Source of the DNA: an uncultured Nitrospirales bacterium
GTDB taxonomy: Bacteria > Nitrospirota > Nitrospiria > Nitrospirales > UBA8639
DNA length: 64,000 nucleotides
Direction of reading: 5' to 3'
NCBI GenBank assembly: GCA_958295805.1
Contig: OY282373.1
Span: 1,645,001-1,709,000 of the forward strand
How positions within the stretch are numbered: position 1 is the stretch's first letter; every line of letters starts with the position of its first letter. The notes under the pieces were generated by a model. That model saw only the letters and a list, made by a program, of their open reading frames with translations, was not told the origin of the DNA and did no database searches. A program made the position numbers and the translations under genes. This document shows positions 1 to 64,000 of this stretch, piece by piece.

Positions 1-120
1 GAGGGCGTTCAAGTCCCGTTCGCGAAGAAACGTCATGGCCAAAGGGCCAAACGCTTCTTCGCGGCGAAGACTTAACGTGAGGAGATAATTGAGATACGAG
101 CGGGCTTCATCAGGGGTCAT
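1..120 (-). CDS. Unidentified protein, N-terminal 40 codons only
   Basis: Reading leftwards from an ATG at 120, the frame is open to the window edge and begins MTPDEARSYLNYLLTLSLRR. The rest of the gene lies outside the window. The residues look like a helical, soluble protein start, but I do not recognise the family. No clear Shine-Dalgarno sequence precedes the ATG, so the start is uncertain. It is transcribed divergently from mutS2. Confidence 0.45.
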   Translation of the reverse strand, partial: MTPDEARSYLNYLLTLSLRREEAFGPLAMTFLRERDLNAL

Positions 121-666
121 GGGTCTCAACCTGCGTGCATTCTAAGGAAACCGGGTTCGAGAGGACAAGGGACAAACGTCCGGCACGACAGCGTCCACCT
201 CATGTCGGATCACGCGCGTCAGCCAAGCCACGTCGCGCTTGATCGAATCTTGCAGCGAAGGACCTGCTGCGATATGGTAACGAGATGGCACTTCGATCCT
301 TGCAAGAACGTCGGGAGTCGGCTGCTGTCCATGATTCTCACCACGTGCGAGAGAAATTTCGACCAGCCGGACGGATCGAGTAACGGTACCTCGACTCAAT
401 GGCACACGACGCACCCTGCTCTCTGCAATACAAAATATCCACCCCCGTCATTGCCTGCCTAGAGAACGCATGCCGTCGGGGGACACGGCACTACAAGTTG
501 GTCGTTCAGCACGTCGAACCCACCTCGTTTAGGAGAGAAGTACCGGCTGATGATTGGCCGGCCATCACGATCACATTGCGTGCTTCGGCTTCAGTGATCG
601 AGCTTGCGCGGCACGTCGTTCAGCCTATCGCGACCTCGCGAGGAACTCTTTCTGAAACACTGATTC
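121..666. other. Upstream region of mutS2 with no supported gene
   Basis: Open frames of about 90 codons exist on both strands here (for example 142-414 minus and 399-674 plus). None resembles a known family or has a convincing ribosome binding site. The segment probably holds the divergent promoters of mutS2 and the leftward gene. I see no tRNA, terminator or repeat in it. Confidence 0.4.
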
Positions 667-3093
667 ATGCCTGATCCCTCTGCCGTTTCCCGTACCCAAC
701 AATCTCTCGAATGGCCACGCGTGTTGGATGTGTTGGCTTCCTACGCCCATTCTTCATTGGGAGCGAATGCCTGCATGACTCTGTTTTTGGAGGAAACCGT
801 TGAGTCTGCTCGGCTTCGAATGCAGGAAACGACGGAGATGGTTGAGATGCTCAATACGCCAACGCCCTTTCCCACCTTGCAATTTAACGACTTATCCCAT
901 GCTCTCCTGAAGGTGGAAAAGGGAGGAGCGTTGGACCTGAAAGAGTTTCGAGACCTGTCGGTCCTGGTCAAGGCGTCCGGTGCCGTTCAGCGGTGCCTCG
1001 TGGCAAATCAACGGATCGCACGGACACTGTTTTCATTGTATGCGTCCGTGCCCGATCTCTCCGAACTCCAACGGGCCATCGATCAATGCGTCAGTGCAGA
1101 AGGAGACGTTCTTGAACGAGCCTCGCCGGCTCTCTATGAAGCCATTCAGACGGCTCAAAATCTGAAACAACGCATACGTCACCGGTTGGAAGGCATGGTG
1201 GCCTCATCGCGGCATCGAGATCTGCTGCAAGAACCGTACTTCACGCAGCACGAAAACCGATACGTCCTGCCGATTAAGGCAGAACATCGGCACGACCTCC
1301 AAGGGATTGTTCATAGCGTATCGGCCAGCGGGGCGACGGTGTTCATGGAACCGCGGGAACTGATTGACTTGAATAATCGGATCAAAGTCGCCGAGAGTCA
1401 GGTATCCAGTGAAATCAACGGGATTCTTCGAGATCTCACGTGTCACGTCTCGAACCACCTGCAAGACGTAAAAAAACTGCTGAGGACCTTGACGACCTTG
1501 GACTGCATCGGCGCCAAGGCGCGCCTGAGCGTCTTCATGAAGGGCACGTCCGTTCAGCTCAATGAACGTGGACACATTCGTCTCTGGAAGGCGCGCCATC
1601 CGTTGCTCCTGACAACCAAAAAAGACGTGGTTCCTAACGACGTCACCTTTGAAAAGGAGTACAACGTGTTGGTCATTTCCGGTCCCAATACCGGAGGAAA
1701 AACCGTGACGATGAAATTATTGGGGCTCTTCAGTTTAATGGTGCGATGCGGTCTCCTTCCTCCCTGCGGAGACGGGTCGGAAATGGCATTTTTTAGAGAA
1801 ACGTTTGCGGACGTTGGCGACATGCAGGACTTGACCAAAGATCTGTCAAGTTTTTCCGCCCACGTCATCAGAATCGTCGGTCTGCTCAAACGCATTCAAG
1901 CCCGCCCGATCAGCGCGACCACGCATGTCTTCGTTCTCTTGGACGAAGTCATTGGTTCAACCGATCCGGCCGAAGGGGCGGCGCTTGCAGAAGCACTCCT
2001 CCGTCGATTTGTGGAACTCAACGTCAAAATCGTCGTCACCACTCACTATAATTCCCTGAAAGTTCTGGCGCTTTCCACCCCAGGTTTTCTCAATGCAAGC
2101 CTTGAATGCGACGCCAAAACTTTTACGCCGACCTATCGACTCATTTCCGGGCTTCCGGGCGGATCCTCTGCGTTTGATATTGCCGCTCAGCTTGGAATGG
2201 ATCCATCTATTCTGGATCGTGCCCTGAGCTTGATTGCTCACGACGATCGTCGGCTCGAGCATCTCTTTGCCGACCTTCAACGCACGCAGCGGACGTTACA
2301 CGAAGAACTCCAACAAGCCCTGAAGCAGCGCGAGATCGCCGATCAAGACTCGAAGCAGGCCCGCGAAATTCTCGAACGCATGCGCTCCGTAGAACGAGAA
2401 GAACTCAAACAAATGAAAAAACAATTTCGTGAATGTCTCCGTACGGCACGTTTCGACGTGCGGCAGATCGTCGAGTCATTACGGCAAGAACGCAGATGGG
2501 AGACGGCGCAAGAGGCTCAACGTCGTTTACAGAACGTTGAGGCATCCGTCGTGCAACAAACTGAGAGACAGAGGGAGACCGTTCCCGTCGAGTCACTCGA
2601 AGAAGGCGACGTCGTCGAAATTGTCAACATGGAAACTCTTGGACGATTGCTTGAAAGGCCGCAAGGCAAGAAACGGGTGCGCGTGCAAGTCGGCTCCGCG
2701 GAAATATCGGTTCAGAGTGAGTTGCTCGTTGGACGAACAAAAGGGGAGGGGACACAAGGTTCCCCCGTGAGCCCGAAGTCAACCACGGCGTCCAAGACAA
2801 GCCGGCCGGTTGAAGCAACCCGGCAAGTGCCGTCGGCGGAAACAGAACGCGATTTGACCACCATTGATCTACGGGGGCATCTCACGGACGGAGCACTCGA
2901 ACGGTTGGCTGCCAAATTGGATCAAGCCGTGCTGCACGACGTCGGACCCATCCGCATTATTCATGGGCATGGAACGGGAAAATTGAAGATTGCAATCAGG
3001 CGCTATCTCGCTCAATCTCCTTATGTCGCATCGTTTCGACCGGGAACCCGAGCGGAAGGCGGTGACGGCGTGACGGTCGTGGACTTGAAGTAG
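667..3093 (+). CDS. mutS2: Endonuclease MutS2 (MutS-related ATPase with Smr domain)
   Basis: MutS2 proteins are ATPases linked to suppression of recombination and, in some bacteria, to rescue of collided ribosomes. The 808-residue product has the usual length. It shows the Walker A motif GPNTGGKT at about residues 339-346 and a Walker B region (VFVLLDE) at about 421-427. A charged coiled-coil stretch follows at roughly 520-640. A C-terminal Smr nuclease domain begins near 731 with IDLRGH and contains HGHGTGKLK. There is no N-terminal mismatch-recognition domain, which separates it from MutS. The ATG at 667 follows a long leader without a strong Shine-Dalgarno. Its 3' end overlaps the convergent queG frame by 73 bases. 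Confidence 0.95.
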   Translation: MPDPSAVSRTQQSLEWPRVLDVLASYAHSSLGANACMTLFLEETVESARLRMQETTEMVEMLNTPTPFPTLQFNDLSHALLKVEKGGALDLKEFRDLSVLVKASGAVQRCLVANQRIARTLFSLYASVPDLSELQRAIDQCVSAEGDVLERASPALYEAIQTAQNLKQRIRHRLEGMVASSRHRDLLQEPYFTQHENRYVLPIKAEHRHDLQGIVHSVSASGATVFMEPRELIDLNNRIKVAESQVSSEINGILRDLTCHVSNHLQDVKKLLRTLTTLDCIGAKARLSVFMKGTSVQLNERGHIRLWKARHPLLLTTKKDVVPNDVTFEKEYNVLVISGPNTGGKTVTMKLLGLFSLMVRCGLLPPCGDGSEMAFFRETFADVGDMQDLTKDLSSFSAHVIRIVGLLKRIQARPISATTHVFVLLDEVIGSTDPAEGAALAEALLRRFVELNVKIVVTTHYNSLKVLALSTPGFLNASLECDAKTFTPTYRLISGLPGGSSAFDIAAQLGMDPSILDRALSLIAHDDRRLEHLFADLQRTQRTLHEELQQALKQREIADQDSKQAREILERMRSVEREELKQMKKQFRECLRTARFDVRQIVESLRQERRWETAQEAQRRLQNVEASVVQQTERQRETVPVESLEEGDVVEIVNMETLGRLLERPQGKKRVRVQVGSAEISVQSELLVGRTKGEGTQGSPVSPKSTTASKTSRPVEATRQVPSAETERDLTTIDLRGHLTDGALERLAAKLDQAVLHDVGPIRIIHGHGTGKLKIAIRRYLAQSPYVASFRPGTRAEGGDGVTVVDLK

Positions 3094-4073
3094 CACGGCG
3101 ATGAGGCGTCGGCGTTCGTCAACGCGATGGCGACGTTTCGTTGAAATCCTGAAAACTTCGCCCGTCGAATCGGAGAACCTTCAAAAGATCGCAAAAATTC
3201 TTTTTCGGTGAATTGAGCGAGGTGATGCAAATTCGGGCTTTTCGTGACGCTGGTCGGCGAAAACGCAGGTTCATCCGTCGTGGGCGCAAACGCATTATAC
3301 GGACACACGTCCAAACAATCATCGCAACCAAAGATGTGATTCCCCATTCGGCTCCGTATCTCTTGCGGAATGGTCTCACGGTCTTCACGATATTCGATAG
3401 TCAGATACGAGAGACATTGCGTGGCATCGACGACGTACGGTTCGACGATGGCGCCGGTAGGACACGCTTGCAGACACAAGGTACAAGTTCCACAAAGATC
3501 GGTCCCCGGTTCATCGGCCTCCAACTCCAACGTCGTTAAAATTTCTCCCAGAAGCAGCCACGATCCGAACGTCGGGGACACGAGATTCGAATGCTTCCCG
3601 ATCCAACCTAAACCAGCCTGCTGCCCCCAGAATTTTTCCATCACGGGGCCGGTATCCACGTACCGGCGCGTCCGGCAGTCCGGGGCAAAGTCCTTCAGCG
3701 CCCGTTCCAGTTGCTTCAGCTTTTTTTGAAACACTCGGTGATAATCTTTGCCCCAAGCGTACCTGGCAATCCGTCCGTTTCCTTGCCGCTCATCGGCTGA
3801 AACCGCAGTCCAGTAATTCATACCAAGAGAAATGATCGAGCGGCAGTCAGGCAAGACGGCCAAAGGGTCTGCGCGTCGTTCAGGACAACGGCCCATCCAC
3901 TCCATCGTGCCGTGGTACCCTTGGGCCAACCAATGCCGTAACCGATCAAGCAGGTCGGTGCAGGAATCAACGGAGGGCGCATGGTGTGACGCAGGCGGAA
4001 CGCGGGCAATGCCAACCGCGTGAAAGCCATGTTCTCGTGCGGCTTGTTTGATGAACGTTTCGGCGGGCAACAC
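3021..4073 (-). CDS. queG: Epoxyqueuosine reductase QueG
   Basis: QueG reduces epoxyqueuosine to queuosine in tRNA, the last step of queuosine synthesis, using a cobalamin cofactor and two [4Fe-4S] clusters. The 350-residue protein has the two ferredoxin-like Cys clusters, CGTCTLCLQACP near residues 192-203 and CDDCLDVCP near 247-255. It also has the conserved GWIGKHSN segment. Translation starts at GTG 4073 (next codon TTG), and no good Shine-Dalgarno is visible. The last ~25 residues are encoded antisense to the end of mutS2 and look low in conservation, so the HEAT-like tail of longer QueG proteins seems shortened or replaced. Confidence 0.93.
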   Translation of the reverse strand: MLPAETFIKQAAREHGFHAVGIARVPPASHHAPSVDSCTDLLDRLRHWLAQGYHGTMEWMGRCPERRADPLAVLPDCRSIISLGMNYWTAVSADERQGNGRIARYAWGKDYHRVFQKKLKQLERALKDFAPDCRTRRYVDTGPVMEKFWGQQAGLGWIGKHSNLVSPTFGSWLLLGEILTTLELEADEPGTDLCGTCTLCLQACPTGAIVEPYVVDATQCLSYLTIEYREDRETIPQEIRSRMGNHIFGCDDCLDVCPYNAFAPTTDEPAFSPTSVTKSPNLHHLAQFTEKEFLRSFEGSPIRRAKFSGFQRNVAIALTNADASSPCYFKSTTVTPSPPSARVPGRNDAT

Positions 4074-4123
4074 AAATCAAAGAAAGGGGGTCGATGCGTG
4101 AAGAACGTGCTGAATCAACGTTC

Positions 4124-4516
4124 CTAATCTTTGTAGACTTTTCTTGGCTGTTCCGTAAACGTCTCACTCTCTCCACACGTAAACATCACGCTGAACCGGG
4201 CGGAACAATTATCGGTTCCACAAGGACCGCAGGCGCCGACGATTTTGGTTTTCCAATCGGTTTGGTCTTTATCGATTTCACAGGTCGTCTTTCCACCTTT
4301 GGAGACGTCAACCCATGGGACGTCAAATCCCGGAAAATTAGCGACTTGGCACCCTGAAGGGATCGGCACTTCACACGTGCGGCCTTCCTCTCCTTTGACC
4401 ATGCCCAAATTGCAAATGGATTCAGTACGCGGTTGCGCAGAAACCTCACCGCTACTCATGAAGAACGGTGTACCGGCAATGAGGGTCATGGCTACGATTA
4501 CGGCTTGTGGTTTCAC
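4124..4516 (-). CDS. Exported cysteine-rich small protein of unknown function
   Basis: I chose the GTG at 4516 because AAAGGA lies just upstream; an earlier TTG at 4543 is less likely. The 131-residue product begins with Lys, then a hydrophobic stretch and a plausible signal-peptidase site near EVSAQ, so it is probably periplasmic or secreted. The mature part has eight cysteines, including GACGPCGTDNC, suggesting disulphide bonds. I do not recognise a named family. It lies between queG and the groEL terminator and is read leftwards. Confidence 0.7.
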   Translation of the reverse strand: MKPQAVIVAMTLIAGTPFFMSSGEVSAQPRTESICNLGMVKGEEGRTCEVPIPSGCQVANFPGFDVPWVDVSKGGKTTCEIDKDQTDWKTKIVGACGPCGTDNCSARFSVMFTCGESETFTEQPRKVYKD

Positions 4517-4644
4517 GCTATGTTCCTTTCGATTATCAATCAACCGCGACGAACGACATGCCCGTCACTCTAACACAGAATTTTCAACGGGGCTAGTGTT
4601 TCTGAACCTCTATCCAGACAATGCCACACCGACACAAAGGGTTC

Positions 4645-4679
4645 AAAAACACGAAGGCCCGAGAACATGTTCTCGGGCC
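4645..4679 (-). terminator. Rho-independent terminator of groES-groEL
   Basis: A perfect 24-base palindrome at 4656-4679 (arms GGCCCGAGAACA / TGTTCTCGGGCC) lies about 40 bases past the groEL stop. Read leftwards, the stem is followed by a run of five T at 4645-4649. This is the expected form of an intrinsic terminator for the minus-strand chaperonin transcript. Confidence 0.8.
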
Positions 4680-4715
4680 CTCAAAGCGACGCGACTGCCG
4701 GGGAAGGGGAGTCGA

Positions 4716-6365
4716 TTACATCATTCCGCCCATTCCACCCATTCCCCCCATGTGATCGTGCCCGTGTCCACCACCCATCGGTTCCCTCTTTTCTTCCGGC
4801 AAGTCCGTGACGGTGACCTCGGTTGTCAGCATCAACCCGGCGACGCTCGCGGCATTTTGGAGAGCGCAGCGCGTGACTTTGGTGGGATCGATGACGCCGA
4901 CTTCAACCATATCGACGTATTTGTCGGTAGCGGCGTTGTACCCGTCGCTTGATTTGGCGTTGCGCACTTTATCCACGACGATCGATCCTTCAACCCCGGC
5001 ATTTTCCGCAATCAACCGGATCGGCTCCTCGGCTGCCCGTCGAACGATGTTCACGCCGAATTGTTGGTCGCCCTCTAACGTCATTTTTTCCAGGGCCGGC
5101 ACCGCGCGGAGAAGGGCAACGCCTCCGCCAGGCACGATCCCTTCCTCAACCGCGGCTTTCGTCGCGTGCAGGGCGTCTTCCACGCGGGCTTTCTTTTCCT
5201 TCATTTCGGTTTCGGTCGCCGCCCCGACGTTGATGACCGCCACGCCACCCACGATTTTCGCCAAACGTTCTTGCAGCTTTTCACGGTCGTAATCCGACGT
5301 GGTTTCCTCAATTTGCGCTTTAATTTGTTTGACGCGGCCTTCAATCTTTTTGGTATCACCGGCCCCTTCCACGATCGTGGTGTTGTCTTTGTCAATGGTG
5401 ACCCGCTTGGCGCGCCCAAGATCGGTGAGTTTCACGTTCTCCAGCTTCAAGCCAACCTCTTCAGAAATGACTTGGCCGCCGGTGAGAATGGCAATGTCTT
5501 CCAACATGGCCTTTCGACGATCCCCGAACCCTGGAGCTTTCACCGCTGAAATGTTCAAGGTGCCGCGGAGTTTATTCACGACCAACGTCGCCAACGCTTC
5601 ACCTTCCACGTCTTCGGCAATCATGACTAAGGGCTTGCCCATCTTGGCCACTTGCTCAAGGAGAGGGAGCAGGTCTTTCATGGCGCTGATTTTCTTTTCA
5701 TGGATCAGGAGAAATGGATCTTCGAGGGAAGATTCCATCCGTTCGGCGTTGGTGACGAAATAGGGAGAAATGTATCCACGATCAAACTGCATGCCTTCGA
5801 CCACGTCCAGAGAGGTGCTCATGGATTTCGCTTCTTCAACGGTAATGACGCCGTCTTTGCCGACTTTATCCATGGCTTCGGCAATCAACTCACCAATAGC
5901 CACATCGTTGTTAGCGGAAATTGAGCCGATTTGACCGATTTCCTTTTTGGATTGACAGGGTTTACTCAGCTTTTTCAACTCTTCCGTGGCCGACTCAACG
6001 GCTTTGTCAATTCCGCGTTTTAATTCCATCGGATTAGCCCCGGCGCTGAGGTGTTTCACGCCTTCACGAAAAATGGCTTGGGCCAACACCGTTGCGGTGG
6101 TGGTGCCGTCACCGGCAACGTCACTGGTTTTACTGGCTACTTCACGGACCAATTGAGCCCCCATGTTTTGATAAGGATCCTTCAATTCGATTTCTTTAGC
6201 CACGGTCACACCGTCTTTGGTGATCGTAGGGGCACCGAATTTCTTGTCTAAAATGGCGTTTCGACCTTTGGGTCCCAAGGTGGCCTTGACGGCATTGGCC
6301 AATTGGTTCACCCCCTGGAGAATCGCACTTCGGGCTTGATCACTATACAATAGCTGCTTCGGCAT
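4716..6365 (-). CDS. groL: Chaperonin GroEL (60 kDa)
   Basis: GroEL forms the cytoplasmic double-ring folding chamber that works with GroES and ATP. The 549-residue sequence is full length. It has the ATP-binding GDGTTT at 85-90 and the typical Gly/Met-rich C-terminal tail ending [10 protein letters not shown], here with extra histidines (GGHGHDHM). The ATG at 6365 is preceded by TGGAGG, a strong ribosome binding site. It follows groES with a 63-base gap, so the two form one operon. Confidence 0.98.
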
Positions 6366-6428
6366 AATGTTCCTCCATCAATGTTAAGTATTACTTGAAA
6401 TTCCGGTCGGCTTGATTGGCAAGGACGG

Positions 6429-6743
6429 TCACGAATCAACGAAGATTCCCAAAATATCTTCTTCTTTCAGAATCAAACAATCTTCATTTTCGATTTTAAT
6501 TTTAGTGCCGGAATACTTGTCAAACAGCACTTGATCGCCCACTTTCAAAGTCTTCACGTCTTTTCCGACGCCTTCAACCGTCCCACGTTGCGGTTTTTCT
6601 CGTGCGGAATCAGGCACGTAAATGCCGCCGGCCGTGCGTTCAAGTTCTTCCGTATAGGTCACGAAAATCCGATCGCCGAGGGGTAAAAACCCTTTGGTAG
6701 CGGTTCCTTTGGTTTCTTCTTTTTCCTTCGTTTGCGTGGCCAT
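6429..6743 (-). CDS. groS: Co-chaperonin GroES (10 kDa)
   Basis: GroES caps the GroEL ring. The ATG at 6743 is preceded by AAAGGAGG at good spacing, giving a 104-residue protein; the frame is open further upstream, but that part is not GroES-like. Family landmarks are PLGDRIFV near the start, the mobile-loop region TAGGIYVPDSAREKPQRG, and the C-terminal EEDILGI. The first ~15 residues (MATQTKEKEETKGTA) are a charged extension compared with standard GroES. Confidence 0.96.
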   Translation of the reverse strand: MATQTKEKEETKGTATKGFLPLGDRIFVTYTEELERTAGGIYVPDSAREKPQRGTVEGVGKDVKTLKVGDQVLFDKYSGTKIKIENEDCLILKEEDILGIFVDS

Positions 6744-6844
6744 ATGACAGTTTCCTCCTTTGGTTAATGGTATCTGGTCTCTTCGTGAAGTGATAATGAG
6801 GTCGTTGGCAATTTGAGGGATAGAAGCATCCCTGGTTGGATCAA

Positions 6845-6872
6845 CAGATAATGCTTCTTTACCTGAAGTCAA
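6845..6872 (-). promoter_or_regulatory. Possible groES promoter
   Basis: Read leftwards, TTGACT (6872-6867), a 16-base spacer and TATCTG (6850-6845) lie about 100 bases upstream of the groES ATG. This resembles a housekeeping promoter. The neighbouring CCTTGAC also resembles a sigma-32 -35 element, but I see no clear CCCCAT-type -10 and no CIRCE element. Assignment is tentative. Confidence 0.3.
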
Positions 6873-6941
6873 GGCCCGACGACCAAAAAATGTAAAAATC
6901 CGCAAGGTTGGCGTGCGTGGGTGGGGGAACGCTCGTCGGAC

Positions 6942-7976
6942 TTAACTCCGTAATTCATCGAAATCCTTGATTTCGGCTTTCATAAAGTCTCGCAACCTGT
7001 TGATAATGCGAGTCTCCAGTTGTCTGGATCGTTCTTTTGAAACGGAATACTTACGGCCCAGTTCTTCAAGAGTCAGCGGCGTTTCAGAAAGCAGCCGGTT
7101 GCGAAGAATATCCTCATCCCGTTCATTCAGGGTCTTGGCAAATTCCCCGAGTTTCTTTCGAAAGAGTCGCCGCAGCTCATCCTGGGCAAGGGCCTCATCA
7201 ATTTTTGGCACTTGGCTGGGGAGCAAATCAAGAAACGTTCCTTCTCCTTGGGCGCCCCCAACGGGTTGATCGAGGGATAATTCCCAACCACTCAACCGCT
7301 GATCCATTTCCACCACGTCCCGTTCTCGGACCTGAAGACGGTCGGCAAGGAGTTTGGCGTCAGGGACAAACCCGAGACATTCAAGTTTAGCTTTTTCCTT
7401 TTTCAAGTTATAAAAAAGTTTTCGTTGCTCTTGCGTCGTGGCGATCTTTACGAGGCGGTGGGACTGCAAGAGATATCGGAGGATATACGCCCTGACCCAC
7501 CAAGCGGCATACGCATAGAAGCGGACGTTCCGGGACACGTCGAATTTTCTAATGGCCTGCATCAGGCCGACGTTGCCTTCCTGAATCAGGTCCATTTGAT
7601 CGACGCCGGTATGAGCATATTCCGAAGCAATGGCGACGGCCACGCGCAGATTCGCTAAGATAAGCTTGACGGCCGCGTCTCGATTCCCTTGCACGTGATA
7701 TTCCTGAAAGAGTTGTAATTCTTCCGCTTTGGACAAAAACGGATACCGGCGCACTTCAGCCAGATAGCGGGATAGCGCAGTGGTGGGAACCAGGTCCGTG
7801 GGTTGAGCTTGACTCGAAGGCGAATCAACGGACGAGGGGGTTACGGGTGCCGCAAACGCTTGAGAAGGGGCGTCTTCCTGATTGGCCTCAATGGAAAAAT
7901 CAGCCTCAATGGGTGGAAAAATATCCTCGTCGTCGAGTTCAGAATAGTCTTGCTGTTGAGGCGTCTGGTTTTCCAT
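6942..7976 (-). CDS. rpoH: Heat-shock sigma factor RpoH (sigma-32 type)
   Basis: This sigma-70 family factor directs RNA polymerase to heat-shock promoters. The ATG at 7976 has GGAGA upstream and gives 344 residues. Region 2 includes DLIQEGNVGLMQAIRKFD and a FYAYAAWWVRAYI segment. Next to it is QRKLFYNLK at about 184-192, which matches the RpoH box that distinguishes sigma-32 from other group factors. Region 4 ends with the helix-turn-helix EELGRKYSVSKERSRQLE. The first ~65 residues are an acidic, Gln/Pro-rich extension not usual for RpoH. It lies directly upstream of groES-groEL on the same strand, so the regulator sits beside a classic target. Confidence 0.9.
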   Translation of the reverse strand: MENQTPQQQDYSELDDEDIFPPIEADFSIEANQEDAPSQAFAAPVTPSSVDSPSSQAQPTDLVPTTALSRYLAEVRRYPFLSKAEELQLFQEYHVQGNRDAAVKLILANLRVAVAIASEYAHTGVDQMDLIQEGNVGLMQAIRKFDVSRNVRFYAYAAWWVRAYILRYLLQSHRLVKIATTQEQRKLFYNLKKEKAKLECLGFVPDAKLLADRLQVRERDVVEMDQRLSGWELSLDQPVGGAQGEGTFLDLLPSQVPKIDEALAQDELRRLFRKKLGEFAKTLNERDEDILRNRLLSETPLTLEELGRKYSVSKERSRQLETRIINRLRDFMKAEIKDFDELRS

Positions 7977-8300
7977 CTGAGAGTATCTCCGCCGAAGACA
8001 ATTTCTTCGTTCCAAAATTATAAACGCTCTCCAAGGGAATCACAAAAGAACCCCCGGACGCCGTCGCGCAGTGAATGACCCTTGGTGGTTTTGAAATCGA
8101 AATGATATAGTCGGCTCGCCTTATTGGTCTCACCCAAGACGTTTTCAGATACGATCCGAAAGATGCCAGATACACTGAGCGCCGTCTTCGAGGTCTCGAC
8201 TTCCCCGCCAATCTTGCCCGAACGATTGATATCCGCACTGCGCATAGGGTCAGGGGGTTCACGTTGATGGAAGATGCCTCCCCAGAGGCGTTATTGACAT
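7977..8300. other. Intergenic region upstream of rpoH
   Basis: About 320 bases separate rpoH from the rightward pseudogene. No open frame here looks real. The rpoH promoter should lie in this stretch, but I could not pick out convincing -35/-10 boxes. No tRNA or terminator-like hairpin is evident. Confidence 0.35.
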
Positions 8301-8795
8301 TTGAATCTGCTGAATAAAAGGCGATTGACTCATGCCGCGGTGTTGCTGTTTGTCGAGTCCGGTCTGCCGGGACCGGAGTTCACCGTTACCGATGGATTTG
8401 TAACGACTGTTTGGCGGAAGGTCGTACTCGCAGGAGAGGTAGCAAAGCAGCCGAAATCACGGACCAGGCATGGACGAGGTGGGGGACAAGCTGGGATGCA
8501 AGCTTGTTCGCAAGATGGGGTGCAAGACGGGGGGCAAGTTGAGTTGGAAGCCAGAGACGTGGCCATGCTGCGAGCGTGCGCGGAAAAGGCTGCGACGAGG
8601 AAGGAGTTGCAAGCGTCTGCAGGCTATTCGGGACGAACGCGTAACTTTGAGCAGCGACTTAAACGGCTTTTGCGGGAAAACTGGCTGGAAATGACCGTGC
8701 CCGATAAACCGAGAAGTCGATGGCAGAAGTATCGGCTAACGGAGAAAGGGCAGACTGTCGTGGCAATCTTGAGGCCGGGGAGGGTGGAAAAATGA
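8301..8795 (+). pseudogene. C-terminal remnant of an AlbA_2/Schlafen-type DNA-binding regulator
   Basis: The 164-residue frame resembles only the end of COG2865-type putative transcriptional regulators. Near its start, GLPGPEFTVTDGFVTTVWR matches the segment that follows the ATPase-like core in that family. A Gly/Gln-rich linker comes next, then a winged-helix-like part ending PRSRWQKYRLTEKG. The N-terminal AlbA_2 domain and the core are missing, and no ribosome binding site precedes the first ATG. I read it as a truncated gene left by a deletion. Such genes are common in accessory DNA. Confidence 0.6.
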
Positions 8796-9004
8796 GCACG
8801 ATTGTCTTGATGCCGGCCCAAAAGCCGCACCCCTGCTTGGAGTCCGTCCGTACGCGCGCACACTTCCTGAAGCGACGCAGCAACAAACACGTGTGCAGGG
8901 GTGATTGACAAGCTGATGACTCAATGGCGGGTGTACGAGGGCGAAGGGAATCAAGCACCGTCGGCGCATCAGGCATGGGAAGACCGAGTCAACCGGCCTC
9001 GTCC

Positions 9005-10243
9005 ATGAACCTGCGCGCACTCAGAAGTGGTCACTGGCCCTCGTTATTAGGAGGCTGGCTCCATTTTGAGGTGAGTTTTGTCGTCTGGCTTCTGATTGGG
9101 GCATTAGGCGTGGCCATTTCGCAAGAATTCGGGTTGAGCGCCACGCAAAAAGGGTTATTGGTTGCCGCGCCGTTACTCAGCGGGGCTTTATTGCGGATCG
9201 TGATCGGGCCGTTGACGGATCAGTTCGGCACCAAAGGCGTCGGTCTCGGGATTCTCGGCGTAGAAGTGATGGCCTTGCTGTTGGGATGGCTGTCCGGTCA
9301 CAGTTATGCGCAAATGCTGGGTATCGGATTATTACTGGGACTGGCCGGAGCCAGTTTTGCCGTAGCGTTGCCGATTGCGAGCCAAGCGTATCCCCCGCAG
9401 CATCAAGGCCTGGCCATGGGAATCGCCGCAATCGGCAATAGTGGAGTTCTGCTGGCGGCCTTTTTTGCTCCGCGATTGGCTCTGCACGTGGGATGGCACG
9501 GCGTGTTTGGATTCATGATCGTTCCGGTGGTGATGACCGCCGCGACGTTTGCAATGCTCGTTCCTGCCCGTTCTTTCCAAAAACTCGCGTCAGACGGGAA
9601 GAGCTTAGCTGAACGTTTCCGGATGGTTCTACAAGAACGATTCATGCAGGGGCTCTGTTTTTTCTACGCCGTGACTTTTGGCGGGTTCGTTGGGTTTTCG
9701 AGCTTCCTGCCGATTTTTTTCCACGATCAATATGGGGTGGACGCGGTCACGGCCGGAACCATGACCGCGGTATGCGGGCTCGCGGGCAGCGTCGCCAGAC
9801 CGGTGGGGGGACACGTGGCCGATCGACGTGGCGGTCTGCGATTGCTGCAAGGAGTCTTTCCACTGCTCGGAGGATTGTGCGTTCTTCTAACTTGGTTGCC
9901 GGCACCATTCTGGGCGTTCCCATTGACCATCACGACCGTGCTGGTGTTAGGCGTGGGAAACGGCGTGGTGTTTCAAGCCGCTTCACTTCGGTATCGGGAA
10001 ACGATGGGCACCGCGTCAGGATTTATTGGAGCAGCCGGTGGTCTCGGCGGGTTTTTCCTCCCATTCTCGTTTGGTCTGTTAAAAGACGCTACGGGAACCT
10101 ATGCGAGCGGATTTCTGGTCTTTGCCGTCTTCGCTGGTGTGGCGGCGAGCAGCGTGAGTTACATTCAACGTCAGCAAGCAAAAATTCCCGGGCACCGTGT
10201 AACGGATCGGATCGAACGTCGTGACGCTGATACTTTTCATTGA
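9005..10243 (+). CDS. narK: NarK/NasA-type nitrate/nitrite transporter (MFS, NNP family)
   Basis: The protein has about 12 hydrophobic segments in the inner membrane. It carries both nitrate-signature-like glycine-rich stretches, AGASFAVALPIASQAYPP followed by GIAAIGNSG, and GFIGAAGGLGGFFLP. Arginines expected to bind the anion occur in LLRIVIGPLTDQFG and GSVARPVGG. These features point to the nitrate/nitrite porter family rather than a general MFS drug pump. The frame is open from an ATG at 8924, but the first 27 residues look non-conserved. The ATG at 9005, just before the first membrane segment (SLLGGWLHFEVSF), is the more likely start, though it has no good Shine-Dalgarno. Confidence 0.85.
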   Translation: MNLRALRSGHWPSLLGGWLHFEVSFVVWLLIGALGVAISQEFGLSATQKGLLVAAPLLSGALLRIVIGPLTDQFGTKGVGLGILGVEVMALLLGWLSGHSYAQMLGIGLLLGLAGASFAVALPIASQAYPPQHQGLAMGIAAIGNSGVLLAAFFAPRLALHVGWHGVFGFMIVPVVMTAATFAMLVPARSFQKLASDGKSLAERFRMVLQERFMQGLCFFYAVTFGGFVGFSSFLPIFFHDQYGVDAVTAGTMTAVCGLAGSVARPVGGHVADRRGGLRLLQGVFPLLGGLCVLLTWLPAPFWAFPLTITTVLVLGVGNGVVFQAASLRYRETMGTASGFIGAAGGLGGFFLPFSFGLLKDATGTYASGFLVFAVFAGVAASSVSYIQRQQAKIPGHRVTDRIERRDADTFH

Positions 10244-10288
10244 CAGGCACGGAGAAAGCCCCTATATACGACGGAAAGGATTGGAGAA

Positions 10289-11494
10289 ATGGCGACCATC
10301 TTTCATACCATTGATCAGGCTATCAACGACGTGCGCGCCGGAAAATTCGTCATTTTGGTAGACGACGAAGACCGGGAAAACGAAGGTGACCTGGTGATGG
10401 CGGCCGAAGCCGTGACGCCCGAAGCCGTCAACTTCATGGCCACGCACGCCCGAGGCCTCATCTGTCTGGCTCTGACGGCCGAACGTGTCAACCAATTGCA
10501 GTTGCACCCGCAGACGTTGGACAACACCACGCCGTTCGGGACGGCGTTTACCGTGTCGATTGACGCGGCCCGTGACGTGACCACCGGGATTTCCGCGGCC
10601 GACCGGGCCACGACAATCCGCATGGCCGTGGATCCCGCCTGCAAACCCGCTGATTTCACCAGACCCGGTCACGTCTTTCCCCTACGCGCGCAGGACGGCG
10701 GAGTGCTGAAGCGGGCCGGTCAAACGGAAGGGTCCGTGGATCTGGCGCGCATGGCCGGGCTCTATCCGGCCGGCGTCATTTGTGAAATCATGAATGAGAA
10801 TGGAACGATGGCCAGAGTGCCGGACCTGATCGAAGTGGCGAACAAGCACGATCTGAAGATCATTACCATTAAAGATCTGATTCAATACCGGTTGGAGCGG
10901 GAAACCTTCGTGAAAAAATCCGTCAGCGCACAATTGCCGACCGTGTTTGGAAATTTTAATGCCTGGGTCTTTGAAAATGAACTCGACAGCGGGACACACG
11001 TAGCCCTGGTAAAAGGACGCATTGACGCCACGCCCACCCTCGTGCGCGTGCATTCCGGGTGTCTGACGGCGGACGTCTTCGGTTCGTTGCGGTGCGATTG
11101 TCGAGATCAACTCCATCGAGCCATGGAACTCATCGAAAAAGAAGGCAACGGCGTGTTGCTGTATCTCAATCAGGAGGGCCGAGGCATCGGGCTGCTGAAT
11201 AAAATCAAAGCCTATCACCTCCAGGACCAGGGAAGTGACACCGTGGAGGCCAATCTCAAACTCGGGTTCAAACCCGACTTGCGAGATTACGGCATCGGCG
11301 CTCAGATTTTGGTACGTCTCGGCTTAAAACAAATTCGTCTCATGACCAATAACCCGCGAAAAATCGTGGGGATTGAAGGGTACGGCTTGACGGTGGTGGA
11401 GCGGGTGCCCATTGAAACCAACCCCAAAGCAACGAACGTTCACTATCTCCGAACGAAAAAGTCCAAACTTGGGCACATTCTGAATAACGTCTGA
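10289..11494 (+). CDS. ribBA: Bifunctional DHBP synthase / GTP cyclohydrolase II
   Basis: RibBA makes both precursors of riboflavin. The N-terminal half forms 3,4-dihydroxy-2-butanone 4-phosphate from ribulose 5-phosphate, and the C-terminal half opens GTP. Residues 25-34 ([10 protein letters not shown]) and TRPGHVFPL near 124-132 are DHBP-synthase motifs. The zinc cysteines of GTP cyclohydrolase II are C258, C269 and C271, followed by EGRGIG at 296-301. At 401 residues it is full length. GGAG lies 5 bases before the ATG. It is followed at once by ribH, and no room is left for an FMN riboswitch between narK and ribBA. Confidence 0.97.
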
Positions 11495-11541
11495 TTCGTT
11501 CAACCTTGAATGACCGGGAACGGTCATCAACCGGCCCCATC

Positions 11542-12036
11542 GTGAAAACCGTAGAAGGAAATCTCAATGCCCGGCATCTGCAATTTGCCCTGGTGGTGAG
11601 TAAATTCAACGAATTTGTGACTAGTCGCCTGGAAGCCGGCGCGCTGGAAACCTTAAAAAAGCACGGGGCAGAAGACGAAAAAATTCAAATCGTCCGTGTT
11701 CCCGGGGCCTTCGAAATTCCACTCGTCGCCCGACAAGTAGCCGCCTCGAAACAATATGACGCCGTGATTTGTCTAGGCGCGGTGATTAAAGGAGAAACCG
11801 CGCATTTTGATTTAATCAGTACGGAAACGAGTCGAGGCATTGCGCAAGCCTCATGCGAGACGGGTATTCCCATCGTGTTCGGCGTTCTGACGACCAATAC
11901 TGCCGAACAAGCCGTGGCGCGAACAGGGACCACGGACGTTGACCGAGGCGCGGACGCCGCGCGTACGGCCATCGAAATGGCCACCCTTATGAAGGCGTTA
12001 CACGAAAAGGACAGAAAGACAACCGGGTTTCTGTAG
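11542..12036 (+). CDS. ribH: 6,7-dimethyl-8-ribityllumazine synthase
   Basis: RibH condenses the two RibBA-derived branches to lumazine, the immediate precursor of riboflavin. The protein has the family segments VVSKFNEFVTSRL, VPGAFEIPL, GAVIKGETAHFD and the C-terminal GADAARTAIEM. I place the start at GTG 11542 (VKTVEGNLNA), which gives 164 residues and matches typical N-termini. An in-frame TTG at 11506 is possible. Neither start has a strong Shine-Dalgarno. It lies 47 bases after ribBA and probably shares its transcript. Confidence 0.95.
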   Translation: MKTVEGNLNARHLQFALVVSKFNEFVTSRLEAGALETLKKHGAEDEKIQIVRVPGAFEIPLVARQVAASKQYDAVICLGAVIKGETAHFDLISTETSRGIAQASCETGIPIVFGVLTTNTAEQAVARTGTTDVDRGADAARTAIEMATLMKALHEKDRKTTGFL

Positions 12037-12049
12037 GCACTGCCTGCAA

Positions 12050-12652
12050 ATGTCCGCGAATACCACTGCCATGACCATACAGGAACGATCCGGAGATTCT
12101 TTGCCCAGCCGTCAACGAGAGCATCCACCTTCGTCATCCCCGCGAAACCCGTCCCCGACGTTTGTTATCGGGGAGCGGGAATCCAGGAATGATGATTCCT
12201 CGTCCGAATCTCGACAAGGATATACGCGACGCCACGCGCGCGAACTGGCGCTTCAGATTCTCTTTCAATGGGACTTTCACGGTTCGACCGAATGCGGGCT
12301 GGAACAATTCTGGTCGCAACGTCAGGCATCGACCCAAGTTCGAGAGTTTGCAGGGCAGTTGGTCAGCGGCGTCCAAACTTATCACGGTGAACTCGATGAT
12401 CTGATTACCGCCTATGCGAAAAATTGGACCATTGATCGGATGCCGCTCGTGGACCGAAACATTCTTCGACAAGCGATCTATGAATTGATCTGGGTGCCGG
12501 ACGTACCGGCAAAAGTCACGGTGAATGAAGCCATTGAATTAACCAAATGCTTTGCGGACGAAGAGACCGGACGATTCGTCAATGGCGTATTGGATCAACT
12601 CATCAAAACGGACCCGCGGCTGGAACAAAAACGCATGGCCTTGGCTCTTTAA
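12050..12652 (+). CDS. nusB: Transcription antitermination factor NusB with a repeat-derived N-terminal extension
   Basis: NusB binds boxA RNA with NusE in antitermination complexes, chiefly on rRNA operons. The conserved domain begins near residue 57 with YTRRHARELALQILFQWD and continues through VDRNILRQAIYELIW and FVNGVLDQL to the end. The ~56 residues before it are not part of the family. They include PSPTFVIGERESRNDD, which is the translation of a palindromic repeat found several times in this window (12132-12194). No in-frame start codon exists between the repeat and the NusB domain, so the extension must be translated or a non-standard start is used. It lies 13 bases after ribH. Confidence 0.9.
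   Translation: MSANTTAMTIQERSGDSLPSRQREHPPSSSPRNPSPTFVIGERESRNDDSSSESRQGYTRRHARELALQILFQWDFHGSTECGLEQFWSQRQASTQVREFAGQLVSGVQTYHGELDDLITAYAKNWTIDRMPLVDRNILRQAIYELIWVPDVPAKVTVNEAIELTKCFADEETGRFVNGVLDQLIKTDPRLEQKRMALAL
12132..12194 (+). repeat. Palindromic repeat (family R1) inside nusB
   Basis: The stretch contains CCCCGACGTTTGTTATCGGGG followed by AGCGGGAATCCAGG. The same unit occurs at 21661-21718 and, inverted, at 19771-19810. The inner arms pair as a hairpin in RNA. Here it is read in frame as part of NusB, so insertion occurred without loss of the reading frame. Confidence 0.8.
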
Positions 12653-12729
12653 TCGTCCTAGCACTGCGGACGGTGCTCTCCTTAGACCACGCAATTCAAA
12701 AGAGACCCCAACCATAAGAAATCCCTCTC

Positions 12730-14100
12730 ATGATTGACCGCTACACCTTGCCCCGCATGGGTGCAGTCTGGACTCAGGAACGCAAGTATACGGCCTGGTT
12801 GCAAGTGGAACTGGCTGCCTGCGAAGCACTGGAAGAAATTGGAGAAGTGCCCGAAGGCGTGGCGCGCCACGTCAAGCGCAAGATCAAGATCGATCCCGAC
12901 CGGATCGCAGAAATCGAGCGCGTGACCAAGCATGACGTCATTGCCTTTTTGGAATCGATCGCCGAACAGGCCGGTCCCAAAGCCCGACATTTGCACGCGG
13001 GACTGACCTCTTCCGACGTGTTGGATACCGGACTGGCCCTCCAATTAGTCGAGGCACAGGAAATCATCCTAGAAGATCTCGATGCCTTGTTGGACGTGCT
13101 CCATACGCAGGCACTCAAACATAAAGACACCGTCATGGTGGGCCGATCCCATGGGATGCACGGCGAACCCGTTTCCTTCGGGTTCAAGATGGCGATCTGG
13201 TACGAGGAATTTACACGTCAGCGCAAACGGTTGACGGCCGCGGGAGAGGACGTCGCCGTTGGAAAATTTTCCGGAGCCATGGGCACGTTCGCGCATGTGC
13301 CGCCGCGCGTTGAAAAAACCGCGTGTACAAAACTGGGATTACGACCCGCGCCCGTTTCGAACCAAGTGATCCAACGGGACCGCCACGCGGCGTTTCTGAG
13401 CACCTTGGCCTTGATGGCCGCCAGCGTTGAAAAAGTGGCCATGGAACTTCGTCACCTCCAGCGAACCGAAGTCCTGGAAGCCGAAGAATATTTCAGCCCC
13501 GGGCAAAAAGGGTCCTCGGCCATGCCGCACAAACGAAATCCCGTGGGCTCTGAAAACCTCTGTGGCCTTGCGCGAATCATTCGAGCCAACAGTCTGGCGG
13601 CGATGGAAAACGTCGCGCTCTGGCATGAACGAGACATCAGCCATTCCTCGGTGGAACGCGTTATTATCCCCGACGGCACGATTCTGATTGACTACATGCT
13701 CGTGCGTCTGACGAACCTCCTGAAACGGTTGGTGGTGTATCCCGAACGAATGCGCAAGAACCTGAACCTGACCGGAGGATTGATCTATTCCCAACGCCTC
13801 TTGTTGGCGTTGGTCAAGAAAGGCATCGAACGCAAAGCCGCCTATGAAGCGGTGCAGCGCAGCGCCGTGAAAACCTGGGACGGGCAGGGGAACTTTCAAG
13901 AACTGGTCGCCCGAGACCCGTTGATTGCCACACGACTCACTGCGGCGGAAATCCGCGCCTGTTTTGACCCGCAAGCCTACTTGCGTCACCTCGACCACGT
14001 GTACCGTCGGGTGTTTGGGCGAAGCGCAAGGTCCCGCAACGTGCCTGTCCGCGTGCTCCGCACGGGCAGGCAAAAACCTGGAAAGAAAAAGCGAACGTGA
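12730..14100 (+). CDS. purB: Adenylosuccinate lyase
   Basis: PurB acts twice in purine synthesis, cleaving SAICAR and adenylosuccinate to release fumarate. The fumarase-superfamily signature GSSAMPHKRNPV lies at about 261-272, and LTSSDVLDTG and GRSHGMHGEP are further active-site segments. The 456-residue protein is some 20 residues longer than usual. The extra tail (after VFGRSARSRN) is basic and is encoded by a stretch that can fold into a strong RNA hairpin at about 14043-14071. The stop codon TGA overlaps the purS ATG by one base, so purB, purS and purQ are translationally coupled. Confidence 0.96.
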   Translation: MIDRYTLPRMGAVWTQERKYTAWLQVELAACEALEEIGEVPEGVARHVKRKIKIDPDRIAEIERVTKHDVIAFLESIAEQAGPKARHLHAGLTSSDVLDTGLALQLVEAQEIILEDLDALLDVLHTQALKHKDTVMVGRSHGMHGEPVSFGFKMAIWYEEFTRQRKRLTAAGEDVAVGKFSGAMGTFAHVPPRVEKTACTKLGLRPAPVSNQVIQRDRHAAFLSTLALMAASVEKVAMELRHLQRTEVLEAEEYFSPGQKGSSAMPHKRNPVGSENLCGLARIIRANSLAAMENVALWHERDISHSSVERVIIPDGTILIDYMLVRLTNLLKRLVVYPERMRKNLNLTGGLIYSQRLLLALVKKGIERKAAYEAVQRSAVKTWDGQGNFQELVARDPLIATRLTAAEIRACFDPQAYLRHLDHVYRRVFGRSARSRNVPVRVLRTGRQKPGKKKRT

Positions 14101-14360
14101 TGAAAGCGAAAATCTACATTACTTTGAAAGCGGGCATTGTAGACCCCCAGGGACGCGCCATTCAGCAATCATTAGCCACGCTGGGATTTTCGACCGTCAA
14201 CGACGTGCGCGTCGGCAAATTTCTGGAAATAGAAGTCAACGAAGAGAATCCGGCTGAAGCAGAAACGCAGATCAAAGCCATGTGCGAAAAGCTCCTCACC
14301 AACACCGTGATTGAAGAATATCGCTACGAACTGGAAACCCTGCCCCTCGTCAAACCATGA
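14100..14360 (+). CDS. purS: Phosphoribosylformylglycinamidine synthase subunit PurS
   Basis: PurS is the small bridging subunit of the three-part FGAM synthase (PurS, PurQ, PurL). The 86-residue product has the usual size. It includes [20 protein letters not shown] and VGKFLEIEV, both typical of the family. I use the ATG at 14100, which overlaps the purB stop; a GTG one codon upstream is possible. Its stop overlaps the purQ ATG (ATGA). purL is not in this window. Confidence 0.95.
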
Positions 14361-15139
14361 ACTGGGGCGTGATCGTCTTTCCCGGGTCGAATTGCGACCG
14401 CGATGCGGCCTACGTCTTGACAGAGAGTCTCGGGCAACGCGTTGACCTGATCTGGCATCAGGAAACCTCCCTAAACGGAAAAGACGCCATCGTGCTTCCC
14501 GGCGGATTCTCTTACGGAGATTACCTGCGGAGCGGAGCCGTTGCGCAATTTTCTCCGATTATGGCCGCGGTCAAAGACTTTGCCCGCGACGGCGGGATAG
14601 TCCTGGGAATCTGCAACGGCTTTCAAATCCTGCTGGAGATGGGACTCTTACCGGGAACCATGCGGCCGAACGTCGGCCTTTCCTTCGTGTGCAAAGACGT
14701 CTGGGTGAAGGTGGAAAACGCCGACACGCCGTTTACCCGAGCGTATAAATCCGGACAAGTCATTCGACTCCCCATTGCCCACGCCGAAGGCAATTACTAC
14801 GCCGATCCGGTCACCGTATCCAGCCTCCGAGCCAATGCCCAGATCGTGTTCCGCTATTGTGAAGCGGACGGAACGCCGACGGAGCGGGCCAACCCTAACG
14901 GCTCCCTTGATAACGTGGCCGGCATTCAAAACGCAGCGGGCAACGTCTTAGGGCTCATGCCGCATCCCGAACGCGGTGCAGAATCCATCCTGGGCAACGA
15001 AGACGGCCGGTTACTGTTCCACTCCCTCATCAACGCCGTCCCGGTGCGGGAAAGCGTTCAAGAAAGCACAAAAAAGAGTAGAAAGGACGATGAGCGATAC
15101 CGTATCATCGCCGTGACGCAGCCTGATGGAGACCGTTGA
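14357..15139 (+). CDS. purQ: Phosphoribosylformylglycinamidine synthase subunit PurQ (glutaminase)
   Basis: PurQ is the class I glutamine amidotransferase that feeds ammonia to PurL. The catalytic Cys is C86 in GICNGFQ, with H203 and E205 in MPHPERG. The enzyme core ends near residue 230. About 30 further residues (from [16 protein letters not shown]) are charged and not typical, so the natural stop may have been lost. The start overlaps purS by four bases. Confidence 0.96.
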
Positions 15140-15162
15140 CGGAACATAGTGCCAACCTGCAC

Positions 15163-15393
15163 GTTGGGAAACTGCCGAAGGGCGTGTATCACCAGGACGC
15201 TCAAGAAACTGGGTTTCGAGTTCAACCGCCAAGCCCCCGGCTCACGCGAGACCCTACAACCAACCGCTAGACCACCATCCCCAACCATCCCGGCGATATA
15301 CCTGAGGGGACGCTGAAAGCCATTCTCAGGCAGGCTGACGTATCGATTGAGGATTTTGGGGCGGCCCGGACCGAAGGCAGAAACATCCATTGA
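15163..15393 (+). pseudogene. hicA: Decayed hicA toxin gene
   Basis: Three plus-strand frames joined by two frameshifts rebuild a HicA mRNA-interferase-like protein. First GKLPKGV in one frame (from 15163), then RTLKKLGFEFNRQAPGSRE in a second, then TTIPNHPGDIPEGTLKAILR in a third (from 15271), ending IEDF and a TGA at 15391. This order matches HicA proteins of the 'TTIPNHPGDIPEGTL' type. The catalytic His region (GSH) reads GSR here, and the frameshifts make it non-functional. No hicB antitoxin gene remains beside it. It lies between purQ and tRNA-Phe, a common insertion point. Confidence 0.72.
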
Positions 15394-15444
15394 GGCAAGC
15401 GTGCCGCGACGCAACCAATGAGTCATGCCGTTCTGGAAAAATAG

Positions 15445-15521
15445 TGGTGCCGAGGGGCAGAATCGAACTGCCGACACCAGCCTTTTCAGGGCTGTGCTCT
15501 GCCAACTGAGCTACCTCGGCA
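15445..15521 (-). tRNA. tRNA-Phe (GAA)
   Basis: Read leftwards from 15521, the 77-base sequence folds as a complete cloverleaf. The acceptor arms TGCCGAG and CTCGGCA are paired and the CCA end is encoded. The anticodon stem CAGCC/GGCTG encloses the loop CTGAAAA (anticodon GAA), and the T-arm GGCAG TTCGATT CTGCC is intact. There are no introns or mismatches in the acceptor stem. Confidence 0.97.
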
Positions 15522-15626
15522 CGAGGCAGGATGTCGCCCGACGAGACGATGAGAACCGTCGTTCACGTTGGCCGAAACGAGTCAGGCGACATAGTGTAAC
15601 AGGATTTCATAAGAAAAATCAAGGGG

Positions 15627-17780
15627 ATGGCCAGGGAAAAAACAAGACCCACGCAGAAAGCATCAACGCGGTCAACGGTGCCTTCGTTCAGTCGGTCACG
15701 GCGTCGGCCCTCGCCGGCACAAGAACGTCTTCAAGGACTTCCGGCTGAGCAGTCGCGTGACCACGGTCAAAGCAAGTGGGGCTGGATCGGCCTCACGCTG
15801 CTGTTCATCGCGGCATTTGCCCTGTACCTCGCGTCCACGCCGCGCACCGTGATGCTTGAAGACGACGGCCTGTTCATCGCCGCCGCGCACGTTGCCGGCG
15901 TCCCACACCCGCCCGGATATCCGCTGTACGTCATACTCGGCTGGATGGCCGCACACGTCCCGTTCGGCACGATTGCGTGGCGCGTACACGCGTTAAGCGG
16001 AGCCATGGGGGCGCTGACGTGCGTCTGCATCGCGTGGCTGGTGTGGCGACGCACCGGGAACCGCCCCGCGGCGTACCTTGCCGGCGCGGCACTCGCGGTG
16101 TCCGAGCACTTCTGGTCGCAGGCGATCATCGCCGACGTCTACACGACCAACGCCGCCGTGCTGTTTCTGACGCTGGCGTTGGCGCAAAAAGCGGCATGGC
16201 AAGGGGAACGGGCGACGTGGCCGTGGACGGCAGCCGCCGTGGTGTACGGCCTTGGTCTTGCCAATCATTGGCCCCTGTTGATTCTGGGCAGTCCGATCCT
16301 GCTCGCGCCGATGATTGCGGCCGGACGAGACGTCCGAATCCGGCTGTGGTATCTCATCCCGATCACGCTGCTGACCGCGGCCACGCTGTACGGGTGGATG
16401 GTCTGGCGTTCGCATCAATCACCACCGATCAACTTCCTCGGCCCGATTGAATCCTGGGGCGCGCTGGCGTCGTTCATCGGACGCGACATATACGGCAAGG
16501 CCGACGTCAGCATCAACGCCGGCCTGATGGACAAACTGCTGTACGTCCGATATTTCCTGACCCAGGTGCTCGTTCAATTCAGTCCGCTGGGCTGTGCCGT
16601 CGCCGTCGTCGGGCTGGCGGTCACGTGGCGCAGCGGATGGCGCCTGGGCCTGACGTGCGAAGCGGCCACGATGGGAGCCGGAAGCCTGCTGCTGATTGCG
16701 TGGCTCGGGTTTGATTACGAATATTTTCGCACCGCGATCTTTCGCCCCTACCTGTTGGTGCCATACAGCGTCCTTGCTCTGTGGCTCGGCTACGGCGTTC
16801 ACGCGTTGGCGTGGCAACCGAGCGCGTGGATGCCCGCGTCTTGGCGCGCGCGTGACGAGATGGCGGCGCCCATCATCTACGGCCTGATCGGAGTGTCGCT
16901 GGCGGCCCTCTGCGTCTGGAACCTCGGGACAAACTACCGTCCACGCGACCGCTTCGCGGAAGAACAAGCGAAAGCCGTCCTCGACCTCATCGAACCCGGC
17001 TCAGTCTTCGTCGGATACGGCGACGCCTACGTGTTCCCGATCACGTACCTCCACGTCGTCGAAGGCGAACGCGCCGACCTGCGCCTACTCGAAACGCGGG
17101 GACTGCTCTTCGACGATCACGTCGTTCATCTGTCGTGGAGTCAACGCCGCAAAGACGCGGCGTGGAACACGTTCTTCGCCGACCTCAAGCGCCCGGGCTA
17201 TTTTCAGAATCTCGGCCTAACGCTGGCAGGCTTCGGCCAACAGGATCTGGGCTTCCTCAAGCGGATCGATCCGGACGTGGCCCCGGGCAAGATGGGCGTG
17301 GCGACCAGCGAGCGCGCCAAAGAATACGCCAAACGATTGCTCACGATGCCGGAGGGAGAAGATCATTGGATCGAACGCCATCGCAACGGCATGATAGAAA
17401 GCTACGGCAAGTATCTAGGCTTTGCAATCGCGATCAACCATCCACCCGTCAATGAACACGTTGCAGACGTCCTGCCCCTGGCGGAAAACAACTACTGGGC
17501 ACTTGTCGGAATGGCAAGCACGCTGTTGATACAACGCGGCGCCAGGCACGTCGCAACGGCCGAAACCTACCTGCAACGGGCCAAGCAACTGGCCGACAAG
17601 AAACGGAGCAAATGGGCGCGGGCGCACGCGTGGTACCTTGAAGGAATCATTGAGGAAAAAAAAGGCAATCGGGACAAGGCCAAAGCGTTGTTCGTGAAGT
17701 CCATTGAAGCCGACCGTTCACCGGGCAACTTGTCGCGCAAAGCACTTCGACGGCTGACGTTGCCCGAACCAAGTCCCTGA
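15627..17780 (+). CDS. DUF2723 multi-spanning membrane protein (TMEM260-like)
   Basis: The 717-residue product starts with a basic, Ser/Arg/Pro-rich cytoplasmic stretch of about 45 residues, followed by roughly ten hydrophobic segments. The motif EDDGLFIAAAHVAGVPHPPG after the first membrane segment is typical of DUF2723, a group related to GT-C glycosyltransferases that use lipid-linked sugars. After about residue 420 comes a soluble domain, ending in TPR-like helices (YLQRAKQLADKKRSKWARAH and onward). A role in envelope glycan or glycoprotein assembly is plausible from the family but not shown here. It stands alone between tRNA-Phe and proA. Confidence 0.8.
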   Translation: MAREKTRPTQKASTRSTVPSFSRSRRRPSPAQERLQGLPAEQSRDHGQSKWGWIGLTLLFIAAFALYLASTPRTVMLEDDGLFIAAAHVAGVPHPPGYPLYVILGWMAAHVPFGTIAWRVHALSGAMGALTCVCIAWLVWRRTGNRPAAYLAGAALAVSEHFWSQAIIADVYTTNAAVLFLTLALAQKAAWQGERATWPWTAAAVVYGLGLANHWPLLILGSPILLAPMIAAGRDVRIRLWYLIPITLLTAATLYGWMVWRSHQSPPINFLGPIESWGALASFIGRDIYGKADVSINAGLMDKLLYVRYFLTQVLVQFSPLGCAVAVVGLAVTWRSGWRLGLTCEAATMGAGSLLLIAWLGFDYEYFRTAIFRPYLLVPYSVLALWLGYGVHALAWQPSAWMPASWRARDEMAAPIIYGLIGVSLAALCVWNLGTNYRPRDRFAEEQAKAVLDLIEPGSVFVGYGDAYVFPITYLHVVEGERADLRLLETRGLLFDDHVVHLSWSQRRKDAAWNTFFADLKRPGYFQNLGLTLAGFGQQDLGFLKRIDPDVAPGKMGVATSERAKEYAKRLLTMPEGEDHWIERHRNGMIESYGKYLGFAIAINHPPVNEHVADVLPLAENNYWALVGMASTLLIQRGARHVATAETYLQRAKQLADKKRSKWARAHAWYLEGIIEEKKGNRDKAKALFVKSIEADRSPGNLSRKALRRLTLPEPSP

Positions 17781-18025
17781 CCGGCCCGGACCGGCCCGCG
17801 TGCGCACCACGAAATTCGGCCGCAAGCCACTGACCGCAAGCCACAAGTCGAGGACTGGCCGTAATCTTGACGATGGTCATAAGGGATGAGTATTTTGAGC
17901 CTACGCAACGCAATCAGCCACGCCCTCACGATGCCCCATTTCCCGAAGGAAGAGGGCCGGAGCCTTCCCACCGCGAACGTGGGGGGTGAGGGAAAACAAA
18001 GACATCTTTTGAAGGATCACACACC

Positions 18026-19369
18026 ATGAGCACGGAAGACATGCAAGAAGAGGTAAAAACCCAAACCCTGGAAGAACGTGGAGAGGAAGCCGAATCCCCG
18101 GAAGAAGAACCCGTTGACGTTCCCACCTACCTCCACAACCTGCTCCAACGGGCGCGCGCGGCGTCCGCCGGACTGAGCAGCCTCACGGCGTCAGTCAAAA
18201 ACGCCGCGCTGCAGGCCATGGCCGAAGGGCTGGAAGCCGCCACCGACGCGATTCTTGAAGAAAACGCCAAAGACCTCGAACGCTTTGAGACGAGCAACGG
18301 ACGAGAAGCCCTGGCTGATCGGCTGACCCTCACCCCTGAGCGGATTCACGAAATGGCGGACGGCCTTCGCCAGATTGCCAAGTTACGCGACCCCGTCGGC
18401 CAATCAGCAGGCGCGTGGAACCGGCCGAACGGCATGAAAGTGGGACGGGTTCGAGTCCCCATCGGCGTCATCGGGATCATTTATGAATCGCGTCCCAACG
18501 TCACGGCCGACGCCGCGGCGTTGTGTCTCAAGTCCGGCAACGCCTGCGTGCTGCGCGGCGGATCAGAAGCCGTGCATTCCAACGCGGCCATTGCACGAAT
18601 CCTGTCCGACGCCGCGGAAAAGGCGGGGATTCCCGAAGGTGCGATCGCATTCGTCGAACGCACCGAACGCGAGGTGGTGCTTGAACTGCTGAAACGGGAC
18701 GAATTCATTGACCTCATTATTCCCAGGGGCGGGGAGTCGCTCATGAAAACCGTCACCGAACACTCGACCATTCCCGTCATCAAACATGACAAAGGAGTCT
18801 GTCACGTCTACGTCGACGCCGACGCCGATCTGGCCATGGCCGAACGCATCAGCGTCAACGCCAAGGTACAACGTCCGTCCACCTGCAACGCCCTGGAAAC
18901 CCTGCTGGTGCATCAGAACGTCGCCAGAAATTTTTTAACGAACCTGGGAAAAACCCTCACCGACGCCGGCGTAGAAATTCGCGGCTGCCCCAGAACCCGC
19001 GAATATATTCCCGACGCCGGAGAAGCGACGGAAGAAGACTATGGTCAAGAATTTCTTGCGTTGACCCTGGCCGTCAAAGTCGTGAAGGACCTGGATGAAG
19101 CCATGGCGCACGTCCGCACGCATGGCTCCCGGCACACGGAAGTCATCGTGACGCGGGACTATGCGCGGGCCAGGAGATTTATTCGAGAAGTCGATGCCGG
19201 CACCGTGATGATCAATGCCTCATCACGACTCAACGACGGCTACCAATTCGGCCTGGGCGCGGAGATCGGCATCAGCACCACCCGCATTCACGCCCGAGGC
19301 CCCATGGGCCTCGAAGACCTCACCTGTTCCAAATACGTCGTCTACGGCTCAGGACAGATTCGAGAATAA
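18026..19369 (+). CDS. proA: Glutamate-5-semialdehyde dehydrogenase (gamma-glutamyl phosphate reductase)
   Basis: ProA reduces gamma-glutamyl phosphate in the second step of proline synthesis. The catalytic Cys lies in RPSTCNALE at about residue 286. GVIGIIYESRPNVTADAAA and NASSRLNDGYQFGLGAEIGI are family landmarks. At 447 residues it is slightly long because of an acidic N-terminal extension of about 30 residues. The ATG at 18026 has GAAGGA upstream. proB, which usually precedes proA, is not adjacent. Confidence 0.96.
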   Translation: MSTEDMQEEVKTQTLEERGEEAESPEEEPVDVPTYLHNLLQRARAASAGLSSLTASVKNAALQAMAEGLEAATDAILEENAKDLERFETSNGREALADRLTLTPERIHEMADGLRQIAKLRDPVGQSAGAWNRPNGMKVGRVRVPIGVIGIIYESRPNVTADAAALCLKSGNACVLRGGSEAVHSNAAIARILSDAAEKAGIPEGAIAFVERTEREVVLELLKRDEFIDLIIPRGGESLMKTVTEHSTIPVIKHDKGVCHVYVDADADLAMAERISVNAKVQRPSTCNALETLLVHQNVARNFLTNLGKTLTDAGVEIRGCPRTREYIPDAGEATEEDYGQEFLALTLAVKVVKDLDEAMAHVRTHGSRHTEVIVTRDYARARRFIREVDAGTVMINASSRLNDGYQFGLGAEIGISTTRIHARGPMGLEDLTCSKYVVYGSGQIRE

Positions 19370-19810
19370 AAACACCCCCCAAACGCCCGGTGGTGCCGGT
19401 CCTTGGGTGTCAGCCGGGCGAAAGACCCTTCTCAGGCGTGGGTCGATTTCGGCATGGCCGGATCGTCGAGAGAGGGAACCAGGTCCGGCCAGGCGGCCAG
19501 CACCAAGCTGCGAGCGCGCTTGAGATCGCTGACGCCCCCCTGTCTCGGCGGCCCCCGCCAGCCGCGGCACATCCCGGTGCTCCCCTCTCTGCCCCTGAGC
19601 CCCGAACGGTTCCCGGTCTGCGACGGTGTGGATCGCCATGACTTGGCGAAACAAGGCGCGGAGTGGTTGCGCATCCCGGCTTTGGCCATTATTCCCAGAA
19701 TGACAGAGGAGGGGAGAATGCGGCGGAGTGCGGAATGGCGGCGGCCATGCCATGAACGTGCACAGCATCACCCCTGGATTCCCGCTCCCCGATAACAAAT
19801 GTCGGGGATC
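19370..19810. repeat. Intergenic region ending in an inverted R1 repeat
   Basis: No recognisable gene lies between proA and the IS element, although long frames are open because of the high GC content. From about 19690 the sequence matches, inverted, the long repeat seen at 21661-21940 and 28358-28560. This includes the GTGCACGTTCATGG-like flank and the hairpin CCCCGATAACAAATGTCGGGG at 19788-19808. The IS30-type element begins within three bases of this hairpin. Confidence 0.6.
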
Positions 19811-20837
19811 TAAATTCACAAACGAAGTGCAACACCTTGCTAAGGTGTTGTCATGGGAACCCACTATCACCACCTCACCCTTGAAGACCGATGTGACATG
19901 GCCCGTCTACACGCCGACGGGCGCTCGCTCCGGCAAATCGCGGCAACTCTGGATCGCCCGCCATCAACCGTGGCTCGCGAGATGAAGCGCAATCGTTCCC
20001 GCATCCAGGGCTACCAGCCCCGCTATGCGGAGCAGCAGGCCCGCGCCCGCCGGTGGCGCGGCGCCAAGTTGGACCGCGATGCCCCCCTTCGCACCACAGT
20101 CCTCACCCACCTCCAACAGGGCTGGACCCCCGAGCAGGTGGCCGGGCGCCTCGCCCGCGACGCCGGTCGGTCGGTTATCTCCCACGAAACCATCTACCGC
20201 TTCCTCTACGCCCAGATCGCCCGGACGAAAACCTATGCCTGGCGCCACTATCTCCCTCACGCCAAAGCCACCCGCGGCCGCCGACGCACACGTCGCAGCC
20301 CCGCCGCCTTGATGGCTCACCGCCGCCCCCTCGCCGACCGCCCCGCCGCCGCCGCCGACCGCCAGACTCCCGGCCATTGGGAAGCCGATCTGATGCTCTT
20401 CCGCACCTACGGCCAAGCCGTCCTCACTCTCCACGAGCGCACCTCCCGCCTCCTCCTTGCCGTGCGCCCCCCGGGCAAAGCCGCCGCCCCCATCGCCCAC
20501 GCCCTCACCCACCTCCTCACCCCAATGCCCCCTCACGGCCGCCAGACCGTCACCTTCGACAACGGCACCGAATTCGCCTGCCATCACCACCTCCATGCCC
20601 TCGGCATTGAGACCTTCTTCTGTGACCCCTACGCCCCCTGGCAGAAAGGCGGCGTCGAGAACGCCATCGGCCGTCTGCGCCGCACGCTGCCCCGCAAAAC
20701 CGACTTGGCCACCCTGTCCGACCAGCGGTTTCATCACTTGGTTCATGCGTACAACCACACCCCGAGGAAATGCCTCGGGTATGCCACGCCCGCGGAGATT
20801 TTTATCCACCAAGTGTTGCACTTGAAATGTGAATCCA
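19811..20837 (+). mobile_element. IS30-family insertion sequence, complete copy
   Basis: The element is about 1.03 kb. Its ends are imperfect inverted repeats: left TAAATTCACAAACGAAGTGC and right (reverse complement) TGGATTCACATTTCAAGTGC, both continuing AACAC. One transposase gene fills it. Element ends were set from a second, deleted copy at 27654-28357, which has the same two termini. No target duplication is evident. The left end abuts an R1 hairpin. Confidence 0.88.
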
Positions 20838-21145
20838 CAGCGTGGGGGGGGGGGGGGGGGGGCTTGGGCTTGGATTGCTTGGCTGATCACGGCATTTTGC
20901 CCAGCACCATGAAGACTCGCCCCATGAAGCTGGCTCAGAAAGGGCCAGGGGGTCAGTGCCGGCTAGACGCGCCGCGGGGCGGCTGCGCGCGTGCCCCCGT
21001 CCCGTTTCGTCAATGGCTCGGGGAGCCGGGCCGGCTGGGCGTGCCGCGGGGCGGCTGCGCGCGTGCTCCCGTCCCGTTTCGTCGATGGCTCGGGGAGCCG
21101 GGCCGGCTGGGCACTCTGCGGGGCGGCTGCGCGCTGGCCCGCTGA
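19853..21145 (+). CDS. IS30-family transposase, reading through past the element end
   Basis: The N-terminal part holds the helix-turn-helix LTLEDRCDMARLHADGRSLR and SRIQGYQPRYAEQQA typical of IS30. The DDE catalytic domain shows HWEADLM (D), TFDNGTEF (D) and WQKGGVENAIGRLRR (E). The element-encoded part ends at about HQVLHLKCEST (20837). The frame then runs through a 19-base G tract and a 72-base tandem repeat before stopping at 21145, so roughly 100 C-terminal residues are not transposase. Whether the frame truly continues depends on the exact length of the G tract. The catalytic residues are intact, so the element could be active. Confidence 0.85.
   Translation: MGTHYHHLTLEDRCDMARLHADGRSLRQIAATLDRPPSTVAREMKRNRSRIQGYQPRYAEQQARARRWRGAKLDRDAPLRTTVLTHLQQGWTPEQVAGRLARDAGRSVISHETIYRFLYAQIARTKTYAWRHYLPHAKATRGRRRTRRSPAALMAHRRPLADRPAAAADRQTPGHWEADLMLFRTYGQAVLTLHERTSRLLLAVRPPGKAAAPIAHALTHLLTPMPPHGRQTVTFDNGTEFACHHHLHALGIETFFCDPYAPWQKGGVENAIGRLRRTLPRKTDLATLSDQRFHHLVHAYNHTPRKCLGYATPAEIFIHQVLHLKCESTAWGGGGGGLGLDCLADHGILPSTMKTRPMKLAQKGPGGQCRLDAPRGGCARAPVPFRQWLGEPGRLGVPRGGCARAPVPFRRWLGEPGRLGTLRGGCALAR
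20844..20862 (+). repeat. Homopolymer of 19 G
   Basis: An uninterrupted G19 run lies six bases past the right end of the IS element. Its length sets the reading frame of the downstream transposase fusion. Tracts of this length are prone to slippage in cells and to sequencing error, so the count should be treated with care. Confidence 0.9.
20961..21143 (+). repeat. 72-base GC-rich tandem repeat, about 2.5 copies
   Basis: Units start at 20961, 21033 and 21105 (the last is partial). The period of 72 bases equals 24 codons, so both strands stay open: plus reads RGGCARAPVPF(R)WLGEPGRLG units and minus reads AQPARLPEPxTKRDGxTRAA units. Units differ by only a few bases, which suggests recent expansion. 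Confidence 0.88.
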
Positions 21146-21376
21146 ACACCGCCCAGGCCGCCTCGAACCAACCCCGTCATGGCGGGCGTCATCCCTTGGC
21201 ACCGTCATTCCTTGGCCTTCGGCTTCGCGCCGTCGGGTTGCCGGTTCGTCGGCCGGCCTGGGCGACGTTCCTGACGTTCCGATCGTACGCAACCCGTCTT
21301 TGCGGACGTGGCCGACGGACTCCGAAATCCAGTGACGCACCTTCTGTACGGCTTGAATGACGGGATGGTCCCTCAT
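20963..21376 (-). CDS. Possible small protein with repeat-encoded Pro/Arg-rich tail
   Basis: An ATG at 21376 is preceded by AGGGGAA at fair spacing. The first ~35 residues (MRDHPVIQAVQKVRHWISES and on) look like a genuine helical protein start. The rest becomes low-complexity, Arg/Ala/Pro-rich and is read from the 72-base tandem repeat. I do not recognise a family. It may equally be a decayed gene fragment running into repeat DNA. Confidence 0.25.
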   Translation of the reverse strand: MRDHPVIQAVQKVRHWISESVGHVRKDGLRTIGTSGTSPRPADEPATRRREAEGQGMTVPRDDARHDGVGSRRPGRCSAGQRAAAPQSAQPARLPEPSTKRDGSTRAAAPRHAQPARLPEPLTKRDGGTRAAAPRRV

Positions 21377-21589
21377 GGCGGTTTCCCCTAGAAGTTCCAA
21401 CGACATGCTCAACCTCGGCCCAAACAGACCAACCATACTCTTAACGCGCCGAATTAGCAAGGTGGCCGTCCACGTCAGAAGCATGTCGCATGTGTGGAGG
21501 GAAGCACCAGGTACAAAGCGTCTCCCGCCGGGTCAGCAGGCGTCAAGTCGTGCAAGACACAGGCACTGACGGTGTCGGGCGGGCAGTTC

Positions 21590-21960
21590 CTTCCCCTCAC
21601 CCCAGCCCTCTCCCGCAAGGGGAGAGGGAGCACGCTCCCCGTCCTTCCCGCCCCTCTCTGTCCTTCCCGCGAAGCCTGTCCCCGACATTTGTTATCGGGG
21701 AGCGGGAATCCAGGGGTGCTGCCGTACACGTTCATGACGTGGCCGCCGTCATTCTCCCCTCCTCTGTCATTCTCCCTCCTCTGTCATTCTGAGCGAAGGG
21801 AAGAATCTGGCTTCCCGTTTGCCCAGGCATAACGCCGGAGGCGTGGCACAGAGGATCGAGTGCGGGCATTTCCTCCCCCTCACCCCGGCCCTCTCCCGCA
21901 AGGGGAGAGGGAGGCAGAGGGGGATCGGGGAGGCAGAAGGGGGTCGGGGAGGGAGAGGGC
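21590..21960 (+). repeat. Cluster of dispersed palindromic repeats (R1, R2, R3)
   Basis: The block joins three repeat families. R3 is the CCTCACCC...CTCTCCCGCAAGGGGAGAGG hairpin, at about 21596-21630 and again at 21887-21912. R1 lies at 21661-21718. R2 (TCATTCTGAGCGAAGGGAAG) lies near 21785. The same order of R1, flank, R2 and R3 recurs at 28358-28550, so these form one composite intergenic element. No gene is supported here. Confidence 0.75.
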
Positions 21961-22007
21961 TTTCCCTCCATTGTGACTCACCCGCCCCGTCCATTCCGCC
22001 CGCCGCT

Positions 22008-22130
22008 GTCATTCTGAGCGAAGCGCCTGCCCTGAGGCTCGAAGGGAAGAATCTCGTTCGTTACGGGAAGAGAGAAGGGCACTGGCGAGCGGGAAGGGCA
22101 AAGCAGATTCTTCGCTTTGCTCAGAATGAC
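22008..22130 (+). repeat. R2 hairpin element, left of the autotransporter gene
   Basis: The element begins GTCATTCTGAGCGAAGCGCC and ends TTCGCTTTGCTCAGAATGAC, so its two ends are inverted copies of each other. A version in the opposite orientation lies at 24722-24823. The pair brackets the autotransporter protease gene. The structure resembles a MITE or large REP unit. Confidence 0.75.
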
Positions 22131-22166
22131 AAAACGTTTGCTCAGGGCGACGTTGGGCAAGGGTCT

Positions 22167-24599
22167 CTAAAATGCAAATCGCCAACCGGCCAGGAGGCGG
22201 AGCCCGGGGGGGGCGTCGGCGGAATGGCCGGGATGGCGCATCCAGGTGGCGGCGAAGCGCAGTTCGCCGCGGTCGGTGAGCGGGTGGCGCCATTGAGCCG
22301 AGACGTTCATCTGCCGGCCAGACGGCGTCAGGTCGGCCGCCAAGGACGAACGCAGGACCGCGCCGCCTTTGGTCCGGCCGATGGGAACGGAGAGGGTCGC
22401 CCGGCCCTCTTCCACGCGCAACGGCTGCGAAACCGAAACCTGGACCGACCCGCCGTCTGTCAGCAGCCGAGTGGCGTGAAGCGCAAACGCGCTGGTGGTA
22501 AGGGAGGACATCCGGGCGATCATCCCGCCGCGAAGACGCGGGATCGCCGTGCCCAGTTCGGCGTCCGCAGAAAGCCGCCACGTGCCCACCTCGAACCCCG
22601 TCTCGATCCCCGCAAACGCGGCATCGGCCGAAAGCGAGCCGAACGCCCCGGCAGCCGCGGTGCCCAGCAGCGTGCCCCGTTCGTTCAGCCAGCCGGCGCG
22701 GAAGCCCACGGGGACGTCAAAAGGCCGCCACGACAGCGCGGCCCCCGATGCCGGCGTCCGGCCCGCAAAACCGGACGTCGTAAACGCGGTGGCCGCCACG
22801 CCGTTGGCCCCCGTCAAGGTCAGCGTGGTCGCATTTCGGGCAAGCACGAAATGACCACCCTCGACGCCAGTCGGAGTCTCCAGAAAGCCAAGCCGCAGTC
22901 GGCCGTAGCCGAGATCCTGCTCAACCGCGCCGCCCACGCGACCCGGCGTAAACGTCGTCAACCGGCCTCCGACCCATTGCCGGATCGGGGCATCGTCCAT
23001 CAACTCATAAAGGCGCAGCAGCGACGACGGAACGGGGGTGCTCCCCGTCAAATCAGTCAGCCTGAACCAGAACGGGGCACCAAGGCCATCGAACGCGGCG
23101 AGTTCCTGCCCGGCCAGTGACTGTCCCAAGGCGTCGCCAAAGGCTCCACCCAGCCGGAGACCGGTCAATCGCAGGCCGATGCCGCCGTCGGAAACCGTGG
23201 CGCCGCCGGCGACCATGGTGCCGCCAACCGGGCGAGTCGCGGCGGCAAGGTTCATCATGCCCTGGCCGTAAATATGACGCTCCTGATACTTGCCGCCTTT
23301 GTTCGCGGTGGCGAAAAGCCGCGTCACCAGATCCGTGTTCGAAAGCTGGTCACGGAAAAGCTGTTTCATGATGGCCAGCCCACCGGCAACCATCGGCGCG
23401 GCAAAAGACGTGCCGCCCGCCCCTGAAGTGAACCCTCTCGCTCCGGGTCGACCGCCGGATGGTCCGAAATAAGCCACCCGTACCAAGTGGCCGGGGGCCG
23501 CGAGACACCAATCGGCGGCAATGCCACAGCGGTTGGAAGAATCGGCAATATCGCCGTTCCGATCAACCGACACCACGGCGATGGAGTGCCCGCGCAAAGC
23601 TTCGATTCGCGCGACCAAGCCCGGAAATACTTCAACTGATCTCGCGTTGATCGTTGCCCCCATCGTTCCCGCCACGCAATTCGCAGTCCCAAGTGTACAG
23701 AGTCGACCATGGGCATTGCCCGCGGCCCAGACGAGAATCGTTTTTTCCGCACGCCCCCGTTGCTCCAATGCGGCAATCGTCTGACCGAAATTGCTCCTGA
23801 GATCTGCGGCACGGTAGTCCTCGATGATCCCCTCGACGCCGAAACTCAAATTCAAGATATCAACGTCCTGCCTGAGGACCTGGGTAAAGAAATTCGCCTC
23901 GCTTGGATCATCAGTCCTAAGACTGTCCAGTCTCACCGGGTTATAAGTGCCGCCCCCCGTGTTCAGCGGAATCGCAAACATCTTCAGATCGGCACCCGGA
24001 GCAACGCCGGAAAAACCGCCGTCAAGGAAGCCCGGGGTCGGCCTGGCGGCGATGATGCTCGCAACCGCGGTCCCGTGAGAAAATGTTCCACCCCGTTCAT
24101 CAACGGCACGACCAAGGAACTCTTCCGTGATGCGCGTGCCGGTGAAAGATGGATGATCCTGATCGATACCAGTATCGATCAGCCCGACGGTCACGCCCGC
24201 GCCCGGCTCCACGGTCCCTCGGGCAAGTTCAAGGTGCGCCCAGGCTTGATCCGCCTTGACGGCACCCAACGCCCATTGATTAGAAAACCCCGTCCGGGTC
24301 CTTTCAGTCTGAGCGATCCTGTTACTCTCTTGGTCATAGCGTTCCGGCGAAATGCAGCCGAAGGTAGCCGTCTGAATGCACCTGGGAGCGGGGTTAGGAG
24401 GACTGGGGGGTGGAGGATCAGGATTCGGACTAGGCCCAACGCCACCCCCGCCCCCACATCCCGAGAAGAGCAGCCCGACGAGCAGCAGGGTAGCCATACC
24501 CCGCAGTTGTTGGATCCAACGGGGATTGGCATCAAACAGAAGAACGATGGCCCGATTTGAATAAAGCACGTCGTGCTGACTCTCCATCATGAACTTCAT
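22167..24599 (-). CDS. Subtilisin-type (S8) serine protease autotransporter with lipoprotein-like N-terminus
   Basis: The 810-residue protein carries a subtilase domain with catalytic D142 (VGLIDTGID), H175 (FSHGTAVAS) and S398 (GGTSFAAPM). From about 540 to the end it reads as a beta-barrel with alternating hydrophobic strands and a final aromatic residue (RLLAGWRFAF), as in type V autotransporters. The N-terminus has a hydrophobic stretch with the lipobox LFSGC (C48), then GGGGG and a Pro-rich linker. The start may be the ATG at 24599 or an internal ATG (codon 35) just before the lipobox. The gene is flanked by inverted R2 elements and is likely horizontally mobile. Confidence 0.85.
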   Translation of the reverse strand: MKFMMESQHDVLYSNRAIVLLFDANPRWIQQLRGMATLLLVGLLFSGCGGGGGVGPSPNPDPPPPSPPNPAPRCIQTATFGCISPERYDQESNRIAQTERTRTGFSNQWALGAVKADQAWAHLELARGTVEPGAGVTVGLIDTGIDQDHPSFTGTRITEEFLGRAVDERGGTFSHGTAVASIIAARPTPGFLDGGFSGVAPGADLKMFAIPLNTGGGTYNPVRLDSLRTDDPSEANFFTQVLRQDVDILNLSFGVEGIIEDYRAADLRSNFGQTIAALEQRGRAEKTILVWAAGNAHGRLCTLGTANCVAGTMGATINARSVEVFPGLVARIEALRGHSIAVVSVDRNGDIADSSNRCGIAADWCLAAPGHLVRVAYFGPSGGRPGARGFTSGAGGTSFAAPMVAGGLAIMKQLFRDQLSNTDLVTRLFATANKGGKYQERHIYGQGMMNLAAATRPVGGTMVAGGATVSDGGIGLRLTGLRLGGAFGDALGQSLAGQELAAFDGLGAPFWFRLTDLTGSTPVPSSLLRLYELMDDAPIRQWVGGRLTTFTPGRVGGAVEQDLGYGRLRLGFLETPTGVEGGHFVLARNATTLTLTGANGVAATAFTTSGFAGRTPASGAALSWRPFDVPVGFRAGWLNERGTLLGTAAAGAFGSLSADAAFAGIETGFEVGTWRLSADAELGTAIPRLRGGMIARMSSLTTSAFALHATRLLTDGGSVQVSVSQPLRVEEGRATLSVPIGRTKGGAVLRSSLAADLTPSGRQMNVSAQWRHPLTDRGELRFAATWMRHPGHSADAPPGLRLLAGWRFAF

Positions 24600-24721
24600 G
24601 TTCTCTCGCTTTCTTTGCGCGTCTCCATTATGATGACCCTTTCTATCATGCTGACCAAAGCATCCCGAAAGACGTCCTATACCAAGGTCTCCGTCATGTA
24701 AACTGTCATGCTGACCAAACT

Positions 24722-24823
24722 GTCATTCTGAGCGAAGCGAAGAATCTGCTTTTCTCTTCCTTGGACCGAAGGTACGAGATTCTTCCCTTCGAGGCTCAGG
24801 GCAGGCGCTTCGCTCAGAATGAC
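24722..24823 (-). repeat. R2 hairpin element, right of the autotransporter gene
   Basis: This is the inverted counterpart of the element at 22008-22130. It runs from GTCATTCTGAGCGAAGCGAA to CGCTTCGCTCAGAATGAC, and its ends pair with each other. The first ATG of the following large gene (24819) lies inside its last bases. It can fold into a long hairpin between the two divergent genes. Confidence 0.75.
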
Positions 24824-26699
24824 AATAAATCAACCCCGTCCACGTCTTGACGCACGAGCAACGACCACGAGTGCCCCTGTGAAAAACCCTTCTACCGTAT
24901 TTGCCGAAATCCTTCAAACGCCGGGCGCGCTCACGCTCAACGCCGACCACGTGGCGAAGTGGTTGCCGGACCGCGTGACCTGGAAGCAACTCGCCTCCGG
25001 GCATCTCGTCGTGTATGGCCCGTTGGGACGTCGAATCCTGCTGACCGATCCCGACGGGCACCCGCTGCACGAATGCGAGTGGGACGAACGGGGAGACGGC
25101 ACCGTCCATCTGGTATCGGCCCGAGTCTATCTGGATTGGGGCCAATGGGTGGGCATCAAACCCAACGGATTGATCAACGCCATGAACCTGGATCTCTCGA
25201 CCCGACCCGGCTGGCAAACCCTGACGCGGCAGGATCTCCGTCTCATGGCGGCCCAAGCCATGGGCGTTGCGGTGAAAGAAGTCGAATTTTTTTACACGGA
25301 CGACGACCTGCTCCTCGATCCGACGGGGCACGCCGTGATTCGCCAACGAAAAGACGCCCTGTACGTGCTGGAGGACGGCACCTGGGAACGCGCGCGCTTC
25401 ATGTCCTGCATGAGCGCAATGCACTGGGCACGCATTGATTACTTACCGGTGGTGGAACTCTTTCAATCCTTGTTGCCTGGGACCGGCAGCGCGACGTTTG
25501 AATTGATTCGCGGCCTCTACGACGATCAAAACCCGCACAATCCGCGACCGCTTCACTACCGGGGCATCCCAACCTATCCCTCGGAAGCGGCCTTCGGGCT
25601 GTTCAGCAATTTTTTCACGGCAACGCATCCGGGGGCGGAAAGTCCGGTGGCCGTATTCATGGACCCCCCGCGGTCGCATCAAGTCGAATGGCGTCCCCAT
25701 CCGCACCCCCCGCTGCGCTACGTGGACCCGACGCATCAGCTTAGTCTGACGGTGAAACACGGCACGGTCTGCAAGGCAACCAAAATGGACGACGCCAGCG
25801 GCCTCCCGTTTGTCGCGCCGAATCAACAAGGGTTCGCACCCTGCGGCAAACGGATCGTCCCGCGCGCCGGGCGTCTCTCCCTGTCCGACCACAAGAACGC
25901 CTACGACGTGGCCGTGCAGCCGCACTGGGGCGTCACCCAATCGTCGGCGGACCCGCCTCCGACGGCAAAGAGCGAAGACCGGCCGGCACCAATCACAACG
26001 TCGTGGGAAGACGTCTTCCCCGACGGCCCGCCCCGGGTGTCCCCGCGGGAGGCCTACGCCGCGGTGTTGCTCTATCCGGAAGACGAGACCCGGATTGACG
26101 AACTGCCCAGCCAACCCTTTGTCGCGGATTTCTGGACGGACCTCATCGAACAGGACCAACAACTGGCGTGGCACGTGGAACGGGCCGCGCAAATCCTCAT
26201 TCACGGCTTCGACGCGGTCATCGGCACGTTGCTCACGCTTGACCGGCCACGCTCCACCACGGCCCAACGCTTCACCATTGTGTATGCGGCTGAAGCCCAC
26301 GCCCAGAAGCAGGCGCAGACCTTATGGAATCGACTTGCGCGCGGGCAGCGGGGGGAGCGGCTGGAGGCCTATCGATTCATGCCCGATGACGCGAACCATC
26401 ACGGCGCCTATGAAGCCACCTATGATTTGGTGTACCGCTGGATGCCTTTTGCTTCCTACCGGGACCACGCAAACCTTCGGGATCGTCTGCAACGACTCAG
26501 CGCGGCGCTCCGGCCCGACGGCCTGGCGTTGCTGGCGGGACCGGAATCAATGTCGTCCCTCATGCCCGGTTTCTCATTGGAAACCATCGTCAAGGAGTCG
26601 GCCTCCCGGGTACGATCCTTTATCATGCACCGAGCGATCCTACCCCAGGCCACGCTGCATCCCGACCTCCGGATATGGATACTCAAAAAATCATCGTGA
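24819..26699 (+). CDS. Large protein of unknown function with a methyltransferase-like C-terminus
   Basis: The 626-residue product is soluble, with no signal peptide or membrane segment. Residues up to ~330 contain segments such as VYLDWGQWVGIKPNG and FELIRGLYDDQNPHNPRPLH, which I cannot assign. The last ~200 residues resemble a degenerate Rossmann-fold methyltransferase, with a late strand reading LRPDGLALLAGP after a helix rich in Arg/Leu. That comparison is inference. The first ATG lies in the R2 repeat, and an in-frame GTG at 24879 (VKNPSTVFAEIL) may be the true start. Codon use, including frequent ACGT, is like the housekeeping genes, so it may be an old resident of this region. Confidence 0.65.
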   Translation: MTINQPRPRLDARATTTSAPVKNPSTVFAEILQTPGALTLNADHVAKWLPDRVTWKQLASGHLVVYGPLGRRILLTDPDGHPLHECEWDERGDGTVHLVSARVYLDWGQWVGIKPNGLINAMNLDLSTRPGWQTLTRQDLRLMAAQAMGVAVKEVEFFYTDDDLLLDPTGHAVIRQRKDALYVLEDGTWERARFMSCMSAMHWARIDYLPVVELFQSLLPGTGSATFELIRGLYDDQNPHNPRPLHYRGIPTYPSEAAFGLFSNFFTATHPGAESPVAVFMDPPRSHQVEWRPHPHPPLRYVDPTHQLSLTVKHGTVCKATKMDDASGLPFVAPNQQGFAPCGKRIVPRAGRLSLSDHKNAYDVAVQPHWGVTQSSADPPPTAKSEDRPAPITTSWEDVFPDGPPRVSPREAYAAVLLYPEDETRIDELPSQPFVADFWTDLIEQDQQLAWHVERAAQILIHGFDAVIGTLLTLDRPRSTTAQRFTIVYAAEAHAQKQAQTLWNRLARGQRGERLEAYRFMPDDANHHGAYEATYDLVYRWMPFASYRDHANLRDRLQRLSAALRPDGLALLAGPESMSSLMPGFSLETIVKESASRVRSFIMHRAILPQATLHPDLRIWILKKSS

Positions 26700-26739
26700 C
26701 CAGGCACTGACGGCCTTTTGAATCTCCTCCGTCATTCCC

Positions 26740-26820
26740 CCCTCTTTGGCCCCCTCTCCCCTCTTCTCTACTCCCTCTCCCCTCGCGGGAGAGGCCCGGG
26801 GTGAGGGGAAAGAAGTGAGG
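26740..26820 (+). repeat. R3 hairpin repeat
   Basis: The stretch contains CTCTCCCCTCGCGGGAGAGG followed by CCCGGGGTGAGGGG, the inverse of the R3 units at 21596 and 28513. It lies between the unknown large protein and the coiled-coil gene, and may act as a terminator for the former. Confidence 0.65.
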
Positions 26821-26867
26821 CAAAAAGATTGACACTGCAGCGCACCCCAGAATAAACTTCACAAACC

Positions 26868-27404
26868 ATGAGCACCCTCATTTATGACACCCACAAATTT
26901 ATCACCAAGATGACCAACGCGGGCATGCCGCAACCACAAGCCGAGGTCTTGGCCGAATCCCACGTGGAATTGATGGAGACCACGCTAGCCACAAAGCAGG
27001 ACTTGAAAGACCTCAAAACCGAACTCACCGGCGAGATGAAAAACCTCGAAGGTAAGCTCACCGGCGAAATGAAAGACCTCAGAGCCGAACTTACCAGCGA
27101 GATGAAAGACCTCAGAGCCGAGTTCACCAGCGAGATGAAAGATCTCGAAGGCAAGCTCACCAGCGAAATGAAAGACCTCGAAGGCAAGCTCACCAGCGAG
27201 ATGAAAGACCTCAGAGCCGAGATCACCAGCGAAATGAAAGACCTCGAAGGCAAGCTCACCGGTAAGATGAAAGACCTCAGAGGCGAGATCGATAAAGCAA
27301 CCCTCAAGACTATCGGAATCATCACCGCGATTATGGTTGTCTTGTTGACCGCGAGCAATGCCGTGCTGATAGTCTTCCTGAGATACCTACTCGCAGCCCC
27401 TTAA
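26868..27404 (+). CDS. Membrane-anchored coiled-coil protein with 11-residue repeats (DUF1640-like)
   Basis: The first ~45 residues (DTHKFITKMTNAGMPQPQAE and on) match the start of bacterial DUF1640/CCDC90-like proteins. A coiled coil built of nearly identical 11-residue units follows (EMKDLRAELTS / EMKDLEGKLTS, about ten copies), then one C-terminal membrane segment (IGIITAIMVVLLTASNAVLI). The encoding DNA repeats with a 33-base period, so copy-number changes keep the frame. Two relatives lie at 40203 and 43491. The function of bacterial members is not known to me. Confidence 0.75.
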   Translation: MSTLIYDTHKFITKMTNAGMPQPQAEVLAESHVELMETTLATKQDLKDLKTELTGEMKNLEGKLTGEMKDLRAELTSEMKDLRAEFTSEMKDLEGKLTSEMKDLEGKLTSEMKDLRAEITSEMKDLEGKLTGKMKDLRGEIDKATLKTIGIITAIMVVLLTASNAVLIVFLRYLLAAP

Positions 27405-27653
27405 TGAAGCGAAGCCCCGCACTCCAATCTTCACCGAGTAACTTCACATCCGCCTTGCACCCGCCGAGCAACACACCCGGCTTGCCCACGTCGAGAAAGT
27501 CAGGGATGCCGTAGACAGCGTCGACGTGGAGACACCGCGTCAGGCTCAATACCTTCAAGCAGACTTCATAATCTCTCTCCCCCCGGAAGAGGGCCGGGGT
27601 GAAGGAGAATGAGCATTGCCTCCCTCCGTCATTCCCGCTTCCTCCCGTCATTG
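27405..27653. other. Unassigned stretch with an open minus-strand frame
   Basis: On the minus strand this segment reads without stops into the remnant transposase tail. It includes VDAVYGIPDFLDVGKPGVLL and DVKLLGEDWSAGLRFIKG, which look protein-like. I do not recognise the family and see no start codon with a ribosome binding site. An R3-like hairpin (CTCTCCCCCCGGAAGAGGGC) lies at about 27574-27595. Confidence 0.3.
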
Positions 27654-28357
27654 TGGATTCACATTTCAAGTGCAAGACTTGGTGGATAACAATCTCCGCG
27701 GGCGTGGCATACCCGAGGCACTTCCGCGGGGTGTGGTTGTAGGCATGAACCAGGTGATGAAACCGCTGGTCGGAGAGGGTCGCCAAAGCGGTTTTGCGGG
27801 CAGCGTGCGGCGGCTTTGCCCGGGGGTCGGTCGGCGAGGGGGCGGCGGTGAGCCATCAAGGCGGTGGGGCTGCGGCGTTTGCGCCGGCGGCCGCGGGTGG
27901 CTTTCGCGTGAGGGAGATAGTGCCGCCACGCATAGGTTTTCGTCCTGGTGATCTGAGCGTAGAGGAACCGGTAGATGGTTTCGTGAGAAAGAACCGGTCG
28001 CCCGGCGTCGCGGGCGAGGCGCCCGGCCACCTGCTCGGGGGTCCACCCCTGCTGGAGGCGGGTGAGGACCGTGGTGCGTAGCGCAGCGTCGCGGGTCAGC
28101 CGGGCGCCGCGCCACCGGCGGGCGCGGGCCTGCTGCTCGGCATACCGGGGCTGGTAGCCCTGGGTGCGGGAGCGATTGCGCTTCATTTCGCGAGCCACGG
28201 TTGATGGCGGGCGATCCAGAGCTGCCGCGATTTGCCGGAGCGAGAACCCGGCGGCGTGTAGGCAGGCCAAGTCACATCGGTCTTCCAGGGTGAGGTGGTG
28301 AGAGTGGGTGCCCATGACAACACCTTAGCAAGGTGTTGCACTTCGTTTGTGAATTTA
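27654..28357 (-). mobile_element. Internally deleted IS30-family copy
   Basis: Both ends match the complete element at 19811-20837, but only ~704 bases remain. The N-terminal DNA-binding part of the transposase is intact (LTLEDRCDLACLHAAGFSLR to RRPLADRP). Most of the DDE core is missing in two deletions, with a short PGKAAA stretch kept between them, and the final ~45 residues (TLSDQRFHHLVHAYNHTPRK) are present in a shifted frame. It cannot encode an active transposase but keeps ends that a full copy could act on. It is also inserted in an R1-type repeat, whose flank continues at 28358. Confidence 0.88.
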
Positions 28358-28640
28358 GAGAATCCAGGGATGATGCTATGCACGTTCACGGCGTGGCCGC
28401 CGCCATTCTTCCTCCTCTGTCATTCTGAGCGAGGGGAAGAATCTGGCTTCCCGTTTGCACGGGCACGACGCCGGGGGCAGGGGATAGAGGATCGAGTGCG
28501 GGCATTTCTTCCCCTCACCCCAGCCCTCTCCCGCAAGGGGAGAGGGAGGAAGAGTGGGGCTTCTCCCGCCATTGAATCACTCCTATCATTCCTGGCTCCC
28601 TCTTGTCATTCCCGCGAAGGCGGGAATGACAAGGGATGGC
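28358..28640 (+). repeat. Composite R1-R2-R3 repeat and a perfect hairpin
   Basis: After the IS end, GAATCCAGGGATGATGC resumes the R1 unit. R2 (TCATTCTGAGCGAGGGGAAG, ~28421) and R3 (~28513-28550) follow, in the same order as at 21661-21912. At ~28607-28635 lies a perfect hairpin, TTGTCATTCCCGCG / CGCGGGAATGACAA-like arms around AAGG. No gene is supported in 28358-28700. Confidence 0.72.
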
Positions 28641-28703
28641 CGGGAGGGAGGGTGGTGGGGCGGGGATGGAAGGGGGTGTTGCTTATTTTTATTTGTTGTT
28701 GGC

Positions 28704-28732
28704 TTGACTGAGTGGTTGGTCTTTTTTAAGAT
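28704..28732 (+). promoter_or_regulatory. Promoter of the pyrimidine operon
   Basis: TTGACT (28704-28709), a 17-base spacer and TAAGAT (28727-28732) form a good sigma-70-type promoter. The predicted transcript start near 28739 leaves a leader of about 130 bases before pyrR, which holds the PyrR-binding loop and an intrinsic terminator. Confidence 0.6.
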
Positions 28733-28750
28733 AGTCGGGCCTTTAAAACT

Positions 28751-28771
28751 CATCCCGTGAGGTGAGGAAGG
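28751..28771 (+). promoter_or_regulatory. PyrR-binding RNA loop and overlapping antiterminator arm
   Basis: ATCCCGTGAGGTG at 28752-28764 fits the known PyrR-binding consensus (UCCNGNGAGGY). It overlaps GAGGAAGG (28764-28771), which can pair with CCTTCTTC (28822-28829), the 5' arm of the terminator downstream. By the Bacillus model, PyrR bound with UMP would hold the first loop and let the terminator form; without PyrR the antiterminator would allow transcription. Confidence 0.72.
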
Positions 28772-28818
28772 AACGAAACGTGCTTCAGAATTCTGGTCAG
28801 ACTTGCCCACCGTGGGGG

Positions 28819-28855
28819 AAACCTTCTTCTCGTTTCGAGGGGAAGGTTTTTTTTT
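28819..28855 (+). terminator. Attenuator terminator in the pyr leader
   Basis: Arms AAACCTTCTTCTCG (28819-28832) and CGAGGGGAAGGTTT (28836-28849) pair fully, with two G-U pairs and a TTT loop. They are followed by nine T (28847-28855). It sits 15 bases before the pyrR ATG and downstream of the promoter, so it is a regulated attenuator rather than the end of a preceding gene. Confidence 0.85.
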
Positions 28856-28869
28856 GATTTCATAAGCTC

Positions 28870-29442
28870 ATGGCACAAGCACGTCCCACGGACAATCAGG
28901 AATCCATCATCATGGACGGGCAGGAAATGGCGCGTGCCTTGACGAGAATGGCGCATGAAATTCTGGAAGGCAATAAAGGCTGTCAGGACGTCGCCTTGGT
29001 CGGCATCCGAACCGGTGGAGTCTTTCTGGCTCAACGGTTACAACGTCTCATCCAGCACGTTGAGCAGACGGAGATTGGCTTGGGAGAATTGGATATCACG
29101 CTTTATCGTGATGATCTGGCCATTCGGAAACATCAACCCATTCTTAAGAAAACGGATATTCCGTTTCACGTCTCGGGCCTCAAGATCGTCCTGGTTGACG
29201 ACGTGTTGTTTACCGGTCGAACGATTCGGGCGGCCATGGACGGGCTGATGGACTTGGGTCGCCCGATGGAAATTCAATTAGCGGTGCTGGTTGATCGAGG
29301 CCATCGGCAACTGCCCATTCGGCCGCATTACGTGGGGAAAAACATTCCTACGGCACAAGACGAAATCATTCACGTCTTTTTTGAAGAAGCCGGAGAGGAG
29401 GATCGCGTCGCCAAACTCAGCAGCAGGAGGCGCGCGTCATGA
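28870..29442 (+). CDS. pyrR: Pyrimidine operon attenuation regulator / uracil phosphoribosyltransferase
   Basis: PyrR senses UMP/UTP and PRPP, binds the leader RNA of pyr genes and often has uracil phosphoribosyltransferase activity. The PRPP-binding motif [12 protein letters not shown] lies at 107-118, and [13 protein letters not shown] near 45-57 is also typical. At 190 residues it is full length. The leader just upstream contains a matching binding loop and attenuator, supporting autogenous control of the operon. Its TGA overlaps the pyrB ATG. Confidence 0.95.
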
Positions 29443-30359
29443 GCTTCAAGCACAAGGATATCCTCAGCATTGCCGCGTTGTCTCCTGAAGACGTTGCCCT
29501 GATCCTTGAAGCGGCCGAACCCTTCAAAGAAGTCAGCGGCCGAGAGATCAAGAAAGTGCCGGCCCTGCGAGGGAAAACCGTGGTCAATTTATTTTTTGAA
29601 CCCAGCACGCGAACCCGGACTTCTTTTGAGTTGGCCGCCAAACGGCTCAGTGCGGACGTGATTAACGTTTCACCGTCGTCAAGCAGCGTGGTGAAAGGAG
29701 AAACCTTACTGGATACCATCCGCAACGTTGAATCCATGCAGACCGACGTTCTCGTGCTCCGGCACTCGTCGGCGGGCGCGGCGACCACCTTGGCCAGACA
29801 CGTTCGATCGTCCGTGATTAACGCCGGGGACGGATGGCACGAACATCCCACCCAGGCACTCTTGGATTTGTTTACCATTCAGGAGAAAAAAGGGGGCATC
29901 CGCGGGCTTCAGGTTGCCATCGTCGGCGACGTGGCCCATAGTCGGGTCGCACGATCAAACATTCGCGCGCTGACGAAAATGGGAGCCCACGTGCGCGTGG
30001 CAGGTCCGCCGACCATGATCCCGCCCTTTCTTGAACGACTCGGCGTCCGCGTGTTCCATCACCTGGATGAAGCCCTGTCCGGCGTGGACGTCATCATCAC
30101 GTTGCGACTGCAACTGGAACGCCAGGGACGTTCGTTTTTTCCTTCCATCCGGGAATATTCACGATTGTACGGCCTGACCGCGGAGCGGCTGCAACGGGCG
30201 GCGAAGGACGCGCTGGTCATGCACCCGGGCCCGGTGAATCGGGGGATCGAAATTTCGCACGACGTTGCGGACAGCCGTTCCGCGGTGATCCTGGATCAGG
30301 TTTCAAACGGCGTGGCCGTGCGCATGGGTCTGATGTATCTGTTGTCGCAACTCCATTAG
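29439..30359 (+). CDS. pyrB: Aspartate carbamoyltransferase catalytic chain
   Basis: PyrB joins carbamoyl phosphate and aspartate, the first committed step of pyrimidine synthesis. The carbamoyl-phosphate site STRTR is at 56-60 in [15 protein letters not shown], and HPTQALLDL follows near 134. The 306-residue length is normal. No pyrI regulatory chain is adjacent, in line with control through PyrR. It overlaps pyrR by four bases and is followed by pyrC. Confidence 0.97.
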
Positions 30360-30369
30360 CACACACGTT

Positions 30370-31671
30370 ATGACGCTCCTCATCACGCACGGTCACGTCA
30401 TTGACCCCGGTCGATGGAACGGGGAGGCCGACGTCCTGATTCACGACGGGAGGATCAAAGCCGTCGAGCCGAAACTTCACGCAAAACTTGAACAATCAGC
30501 GTCCCTCACGACCATTGACGCCACAGGCTTGATCGTCTGTCCCGGCTTCGTGGATTTGCACGTTCACTTTCGTGAACCCGGTTTTGAATACAAGGAGACT
30601 ATTGCCACGGGCAGTGCCGCGGCCGTGGCCGGTGGGTTTACCACGGTGTGTTGTATGCCGAATACCCGGCCCGTGAACGATTCCCGTTCCGTGACGGAAT
30701 TTATTCTTGCCCAGGCGGCCCTGACGAAGAAGGCGCGCGTCCTGCCCATCGGGGCGATTACCAAAGGCTCGAAAGGTGAGGAACTTGCAGAAATCGGCGA
30801 GTTGTATGAGGCCGGCTGCGTGGCGATTTCCGACGACGGTATGCCGGTCATGAACAGCCTCGTCATGCGCCGCGCCATGGAATATGCCTCCGCCTTCACG
30901 CTTCCGGTGATCGATCATTGCGAAGATTCGCACCTGTCTCAGGACGGCAGTATGAATGAGGGCCTCGTCTCGACCGAACTTGGCCTCCCCGGCATTCCGA
31001 ACGCCGCCGAGGATGTGATGGTGGCCAGAAACCTGGCCCTGGCGGAATTCACCGGAGCCCGCCTACATCTCCCCCACGTCAGCACCGCGGGGTCCGTGCG
31101 GATGGTGCGGGAAGCCAAAGCTCGCGGCGTGGCCGTCACGGCCGAAGCCTGCCCCCATCATTTCTCACTGACCGATGAAGCCGTGCGCTCGTATGATGCC
31201 AACGCCAAAATGAACCCTCCCTTGCGGACGGATGCAGACGTTCTCGCCGTCAAGGACGGATTGCGCGATCATACCATCGACGTCGTCGCCACGGATCATG
31301 CGCCGCACGCGGTACAGGAAAAGCAATGGCCGTTCGACTCGGCTCCCTTTGGAATCATCGGACTGGAAACGGCTCTCCCGCTCACGCTCAATCTGGTTGA
31401 AGAGGGGATTCTGACGCTAGAACAAGCCGTTGCCAAACTCACGAGCGCCCCTGCCCGGGCGTTCAACTTGCCCTACGGCACTCTGGCCCCGGGAACAGCA
31501 GCCGACCTTGTGCTGTTGAATCCGAACGCCTCGTGGATTGTAGACCCCGCTCAATCGTATTCACTCAGCCGGAATACGCCGTTTGCAGGATGGACCATGA
31601 AAGGACGGGTCGAGAAAACCCTGGTCGGGGGAGCCGTCGTGTATGAAACCCTCCCGCGTCAACCACGATGA
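30370..31671 (+). CDS. pyrC: Dihydroorotase
   Basis: PyrC closes carbamoyl aspartate to dihydroorotate. The metal-binding HxH is H64/H66 in VDLHVHFREPG, and the late ATDHAPH motif lies near 307-313. The 433-residue length and the order after pyrB point to the class I type that often pairs with aspartate carbamoyltransferase. The stop overlaps the start of the next gene. Confidence 0.96.
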   Translation: MTLLITHGHVIDPGRWNGEADVLIHDGRIKAVEPKLHAKLEQSASLTTIDATGLIVCPGFVDLHVHFREPGFEYKETIATGSAAAVAGGFTTVCCMPNTRPVNDSRSVTEFILAQAALTKKARVLPIGAITKGSKGEELAEIGELYEAGCVAISDDGMPVMNSLVMRRAMEYASAFTLPVIDHCEDSHLSQDGSMNEGLVSTELGLPGIPNAAEDVMVARNLALAEFTGARLHLPHVSTAGSVRMVREAKARGVAVTAEACPHHFSLTDEAVRSYDANAKMNPPLRTDADVLAVKDGLRDHTIDVVATDHAPHAVQEKQWPFDSAPFGIIGLETALPLTLNLVEEGILTLEQAVAKLTSAPARAFNLPYGTLAPGTAADLVLLNPNASWIVDPAQSYSLSRNTPFAGWTMKGRVEKTLVGGAVVYETLPRQPR

Positions 31672-32294
31672 TCCGTGACCGTCGAAATAGCATTGAGCGC
31701 GACGAGACGCCCACGCGGAACGGGACGGCGTCGAAAGCCTTTCGCTGGTACGTCTCCTGTTCGCTTCTGGAATTGCTCGGACTCATGACGTGGATCGGGG
31801 GCTTGGCGGTGCTCCTGACCGCCGTGATTCCCGCGGTGTTCAACACGTTGGGCATGGAAACCGGCGGGCGTTTGTTGCGCAGGGTCTTTGACGGCTATAA
31901 CGCGATGACCAGCGGCATCGTCATCCTGTTCGTGAGCACGGCCCTCTTTCGTCACTGGCAACGTCAACGGGCGCCGGACGGGATTCCGCCGTTGACGAGA
32001 TTGGAAGTCGGCCTGCTGGCGTCCCTGGCGTTCGTCACGTTCTTGATCGTCGTGGTATTGGGCCCAAAAGCCGTTGCCTTGCAGGAGGCCGCGTTTGCGG
32101 CCACGACGCCGGACACGAAGAAGACGGCCTATGACGCGTTCTTTGACGTGCATATGATTATCAGGGCTCTCCACTTGGTCAACGGCGGGCTGGTCGTCAG
32201 TCTTTTGGCGGTCAAATTCCGGCAATGGATTCACCGACGCGGCGACGCACTCCCCCTCATCAGCCCCTCTCTCACCGGGAGAGGGCCAGGGTGA
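31668..32294 (+). CDS. DUF4149-type inner membrane protein with a repeat-derived C-terminus
   Basis: Four hydrophobic segments are visible, the first in LLGLMTWIGGLAVLLTAVIP, the last in HLVNGGLVVSLLAVK. The layout matches DUF4149, small membrane proteins of unknown role. The gene overlaps pyrC and lies before carA, so it is co-transcribed with pyrimidine genes. The last ~13 residues (PLISPSLTGRGPG) are encoded by an R3 hairpin repeat at about 32260-32296, so the natural C-terminus may have been replaced by insertion of the repeat. Confidence 0.7.
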   Translation: MIRDRRNSIERDETPTRNGTASKAFRWYVSCSLLELLGLMTWIGGLAVLLTAVIPAVFNTLGMETGGRLLRRVFDGYNAMTSGIVILFVSTALFRHWQRQRAPDGIPPLTRLEVGLLASLAFVTFLIVVVLGPKAVALQEAAFAATTPDTKKTAYDAFFDVHMIIRALHLVNGGLVVSLLAVKFRQWIHRRGDALPLISPSLTGRGPG

Positions 32295-32466
32295 GGGCGA
32301 AAGTGAGGAAGAAGACCAAGCTCAAGAGCCGCGTGAAGATGAAACCCCCGAGTTCTGAAACACCCAGGGGCCGGATCAGACGGATCCTCCACGCCGGCAT
32401 CAGAAGCCTCTGCCTTGATAGAGCAGAGGAATGCTTTCCGACACCGAAGCAAAGAAGGGGCAATTG

Positions 32467-33639
32467 ATGAGGAACGCGGCTCTGCTTGCCTTGGCCGACG
32501 GCACGATTTTTGAAGGACGGGCCTTGGGGTTTCACGGTGAAACGTCCGGTGAAGTGGTGTTCAATACCGCCATGACCGGCTATCAGGAAATCCTCACGGA
32601 CCCCTCGTACAAAGGTCAGATGATCGTGATGACGTGCCCGCACGTCGGCAATTACGGCATTGCACGAGAAGACGATGAATCCCGGCGCACGTGGGCCGAG
32701 GGGTTTATCGTCAGTGAAGCATCACGATCCCCCAGTAATTGGCGCTCGGCTCTTTCACTGCAGGAGTACTTGGTTCAGCATCGTCTCGTGGGCATTGAAG
32801 GCATCGACACGCGGTATCTGACGCGCCGTCTGCGCAACCACGGGTCCCAAGTCGGGGTGATTTCGCACGTTGATCTGGACCCCGCGCATTTACGTGCTCA
32901 AGCGAAAACCCTGCCTTCGACGACGGGACGAGACCTCGTCGGCACCGTGACCTGCGCGTCTTCCTACGAATGGAAAGACGGCACCGAATCCTGGCCTTCC
33001 TACGTCGATGCCGATGGCCAACCCGTACCGGTGCCGACGAGACGATTCCACGTTGTCGTCTATGACTTCGGCGTCAAGCACAATATTTTACGGCGGCTCG
33101 TGGATGAAGGCTGCACCGTCACCGTCGTTCCGGCGGCAACCACGGCTGAGGCCGTTCGCGGCATGAATCCCGACGGCATTCTGCTGTCGAACGGGCCGGG
33201 TGATCCTGAAGGCGCGTCGTATGCGGTTCCTCACGTTCAAGATCTGCTGGGGTGGCGGCCGATGCTGGGCATCTGTCTGGGGCATCAACTGTTGGGGCTG
33301 GCGCTCGGACTGCCCACGTACAAATTAAAATTCGGGCATCACGGCGCCAACCATCCCGTGATGGACGTCCGTTCCAGAAAGATCGCCATTACCTCACAGA
33401 ATCACAATTTCGCCGTGACGATGCCCTCCGTTGACCCATCCACGGGGGTCTTTGCTACCCCTTGGGGGCAATTTGCACCCACGCACGTGAGCCTCAACGA
33501 CGAGTGTCTCGAAGGCCTCGCCGGAAAATCCGTCCCCGTTCTTTCCCTCCAATATCACCCGGAGGCTGCGCCCGGGCCGCACGACGCCTCCTATCTGTTT
33601 CGTCAATTTCGCCGCATGATGGAGCAATTTCATGCCTAA
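32467..33639 (+). CDS. carA: Carbamoyl-phosphate synthase small (glutaminase) subunit
   Basis: CarA releases ammonia from glutamine for CarB. The catalytic Cys is in GICLGHQLLGLA near residue 269, and the His in LQYHPEA. I start at ATG 32467, which has AAGGGG upstream and gives 390 residues; the frame is open 12 codons further up. It overlaps sppA by eight bases. carB is present but separated by two protease genes. Confidence 0.96.
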   Translation: MRNAALLALADGTIFEGRALGFHGETSGEVVFNTAMTGYQEILTDPSYKGQMIVMTCPHVGNYGIAREDDESRRTWAEGFIVSEASRSPSNWRSALSLQEYLVQHRLVGIEGIDTRYLTRRLRNHGSQVGVISHVDLDPAHLRAQAKTLPSTTGRDLVGTVTCASSYEWKDGTESWPSYVDADGQPVPVPTRRFHVVVYDFGVKHNILRRLVDEGCTVTVVPAATTAEAVRGMNPDGILLSNGPGDPEGASYAVPHVQDLLGWRPMLGICLGHQLLGLALGLPTYKLKFGHHGANHPVMDVRSRKIAITSQNHNFAVTMPSVDPSTGVFATPWGQFAPTHVSLNDECLEGLAGKSVPVLSLQYHPEAAPGPHDASYLFRQFRRMMEQFHA

Positions 33640-34606
33640 CCTCCTGTTGCTCGGTCTGGTGATGACGATGGTCGCGGGATGCGTGAGCCCATCCTTCTTC
33701 CCCAAGACGAGCCCCTTGGAAGAAACCGTGCTTTCAGGGAAAGGAAACGCGAAGGTGTTGCTGATTGACCTGTCCGGGATTTTAACCTCGTCAAAGCCCG
33801 GGGGCATCGTTGCTCGACTGTTCAATCGCCCGAGTTTGCCCACGCGATTCAAGGAAGAGTTGACCAAAGCAGCGGAGGATGAGACGGTCAAAGCCGTTGT
33901 GCTTCGAATCAACACGCCGGGCGGGACGGTCACGGCGTCTGATATTCTGTATCATGAGCTGCAAGCGTTCAAGAAAACCCGTAACGTTCCGGTGATTGCG
34001 TCCATCATGGATTTGGGCACCTCTGGCGGGTATTACGTGGCCATGGGGGCGGATCACGTGATCGCGCACCCGTCTTCCGTGACGGGTAGTCTGGGGGTCA
34101 TCATGCTCACGCTCAACGCCGCCGGCCTGTTGGAAACAATCGGGATTCAGGCGACAGCGGTGACCTCGGGGCCGCACAAGGACATGGGCTCGCCGTTCCG
34201 CACGATGACCGAGCAGGATCGGGCGATTTTTCAAAGCGTGATCCAGTCTTTTTTTGATCGATTTTTGCGCGTCATTGAACGGGGTCGGCCAAACCTGACG
34301 CCCGACGCGATTCGTCGGTTGGCCGATGGCCGCATTTACTCGGCGGCTCAAGCCAAAGAAAACGGATTGATTGATCGCATCGGCTACGTTGACGACGCGA
34401 TTGCCTTCGCCAAACGCGAGGCGGGGATTGATGAGGCGCAAGTTGTGATGTATCAGCGTCGAGGAGGATACACCCCGAACGTCTATGCGCAATGGGCCGG
34501 GCAATCCTCCGCGACGGGATGGTCGTTTCCGAATCTCGATCCCGTTGCGTTGACCACGTTGTTAGGGGGTGGGACTCCCGCCTTCATGTACCTCTGGCTT
34601 CCGTAG
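33632..34606 (+). CDS. sppA: Signal peptide peptidase SppA-type protease, probable lipoprotein
   Basis: SppA enzymes cut leftover signal peptides at the membrane with a Ser/Lys pair. The 324-residue form is the short, single-domain type. A lipobox-like LVMTMVAGC lies near the N-terminus. The nucleophile is Ser131 in GTSGGYYVAMGA, and the base is probably Lys183 in GPHKDMGSP. The gene starts inside the end of carA and is followed by an M48 protease, so two envelope proteases are built into the pyrimidine operon. Confidence 0.9.
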   Translation: MPNLLLLGLVMTMVAGCVSPSFFPKTSPLEETVLSGKGNAKVLLIDLSGILTSSKPGGIVARLFNRPSLPTRFKEELTKAAEDETVKAVVLRINTPGGTVTASDILYHELQAFKKTRNVPVIASIMDLGTSGGYYVAMGADHVIAHPSSVTGSLGVIMLTLNAAGLLETIGIQATAVTSGPHKDMGSPFRTMTEQDRAIFQSVIQSFFDRFLRVIERGRPNLTPDAIRRLADGRIYSAAQAKENGLIDRIGYVDDAIAFAKREAGIDEAQVVMYQRRGGYTPNVYAQWAGQSSATGWSFPNLDPVALTTLLGGGTPAFMYLWLP

Positions 34607-34610
34607 AACC

Positions 34611-35501
34611 ATGAGACAGAATCCGAACGAATCACGGCCGCGGCTCCAGTCCTACGTTTTGATCTTCTCGACGTGCCTCGTCGTGGCCGGGTGCGTCAAA
34701 GCCCCGGGCACCGCACGTGACCAAGTCATGTTTATTTCGGAAGAGAAAGAAATGGCCTTGGGAATCAGCGCCTATCGCAACGTTCTGCGACAAGCCCGGC
34801 TGAGCGCCGATCCTCAAATCAATGCCATGGTCCACCGCGTGGGACGACGGATCGCCGCGGCCGCGAACAAACCCGAATATTATTGGGAATTTGCCGTGAT
34901 TCACGATAACGACATGGTGAATGCGTTTGCCCTTCCGGGCGGAAAGGTGGCCATTTATACCGGCATTTTGAAGCACGCGAAGAATGAAGCCGGACTGGCC
35001 ACCGTCATGGCCCATGAAATCGCGCACGCCCTGCAACGGCACGGCGCCGAACGCATGAGTCGGGGACTCATCGATCAAATTGCCAAGATCGGGGCGATAG
35101 CCGGAGCCGTCAGCGGCCAGGTGAATCCTCAACTCGCCATGGGCGCCATGAGCGCGTATGGCGTCGGGGTGACGCTCCCTCACAATCGGAGCCAGGAATC
35201 CGAAGCCGACAAGATTGGCCTCATCCTGATGGCAAAAGCCGGCTATGACCCTCGAGAGGCCATTGATTTCTGGGAACGAATGAGTGGCTGCCCGAAGCAA
35301 ATGATCGGAAAGTTCTGTTTTCGATCAAATGCCGCGGTTCCTGAATTTCTTTCCACCCATCCTTCCGACGTCACGCGGATTCGACAAATTGAGGCCTGGA
35401 TTCCCGAGGCGCTTCGGTATTACCAATCTTCCCGGGAGCATCCGGAGCAGGAACCCGCGCCGTCGTCCGGACCGGCACCCTCCTCAACGCCGACAAGCTG
35501 A
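34611..35501 (+). CDS. M48-family zinc metalloprotease, outer-membrane-type lipoprotein
   Basis: The HEIAH zinc motif is at 135-139, with a third ligand in [10 protein letters not shown] near 200. A lipobox, CLVVAGC, ends at C28. The order resembles LoiP/YcaL/BepA-type periplasmic proteases that clear misassembled envelope proteins. The ATG at 34611 lies five bases after sppA. The C-terminal ~20 residues are Pro/Ser-rich. The exact subgroup is uncertain because there is no TPR domain after the protease. Confidence 0.9.
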
Positions 35502-35506
35502 TTGTC

Positions 35507-38500
35507 ATGCCCAAACGAGACGACCTGCACCGCATTTTATTGATCGGCTCGGGACCGATTGTCATCGGCCAGGCCTGTGAATTTGATTATTCCGGCACCC
35601 AGGCCTGTCAGGCGCTCAGACGGGAAGGGTATGAGGTCGTGCTGATTAACAGCAATCCCGCCACGATCATGACCGATCCCGACTTGGCGAATCGCACCTA
35701 CGTCGAGCCCATCACCGCGGAAGTGGTGGAACGAATCATTGAACGGGAACGGCCTGACGCGCTGCTACCCACGATGGGCGGACAAACCGCCCTGAACGTG
35801 ACCATCGACCTGCACAAACGCGGCATTCTCGAAAAACACGACGTTCAACTGATCGGGGCCAATTACGACGCGATTATCAAGGCCGAAGATCGGGAGACGT
35901 TCAAACGGGTCATGGCAAAAATCGGGCTGGCCACTCCCTTGAGTCGATTGACCCGAACCCGCGAAGACGCCGTGAAGTTTTTGGAGATCGTCGGATTTCC
36001 GGCCATTGTGCGCCCGTCCTTTACCTTGGGCGGAACCGGCGGCAACGTCGCCTACAATCGTGAAGAATTTGAACGGGACGTTGATTGGGCCTTGCTCACG
36101 AGTCCGGTCGGCGAGGCGTTGATCGAACGTTCCTTGATCGGGTGGAAAGAATACGAACTCGAAGTCATGCGTGATCTGAACGATAACGTGGTCATCGTCT
36201 GCCCCATTGAAAACTTCGACGCCATGGGGATTCACACGGGCGACAGCATCACGGTTGCGCCCGCCATGACGTTGACGGATAAAGAGTATCAACGCATGAG
36301 GGACGCCGCAATTCGTATCATCCAGGAAGTCGGCGTGGATACCGGTGGATCAAACATTCAATTTGCCGTCAATCCGGAAAACGGGGAAATGATCGTCATT
36401 GAAATGAACCCTCGCGTCTCCCGGAGTTCCGCCTTGGCCTCCAAGGCCACCGGCTTCCCCATCGCAAAAATCGCCGCCAAACTCGCCGTAGGGTACACGC
36501 TGGACGAGATTACCAACGACGTGACCCACGTCACCAAAGCGGCGTTTGAGCCGACGATTGACTACGTGGTCGTGAAGGTTCCACGATTTGCCTTTGAAAA
36601 ATTTCACGGTTCTGATCCGACGCTGACCACTCAAATGAAATCCGTGGGGGAAGCCATGGCGTTGGGGCGAACGTTCAAGGAAGCGTTTCACAAAGCCCTG
36701 CGATCCTTGGAAATCGACCGCTGCGGGTTGGTTTCTCTCAACGCGTTGGACCATTACTTGCCGGAAGACGGTCCCAGACAGGACGCACTGGAACGCGTGC
36801 GGACGGCCACGCGCGCGCCGCATCCCGACCGCCCATGGCACGTGGCCGATGGCTTGCGTCTCGGCCTCTCGAAAGAAGAACTGTTTACGGCGACCCACGT
36901 TGATCCCTGGTTTCTGGATCAACTGGAAGAACTCGTGCTTTTTGAACGGCAGTTGCTGCGTCACGCGCGCAAGCATCCGAACGCCGATGACACAGCCGAA
37001 ACGCTGACCGTGCCGTTTCAAGAAACGGAGTCCCGCGACCTTCTCAAGGACGCAAAGCGTTTGGGATTTTCCGACGAGCGACTGGCCCAATTACTGGCGA
37101 CGACGGCCGCGGACGTTCGGGCGTTTCGTAAGACGCATCTGGCCGATCAACGGGTCACGTATTCCAGAGTGGACACCTGTGCCGCTGAATTTGAAGCGAT
37201 GACTCCTTATCTCTACTCCACGTATGGCCGAGAATGTGAAGCCCGTCCAACCAATCGGGAGAAGGTCATCATTCTGGGTGGTGGGCCGAATCGAATCGGG
37301 CAGGGGATTGAATTCGATTATTGCTGCGTTCACGCCGCGTCAGCGTTGCGGGAATTGGGCATCGAAACCATCATGATCAATTGTAATCCCGAAACCGTGA
37401 GTACGGATTATGATGCGTCCGATCGGCTCTATTTTGAGCCGCTGACCGAGGAAGACGTTCTGAACGTCATCGACGTTGAGCGCCCCATGGGAGTGGTCGT
37501 CCAATTCGGCGGACAAACCCCTCTCAAGTTGGCACTGCCGTTGGCACGAGCGGGGATTCCGATTTTAGGAACGAGTCCCGACGCCATTGACCTTGCCGAA
37601 GACCGCGAACGGTTCAGTGCGTTACTCACCACGTTGGGTCTCCGACAACCTCGCAACGGGACGGCCCGGTCCGACGAAGAAGCCTTTGCCCTTGGCTCGC
37701 GCATCGGCTATCCCGTCATTGTGCGCCCCTCCTACGTCCTGGGCGGGCGAGCCATGCAGATCGTGTATGATGAACCGTCGCTTCGACTCTACGTCAAAAC
37801 AAACGTCCTGACGCCTGCCCAATATCCACTCCTGATCGATCAATATCTCACGGACGCCGTTGAAGTGGACGTGGACGCGATTTCCGATGGAACGGACGTG
37901 GTGGTGGCCGGCGTGCTGGAGCACGTGGAAGAAGCCGGCATCCATTCCGGAGATTCCGCCTGCTCCCTGCCTCCGCACTCATTGGCCCCGGCGTTGATTG
38001 ACATCATTCGTGAACAGACCGTCGCCCTGGCGCGTGAACTTCACGTCGTCGGACTCATGAACGTTCAGTTTGCCGTGCGGGACCACGACGTGTATATATT
38101 GGAAGTCAACCCGCGTGCGTCACGAACGGTCCCGTTTGTGAGTAAAACCATTGGAGTGCCCGTGGCCAAACTCGCCATGAAAGCCATGGTCGGCCATTCG
38201 CTGCAAGACCTGCGTTTCACGACCGTTCCACCCATTCGGCACGTTGCCGTCAAGGAATCGGTGTTTCCCTTTACGAAATTCGGGAACGTTGACGTCTTAT
38301 TGGGTCCTGAAATGCGTTCGACGGGAGAGGTGATGGGGATTGATCGGGATTTCGGATGGGCGTTCGCAAAGTCTCAAGCCGCGGCAGGGTTGAGTTTGCC
38401 CCGTGCAGGAACCGTCATCATGAGCGTGAAAGACGGGGACAAACCCGGCACGCTCAAAGTGGCCAGACGCCTGCAAGCCCTCGGGTTTACGATCCAGGCC

Positions 38501-38803
38501 ACGCGGGGAACCGGCGCGTATTTACTCAAACACGGCCTCACGGTCGAGACTGTCAATAAAGTCAAGGAAGGACGCCCCCACCTGGTGGATCACATCAAGA
38601 ACCGCCGGGCGACGCTGGTCGTCAATACCGTGGGAACGACGTCTTCGCAAGCTGATTCACTTTCCATTCGACGCGAGGCCCTTCACCAGAATCTTCCCTA
38701 TTTCACCACGATTCAGGGGATTCAAGCCGCGGTGACGGCCATGGAAGTCATGACGAAATCTTCACTGACGGTCAAACCCCTGCAAGACTATCATCCGACC
38801 TGA
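35507..38803 (+). CDS. carB: Carbamoyl-phosphate synthase large subunit
   Basis: CarB makes carbamoyl phosphate from bicarbonate, ammonia and two ATP. The 1098-residue chain has the expected duplicated ATP-grasp halves. The first begins with [18 protein letters not shown], the second near residue 585 with [18 protein letters not shown]. Both carry EMNPR/EVNPR metal-binding segments. The C-terminal ~130 residues form the MGS-like regulatory domain. The ATG follows the M48 gene stop by five bases. Confidence 0.98.
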
Positions 38804-38858
38804 CCGCACGACGTGCTTGTCGTTTCCCTGCCGTCAATGCGCTGAACTCGGAGACGTG

Positions 38859-39332
38859 ATGGGTACACCAATTACAAAAAAGGGATTTGACGCTCTCAGG
38901 ACCGAGTTGGAACGACTACGGAAAGTCGATCGCCCGCAAAACATTCAAGACATCGCCGAAGCACGAGAGCATGGCGATTTGCGAGAAAACGCCGAATACA
39001 CCGCGGCCAAAGAACGGCAACAATTTATCGACGCCCGGATCAGCGAAGTTGAACGGAAACTGGGAGAGGCCCAGGTGATTGAGGTCGGCAGCGGCACGAG
39101 TGACACCGTGGTGTTCGGCACGACCGTCCGCCTGATGGACGTCGAATCAGAAGACGCAAAGACGTACACGCTGGTCGGCCAGGAAGAGGCCGACGTCAAA
39201 AGCGGTTCGATCTCCGTTCAATCGCCCCTTGGCCGGGCCTTGATCGGACATCGCGTCGGCGACGTGGTGCAAGTGCATCGCCCGGCGGGAATGATCGAGT
39301 ACGAAATTCAAGAAATCTTTTTCCAGGAGTAG
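38859..39332 (+). CDS. greA: Transcription elongation factor GreA
   Basis: GreA enters the RNA polymerase channel and stimulates cleavage of backtracked RNA. The 157-residue protein has the N-terminal coiled coil with the acidic tip (DIAEAREHGDLRENAEYTAA) and the C-terminal domain with SPLGRALIGHRVGD. The ATG at 38859 has GGAG upstream. It follows carB and precedes the SAM hydrolase gene on the same strand. Confidence 0.97.
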   Translation: MGTPITKKGFDALRTELERLRKVDRPQNIQDIAEAREHGDLRENAEYTAAKERQQFIDARISEVERKLGEAQVIEVGSGTSDTVVFGTTVRLMDVESEDAKTYTLVGQEEADVKSGSISVQSPLGRALIGHRVGDVVQVHRPAGMIEYEIQEIFFQE

Positions 39333-39336
39333 CCGT

Positions 39337-40137
39337 ATGCCTTCCGCCACGTCCATTTTGACGTTACTCACCGACTTCGGGGAACGCGACCACTTCGTTG
39401 CCAGCATGAAAGGGGTGATTCTGGGCATCAATCATCAGGCGCGCATCATCGACGTCTCCCATCACGTGACCCCGCACTCCATTGACGAAGCCGCGTTTCT
39501 CTTGAACGCCTGTTATCACTATTTTCCCGACGGGACCGTCCACGTCGTCGTGGTGGACCCGGGCGTCGGGTCATCACGCCGCGGGTTACTCGTCACAACG
39601 TCGCGATTTTTCTTTATCGCCCCGGACAACGGCGTGCTGACGCCCGTGTTCGAAAACGAACGGTCCGTAGAAGTTCGGCAGATCGAAAATCGTCAATTTC
39701 GCTTGGATTCGGAAGGGGCCACCTTTGACGGCCGGGATTTATTCGCCCCGTCCGCGGCTTGGCTGACGCGAGGACAGACGCCTGGAGCCTATGGCCGCTT
39801 GATCTCTGATTATGAAACGCGACCGATTCCCAAACCTGAGGTGCGGGAAGGAATCCTTCACGGTCGCGTTGCCCACGTTGACCGATTCGGCAACGCGACG
39901 ACCAACGTCACGCTCGCGGACGTTCACTCACTCCAAGCCGTCACCAAGCGTACAAGCATTTCGTTTGCAATCGGCGGCGTCACGATCAACGCGCTGAAAA
40001 CGCACTATGAGCAGGGGTCCAAAGAACAACCCGAAGCCCTCATCAACAGCAACGGGTATCTGGAAGTGTTTCTGAAAGAAGCGAGCGTCGCCGAAACGTT
40101 CAACCTCAAAGCCGGCGAGACGCTGGAGATCCAGTGA
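39337..40137 (+). CDS. SAM hydrolase / S-adenosyl-L-methionine hydroxide adenosyltransferase (DUF62)
   Basis: Members of this family split SAM to adenosine and methionine using water or hydroxide, and are related to fluorinases. The full-length 266-residue protein starts LTLLTDFGERDHFVASMKG and has VDPGVGSSRR, APDNGVLTPV and FDGRDLFAPSAAW. The last 113 codons, from LISDYETRPIPK, are repeated almost unchanged at 41835-42175 and 43085-43425. This is the only complete copy. It lies four bases after greA. Confidence 0.93.
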   Translation: MPSATSILTLLTDFGERDHFVASMKGVILGINHQARIIDVSHHVTPHSIDEAAFLLNACYHYFPDGTVHVVVVDPGVGSSRRGLLVTTSRFFFIAPDNGVLTPVFENERSVEVRQIENRQFRLDSEGATFDGRDLFAPSAAWLTRGQTPGAYGRLISDYETRPIPKPEVREGILHGRVAHVDRFGNATTNVTLADVHSLQAVTKRTSISFAIGGVTINALKTHYEQGSKEQPEALINSNGYLEVFLKEASVAETFNLKAGETLEIQ

Positions 40138-40202
40138 GAGTCGGTAGATTACAACGTAACGTTGATGGTATAATCTCCGCCAACGTCGGGATTGTTTAAG
40201 TT

Positions 40203-40730
40203 ATGACACCACCAAGTACCCTCATCCTTGACACTCATGCGTCCATCCACGAATTGGTGAAGGCTGGCATGCCCGAACGCCAGGCCGAAACCGTCGTGCG
40301 TCAACAGGCGAGGCTGCTCGAACAGAATCTCGCCACCAAACACGACATCGAAACGGTAAAACACGACATCGAAACGGTAAAACACGACATCGAAACGGTA
40401 AAGCGCGACATCGAAACCCTCCGGCAAGAAACCAAACACGACATCGAAGTGCTCCGGCAAGAAACCAAACACGACATCGAAACGGTAAAACACGACATCG
40501 AAACGGTAAAGCGCGACATCGAAACCCTCCGGCAAGAAACCAAGACCGACATCGAAACCCTCCGGCAGGAAACCAAAGCTAACATCGAAACCCTCCGACA
40601 CGACGTGGAAATATTACGGCAGGAAACCACGGCCCGCATCGAAACCGCGAAGGTTGATCTCATTAAATGGATGTTCGGTCTCGGCCTTGGTATCGCCAGT
40701 CTGGCGGTTGCCGCGGACAAGCTTTTCTGA
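40203..40730 (+). CDS. Coiled-coil membrane protein with variable repeats (DUF1640-like), copy 1
   Basis: The 175-residue product begins LILDTHASIHELVKAGMPER, like the protein at 26868. It then consists of 7- and 11-residue coiled-coil units (KHDIETV, RDIETLRQETK) and ends with one membrane segment, WMFGLGLGIASLAVAADKLF. Its first 50 and last 30 residues are nearly identical to the copy at 43491, while the coiled coil is 32 residues longer. This points to recent duplication with in-frame repeat change. Confidence 0.75.
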   Translation: MTPPSTLILDTHASIHELVKAGMPERQAETVVRQQARLLEQNLATKHDIETVKHDIETVKHDIETVKRDIETLRQETKHDIEVLRQETKHDIETVKHDIETVKRDIETLRQETKTDIETLRQETKANIETLRHDVEILRQETTARIETAKVDLIKWMFGLGLGIASLAVAADKLF

Positions 40731-40759
40731 CCACGTCCACGAACCAAGCGCATCATCGC

Positions 40760-41834
40760 TCAAGTTGTTCCGATTTTCTCCATCAACTGCCGCCGCACGT
40801 CCTTGCCATTGACGTTTCTCTCCACGACGATGAACAAACCCTGACCATTGCTTCTTTGCTCCCAAAGTGCGCCGATCGTCCGCTTTTCGGTGGTATCCGA
40901 TCCCTCTGCGATATGGGCGCCTTTGTATTCCACAATAAGAAACCGTCCATCGTTCAGGAGGGCAACGAAGTCGGGGTAGAATCTACCCGTTGCCGTCGGC
41001 AGCCGGAATGACTCAGGATGGCGGGCGACGTTGCGAATCCAGTACTTCACGTCCGGCAAGCGGTCAAGGGCCTGCGCACATTGGACTTCTTCACCGTCGA
41101 TCGCGCCGTCGAAGGCGGGCACGTTGTCGGGGCCAAGAAAATGCTTGCCCGGCTTCCAGTGTCCACGATGCCGCCGTTCATCACCGTACATACCGTCTTT
41201 GAAAGCAAAGGCCGCGTCGAAAGAAACCTCGACTTTTGCCGCGGGCGCAAAGAGACCGTGCTGATAGGCCGTCTCCCGTTCCTGCCGTCGAACGTCGTCA
41301 AGCTTGTTCGCAATTTTTCGAGCCAGCAAGAACTTGCAACGCATGAGCGCAGAGACATGGAGCGTGCGCACGTGAATCAGGTGTCCGACGAGGTCACGCA
41401 GCCATTTCAGCAGTTCGTTCTGGCGAAGGTCCGGCCCACGTACCTGTCCGTCCAGCCAGAGGGTTAACGCTTCGGGAGTCCAGCCTTCCACCGCAATGTT
41501 CAACGCAAGCTGTTCCTGCTCGTTGATGAATTGATGAGTCACACGTTTTCCGTCAATGTCGATTTCAAAGCTGCGTGCCGTTTCCCTGATCATGAATTCG
41601 TCTTCGTCCAACTTGGCCGGGTAATACAGCAGCGACCAGTCGTGATCCTCCACGAACAAGTCCGTATCAGCGAACTCCAGCTTGCCCTGAATTTCGCACG
41701 TGAGGCGCGGCACGTTGAACCGCTCACCCCGCTTGGCGGGAGACAACGACGCCTTGACCGTCGTTCGATGGTTCTCGACAGCCTCGGCAAACGCCGGACG
41801 TTTGGCCTCCGGGACCACCGCGAGCATCGCCGTT
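40760..41834 (-). pseudogene. Truncated type III restriction subunit: C-terminal nuclease half, copy 1
   Basis: The minus-strand frame matches the last ~355 residues of the Res protein at 43952-46591 almost exactly. It includes the nuclease motif YPDFVALLNDGRFLIVEYKG and ends MEKIGTT. The helicase half is absent. At its 5' side the frame runs on into antisense SAM-hydrolase DNA (to 41965), which would supply a false N-terminus. The nuclease part itself is intact, so a free-standing product is conceivable. Confidence 0.85.
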
Positions 41835-42175
41835 GCTTGATCTCCGATTATGAAACGCGACCGATTCCCAAACCCGAGGTGCGGGAAGGAATCCTTCACG
41901 GTCGCCTTGCCCACGTTGACCGATTCGGCAACGCGGCGACCAACGTCACGCTCGCGGACGTTCACTCACTCCAAGCCGTCACCAAGCGTACAAGCATTTC
42001 GTTTGCAATCGGCGGCGTCACGATCAACGCGCTGAAAACGCACTATGAGCAGGGGTCCAAAGAACAACCCGAAGCCCTCATCAACAGCAACGGGTATCTG
42101 GAAGTGTTTCTAAAAGAAGCGAGCGTCGCCGAAACGTTCAACCTCAAAACCGGCACGACGCTGGAGATTCGATGA
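41835..42175 (+). pseudogene. SAM hydrolase 3' fragment, copy 2
   Basis: The fragment encodes the last 113 residues of the SAM hydrolase (DYETRPIPKPEVREGILHGR onward). Its final residues differ slightly (KTGTTLEIR instead of KAGETLEIQ). The catalytic N-terminal two-thirds is missing, and the 5' end is joined to antisense res sequence. Confidence 0.85.
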
Positions 42176-42223
42176 GGGCCCGACGCAACACCGTAGGAAA
42201 ATGGGCACTTGTGCAGCACCGAC

Positions 42224-42619
42224 TCACTGCTTCCTCAACTCCGGAAAATACGTGGGATAGAACCCACGATCTCGCGTAAGAAAAGTATCGGCCAGAGTAA
42301 CGGCATGGGCGCCAATGAGGAAATCAGAAATGATTCGACTCCTTGGCCCGCCGTCTTGGCGGTATCGCAACCAGCGCAAGCCTGCTTCGTAGGCGATGGT
42401 GGTATTGATGGGGGAGATGGTCACGCTGATTTGGCTCAATGCCTCGTCAAGTTTAGTGCGGTCATTGAAAGCTGGAACCAATTCCGCGTACACGATGTCG
42501 CAGATGAGAATGACTCCACGGTCATAGGCGTCTCGAAGTCTTTCCTTTGACGTGGGCCCGTGGCGCTCGTCAGGGAGGAACACATCCAGTAAGACACTTG
42601 TGTCAACGGCGGTGATCAC
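42224..42619 (-). CDS. vapC: PIN-domain toxin VapC
   Basis: VapC toxins are RNases that cut tRNA or rRNA. The 131-residue protein starts with AVDTSVLLDVF, holding the first acidic residue. It has further conserved acids in IVYAELVPAF and SDFLIGAHA, and near the end LTRDRGFY. Its ATG overlaps the stop of vapB by four bases. It sits in the gap of tandem copy 2. Confidence 0.88.
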   Translation of the reverse strand: MITAVDTSVLLDVFLPDERHGPTSKERLRDAYDRGVILICDIVYAELVPAFNDRTKLDEALSQISVTISPINTTIAYEAGLRWLRYRQDGGPRSRIISDFLIGAHAVTLADTFLTRDRGFYPTYFPELRKQ

Positions 42620-42831
42620 CTTCCGCGAATATCTTTAATATAATCGTCGGTGTTCCCACTGCGACCCAGAATGGCGTACAACCGCTCCACCGGATGATTC
42701 GAAGCCGTCCGTTTTCGGATAAGCAGACCATGATTGGTCGGAGTAATCTCAACTTCGACGTTGCAATTCATGCCGAAGCGGTCCCTTAGTTGCTTGGGGA
42801 TGGTAATTTGTCCTCGTTCCGAGATACGCAT
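42616..42831 (-). CDS. vapB: AbrB/SpoVT-type antitoxin VapB
   Basis: The 71-residue protein begins MRISERGQITIPKQLRDRFG, a clear AbrB-type swapped-hairpin DNA-binding domain. The C-terminal part should bind VapC. The ATG at 42831 has GAGGAAG upstream; the longer frame to 42891 lacks a better start. Such antitoxins usually repress their own operon. Confidence 0.88.
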   Translation of the reverse strand: MRISERGQITIPKQLRDRFGMNCNVEVEITPTNHGLLIRKRTASNHPVERLYAILGRSGNTDDYIKDIRGR

Positions 42832-42920
42832 GTCTTCCTCGCATGAATGACGGTTGCATGAAATCATACTGCGCTTATCACCGCAAGGCAAGAATATCGG
42901 GTGACGTACCCCCGTTTAGG

Positions 42921-43084
42921 CAAACTCCAGCTTGCCCTGAATTTCGCACGTAAGGCGCGGTACGTTGAACGGCTCGCCCCGCTTGGCGGGAGACAACGAC
43001 GTTTCGACCGTCGTTCGATGGTTCTCGACAGCCTCGGCAAACGCCGGACGTCTGGCCTCCGGGACCACCGCGAGCATCGCCGCC
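42921..43084 (-). pseudogene. Short internal fragment of res, copy 2
   Basis: The ~55 codons encode AMLAVVPEARRPAFAEAVEN through EIQGKLEFA. They are closer to copy 1 than to the complete res gene, which reads AILATVPEAERQMFANAVEQ at the same place. The fragment is fused at one side to the vapB upstream region and at the other to SAM-hydrolase DNA. Confidence 0.8.
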
Positions 43085-43425
43085 GCTTGATCTCTGATTA
43101 TGAAACGCGACCGATTCCCAAACCTGAGGTGCGGGAAGGAATCCTTCACGGTCGCATTGCCCACGTTGACCGATTCGGCAACGCGGCGACCAACGTCACG
43201 CTCGCGGACGTTCACTCACTCCAAGCCGTCACCAAGCGTACAAGCATTTCGTTTGCAATCGGCGGCGTCACGATCAACGCGCTGAAAACGCACTATGAGC
43301 AGGGGTCCAAAGAACAACCCGAAGCCCTCATCAACAGCAACGGGTATCTGGAAGTGTTTCTGAAAGAAGCGAGCGTCGCCGAAACGTTCAACCTCAAAGC
43401 CGGCGAGACGCTGGAGATCCAGTGA
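43085..43425 (+). pseudogene. SAM hydrolase 3' fragment, copy 3
   Basis: The last 113 codons of the SAM hydrolase are repeated, ending KAGETLEIQ as in the complete gene. The N-terminal part is absent. The DNA on its 3' side (to 43490) is the same as after the complete gene, including the promoter-like spacer before the coiled-coil gene. Confidence 0.85.
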
Positions 43426-43490
43426 GAGTCGGTAGATTACAACGTAACGTTGATGGTATAATCTCCGCCAAGGTCGGGATTGTTTAAGTT

Positions 43491-43922
43491 ATGACACCAC
43501 CAAGTACCCTCATCCTTGACACTCATGCGTCCATCCACGAATTGGTGAAGGCTGGCATGCCCGAACGCCAGGCCGAAACCGTCGTGCGTCAACAGGCGAG
43601 GCTGCTCGAACAGAATCTCGCCACCAAACACGACATCGAAACGGTAAAACACGACATCGAAGTGCTCCGGCAAGAAACCAAGGCCAACATCGAAACGGTA
43701 AAGCGCGACATCGAAGTGCTCCGGCAAGAAACCAAGGCCGACATCGAAACGGTAAAACACGACATCGAAGTGCTCCAGCAAGAAACCAAGGCCAACATCG
43801 AAACCCTCCGGCAGGAAACCATGGCCCGCATCGAAACCGCGAAGGTTGATCTCATTAAATGGATGTTCGGTCTCGGCCTTGGTATCGCCAGTCTGGCGGT
43901 TGCCGCGGACAAGCTTTTCTGA
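43491..43922 (+). CDS. Coiled-coil membrane protein with variable repeats (DUF1640-like), copy 3
   Basis: The 143-residue protein has the same start (LILDTHASIHELVKAGMPER) and membrane tail as the gene at 40203. Its coiled coil is mostly made of 11-residue units such as RDIEVLRQETK and ANIETVK blocks. The mix and number of units differ from copy 1. The gene lies tail to tail with res. Confidence 0.75.
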   Translation: MTPPSTLILDTHASIHELVKAGMPERQAETVVRQQARLLEQNLATKHDIETVKHDIEVLRQETKANIETVKRDIEVLRQETKADIETVKHDIEVLQQETKANIETLRQETMARIETAKVDLIKWMFGLGLGIASLAVAADKLF

Positions 43923-43951
43923 CCACATCCACAAACCAAGCGCATCATTGC

Positions 43952-46591
43952 TCAAGCCGTTCCGATTTTCTCCATCAACTGCCGCCGCACGTCCTTGCCA
44001 TTGACGTTTTTCTCCACGACGATGAACAAACCCTGACCATTGCTTCTTTGCTCCCAAAGTGCGCCGATCGTCCGCTTTTCGGCGGTATCCGATCCCTCTG
44101 CGATATGGGCGCCTTTGTATTCCACAATAAGAAACCGTCCATCGTTCAGGAGGGCAACGAAGTCGGGGTAGAATCTATCCGTTGCCGTCGGCAGCCGGAA
44201 GGACTCAGGATGGCGGGCGACGTTGCGAATCCAGTACTTCACGTCCGGCAAGCGGTCAAGGACCTGCGCACATTGGACTTCTTCACCGTCGATCGCGCCG
44301 TCGAAGGCGGGCACGTTGTCGGGGCCAAGAAAATGCTTGCCCGGCTTCCAGCGTCCACGATACCGCCGTTCATCACCGTACATGCCGTCTTTGAAAGCAA
44401 AGGCTGCGTCGAAAGAAACCTCGACTTTTGCCGCGGGCGCAAAGAGACCGTGCTGATAGGCCGTCTCCCGTTCCTGCCGTCGAACGTCGTCAAGCTTGTT
44501 CGCGATTTTTCGAGCCAGCAAGAACTTGCAGCGCATGAGCGCGGAGACGTGGATCGTGCGCACGTGAATCAGATGATTGACGAGGTCACGCAGCCATTTC
44601 AGCAGTTCGTTCTGGCGAAGGTCCGGCCCACGTACCTGTCCGTCCAGCCAGAGGGTTAACGCTTCGGGAGTCCAGCCTTCCACCGCGATGTTCAACGCAA
44701 GCTGTTCCTGCTCGTTGATGAATTGATGAGTCACACGTTTTCCGTCAATGTCGATTTCAAAGCTGCGTGCCGTTTCCCTGATCATGAATTCGTCTTCGTC
44801 CAACTTGGCCGGGTAATACAGCAGCGACCAGTCATGATCCTCCACGAACCGATCCGTATCGGCAAATTCCAGCTTGCCCTGGATTTCGCACATGAGGCAC
44901 GGCACGGTGAACCGCTCGCCCCGTTCGGCCGGGGACAACGACGCTTCGACCCTTTTTCGATACTGCTCAACGGCATTGGCGAACATCTGGCGTTCGGCCT
45001 CCGGGACCGTCGCGAGGATCGCCTCTTCCAGACCAACGTCCACGTTGCCAGTCACGGCGATTTCGACCTCTCCGCCATCGGTCTCGCGCACGGCTAACCC
45101 CTCGTGCCCCATTTTCTCCAGCGCAGACAGGGTTTCCGATAAGGCCACCAGGGGATAGCTGAACGTCGGTTTCGTTTTTTCAGGCGGATCAAACAAATCG
45201 TCTTTGCCAATATCGGGCAGATTCTGCTGGATGTTTTCGCGTGCCTCCTCTTCCTCAAACCCCATGTTCACCAATTTGTCGGTCAGCGCACGTGCGGCCT
45301 CCCCAAAAGACGGTTCGGACACGTAGGCGTACGCTCTGTTCAACGCGACGGCCCGACGCCGTTTCGCATAGGGCATCCGCAACACCCGACCGAAAAGCTG
45401 TTCCACGTTTTGCGCGCTCTGAATGCGCGACACCGAACAGAAAACGTAGGCGAACGAGCAGTCCCAGCCTTCTTTCAGTGCCTCCACCGTGATGACGTAC
45501 TCAATCGGACATTTAGGGTCGAACAGGTCGATGGCATCCAAGTCCCGTTGGTCGCCAGTGGCAACGGCAATGGCGTGCTCGGGAACGTGTTCAACGTCCA
45601 ACAGGTGCCTTTTCAACGCCTCAACGGTGACATCCTGGTTCTTCTTCTGCGCCTGAAACAGGACGATGGGCCGGATGGAGCCGGTGTCACCTCGGGCGGT
45701 TTCCGCGAGCGCGGCACGCATGGCCACGGCCCCGGCCACCGCGTTCTGCCACGTGTCGTGTTCGGACAGCATGATCGGCAATTTGATCATCTCCTCGCGT
45801 TTTAATTCTTGAGCCGTGACGCTGTACAGGATGTTGGATTTGGGTCGGGGCGTGGCCGTGAACTCGATAATCGCGCACGGATTCACGCGAGTCTGCACAT
45901 CGCGGGTCAGGCCCGTGACCGCGTTGTGTGCCTCGTCCACGATCATCAACGGTCGGTGTCCGTGCATCAGGTTGGCAAACGAAAACTTGACGCCGCCGTT
46001 CTCCAGTTTCTCCAGCCCCGGCAGCGTCTTCGGAAACGTTGAAAAATGCGGCTCCAGGTCCTCGTTGTGGGCATAGACCTTGCGACCTTCGGTGTTCGTC
46101 ACCCGCAGCGTTTGAATGGTGCCGACTACGATGCAGCAATGGCCACGGAGATCGTGCGGACGGATAAGGGTAAAATCCGCAATATCGAACACGCGCACCC
46201 GACCGTCGAAGGCGTCGTCCAGAACCCGTCGATACGCGTGACGGGTGTGCTTCAGCGCCGCCACGGTTTGCAGCCGGATCGTATTCGTCGGCACGAGCCA
46301 CAGAACCAATGGATAATCCTTCTCAACCCAGGCGTCGCGTGCAATGCGCACCGCGTGAGCGCCGAGAATCGTCTTGCCGCCGCCGGTCGGCAGCCGCAGG
46401 CACACGTAGGGGACGTTCGGCAAATCCTCAAGGGGCGTGGTATAGCTGCCGCCGTAACGTCCGAGCCTGTCGGCGCATTCGGGCTCGTTCGTAATCGTTT
46501 CGTAGGCGTTCTTCGGTCCGGCCATGCGAGCCTCCTCAAAGAAGCGCCGCAGAACGGCAAGCGTGTCGGATTGATATTGTTTCAGTTTCAT
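43952..46591 (-). CDS. res: Type III restriction enzyme Res subunit (helicase-nuclease)
   Basis: Res needs the Mod subunit and ATP to cut DNA between two unmethylated sites. The 879-residue protein has Walker A PTGGGKT at 68-74, a DEAH box (IVDEAHNAV) near 217-225 and FTATPRPKSN. Helicase motif VI-like sequence EQLFGRVLRMP follows. The C-terminal nuclease core, PDFVALL...FLIVEYKG, lies near 808-826. It is complete. Its ATG is preceded by GGAAG. A 36-base stretch covering its first codons is duplicated 163 bases upstream. It follows mod on the same strand with a repeat-filled gap. Confidence 0.93.
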   Translation of the reverse strand: MKLKQYQSDTLAVLRRFFEEARMAGPKNAYETITNEPECADRLGRYGGSYTTPLEDLPNVPYVCLRLPTGGGKTILGAHAVRIARDAWVEKDYPLVLWLVPTNTIRLQTVAALKHTRHAYRRVLDDAFDGRVRVFDIADFTLIRPHDLRGHCCIVVGTIQTLRVTNTEGRKVYAHNEDLEPHFSTFPKTLPGLEKLENGGVKFSFANLMHGHRPLMIVDEAHNAVTGLTRDVQTRVNPCAIIEFTATPRPKSNILYSVTAQELKREEMIKLPIMLSEHDTWQNAVAGAVAMRAALAETARGDTGSIRPIVLFQAQKKNQDVTVEALKRHLLDVEHVPEHAIAVATGDQRDLDAIDLFDPKCPIEYVITVEALKEGWDCSFAYVFCSVSRIQSAQNVEQLFGRVLRMPYAKRRRAVALNRAYAYVSEPSFGEAARALTDKLVNMGFEEEEARENIQQNLPDIGKDDLFDPPEKTKPTFSYPLVALSETLSALEKMGHEGLAVRETDGGEVEIAVTGNVDVGLEEAILATVPEAERQMFANAVEQYRKRVEASLSPAERGERFTVPCLMCEIQGKLEFADTDRFVEDHDWSLLYYPAKLDEDEFMIRETARSFEIDIDGKRVTHQFINEQEQLALNIAVEGWTPEALTLWLDGQVRGPDLRQNELLKWLRDLVNHLIHVRTIHVSALMRCKFLLARKIANKLDDVRRQERETAYQHGLFAPAAKVEVSFDAAFAFKDGMYGDERRYRGRWKPGKHFLGPDNVPAFDGAIDGEEVQCAQVLDRLPDVKYWIRNVARHPESFRLPTATDRFYPDFVALLNDGRFLIVEYKGAHIAEGSDTAEKRTIGALWEQRSNGQGLFIVVEKNVNGKDVRRQLMEKIGTA

Positions 46592-46759
46592 CGAATTGCT
46601 ACTTCCGCTCTTCCTTGGCCATGAAGAAGTCTTTTGGCAGGTTGAGCCAGGGGAGGGGGCCGAGTCCGGGACGCGGTTCGAGACCCCCCACCCTTGCCCT
46701 CCCCCTCAAGGGGGGAGGGAACGGCGTGTCGGATTGATATTGTTTCAGTTTCATCGAAT
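46561..46759 (-). repeat. Direct duplication of the res start region around an R3 hairpin
   Basis: The 36 bases at 46561-46596 (res start and first ten codons) recur at 46724-46759. Between them lies GC-rich DNA with the hairpin CCCTCCCCCTCAAGGGGGGAGG. The upstream copy starts a 51-codon frame with the same first ten residues (MKLKQYQSDT). It stops at 46599, just before the real res start, so it may act as a leader peptide. Confidence 0.8.
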
Positions 46760-46799
46760 GTCTGCTTTCGACTTCCCTCGCCCCTAAAGAGACCTTCGC

Positions 46800-47000
46800 C
46801 AAACCGTCATTCCCACATCCCCGTTTGTCATTCCCGCATCCCCATTTGTCATTCTCGCGCAAGCGGGAATCCAGAGGAACGGGCAGAGAGCCCATACTGG
46901 CCGCCGGTCTGTCCGTGGGCGCTGCCCAGACGTACCCTCGCGGCGGAGGAGAAAAGACACTGGATTCCCGCTTGAAACTGCGGGAATGACGGAAAGGAGG
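46800..47000 (+). repeat. Cluster of R1-like hairpins between mod and res
   Basis: Units such as CGTCATTCCCACATCC, TCATTCTCGCGCAAGCGGGA and CTGGATTCCCGCTTGAAACTG occur in direct and inverted order. They belong to the dispersed 'TCATTCCCGC...GCGGGAATCCAG' class. No gene is supported in 46760-47136. Confidence 0.65.
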
Positions 47001-47136
47001 GCGCGGCGGGATGAGGGGTGAGCCGTGGAGCCCTTCGGAATTGTCTGCAATGTTCTCTTTCCCTTATTGTCACGCCCGGGTAATCTGGAAGCCATGATTT
47101 ATGTATCTGCTGGGCAAGGGGAGGGGGAAACATCTC

Positions 47137-48690
47137 CTACTTCCTCGCTTTCACGTCATAAGGCGTTTGCTTGAAGACGGTGCGTTCGCGGTCGAGTGTC
47201 GGTTGCGTCAAGCGCGACTGTTCGCCGTACACCGTCAACGGTCCATCGAAGTCAGGTTGCTCATTGGCGATTTCCCGTCGAACTTCGTCCAGCGTGGCAC
47301 GAGTCAACACGTTGCCGCCACCCGGCCGCTTGTCACCCAGGATGCCGTTGTAGAGCAGGGCATAGGCGCGTCCGTCGTGCAAACCGAGCAGGGGAGACGT
47401 GCCGTTGCCGTTCCAAGGCCGGTCGGTCTCGCTGAACCACACGTGCGCGGCCAGCACCGGGAAACGAACGTCCCGTCGAATCTGCCCATCTTCATCGAAC
47501 ACGGGCGGTCCAAGCCGATAGAAGCGAAACCCGCCGCCGCCTTGCCAGCCGACGTTTTTGGAAATACCGCCCTGCTCGCCTTCAATGACTTTGCGAAGCC
47601 GCGGCACGCAATGCGTCACCGCGTGCTCGCCCATTTCGATGCCGATGTAGCGCCGCTCCATCTTGTGCGCCACCGCTGCCGTGGTGCCGGAACCGAGGAA
47701 GGAGTCAAGGACAAGGTCGCCAGAGTTGGTGGCTGCCTCAAAGATATATTCAATAAGGCCCTCAGGTTTAGGAAAAGCAAACTTATCCTGTAACCCAAAC
47801 ATATCCATACTCTGATACGTTCCATGCTGCGTATAATGTCCTTCAATTATAGTTTGTGGTTTACGTTTCCTTTCTTGCCCTTTCTCATCTTTGAGGTATT
47901 GTTTATAAGAAACGGTCTTGTTCCCTTTTCTTCTAGAAATCACCAATTCCCCATCTGCTAGAGCCTTATAGGAACGTTCTTTTGACCATTGCCACTGCTT
48001 TTCCGGCCAAATCTCCTCCCCATTGTCAAGTATGATTGGATATCTAAGATTAGGGCGATCATCCATGCTCGTCGTTGCCAAAGGCTGCAAACGATATGGC
48101 CCTCTCTCCGAAAATTTGTCATCCCGATATTTGTAGTATTTTTTAACGATGTCAGGGTCAGGAGGCAAAAACATATCAGGGAATGTATTTATATCTTTTG
48201 TGTAACACAGGATTTCTTCATGAAGCCCCACAAACCATTTTGCCTTGGCGCCACCACCATAACTCTTCTTCCAAATAAACGAGGTAAGGAAGTTGGCCCT
48301 TCCAAATACTTCATCCATAATGACCTTGAGATAATGTGCCTCGTTGTCGTCAATGGAGACCCAAATCGAACCGTCCTCCGCAAGCAATTCCCGCAGAAGT
48401 TCCAGCCGTGGCCACATCATCGCCAGCCACTTTGTATGTTCAAGGTTGTCGTCGTAGTGCTCGAAGGCCGAGCGGGTGTTATACGGCGGATCAATATAAA
48501 TACACTTCATTCGCCCGGCGTAGAACGGCAGCAACGCCTTGAGTGCCTCAAGATTATCGCCCTGCATCAGAATGTTCCCGGATTCCAAGTCCCCCGCGGA
48601 CAAGTCAGGCACTTCATCCAACAGCCGATACGGCACGCGCGCAGCAGCCCCAATATCCTCATCTCTCGTCAGCCAGTGCAGTATCGGCAT
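47137..48690 (-). CDS. mod: Type III adenine-specific DNA methyltransferase Mod
   Basis: Mod recognises the target site and methylates adenine. The catalytic DPPY is at 67-70 in YIDPPYNT, and the SAM-binding FLGSGTTA follows near 330-337, the beta-class order. Between them (roughly residues 130-310) lies the target recognition domain. It is AT-rich at the DNA level and uses codons unlike the flanks. The start ATG overlaps the stop of the pentapeptide-repeat gene by one base. The 517-residue protein ends with a long extra domain after the methylase core, as other Mod proteins have. Confidence 0.93.
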   Translation of the reverse strand: MPILHWLTRDEDIGAAARVPYRLLDEVPDLSAGDLESGNILMQGDNLEALKALLPFYAGRMKCIYIDPPYNTRSAFEHYDDNLEHTKWLAMMWPRLELLRELLAEDGSIWVSIDDNEAHYLKVIMDEVFGRANFLTSFIWKKSYGGGAKAKWFVGLHEEILCYTKDINTFPDMFLPPDPDIVKKYYKYRDDKFSERGPYRLQPLATTSMDDRPNLRYPIILDNGEEIWPEKQWQWSKERSYKALADGELVISRRKGNKTVSYKQYLKDEKGQERKRKPQTIIEGHYTQHGTYQSMDMFGLQDKFAFPKPEGLIEYIFEAATNSGDLVLDSFLGSGTTAAVAHKMERRYIGIEMGEHAVTHCVPRLRKVIEGEQGGISKNVGWQGGGGFRFYRLGPPVFDEDGQIRRDVRFPVLAAHVWFSETDRPWNGNGTSPLLGLHDGRAYALLYNGILGDKRPGGGNVLTRATLDEVRREIANEQPDFDGPLTVYGEQSRLTQPTLDRERTVFKQTPYDVKARK

Positions 48691-50024
48691 CAGCTATCGC
48701 CCGCCTCCTCAGATGTGGCCTTTTTGTACTCGGCAATCCATTCTTCTGCTTCTTGTGCCGAATAGGCACCTATAACGGCGACGCTGTTTTCCGGCAGTTG
48801 ATGACTTGCCGGTTTTCCAACATGCGGCATCAGTTCCTTTCTCAACCTCATTTTTTCTCCATCAGATAAACCCTCAACAAGAGAATCCACATCTTCTTGG
48901 CTCAATCCGCCCTCAAAAATTGCTCCACTCGGATCACTGTCTTGGCCAATTTGACTTCTTATTTGCTGTTCAAATGGGAGAGGCATCCCTTGGTTAGTGA
49001 TGCCTTGTAGTTGTGCCCACTCAAGTCGAGCCTCTTGCAGGTGCGTCCTCCCAAGGTCAGCCCCTTGCAGGTGTGCCCCCCCAAGTCGAGCCCCTTGCAG
49101 GTGTGCCTCACGAAGCCAAGCCCCTTGCAGGTGTGCCTCCCCAAGCCAAGCCCCTTGCAGGTGTGCTCTCTCAAGGTTAGCCCCTTGCAGGTGTGCCCCT
49201 AAAAGGGTAGCCCCTTGCAGGTGTGCCTCACGAAGCTGAGCCCCTTGCAGGTGTGCCTCCCAAAGCTGAGCCCCTTGCAGGTGTGCTCCCTTAAGGTTAG
49301 CCTCTTGCAGGTATGCCCCCCCAAGCCGAGCCTCTTGCAAGTATGCCTCAATCAAGACGGCTTTTTCTAAACGTGCCTCATTGAGATCAGCCCCGTTCAG
49401 CCAACTCCCTTGTAAGTTAATATGTAGCCCCTTGAAGACCTCATGCTTTTGCACGAAAAGCAGGGTCAGCAAGCTTTGGATTTCTTCCGAGGGTTTCGAT
49501 TTGTGCTTCTTTCTATATTCGTTTTCCCCCGTCGTCCGGCGGATCTGGGCACAGAGAATGTCCAGGACGGTTTGGCGCAAATCTTCGGTATCTTGTGCCA
49601 GATGGAAGAGTTCGTAAGCACCGCCCAAACGCACGGAGTCCGACTGATGCCCCAAGTGCTCAATGGCATTTTTCAGGCGTTCCTGTCGTTGCCCCTTTTC
49701 GGCATTTTGATTGGCTTTTGCCTGCTCTCCAGTAGCTTCAGCTTGTGCCTTCGCGGCTTCTTCCATCGCCTTGGCACGTTTATGAGAAGCCAAGGCTTGC
49801 AGGGCGAGCAGGATGCCACCCATGCTGATTCCCAGGAATTTCAGCGCCTCAGATTTTTGAGATACTCCTAGAAGTTGAAAAATCCATGTTTCAATGGTCT
49901 CCAGGAACATGACTGCCAGGAAAAGCAGGAACAAGAAGATGAGAAGACCGGCAAGGATGACGTTAAGCCTATTGACAAGAATGTGCCACAATCTTGTGAG
50001 GAAACGTCTGAGCAGGGGAGTCAT
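48690..50024 (-). CDS. Membrane-anchored pentapeptide-repeat protein coupled to mod
   Basis: The 444-residue protein begins with two membrane segments (about 19-43 and 60-80), then an Ala/Gln/Lys-rich coiled coil. A helical domain (LKNAIEHLGHQSDSVRLGGA onward) follows, of the kind often found before pentapeptide repeats. From about 205 to 335 it has A(H/Y)LQxAxLxx repeats, which form a right-handed beta-helix in related proteins. The C-terminal ~100 residues are acidic and of unknown fold. Its stop overlaps the mod start, so they are translated together. A defence-related or regulatory role is inferred from this coupling only. Confidence 0.85.
   Translation of the reverse strand: MTPLLRRFLTRLWHILVNRLNVILAGLLIFLFLLFLAVMFLETIETWIFQLLGVSQKSEALKFLGISMGGILLALQALASHKRAKAMEEAAKAQAEATGEQAKANQNAEKGQRQERLKNAIEHLGHQSDSVRLGGAYELFHLAQDTEDLRQTVLDILCAQIRRTTGENEYRKKHKSKPSEEIQSLLTLLFVQKHEVFKGLHINLQGSWLNGADLNEARLEKAVLIEAYLQEARLGGAYLQEANLKGAHLQGAQLWEAHLQGAQLREAHLQGATLLGAHLQGANLERAHLQGAWLGEAHLQGAWLREAHLQGARLGGAHLQGADLGRTHLQEARLEWAQLQGITNQGMPLPFEQQIRSQIGQDSDPSGAIFEGGLSQEDVDSLVEGLSDGEKMRLRKELMPHVGKPASHQLPENSVAVIGAYSAQEAEEWIAEYKKATSEEAGDS
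49021..49350 (-). repeat. 30-base minisatellite in the pentapeptide-repeat gene
   Basis: Eleven units of 30 bases are visible on the plus strand. Eight consecutive units share the same 15-base core CCCCTTGCAGGTGTG. Each unit encodes two pentapeptides. The near identity at DNA level implies recent expansion, and unit changes would keep the reading frame. Confidence 0.9.
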
Positions 50025-50204
50025 TGGGGTGAAATTGAAGAACGAAAAGGCGGTCCGAGGGGATTTTCCACGATCTTAATAAGCCGGTCAAGCGGCCACC
50101 GCGGGGGGTTGGGAGAGATTCTTCACTTCGTTCAGAATGACAGGCAAGTTCATTCTCAGACAAGTTCATCCTGTCAACGAATGACTGAACTTTTGCCATT
50201 CCGC

Positions 50205-50528
50205 TTAGCGTGCCCAGGCCATTGCGTCAGCCACGTCGGTTTCGGACAGACCCGATTCGGCCAGCTTGGAACTCACGGTGCCTCCGCGAGTTTCCGTGTC
50301 CGGTCGTTGCCATAGAATAATGGGAATCAACGCTTTGAGAGAACGTTCGGTGATCTCCGGCACATTCCGATGGTTGGTCATAATCAAGTCGGGTGCCACG
50401 TCCAGCATGATTTCTTCAAATTCGTCAAGGGTCGTGGCTTCAATGTGCAGGCCTTCAATGTCGCTTTGGGAACAGAAGACTTTTATTTCGGGATTCCAAA
50501 CGGCTTTTATTCTAAAGGTGCGCTTCAT
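50205..50528 (-). CDS. DUF1902 domain protein, probable antitoxin-like component
   Basis: The 107-residue protein (start ATG 50528) reads KRTFRIKAVWNPEIKVFCSQ, then SDIEGLHIEATTLDEFEEIM and PDLIMTNH, which fits the DUF1902 fold seen in HicB-like and related antitoxins. The C-terminal ~45 residues are extra, with SSKLAESGLSETDVADAMAW resembling a small helix-turn-helix. It follows the YgiT-type gene by four bases on the same strand. Confidence 0.7.
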   Translation of the reverse strand: MKRTFRIKAVWNPEIKVFCSQSDIEGLHIEATTLDEFEEIMLDVAPDLIMTNHRNVPEITERSLKALIPIILWQRPDTETRGGTVSSKLAESGLSETDVADAMAWAR

Positions 50529-50532
50529 GACG

Positions 50533-50745
50533 TTATGCCGTTTTTGCAAACTTATGAATTTGTTCTTCTACTACTGTTACCAGAGCCTGCATAGAATCAA
50601 CGGCTTGCTCCTCAAAATAGGATTCCTCGCATTGAGGGCAAATCCAAGCTGGGACTTCATCCAAGCTTACATGGATACCTTTTCTATCAATGTGAAACGG
50701 CACCGTGCCTTGTTCCATCTTTGCCTGACAATACATACATTTCAT
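50533..50745 (-). CDS. YgiT-type zinc-finger protein (MqsA-like antitoxin domain)
   Basis: Two CxxC pairs, MKCMYCQAKM at the start and WICPQCEESY near 34-43, form the zinc-binding N-terminal domain of MqsA-type antitoxins. The 70-residue protein lacks the helix-turn-helix DNA-binding half, as in short YgiT proteins paired with DUF4258. It overlaps the upstream DUF4258 gene by four bases. Confidence 0.82.
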   Translation of the reverse strand: MKCMYCQAKMEQGTVPFHIDRKGIHVSLDEVPAWICPQCEESYFEEQAVDSMQALVTVVEEQIHKFAKTA

Positions 50746-51065
50746 TGCATTCTCCTGGATTTAAAATCATCACTCCACTGATTTTCATTTGGAATATAGG
50801 CCGTGATAATTGCCAGATATTCGTCTTTCGGCGAGCAGATCACGTGCAGGGTTCTGCCTGTTTCTCCGCAACCAAGTATAAGACAACTGTGGCCTCTTGT
50901 ATCTTCCGGGTAATCCTCAATGATTTCTCCTTCAAGAACTACTTTTCGTACCTCTGAAGTCTTTATCATGCGATTGGAGCGAGTCATCTGCCTCATCGCG
51001 TGAGGCAAAAAGAGCAATTTTTGCTCTGCTCGTTTTTTCACCAAGAGCAAGAATTCTTGTGTCAT
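50742..51065 (-). CDS. DUF4258 domain protein, probable toxin
   Basis: The 107-residue protein shows HAMRQMTRSNRMIKTSEVRK, GEIIEDYPEDTRGHSCLIL, TGRTLHVICSPKDEYLAIIT and a final AYIPNENQW, the typical order of DUF4258. These proteins commonly occur just before a YgiT-type zinc-finger gene and are thought to be toxins of the MqsR/RelE-like group. No clear ribosome binding site precedes the ATG. Confidence 0.8.
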   Translation of the reverse strand: MTQEFLLLVKKRAEQKLLFLPHAMRQMTRSNRMIKTSEVRKVVLEGEIIEDYPEDTRGHSCLILGCGETGRTLHVICSPKDEYLAIITAYIPNENQWSDDFKSRRMQ

Positions 51066-51131
51066 CTACTAAGTGTCATTTACTGCAAACTGTTTACTCC
51101 GCTACCAAAGATCGGGCTTCACCTTTCCGTT

Positions 51132-52505
51132 TTACCCCTGCACCGCCGTTCGGCACAAGGTCAGGCAGGATTTGGTTATGATCTTTACCATTCGGCGTAA
51201 CTCCGGCTCGGACGTTATCAGGGGGGGAACGAGGATCAGAACGTTTCCGATTGGGCGCATGAGGAGTCCTTGACGGCGGCATTCCATGGCGGCTTGATGG
51301 CCGATGCGGTCGGCTAAGGGAAAGGGTTCTCGGGTTTCTTTGTTTTTGACTAATTCGATGCCCGCCATCAGCCCGCATTGGCGGATGTCTCCCACGATGG
51401 GCAGGGATTCCAGCGGTTTGAGGAGTTGTTGAAGAAGCCGCGCTTTTTTCTTGACGTTGGCCAGCGTGTTTTCTTTTTTGAAAATGTCCAGATTGGCAAG
51501 GGCCGCGGCACAGGCCAAGGCGTTGCCCGTGTAGCTGTGGCCGTGAAAAAAGGTTCTGCCTTCGGCCTGTTCGCCGAGAAACGCTTCATAGATGGTTTCC
51601 GTGGTGAGGGTGGCCGCCAGGGGCAGATACCCGCCGGTCAGCCCCTTGGCCACGCACAGGAGGTCCGGCGTCACGTTTTCATGACGGCACGCAAACATCT
51701 TGCCGGTGCGGCCAAAGCCCGTGGCCACTTCATCCGCGATGAGCAACACGTGATAGGTCGTACACAATTCCCGCACGCGGGAGAGATAGCCCGGTGGCTG
51801 CGTCATCATGCCGGCCACGGCCTGCACCATGGGTTCAATGATGACTCCGGCCACGTGTCGGTGCCGTTTGGATAACACGTCTTCCAAGGGGTCGAGACAG
51901 GCCGCGTTGCACGACGGGAAACGCAGATTCAGCGGACATCGATAACAGTAGGGGGCATTGAGCGCAATGGTGGAAAACAGCAACGGCCGGAAGCGTTCGT
52001 GAAACAGGGAGACGCCGCCCACGCTCATGCTTCCCACGGTGTCGCCGTGATACGCGGCATCCAGGCGAATAAACTCCGTTTTCTGTTGTTGCGGGGGGCG
52101 TTGCTGCTGCCAGTATTGCACCGCCATTTTGAGTGCCACTTCAACGGCGGTTGATCCGTCGTCTGAATAAAACACGCGCGTCAGCCCTTTCGGGGCAACG
52201 TTGACGAGTTTCCTGGCCAACATAATTGACGGCGGACCGGCGGCGCCCAACAAGGTGCTGTGGGCCACTTTGGTGAGTTGCTCACGAATGGCTCGATCAA
52301 TGGCGGGATGTCGATGGCCGTGCAGGTTGACCCAGACGGAGGAGGTGCCGTCCAGATATTTGTTGCCGCGTGTATCGTAGAGATACGGGCCCTTGGCTTT
52401 TTCGATGATGAGCGGTTCTTCTCGTTCCCACTCCTGCATCTGCGTGAAAGGGTGCCAGACGTATCGGCGATCCCATTTGGAGAGTTGGGCAGCCGAAGAT
52501 GCCAT
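51132..52505 (-). CDS. bioA: Adenosylmethionine-8-amino-7-oxononanoate aminotransferase
   Basis: BioA uses SAM as amino donor to make diaminopelargonate in biotin synthesis. [10 protein letters not shown] near the N-terminus and [18 protein letters not shown] are typical. The PLP-binding Lys is in [15 protein letters not shown] near residue 285. I start at ATG 52505 (457 residues); a GTG at 52550 extends the frame by 15 codons. Neither has a strong ribosome binding site. Other bio genes are not adjacent. It is divergent from lepA. Confidence 0.95.
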
Positions 52506-52591
52506 TCCATCCGTGCGTTGAGAACGTGGGATGCCTTCTCTCTTTGACACGATACGAGAACCCTAATAAAATCAACGGATTTCATACCACA

Positions 52592-54400
52592 ATGAACAAT
52601 CTGTCCCGTATCCGCAACTTTTCCATTATTGCCCATATCGACCATGGGAAATCGACCCTTGCCGACCGCTTCCTGGAAATAACCGGAGCCATTACCGCAA
52701 GGGAGTTTCGTGAGCAAATCCTGGATGACATGGATTTGGAACGCGAGCGCGGGATTACGATTAAGGCCCACGCCGTCACCACCTCCTATAAAGCACACGA
52801 TGGTTGCGACTATCAATTAAATCTGATCGACACCCCCGGGCACGTGGATTTCACCTATGAGGTATCGCGGAGTTTGGCCGCGTGTGAAGGCGCCCTGTTG
52901 CTGGTGGACGCGACCCAAGGGGTGGAAGCCCAGACCATTGCTAATGCCTACCTTGCCATTGCCAACAACCTCGTGATTCTTCCCGTCATCAATAAAATCG
53001 ATCTCGCCAGCGCGGACGTGGACGGCGTGACGCACCAGATCCAGGACGTCCTGGGCTTAGACGTCGCTGAAACCCTCCTGGTCAGCGCCAAGCAGGGGAT
53101 CGGGGTGGATGAAGTTCTCAATGCCGTGGTGCAACGCATTCCTCCGCCGACGGGAACGGCCGGTGCCTCGCTGAAGGCCCTGATTTTCGATTCCTGGTTT
53201 GACAGTTACCAAGGCGCCATAGTGTTGATTCGTGTGTTTGACGGCATGGTGAAGCCGGGCATGACCATCCGGCTCATGTCGAATAATCGAACGTTTGACG
53301 TCACGGAAGTCGGGATTTTCTCGCCCAAACGTACCAGAACCGCGGAGTTGAAAACTGGTGACGTCGGCTACGTCGTTGCGGGGATGAAAGACGTGTCCGA
53401 TACCAAAATCGGTGACACGCTGACCGAGGCCGAGCAACCCACGGCCACGCCTTTGCCCGGGTATCGAGAGGTCAACCCTCTGGTCTTCTGCGGACTCTAC
53501 ACCACGGATAACGCGGACTATGAAAATTTTCGGGACTCTCTGGAAAAGCTCCGGCTCAATGATTCCTCGTTTGTGTACGAACCCGAAACGTCGTTGGCAC
53601 TGGGCTTCGGCTTTCGTTGCGGGTTTTTGGGCCTGCTTCACATGGAAATTATTCGTGAGCGCCTGCACCGGGAGTATGGATTGGATTTGATTAGTACCGC
53701 TCCCACCGTGATTCATCGAGTCAGGACGATTCATGGGGAAGTGCTGAACGTTGACAATCCGGCCAAGCTTCCCGACCAGGGCATGATCGACACCATGGAG
53801 GAGCCCTTTATCCATGCCACGATCATTGCTCCGGAACGATACGCCGGCAACGTTATGGCCTTGTGCCAAGAACGGCGGGGCAGTCAGAAAAGCTTGCACT
53901 ATCTCGATGCCACGAGGATTATGCTGGTCTATGACTTGCCTCTCAATGAAATGGTGCTGGATTTTTACGATAAATTGAAATCCCGCACCCAGGGATACGC
54001 GTCGCTGGATTACGAACTGGCGGATTATCGGCAATCGGATCTGGTCAAACTCGACCTGCTGCTGAACGGCGAAACCATTGACGCCTTGTCGTTTATCACC
54101 CATAAGGATAAGGCGTATCACCGGGGTCGGCAGTTGACGGAAAAAATGAAAGAGTTGATTCCTAAACAGATGTTTGAGGTGGTGATCCAAGCGGCCCTCG
54201 GCAAGCGCGTCATCGCACGCGAAACGATTTCCGCCCTGAAGAAAAACGTCACCGCCAAATGTTACGGCGGAGACATCACGCGCAAACGCAAGCTCTGGGA
54301 GAAACAAAAGGAAGGAAAAAAACGCATGAAACAACTGGGGCGAGTGGAAGTGCCGCAAGAAGCCTTTTTAGCCCTTTTGAAAGTCAAGGATGAGTCATGA
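52592..54400 (+). CDS. lepA: Elongation factor 4 (LepA)
   Basis: LepA is a ribosome-bound GTPase acting on stalled or mistranslocated ribosomes and in ribosome assembly. The P-loop region AHIDHGKST is at 14-22, with DTPGH near 79-83 and NKIDL. The LepA-specific C-terminal domain is present ([18 protein letters not shown] and after). The ATG at 52592 gives the normal 602 residues. It overlaps lepB by four bases, the classic lepA-lepB order. Confidence 0.98.
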
Positions 54401-55152
54401 CCGATCATCAATCAAAACCCGACTCGTCGGACCCGTCTTCCACGGACCCTGCTCCGTCTTCTTCGCGTGAAGAGGGTCGTGACCAAGCTCCCCCGAAAAA
54501 ACCATTATGGCGGGAGTACGCCGAGGCTCTCGTCATTGCCATTATCCTGGCCTTGACGATTCGCGTGTTTATCGTGCAGGCCTTCAAAATTCCTTCGGGG
54601 TCCATGATTCCCAGTTTGCAGATCGGCGATCACATTCTGGTCAATAAACTCTCGTATGGGATCCAGCGTCCCAAAGATTGTGAGTTTGAAATGTCCTTTC
54701 TTCCCGTCACCTGTTATTCCTCCGAGCTGGTGGTGGATTTCGGTCCACCCGAGCGGGGAGACGTGATCGTGTTTCGCTATCCGGAGGATGAACACAAGGA
54801 TTTTATCAAACGCATCATCGGCGTCCCGGGCGACAGCATTCAGATCCGCAATAAAATCGTGTACGTCAACGGCGAGCCGTTTCAAGACGCCACGTTTACC
54901 CAACGCGTGGACCCGGGCATTATCGACGGTCGGATCAATCCTCGTGACAACTATGGTCCCGTCACGGTTCCGCCTCACTCCTATTTCGTCATGGGCGACA
55001 ACCGCGACCAGAGCCTGGACAGTCGCTTCTGGGGCTACGTCCAGGAGCATAAAATCAAAGGCCGGGCGTTTCTCGTGTATTGGTCGTGGAACGGTCAGGG
55101 TTCGTTGATGGAATGGGTTCGTTGGAATCGAATCGGGAAAATCATCGACTAA
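54397..55152 (+). CDS. lepB: Signal peptidase I
   Basis: LepB removes signal peptides at the outer face of the inner membrane. After a Ser/Pro-rich cytoplasmic tail of ~35 residues there is one membrane segment ([20 protein letters not shown]). Catalytic Ser69 lies in [10 protein letters not shown] and Lys138 in [27 protein letters not shown] is the conserved box E. At 251 residues it is typical of single-spanning forms. Confidence 0.97.
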
Positions 55153-55172
55153 TTCCCACGGAGTTCATCGGC

Positions 55173-56222
55173 GTGGTCCGGTCATCAACGCGACAACCTG
55201 CTTCTCCTCACAGCCGCACCCGGCGTTCCGATACTTCGTCGATCTCTCCCGCGTCTCTCGAACGGTATCTTCGTCGATTTTCACGCGGGCGCGTGTTGAT
55301 CCTGGGAGACCTCATGATGGATCACTACGTCTGGGGCGCGGTCAGCCGTATTTCTCCCGAAGCTCCCGTGCCGATCGTCCACGTGGAACGGGAATCCGTC
55401 CAACCCGGGGGAGCCGCCAACGTCTACGCGAACGTGCTCTCGTTGGGCGGCCACGCTCTACTCTGCGGCGTGATCGGGTCGGACGCCGCCGGCGCATCGT
55501 TGCTCAAGCAACTACGCCTGGATGGAAAGCAGGGGATTCTTGTTGATCCGACTCGTCCCACCACGAAGAAAACCAGAATCGTCGCTCATAGCCAGCAAGT
55601 CGTTCGCTATGACGTGGAACGGCGTCACGACGTGTCCTCCCGACTCACGAAGCAGATCGTGAACTATATCGAGGTTCACTGTTCTTCTCTTTCGTGCGTC
55701 GTGGTTTCTGATTATTGCAAAGGCGTCATCACGCCTTCGCTGATGGCTCACTTGAGAACGCTCGCACGCCGACGCACCCTTCCCATTATTGTCGATCCTA
55801 AGGTTGAACACATCGGCTATTACGACGGCGTCACCGTCGTCACCCCCAATCACGTCGAAGCGCAGCAGGCATCCGACCGTGCCGCCCACGATCACGAGGC
55901 CATCCACGACGTGGGACATCACCTGCGCCAAAAATTGGGTTGTGAAGCCGTGTTAGTGACCAGAGGCGAGCAGGGGATGAGCCTGTGCGAAGCCACGGGA
56001 CAAAGCTGGCACATCCCGGCCATGGCTCGACAGGTGTATGACGTCACGGGCGCGGGTGATACCGTGGTCAGCACCTTGGCCCTTGGCCTGAGTGCAGGCG
56101 CCTCCATCCGGGAAAGCGCGACGTTGGCCAATCAGGCCGCCGGGGTTGCGGTGGGCACGGTCGGAACCGCTGCCGTGACGAACGCGCAACTGAAAGAGGC
56201 CCTTCGCCATGCCGGCGGATAA
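55173..56222 (+). CDS. hldE: D-glycero-beta-D-manno-heptose-7-phosphate kinase (HldE kinase domain / RfaE1)
   Basis: The enzyme makes heptose 1,7-bisphosphate for the LPS inner core. I use the GTG at 55173 because GGAG lies nine bases upstream, giving 349 residues. It is a PfkB/ribokinase-type protein with GRVLILGDLMMDHYVWG, PGGAANVYANVLSLG and the anion-hole motif VTGAGDTVVSTLALG at about 288-302. The nucleotidyltransferase half of bifunctional HldE is absent, so this is the single-domain form. It overlaps kdsB by 14 bases. Confidence 0.92.
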   Translation: MVRSSTRQPASPHSRTRRSDTSSISPASLERYLRRFSRGRVLILGDLMMDHYVWGAVSRISPEAPVPIVHVERESVQPGGAANVYANVLSLGGHALLCGVIGSDAAGASLLKQLRLDGKQGILVDPTRPTTKKTRIVAHSQQVVRYDVERRHDVSSRLTKQIVNYIEVHCSSLSCVVVSDYCKGVITPSLMAHLRTLARRRTLPIIVDPKVEHIGYYDGVTVVTPNHVEAQQASDRAAHDHEAIHDVGHHLRQKLGCEAVLVTRGEQGMSLCEATGQSWHIPAMARQVYDVTGAGDTVVSTLALGLSAGASIRESATLANQAAGVAVGTVGTAAVTNAQLKEALRHAGG

Positions 56223-56985
56223 CCCATCCATTGCCGTCGTCATTCCGGCTCGATACGGGTCTTCCAGATTTCCAGGGAAACCGTTGGCTCTGCTGGCGGG
56301 AAAACCATTGATCCAGCACGTCTATGAACGGGCGGCAACCGTCCCTGCGAATGCCCGGGTTCTGGTGACCACGGACGACGTCCGCGTTTCCGAGACCGTT
56401 CAGAACTTCGGCGGCCTTGCCGTGATGATGACCGATCCGTGCCGAACGGGAACGGACCGTGTCGCGGCGGCGGTCCAAACGCTCGCCTGTAACGTCGTGG
56501 TCAACCTTCAAGGTGATGAAATCCCTCTCTCACCGGATTTTCTAATGGATCTCATCAATCCGTTTCTTGCCGGCACCGCGGAAATGGGCACTCTGCGAAG
56601 GGCCATGGGACGCGGGGAAGAATTCAGCCAATCTTCAGTCGTGAAGGTCGTCACGGATCGGCAGGGGAGGGCCTTGTACTTTTCCCGATCCCCGATTCCT
56701 TACGTGCGGGACGATGCGCCGTCTCCGTCATCTTTTGCCTTTCTTCACGTGGGCGTGTATATTTTCCGTCGAGCGACGTTGGATCGTTTTGCCGCATTGC
56801 CGACGGGAGCGTTGGAGCAGGCGGAACAGCTTGAACAGTTACGAGCACTGGAACATGGCATTCCCATTCACGTCTGGGACACCGCCCATGCCTCACTTCG
56901 GATCGACACGCCTGAGGATCTGGAGAACGCCAACAAATCGTGGGACAGCCTTATGGCAGGGACCGGGAGACCAGGATTCTTGTAA
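56209..56985 (+). CDS. kdsB: 3-deoxy-manno-octulosonate cytidylyltransferase
   Basis: KdsB activates KDO as CMP-KDO for lipid A-core assembly. VIPARYGSSRFPGKPLALLA at the N-terminus is the CTP-binding signature. VVNLQGDEIPLSPDFL and IRIDTPEDLE-like (LRIDTPEDLENA) segments follow. At 258 residues it is full length. It is the second LPS gene in a row after the heptose kinase; pyrG and kdsA follow beyond the restriction-modification pair. Confidence 0.96.
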   Translation: MPADNPSIAVVIPARYGSSRFPGKPLALLAGKPLIQHVYERAATVPANARVLVTTDDVRVSETVQNFGGLAVMMTDPCRTGTDRVAAAVQTLACNVVVNLQGDEIPLSPDFLMDLINPFLAGTAEMGTLRRAMGRGEEFSQSSVVKVVTDRQGRALYFSRSPIPYVRDDAPSPSSFAFLHVGVYIFRRATLDRFAALPTGALEQAEQLEQLRALEHGIPIHVWDTAHASLRIDTPEDLENANKSWDSLMAGTGRPGFL

Positions 56986-57097
56986 AAGGTCAATCGCCAA
57001 GTCTACCGCCGTGCCCCCTCCTGACAAAAAAGGGAAACTTTTCCGCCCTTTGGAAGGGGAAGCAAGGTGGGAGAGAGAAAGGAAATGACATCGAAGA

Positions 57098-57826
57098 GTG
57101 CCAAAACATTCTCCGAAAACACGTGATACCCACAACCATACTCGAAAGCGCGTGGTGTCCAACGGTGAAGCCACCAATGACCTTGTATTAAGTGCCTACG
57201 CGGACGGGAACGACAAGGTCTTCCTACGCATTCTCAAGCTCTATGTCGCGCCCGGCTCCACGGTGGCCGACGTGACGTACGGGAAGGGAGTCTTTTGGCG
57301 TCACGTGCCGGAGAAACACTATGACCTGCGCGCGACGGATATTCAGGATGGAATTGATTGTAGAAATCTTCCTTACGAAAACGGAGCAATTGATTGCGTC
57401 GTTCTTGATCCCCCTTATATGCACTCACCGGGAGGAACGACGCATGAGGCGCATTCCCCAATGGAAGTCCATTACCGAAACAACGGAACGGGGAATTTGA
57501 CTACGAGCAAGTATCACGAAGCCGTTCTCGATCTCTATCGGGAGGCAGGACGCGAAGCACACAGGGTCTTGCGGACACGAGGCGTTCTCATCGTAAAATG
57601 TCAAGATGAAGTATGCTCGAATCGTCAACGCTTCACGCACGTCGAGATCATGCAAGCATACAAGGACATGGGGTTCGTGGCCGAGGACCTGTTCGTGGTC
57701 ATGCGTAACAACCGGCCGGGCGTCAGTCGCGTCGTGAAGCAGGTCCACACGCGGAAGAACCACTCATACTTTCTCGTCTTCTGGAAACGCGGAAAGAGGA
57801 GTGAATTATGGGAGTCGCCCAATTGA
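57098..57826 (+). CDS. DNA methyltransferase of a compact restriction-modification pair
   Basis: The protein has a SAM-site-like VADVTYGKGVFW and, after a short gap, the catalytic VVLDPPYMHSPGG, as in N4-cytosine or N6-adenine methylases. It ends with NHSYFLVFWKRG. At under 243 residues it is small and lacks an obvious separate recognition domain. The start is unclear: GTG at 57098, 57152 or 57155 are in frame, while an ATG at 57085 with a very good ribosome binding site (GGAGAGAGAAAGGAA) is one frame off. A small frameshift near the N-terminus is therefore possible. It overlaps the next gene by 19 bases. Confidence 0.8.
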   Translation: MPKHSPKTRDTHNHTRKRVVSNGEATNDLVLSAYADGNDKVFLRILKLYVAPGSTVADVTYGKGVFWRHVPEKHYDLRATDIQDGIDCRNLPYENGAIDCVVLDPPYMHSPGGTTHEAHSPMEVHYRNNGTGNLTTSKYHEAVLDLYREAGREAHRVLRTRGVLIVKCQDEVCSNRQRFTHVEIMQAYKDMGFVAEDLFVVMRNNRPGVSRVVKQVHTRKNHSYFLVFWKRGKRSELWESPN

Positions 57827-58317
57827 GTGCCGTAGACCTTTTGATCGAGATCATCCGTGAGAATTCGCCAATATCCAAGTGGACGGATGCCCCGTTGGGA
57901 GAATTTCGGCACGTGGCGAACACCAATCGGGGCGAGATCGGGGAACAATTCATTCGACGCTATCTCGCCCAAGCCGGAATCAAGACTGGAAACGGGTCAA
58001 GAGTGACCCCAACGGATATTGTGATTCGCGGAAAGGAAATCGAGGTAAAAACAGCCAGCGAGGATGTGGGAGGCAATTACCAGTTCAACCACATCCGAAT
58101 GGACCGGAAGTACCATTACCTGATGTGTCTTGGCATCTCGCCCGCGCACATCATGTTCAATGCGTGGCGTAAAGGAACCGTTTCCGAAGGAGAGGCCGGA
58201 GTGCTGGTGCGCATGGCAGAAGGGCAGAGCGTCACGTTCAAGCTCACGAAACGGCAGGACGCCATGCTGCCCATTGAGGAACTTCCTCTATGGGTTCGGT
58301 CTGAAATTCTTTCCTGA
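57808..58317 (+). CDS. Probable type II restriction endonuclease, PD-(D/E)xK type
   Basis: The 169-residue protein has GEIGEQFIRRYLAQAG, then TDIVIRGKEIEVKTA, in which D...ExK fits the nuclease active site. The ATG is preceded by AGGAG within the end of the methylase gene, so the two are coupled. I cannot name the recognition site. It could also be a related nuclease such as a Vsr- or Mrr-like protein, but the pairing with a methylase favours restriction. The pair sits between kdsB and pyrG. Confidence 0.7.
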   Translation: MGVAQLSAVDLLIEIIRENSPISKWTDAPLGEFRHVANTNRGEIGEQFIRRYLAQAGIKTGNGSRVTPTDIVIRGKEIEVKTASEDVGGNYQFNHIRMDRKYHYLMCLGISPAHIMFNAWRKGTVSEGEAGVLVRMAEGQSVTFKLTKRQDAMLPIEELPLWVRSEILS

Positions 58318-58334
58318 TCCCAGACAAACCATGA

Positions 58335-59951
<1,617 letters not shown>

Positions 59952-59971
59952 ACCATTGTACACGGGACATC

Positions 59972-60811
59972 ATGGTACGAGACGTTGAGTTAGGAGGGTT
60001 TCTGGGGGGAGGGGTGCATCCGCATTTCCTGATTGCCGGACCCTGCGTCATTGAGAGTGAAGGCCTTGTGTTGGACACCGCTTTTCAACTGGCTGACCTC
60101 GCTCGATCAATGGGATTTCCGTACATTTTTAAATCCTCTTACGATAAAGCCAATCGAAGTTCCATCCATTCATACCGCGGACCGGGTATTCAAGAAGGCT
60201 TGGATATCCTCGGAAAAGTTAGAGAAAAAGTTCAGGTTCCCGTGCTCACCGACGTGCATAGCGTTGAGGACGTGCGGCAAGCCGGTGAGGTTGTCGATAT
60301 TGTGCAGATTCCCGCGTTTCTGTGCCGACAGACGGACCTCCTCGTTGCGGCCGCGCAAACCGGCAAAACCGTCAACGTGAAGAAAGGGCAATTTCTGTCT
60401 CCGTGGGACATGAGTAACGTCGTGAAAAAATTAGAGGAAAGCGGAACGCGGCGCATCCTCCTGACGGAACGGGGATTCTCCTTCGGCTATAACAATTTAG
60501 CCGTTGACATGCGTTCCCTTCCGGTCATGAGAGAATTGGGATACCCCGTGGTTTTTGATGCAACGCACAGCGTGCAACTTCCAGGAGGCGGGGGAACGCG
60601 GTCAACCGGCCAACGCGCCTTTATCGTTCCTTTGGTCCGTGCCGCCGCCGCCGCGGGTTGCGATGGATTTTTCATGGAAGTGCATCCCAATCCGGACGAA
60701 GCTTTATCCGATGGCCCGAATATGATTCCGCTCAATAAAATGAAAGCATTACTTGAAGAACTGCGGAAACTGTGCGCAGTTTCCGGCAAGGGATCGAATC
60801 TCACGCTGTAA
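59972..60811 (+). CDS. kdsA: 3-deoxy-8-phosphooctulonate synthase
   Basis: KdsA condenses phosphoenolpyruvate and arabinose 5-phosphate to KDO 8-phosphate. The 279-residue protein has [22 protein letters not shown] and [18 protein letters not shown] Cys is present in AGPC, the position that is Cys in metal-dependent forms and Asn in others. The ATG at 59972 follows the pyrG stop by 20 bases. Confidence 0.96.
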
Positions 60812-60819
60812 GTCGTCCG

Positions 60820-61434
60820 ATGCCACCCGCTAAAGTCGTCAAACTTCAACCAACCGCTGCTGCACCCGACCGGGTCGGTGAACAGACCTTCAACCTTCCA
60901 AACCTTCTGACGTTTTCACGAATCTTACTGGTTCCCGTGTACATCGGCTTATTTTCGACTCCCACGGTAAACCGATCCCTGGCGGCTGCGGCCGTGTTCG
61001 GGATCGCGGCACTGACGGACTTGTTGGATGGGTACATTGCCAAACAACGCGCTCAAATTACGAAAATCGGGCGTCTCTTGGATCCCATTGCCGATAAATT
61101 TCTCGTAATTTCCGGACTGGTGTTACTCGTCCAATTCCAACGAGTTGAGGCCTGGCTGGCCATTACTCTTATCACACGTGAACTGACCATCACCGGAATC
61201 AGGGCTCTCGCCGCCAGTCGAGGACTCATCATTGCCGCGGGCACGTTAGGGAAATATAAAGTTGTTTTTCAAATGATTGCCATCATCGTGTTGACCCTGG
61301 AAGGAACGTTTGCCTTGCCGGTACTGAGTCTTCATCTGGTCGGCACAGTGGGCCTGTACGCGGCACTCGTCTTGTCTCTGGTTTCCGCCGGACAATATAT
61401 TGTTGAAGTCTGGAAAGCGTTTTTCAAAAAATGA
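60820..61434 (+). CDS. pgsA: CDP-diacylglycerol--glycerol-3-phosphate 3-phosphatidyltransferase
   Basis: PgsA makes phosphatidylglycerol phosphate in the inner membrane. The CDP-alcohol phosphotransferase motif appears as DLLDGYIAKQRAQITKIGRL followed by LDPIADK, with the required acidic residues. Several membrane segments follow. The ATG at 60820 gives 204 residues with a basic, Pro-rich N-terminal tail of ~25. It is followed by plsY, another phospholipid gene. Confidence 0.94.
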   Translation: MPPAKVVKLQPTAAAPDRVGEQTFNLPNLLTFSRILLVPVYIGLFSTPTVNRSLAAAAVFGIAALTDLLDGYIAKQRAQITKIGRLLDPIADKFLVISGLVLLVQFQRVEAWLAITLITRELTITGIRALAASRGLIIAAGTLGKYKVVFQMIAIIVLTLEGTFALPVLSLHLVGTVGLYAALVLSLVSAGQYIVEVWKAFFKK

Positions 61435-61461
61435 CCTCCGTTCCGTCATGACCGTGTATCC

Positions 61462-62067
61462 ATGGCTCCAGAGCTTCTAGGGGCGGGTTTCTGTCTCATT
61501 GCCTATTTTCTTGGGTCCATTCCCTTCGGGGTCGTGTTCTCTTATCTCTGGGGCACGCAGGACCCGAGACAAGCCGGAAGTCAAAACATCGGGTTTACAA
61601 ACGTCCTGCGATTATCAGGGAAAAAGGTCGGCGTCTTCACGTTAATCGGCGACCTGGGAAAAGGATGGCTGGTGGGATGGGTCGTAAGTGTCGGATTGGT
61701 GCCGAAACTCTGGGGGCTTACGGCCGTCCTGGCCGTCCTGCTTGGACATCTCTTTCCAATTTTCTTGAAATTTCGCGGAGGTAAGGGCGTGGCCACGGGG
61801 TTGGGAGGCATTTTAGGCCTTCATTTTCCCCTGGGGCTTCTTCTGGTTGTGCTCTGGGGAACGGCCGTGGGAATCTGGAGATATTCATCAGGTGGAGCAC
61901 TCATGGCCTTTGGAGCATTTCCCATGGCAAGCTGGTTCGTGACCGGCGACATGGAATTTACGAGTTTCAGCGTCCTTGTGAGTGCCTTCATTATTTTCAG
62001 GCACAAAGACAATATTGCCCACTTGTTGCAGGGGACGGAGCCCAGGATAGGGACCAATTCCCTCTAA
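61462..62067 (+). CDS. plsY: Glycerol-3-phosphate acyltransferase PlsY
   Basis: PlsY transfers acyl groups from acyl phosphate to glycerol 3-phosphate in the membrane. Conserved loops are GSIPFGVVFSYLWG, DPRQAGSQNIGFTNVLR, FPIFLKFRGGKGVATGLG and FRHKDNIAHLLQGTEP. At 201 residues with about five membrane segments it is typical. It lies 27 bases after pgsA. Confidence 0.95.
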   Translation: MAPELLGAGFCLIAYFLGSIPFGVVFSYLWGTQDPRQAGSQNIGFTNVLRLSGKKVGVFTLIGDLGKGWLVGWVVSVGLVPKLWGLTAVLAVLLGHLFPIFLKFRGGKGVATGLGGILGLHFPLGLLLVVLWGTAVGIWRYSSGGALMAFGAFPMASWFVTGDMEFTSFSVLVSAFIIFRHKDNIAHLLQGTEPRIGTNSL

Positions 62068-62192
62068 TTTTATAATTTGACATAATAATCATTATCCGAC
62101 ATTTCAAAATATTTTGAAAATCGCGTAACAACCAATTATGACTTTCTTGGAAACCACCGCTCATCTTCTTCGGGATAGCTGAGAGCCATTTT
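62068..62192. promoter_or_regulatory. AT-rich spacer with a perfect palindrome
   Basis: Just past plsY the DNA becomes AT-rich, in contrast with its surroundings. It contains ATAATCATTAT and a perfect 16-base palindrome TTCAAAATATTTTGAA at 62103-62118. This could be an operator or the edge of an inserted segment. I cannot assign a regulator. Confidence 0.3.
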
Positions 62193-62457
62193 TATCAAGG
62201 CTCTCTTTCTGTCATTCCCGACATCTTTCATCGGGAATCCAGCATTTTTGCTTTTTCCTCCATCTGCAAAGATACAGCCCCTGGATTCCCGCTTCCGCGA
62301 GAATGACAGATTGGGGTTATTTTGTATCAAGGCTCTCTTTCTGTCATTCCCGACATCGTTCATCGGGAATCCAGCATTTTGGCTTTTTCCTCCATCCGCA
62401 AAGATACAGCCTCTAGATTCCCGCTTCCGCCGGAATTACAGATTGGGGTCATTTTCG
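62193..62457 (+). repeat. Direct repeat of a 132-base hairpin unit
   Basis: Two copies start at 62193 and 62325. Each runs from TATCAAGGCTCTCTTTCTG through TCATTCCCGACAT...ATCGGGAATCCAG and then CTGGATTCCCGCTTCCG (or TAGATTCCC...) to GATTGGGGT. They differ at a few positions. Within each, the two CCAG/CTGG-ended parts are inverted with respect to each other, so each copy can fold on itself. Confidence 0.85.
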
Positions 62458-62614
62458 TATCAACGTCAGATCGTTCGCTTTCTAAAAGAAGCAACAGTAG
62501 GACGGTCAATGGGATTCCTCAGTGCTTGCAGAAAGTTGACGAGTGACGAGTTGATGAAGCAATCTCCTTTTTATGCGAGATATCCTTGATCAGCCTTTTT
62601 TTCGCCGAGAACGA

Positions 62615-64000
62615 ATGCCCTCCCAGCCAACTATGCCGTTCCTCCGGGTTTTTCCATCCTGTCCTCTGCTCATCGTCACCGCGGTCCTGGTTGTTTCAGC
62701 TTGTGCCCCGGCTTTTGCCGCTCCCATAGAGTCCAAAGGTCTCCAACTCCTGGAAGAGATTCAAGAGGCTATCTCCCAGTTGGCCGAGCACGTGACGCCC
62801 ACCGTGGTCGGCGTATCGTCCATCAGGAAATTATCCCCACCTGGAAGCCGGTCACGACAAGGTGGCCCTCGGCCCGGGTCCGGTTCGGGTGTGGTGATTC
62901 ATGAAGACGGCTATATCGTGACCAATGACCACGTCATCGGGAACGCCGTGGAAGCGGAAATCCGTTTTTCGGATAACTCTACGCTGATTGCCCAAATCGT
63001 CGGCCGGGACCCCGACACCGACTTGGCGGTTTTGAAAGTCAACGCCGACCATAAACTGCCGAGTGCCGCGTTCAGCGATTCCAATTCGGTCAAAGTCGGA
63101 CAATGGGTGTTGGCCGTGGGGAATCCCTTTGGTTTGGACCGAACCGTGACGTTGGGAATCGTCAGCGGCATCGGTCGAGACAACATGAATCTGTCCCGAT
63201 ATGAAAACTTTATTCAAACCGATGCGTCGATCAATCCGGGCAATTCCGGAGGGCCGCTCTTTAATCTCCAAGGCGAGGTCATCGGGATTAACACGGCCAT
63301 TATCAACTTTGCCCAGAACATCGGATTTGCCATTCCGTCCAGAATGGCCAGTCGCATCGTTGAGCAACTCAAAACCGACGGTACAGTGGTACGGGGTTGG
63401 CTCGGGGTCGGCATTCAGCCGTTGACCCCTCAACTGGCGAAGAAATTCGGGGTCCCCGACGGCGGCGGGATTCTGGTGAATGAAGTATTTCAGAACGGTC
63501 CCGCGGACGTGGCCCGCATTCAATCCGGCGACGTCATTACGCAAATCGAAGATGAACGGCTGGAGTCCCCCAATCAGCTCTCTCGCGTCGTTGCCGGTTT
63601 TTCCCCTGGTGAAGAGGTGCTGGTCCATATTATCCGGGATGGGAAACCACTCCAACTCCCCGTCGCGTTGGGTGCAAAAAAAGAGAAGCCCCTTGTCGCC
63701 GCCCTGCCGCCCACCGCGGCCGAAATCGATCTGGGCATCGACGTCTCTCCTCTCACCGATGAATTGGCTCAGCAATTTTCACTCGAACGGGCCACGGGCA
63801 TCCTGGTCGTCCACGTGGCTCAAGGCAGTCTTGCGTTTTCAGAAGGGTTGAGAAAAGGAGACGTGATTCAGGAAGTCAACCGCGTGGAAGTCCCGACCAT
63901 GAAGGAATTTCGGCAAGCCTTGGAATCCGTGACGCCCGGAGAGACCGTTCTCCTCCGGATTCTCCGCGAATCAAAAGCCTTTTTCGTCGTGTTGAAACCG
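62615..64000 (+). CDS. degP: HtrA/Deg-type periplasmic serine protease, 3' end outside window
   Basis: The frame from ATG 62615 is open to the last base (462 codons). An N-terminal signal sequence (LLIVTAVLVVSACAPAFAAP) is present, with either a lipobox-like VSAC or a signal-peptidase site after AFA. The catalytic triad is H106 (TNDHVIG), D136 (DTDLAVLK) and S211 (GNSGGPL). A first PDZ domain spans about 275-370. The second starts near 375 (EIDLGIDVSPLTDELAQQFS) and is probably almost complete at the window end. A second in-frame ATG at 62633 is possible. Confidence 0.93.
   Translation, partial: MPSQPTMPFLRVFPSCPLLIVTAVLVVSACAPAFAAPIESKGLQLLEEIQEAISQLAEHVTPTVVGVSSIRKLSPPGSRSRQGGPRPGSGSGVVIHEDGYIVTNDHVIGNAVEAEIRFSDNSTLIAQIVGRDPDTDLAVLKVNADHKLPSAAFSDSNSVKVGQWVLAVGNPFGLDRTVTLGIVSGIGRDNMNLSRYENFIQTDASINPGNSGGPLFNLQGEVIGINTAIINFAQNIGFAIPSRMASRIVEQLKTDGTVVRGWLGVGIQPLTPQLAKKFGVPDGGGILVNEVFQNGPADVARIQSGDVITQIEDERLESPNQLSRVVAGFSPGEEVLVHIIRDGKPLQLPVALGAKKEKPLVAALPPTAAEIDLGIDVSPLTDELAQQFSLERATGILVVHVAQGSLAFSEGLRKGDVIQEVNRVEVPTMKEFRQALESVTPGETVLLRILRESKAFFVVLKP

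Follow-up and report, generated by a model that had tools for sequence, protein, structure and literature searches.

A CGTC-type REP-like repeat lies in frame near the start of nusB in a Nitrospirales genome and is very probably translated

A 55-nucleotide palindromic repeat, here called R1, lies in frame between the first start codon and the NusB domain of nusB in a Nitrospirales genome. We interpret the locus as a REP-like insertion into nusB that is read through as a tolerated passenger, a reading to which we assign a probability of about 0.82. A CGTC-tagged REP-like element, multiplied in this lineage, would have moved into nusB near its 5' end, past the start codon and ahead of the domain, with the overall insert length keeping the nusB frame. 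Ribosomes starting at position 12050 or 12071 would then read through the repeat, yielding a NusB with a tail about 33 to 39 residues longer, 19 of them repeat-encoded. Such an insertion would be tolerated because the tail is already variable at this point in NusB of this genus, and the repeat would persist as a passenger in that tail. Most likely it is neutral, doing little harm or good.

The window, that is, the whole stretch of 64,000 nucleotides analyzed, corresponds to bases 1645001 to 1709000 of a single-contig genome (G000) of 2,904,372 bases with an estimated completeness of 99.85%; positions below are those of the window unless a genome coordinate is given. The nusB reading frame (12050..12652, plus strand) encodes 200 amino acids, including PSPTFVIGERESRNDD, and its NusB domain occupies residues 62 to 186 (12233..12607, equal to G000:C1:1657233-1657607; Pfam NusB, E 1.2e-37). 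The 5' neighbor in the same direction (11506..12036, plus strand) is presumably ribH, for lumazine synthase, and we take the gene after nusB to be purB; both names come from sequence knowledge, that of ribH without a family search. A scan of window positions 11000 to 13000 against Rfam returned no known RNA family at E ≤ 1.

The core of the repeat spans 12132..12186 on the plus strand and falls in nusB codons 28 to 46, which read SSSPRNPSPTFVIGERESR; likeness to some other copies continues to 12194. A sequence-only reading of this DNA had placed a palindromic repeat in frame between the first ATG and the NusB domain, as is borne out here. The repeat peptide it gave is indeed present in the nusB frame, although its final NDD lies just outside the core. 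Read from the sequence, the element opens with the tag CGTC (12132-12135), followed by the 5' arm of an outer stem, ATCCCCGC (12136..12143; consensus ATTCCCGC, with one mismatch in nusB), the two arms of an inner hairpin, TCCCCGA (12152..12158) and TCGGGGA (12168..12174), the 3' arm of the outer stem, GCGGGAAT (12175..12182), and a CCA tail (12183-12185), all on the plus strand. Compared over 54 nucleotides with the consensus built from the other 26 copies, the nusB copy differs at three positions, one of which disrupts an outer-stem pair. A candidate target-site duplication was rejected because the left and right flanks do not resemble one another (94% of 1,000 shuffles aligned as well).

A DNA search of the genome with the repeat returned 48 places at E ≤ 10, of which 38 were at E ≤ 0.001, and the best other copy was 94% identical over 62 nucleotides (E 4.9e-21); the nusB repeat is therefore not a chance match. 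Thirty of the 48 places were examined as 3-kb loci, and the 18 weaker ones lay in ten short stretches or in the same loci. The family comprises 27 near-full-length copies, that of nusB included, three truncated copies (L029, L031, and L032, left out of the 27-copy comparison), and four with a longer loop, which surfaced as split or half matches. These last four (L123 to L126; G000:C1:364600-364780, 412380-412500, 907300-907430, and 1744000-1744100) carry an extra loop segment resembling a third nested hairpin. Without the nusB copy, the remaining 26 near-full copies have the consensus GTCATTCCCGCGAAACCTGTCCCCGACATTTGTTATCGGGGAGCGGGAATCCAG, from which they diverge at 0 to 7 positions; this consensus has an 8-bp outer stem and a 31-nt loop holding a 7-bp inner stem, so that the earlier description of the repeat as multicopy and palindromic holds. 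Read forward, the consensus is free of stops in each frame, and one of its three reverse frames is open as well; forward insertions of suitable length would therefore be readable.

A 30-nt core, allowing up to two mismatches, was found in only 2 of the 395 genomes searched in the phylum, with 25 matches in this genome and one in a same-genus sister (G007). Perfect palindromes of the form ATTCCCGC...GCGGGAAT, by comparison, occurred in all 14 genomes of the genus (this one and 13 sisters), with 108 here and 4 to 139 in the sisters; a control pattern gave 0 matches, except for 4 per strand in G009. Among the palindromes listed, those of the sisters have different loops. Since the outer-stem palindrome is genus-wide but other loops occur in the sisters, the palindrome appears to be old and the R1 loop form to have expanded in this lineage. 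The highest count belongs to G008, whose 139 palindromes, among those listed, mostly share the loop type TCAACTCACT or its complement; judged by these loops, the outer stem expanded separately in that sister. A link to a transposase was considered and found unsupported: the only Y1_Tnp match in the genome had no ATTCCCGC or GCGGGAAT arm within its 3.3-kb locus. The word "selfish" in the earlier description thus finds no backing in a repeat-linked transposase in this genome.

Ahead of the NusB domain, in-frame ATG, GTG, or TTG codons occur only at 12050, 12071, and 12101, all 5' of the repeat, and none occurs between the repeat and the domain, in agreement with the sequence-only reading. The other near-cognate codons listed in frame were ATA at 12077, before the repeat, and ATC at 12167, inside it, while CTG at 12245 and ATT at 12257 fall within the conserved domain. 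The first ATG (12050..12052, plus strand) lies 13 nt past the ribH stop. The second (12071..12073, plus strand), also before the repeat, is an equally possible start and aligns with the nusB ATG of G008, which itself overlaps the ribH stop. No obvious Shine-Dalgarno sequence precedes either 12050 or 12071. Because all canonical starts precede the repeat, the sisters lack it, the domain evolves under purifying selection, and nusB is single, R1 is very probably read into the N-terminal tail of NusB.

The comparison with sister genes indicates where the repeat entered. Matches to nusB were obtained in 39 of 41 genomes, and 30 nusB loci were compared, including that of the window. The repeat was absent from nusB in all 13 same-genus sisters, a comparison that the sequence-only reading had proposed. 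In these 13, to which the codon counts are confined, 31 to 34 codons separate the first in-frame ATG from the FQ[WC]DFH motif, versus 71 codons in the window's nusB, or 64 if counted from 12071. Between the ribH stop and the first nusB ATG, 12 of the 13 have -4 to 16 nt, and G002 has 54 nt. The flank to the left of the repeat aligned without gaps over 50 nt with the start of nusB in G008, placing 12071 on its ATG, and none of 300 shuffles scored as well. For the right flank, strong alignments were obtained with G002 and 11 other sisters but not with G008 or L047, a locus outside the genus. Both flanks match sister nusB, and the repeat therefore interrupts formerly coding sequence. Relative to its relatives, the N-terminal tail of the window's NusB is some 33 to 39 residues longer, 19 of which come from the repeat; a further 14 to 20 codons or so (e.g., SLPSRQREHPP), their number varying with the start chosen, are not accounted for by the repeat.

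A four-motif search of both strands of the 30 nusB loci matched the 5' end of nusB only in the window's own gene, so that the same extension, sought elsewhere as the earlier reading had suggested, was found at none of the 29 other loci. The remaining matches lay upstream of ribH in five sisters and, in one further instance, downstream of nusB. In each of these five sisters (L034, L037, L038, L039, and L043, of 13 same-genus genomes) the gene row is the same, and a short CGTC-type palindrome of canonical form, its loop 4 nt long, precedes ribH, about 740 to 840 nt before the FQ.DFH motif of nusB.

The NusB domain is under purifying selection, as 13 pairwise comparisons of 129 codons gave dN of 0.17 to 0.21 and dS of 0.73 to 2.72. 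The genome holds one NusB and one further match in a 531-codon frame, which we take to be RsmB. An AlphaFold model of NusB built with 29 sequences had a mean pLDDT of 79.3. From residue 61 onward, ten-residue blocks mostly reached 85 to 97, with block 81 to 90 at 78, while residues 28 to 50 fell below 50, a value that partly reflects the scarcity of aligned sequences in the tail. The repeat residues are thus placed in a predicted unstructured part of NusB.

Two other readings accept the repeat as genuine. According to one, which we regard as unlikely, the translated repeat has been co-opted, and NusB expression or function is tuned either by the extra protein tail or by a hairpin that the mRNA forms about 80 nt from the start of the gene. 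The position of the repeat, early in the gene and adjoining ribH, would suit such a role, as would the folding energy of the repeat RNA alone (-24.9 kcal/mol) and the 94% identity that it still shares with another copy while in frame. Within its 91-nt context, however, the fold was only modestly better than those of shuffled sequences (z -1.80; 8 of 200 as good), the nusB copy has an outer-stem mismatch and a fold unlike that of the consensus, and sister nusB genes manage without the repeat. According to the other, translation begins at a non-canonical start after or inside the repeat, which would then be 5' untranslated. There is precedent for this in the available portion of PMC3733652, where it is cautioned that many N-terminal REPs of other species may fall outside the true gene and stay untranslated, and published cases are often doubted on the grounds that translation could start downstream. 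That caution rests on downstream starts, and such starts are absent here: no ATG, GTG, or TTG is found from the repeat to the domain, the frame is open throughout, and the left flank is homologous to coding sequence of sister nusB. We therefore consider an untranslated repeat highly improbable.

An assembly or chimera artifact is the least credible explanation. The genome is a single, nearly complete contig, and both flanks of the repeat align with sister nusB. Moreover, the nusB copy departs from the consensus in its own way, at three positions, and was therefore not pasted from another locus seen. Insertion of a REP-like element followed by read-through as a tolerated passenger remains the reading that we favor.

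As set out in the available text of Di Nocera et al. (2013, PMC3733652), CGTC REPs are defined by the tag, an 8- to 9-bp stem, a 4- to 5-nt loop, and a CCA tail; the stem opens with AT in positions one and two, the tag may also read TGTC or CCTC, and other loop lengths are allowed in some species. R1 shares the tag (CGTC in nusB, TGTC or CGTC in most other copies), the 8-bp stem beginning with AT (ATTCCCGC/GCGGGAAT in the consensus), and the unpaired CCA tail (GGGAATCCA), but its loop is 31 nt long and holds a nested 7-bp hairpin. It is therefore called CGTC-REP-like, with an enlarged loop. CGTC REPs are numerous and lie mainly outside genes; R1, too, is multicopy with occasional copies in genes. 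Its Nitrospirales host lies outside the five phyla named for CGTC REPs in the portion of PMC3733652 available, which does not contain the word Nitrospira; the RepRanger table, as far as PMC12306157 was available, includes Nitrospirota genomes. RAYT-mobilized GTAG REPs are likewise short, palindromic, and dispersed, but they bear a different tag and their Y1 transposase is flanked by the same REP, an arrangement not found in the 3.3-kb locus of the one Y1 match in this genome.

The parallel that the sequence-only reading drew with Rickettsia palindromic elements (RPEs) is reinforced by family resemblance, since the CGTC-tagged superfamily that R1 resembles includes RPE-4, RPE-6, and dRS3, with Neisseria dRS3 and Rickettsia RPE-6 placed in CGTC-1 (PMC3733652, in part). 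RPEs are described, in the available text of a 2024 review (PMC10969869), as in-frame gene insertions of about 150 bp in Rickettsia conorii. R1 is shorter, but in nusB it is also a palindromic repeat in frame inside a conserved gene, and the open frame and purifying selection on the domain are consistent with an apparently functional product. Nearly half of the first-reported RPEs lay in genes, whereas R1 has one clear and one possible such copy among 30 loci; by analogy, it seems to work like an RPE in nusB alone as a clear case.

The possible second copy emerged from the 48 ORFs of at least 100 amino acids that overlap a repeat around the 29 other loci. Of the 20 scanned, two matched Pfam families, one at L012 (an FGE-sulfatase tail, scoring under the curated cutoff) and one at L027 (an htrA-like protease). 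In the latter gene (L109; G000:C1:2772479-2774116, repeat at G000:C1:2772563-2772616), which lies behind an rpiA-like gene, R1 and a second repeat are in frame before a membrane segment. There is a TTG inside the repeat, and canonical starts between the repeat and the linker to the protease domain occur only within the membrane segment. Sister htrA N-termini appear to differ, and the repeat is not visible in them among the same-genus genomes listed. Because its start is uncertain, this gene is only a possible second translated REP. A broader proposal, that a nested-hairpin CGTC-type REP recently spread in one Nitrospirales lineage supplies N-termini to conserved genes (nusB and possibly the htrA-like gene), is doubtful; if true, proteins would gain new starts and tails from such repeats, which might also play a part in expression.

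REPs have been described within many genes, those for DNA repair and for tRNA pseudouridine synthases among them, in the available part of PMC3733652. The nusB repeat is therefore a fresh instance of a known phenomenon rather than unusual in kind, as had been supposed, and general understanding of REPs or NusB is unchanged by it. No report of a repeat in nusB was found in the literature, judged by title or opening abstract. The case is nevertheless an unusually clear one for an N-terminal REP, with no canonical downstream start and 13 sister genomes with a repeat-free site. With it, the range of RPE-like insertions would come to include a transcription factor encoded once in a Nitrospirales genome; it also suggests that the NusB tail tolerates insertions.

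Unlike RPEs, most R1 copies seem to sit in repeat-rich stretches where no gene is recognized. Two further copies lie in the window, one outside any recognized gene (L024, 21660..21721, plus strand) and one truncated (L029, 19766..19808, minus strand). Several short repeat families are densely packed at 19696-28550, among them an inverted pair of 549 nt whose members lie 7.5 kb from each other, and tandem arrays with periods of 30 and 33 nt occur at 48943-49406 and 26971-27333, respectively. At 39794-45023, three near-identical stretches of 300 nt accompany short, duplicated genes encoding coiled-coil repeats of 11 residues (DIETLRQETK type), which adjoin two copies of a helicase-like gene, one fragmentary and one longer.

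Follow-up and report, generated by a model that had tools for sequence, protein, structure and literature searches.

How did the 3' end of a conserved metabolic gene, samH, come to stand three times in direct repeat beside a type III restriction-modification (RM) unit, and did the repetition yield a new defence system? We addressed this question in a window of 64,000 nucleotides (the whole stretch of DNA that was analysed) using self-comparison of the window, motif searches of the whole genome and comparison with 59 related genomes, 53 of which had a samH homologue. The array is a real and unusually readable record of gene reshuffling, an old recombination mosaic, and in all likelihood it is scar tissue rather than a new defence system.

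Layout and joints of the array

The repeated part of the locus comprises samH, the tails displaced from it and the joints at which they meet res:

39337..40137, plus strand: samH, intact SAM hydroxide adenosyltransferase (SAM hydrolase; Pfam SAM_HAT_N and SAM_HAT_C), with the 3' part from 39797 taken as tail T1
39797..41834, no strand: unit 1, composed of samH tail T1, cc1 and res C-terminal fragment 1 (self-alignment)
41835..42175, plus strand: samH tail T2, without a start, its 3' end with ancestral bases (tail comparison with homologues)
43085..43425, plus strand: samH tail T3, without a start (self-comparison)
41662..42168, no strand: joint J12, res edge fused to T2, with the fusion near 41834 (self-comparison)
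42912..43418, no strand: joint J23, 170-bp res edge fused to T3, with the fusion near 43084 (96% identical to J12)

Self-alignment of the window located the 3' third of samH in three copies starting at 39797, 41835 and 43085 that were 97-99% identical, and self-comparison gave 300-nt ungapped copies starting at 39794/39797, 41832/41835 and 43082/43085. The first-pass annotation had one “junction sequence” open a unit at each of these three positions; the threefold repetition was borne out by the self-alignment (300-nt copies 98-99% identical), but in unit 1 the sequence marks no junction and lies inside the intact samH (39337-40137). The motif GCTTGATCTCYGATTATG had exactly three matches in the whole 2.9 Mb genome and its reversed control had none. 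A site-specific element integrating at GCTTGATCTC was rejected because the genome has this motif nowhere but at the three copies and because the other end of the unit lies in the middle of res. A viral origin was likewise rejected, the tail pattern being found in no IMG/VR contig.

Units 1 and 3 have the common order samH tail, coiled-coil gene (cc) and C-terminal part of res, and match over 2 kb. Unit 1 (39797-41834) measures 2038 bp, against 1942 bp for the part of unit 3 that matches it (43085-45026), a difference of exactly 96 bp that lies entirely within the coiled-coil stalk (175 vs. 143 codons), in agreement with the earlier description of the two copies. Its account of the second copy as two ends with vapBC between them also held, since unit 2 consists of a 334 bp samH tail, an intact vapBC and 170 bp of res. 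The cargo of the tails differs (T1-cc, T2-vapBC, T3-cc).

The true novel joint, at which res is fused to a samH tail, is present in two copies, at about 41834 and 43084, and reads GAGCATCGCC on the res side in the copies and TATGGCCGCTTGATC on the samH side. No long homology between samH and res was seen at the joint, where the overlap is at most a few bases, and the first duplication was thus illegitimate; for later exchange the repeats of 0.5-2 kb can serve. Both right-hand joints lie at an identical position inside res, so that the joint must have been made once and then copied. An assembly artefact, in which strain variants or a repeated locus were joined in tandem, is the least credible explanation of all, given that the unusual joint is present twice with differences at 21 of 507 bases and that the genome is one 2.9 Mb contig (99.85% complete). 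Since the copies differ mutually and the two joints differ as well, it is very unlikely that a single locus was misassembled, and the joint is real and old.

Genomic context and divergence of the copies

The coiled-coil genes, Res fragment 1 and the type III RM genes lie downstream of samH:

40203..40730, plus strand: cc1, CCDC90-like/DUF1640 coiled-coil protein of 175 aa with a long stalk and a C-terminal hydrophobic anchor (Pfam PF07798, E 2.4e-13)
40760..41831, minus strand: Res fragment 1, an open frame covering Res residues about 523-879 (93% protein identity to Res 523-878)
43491..43922, plus strand: cc3, CCDC90-like/DUF1640 protein of 143 aa (Pfam PF07798, E 1e-13; PDB 6h9l, E 1.9e-9)
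43952..46591, minus strand: res, intact type III restriction subunit of 879 aa (PADLOC REase_III, E 8.3e-176, residues 1-875)
47137..48690, minus strand: mod, type III methyltransferase of 517 aa (PADLOC MTase_III, E 1.4e-163)

The gene samH, 79-80% identical to its genus relatives, was single-copy in all 53 relatives with a match. In the genus members examined, bioA comes about 0.5-1.7 kb after samH, and in a single genome from a different genus the two are 3.5 kb apart. At this locus the gap measures 11 kb and contains cc, res, mod and vapBC together with a pentapeptide-repeat gene and some smaller frames. The cc-res neighbourhood was absent from the relatives compared. The comparison with sister genomes that had been proposed for finding a single-copy ancestor thus succeeded for samH, but no single-copy form of the entire unit was present among these relatives, which included no same-species genome and showed no duplication intermediates.

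A full-length Res with helicase and nuclease parts and an adjacent Mod identify the RM unit as type III; sequence comparison of Res with solved structures gave a negligible match only. The identity of Res to alphaproteobacterial homologues is 73% but does not exceed 69% for the homologues in its own genus, which sit elsewhere on the chromosome, and the type III mod-res pair was therefore probably acquired horizontally. Complete frames were found for samH, cc1, cc3, vapBC, res and mod, all of which probably remain functional; the tails T2 and T3, like both res fragments, are likely to be inert leftovers. A pentapeptide-repeat gene (48690-50024) directly adjoins mod and shares its strand. The end of res away from the array carries a second small duplication, a 67-bp direct repeat (82%; 46561-46627 and 46724-46790) that covers the res start codon and the sequence just upstream. 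The genome has two further, distant type III res loci (370469-371848 and 1721732-1723879), one of them about 30 kb from the array.

The coiled-coil proteins scored 50.7 and 52 bits against the Pfam cut-off of 33.5; these scores and the match to 6h9l place them in the CCDC90-like (DUF1640) family, of which this genome has many members. They share with the family (PDB 6h9l; PMC4786415) the profile match, the variable stalk, the C-terminal hydrophobic segment and a stalk start, ATKHDIE, that fits the published [aliphatic]-A-T-K-[polar]-[DE]; what sets cc1 and cc3 apart is that they are tandem paralogues whose main difference is the length of the stalk. The stalk of cc3 is 32 residues shorter than that of cc1, which fits three 7-residue steps plus one of 11. 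Each cc copy has kept a TATAAT box in the samH-cc spacer, not called as a promoter in the formal scan. Another CCDC90-like frame of the cc1/cc3 family (178 aa, window 26868-27404) contains an internal repeat of about 33 bp (27004-27290).

Divergence between units 1 and 3 was uneven, with three differences in the first 550 bp, whereas over its final 170 bp the res fragment was about 79% identical. The res body gave a dS of 0.063 and a dN of 0.018 (biased to synonymous change, ratio 0.28), in contrast to a dS of 0.44 and a dN of 0.17 for the 170-bp res edge at the joint, a sevenfold synonymous divergence (Fisher p 6e-6, computed from rounded counts). The part of Res that the edge encodes evolves fast (its identity to homologues is 47-60%, vs. 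56-76% in later bins), but this fails to explain the synonymous excess, and the difference in dS identifies the array as a recombination mosaic. Homogenisation of units 1 and 3 may have spared the edge, or the intact res may have taken up another allele upstream of about codon 580. The use of homologues as arbiter of which edge form is older, that of the copies or that of the intact Res, was rejected because both are about equally distant. The earlier suggestion of an unstable array could not be upheld in the sense of fresh instability, since the copies have drifted to a synonymous divergence of about 0.06 to 0.44 where they were not homogenised.

The middle unit and the origin of the array

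The cargo of unit 2 consists of two genes:

42224..42619, minus strand: vapC, PIN-domain toxin of 131 aa (Pfam PIN, E 5.2e-12)
42616..42891, minus strand: vapB, AbrB-type antitoxin, longest frame 91 aa (NCBIfam lp_hng_hel_AbrB, above cut-off)

The PIN-domain gene and the AbrB-type gene overlap, with the antitoxin first, as in VapBC type II systems, and are thereby assigned to them; unlike in those systems, the pair here stands between near-identical direct repeats. The match of vapC to the NCBIfam VapC model (E 1.7e-8) is below the curated cut-off and that to Pfam PIN is above it. For vapB a later ATG near 42831 is a likelier start than that of the longest frame, and a promoter-like site was found at 42891-42863 (promoter scan). 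The pair is only about 48% identical to its nearest relatives in the genus and was seen beside samH in none of the relatives examined; a native samH-vapBC neighbourhood was rejected on this ground.

At samH positions 39837, 40111, 40117 and 40118 tail T2 carries C, A, A and C, the bases present in nine of nine genus homologues, and both the intact samH (T1) and T3 have lost these ancestral bases. At three adjacent coding positions that are changed in T2, it has the base of the nine homologues each time, and six of the 11 variable tail positions fall within the last 24 bp, at the vapBC boundary. The ancestral bases and the clustering of differences at the vapBC edge are most simply explained if vapBC came with another samH 3' end, and it was probably joined to a foreign or older one when it arrived. 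T2 could instead be a plain unconverted copy with leftover bases and not foreign. If vapBC entered via the homologous tail, its right-hand boundary near 42912 was illegitimate.

Taken together, an illegitimate tandem duplication beside an RM island, followed by recombination and vapBC entry, is the explanation that we favour and hold to be probable. The RM island (cc, type III res-mod and other cargo) lies in the samH-bioA gap. Judging from the joint, a fusion from mid-res to mid-samH with an overlap of at most a few bases would have produced the tandem arrangement samH-cc-res' followed by samH tail-cc-Res. Homologous exchange across the 0.5-2 kb repeats may then have produced a third unit and, at a later stage, homogenised stretches of units 1 and 3, as their uneven identity suggests. 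In the middle unit vapBC, bringing with it a samH 3' end that was divergent or older, would have replaced cc and most of res, probably entering by recombination with the samH tail as anchor on one side and an illegitimate boundary on the other.

Sequential displacement offers an unlikely alternative. Here samH would have been entered in succession by cassettes that each brought a new 3' end for the gene (first T-vapBC, next T-cc-res'), restoring it and pushing the earlier tail downstream. Such a course has been proposed for orphan 3' ends in Rhs loci and for T6SS immunity arrays. Displaced 3' ends in arrays have been described and explained by homology-facilitated illegitimate recombination (PMC5361080), and the locus resembles these comparable arrays in having several 3' ends of one gene with differing downstream cargo and one end in use; the bases in T2 that are older than the tail now attached to samH also speak for displacement. 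Against it, independent illegitimate insertions would differ in their right-hand boundaries, and here both joints lie at one and the same res position. In comparison with the T6SS/Rhs arrays, the host gene here encodes a conserved metabolic enzyme and not a polymorphic toxin, and the samH tails are nearly identical, so that no new specificity is exchanged.

Less probable again is a plainer course, close to that of the first-pass annotation, in which unequal exchange gave three equal units, the middle one suffered a deletion, and vapBC was inserted without any connection to samH, the bases of T2 reflecting drift or lost homogenisation. It dispenses with a donor, it accommodates the unit structure and the 96-bp difference, and its general scheme of a tandem duplication from samH to res, loss of the middle and vapBC entry fits well. 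A plain deletion and insertion, however, leaves the ancestral bases of T2 unexplained, with the three adjacent coding changes matching nine homologues and the tail differences clustering at the vapBC boundary; a samH-anchored entry explains them better.

The locus lies between displaced 3'-end arrays and RM tandem duplication and, on account of its direct head-to-tail repeats with a novel joint, is filed under tandem duplication beside an RM unit. RM units beside amplifiable long direct repeats are established (Sadykov 2003 and Nobusato 2000, cited in PMC3031569). With RM tandem amplification and insertion with long target duplication the locus has in common its long direct repeats beside an RM unit, between which unequal exchange can change the copy number. 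It differs from them in that the repeat is only part of res plus the host gene end, and in that the complete mod-res is single-copy and not flanked on both sides. Neither self-comparison nor the genome motif search found samH-tail copies on the bioA side of mod-res, and with tail copies on the samH side only the locus is no long target duplication in the strict sense. If the favoured duplication history is right, the array is a well-preserved record of a defence island changing beside a conserved gene, covering an almost homology-free joint, partial homogenisation and the uptake of a toxin-antitoxin pair for which the end of a host gene served as anchor.

vapBC and Res fragment 1 as possible functional elements

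Going by the arrangement of the repeats, an exchange between units 1 and 3, or between J12 and J23, would delete vapBC and expose the cell to the toxin, and an exchange between T1 and T2 would leave vapBC in place; vapBC could thus protect part of the array. Placed between repeats, the pair would select against those collapses that delete it, and the locus would, if the favoured history holds, offer a concrete case in which stabilisation of tandem arrays by toxin-antitoxin pairs could be examined; it shows no new defence system. It is highly improbable that the array as a whole is kept by selection, with vapBC penalising deletion between the outer repeats and an otherwise unstable duplication thereby lasting until the truncated Res nuclease and the stalk-variant coiled-coil protein have diverged into a new defence pair.

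Slightly more doubtful still is a defence module already at work, in which the Res nuclease half would stand free and, like the additional coiled-coil protein, have a function of its own. In its favour, the frame of Res fragment 1 is uninterrupted and retains an intact nuclease motif, PDFV...EYKG (alignment), the best fold matches of its structure model (moderate confidence, mean pLDDT 70.9, pTM 0.47) are mostly PD-(D/E)XK nucleases, though weak, none reaching E 0.001, and another orphan Res C-terminal frame (PDFL...VEYKG) exists in another genus of the order (G053, L103 8494-9051). Against it, no promoter-like site was found near the fragment (promoter scan), GGAG lies 14 bases upstream of the nearest ATG, too far for an ordinary ribosome site, the frame stays open by chance in 14-36% of neutral simulations, conserved positions are changed (e.g., Tyr to His), and the unit is absent from relatives. 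An argument for a functional stand-alone Res half from other genomes was rejected, one orphan frame being too little. The synonymous bias of the fragment could be explained by recent homogenisation, and by selection too. With no recognisable promoter, a badly spaced ribosome site and a frame that chance could leave open, Res fragment 1 is regarded as probably an unexpressed remnant, and the proposal of “new defence modules” built from such a nuclease half is left without positive evidence.

Repeats were also observed elsewhere in the window. Inverted repeat pairs of 91-93% identity (19809-20348 with 27821-28359 and 20678-20839 with 27652-27812) and shorter related pieces between 19.7 and 28.6 kb form another mosaic region, and a repeat of about 131 bp stands in tandem at 62188-62330 and 62319-62463, its copies sharing 92% identity.
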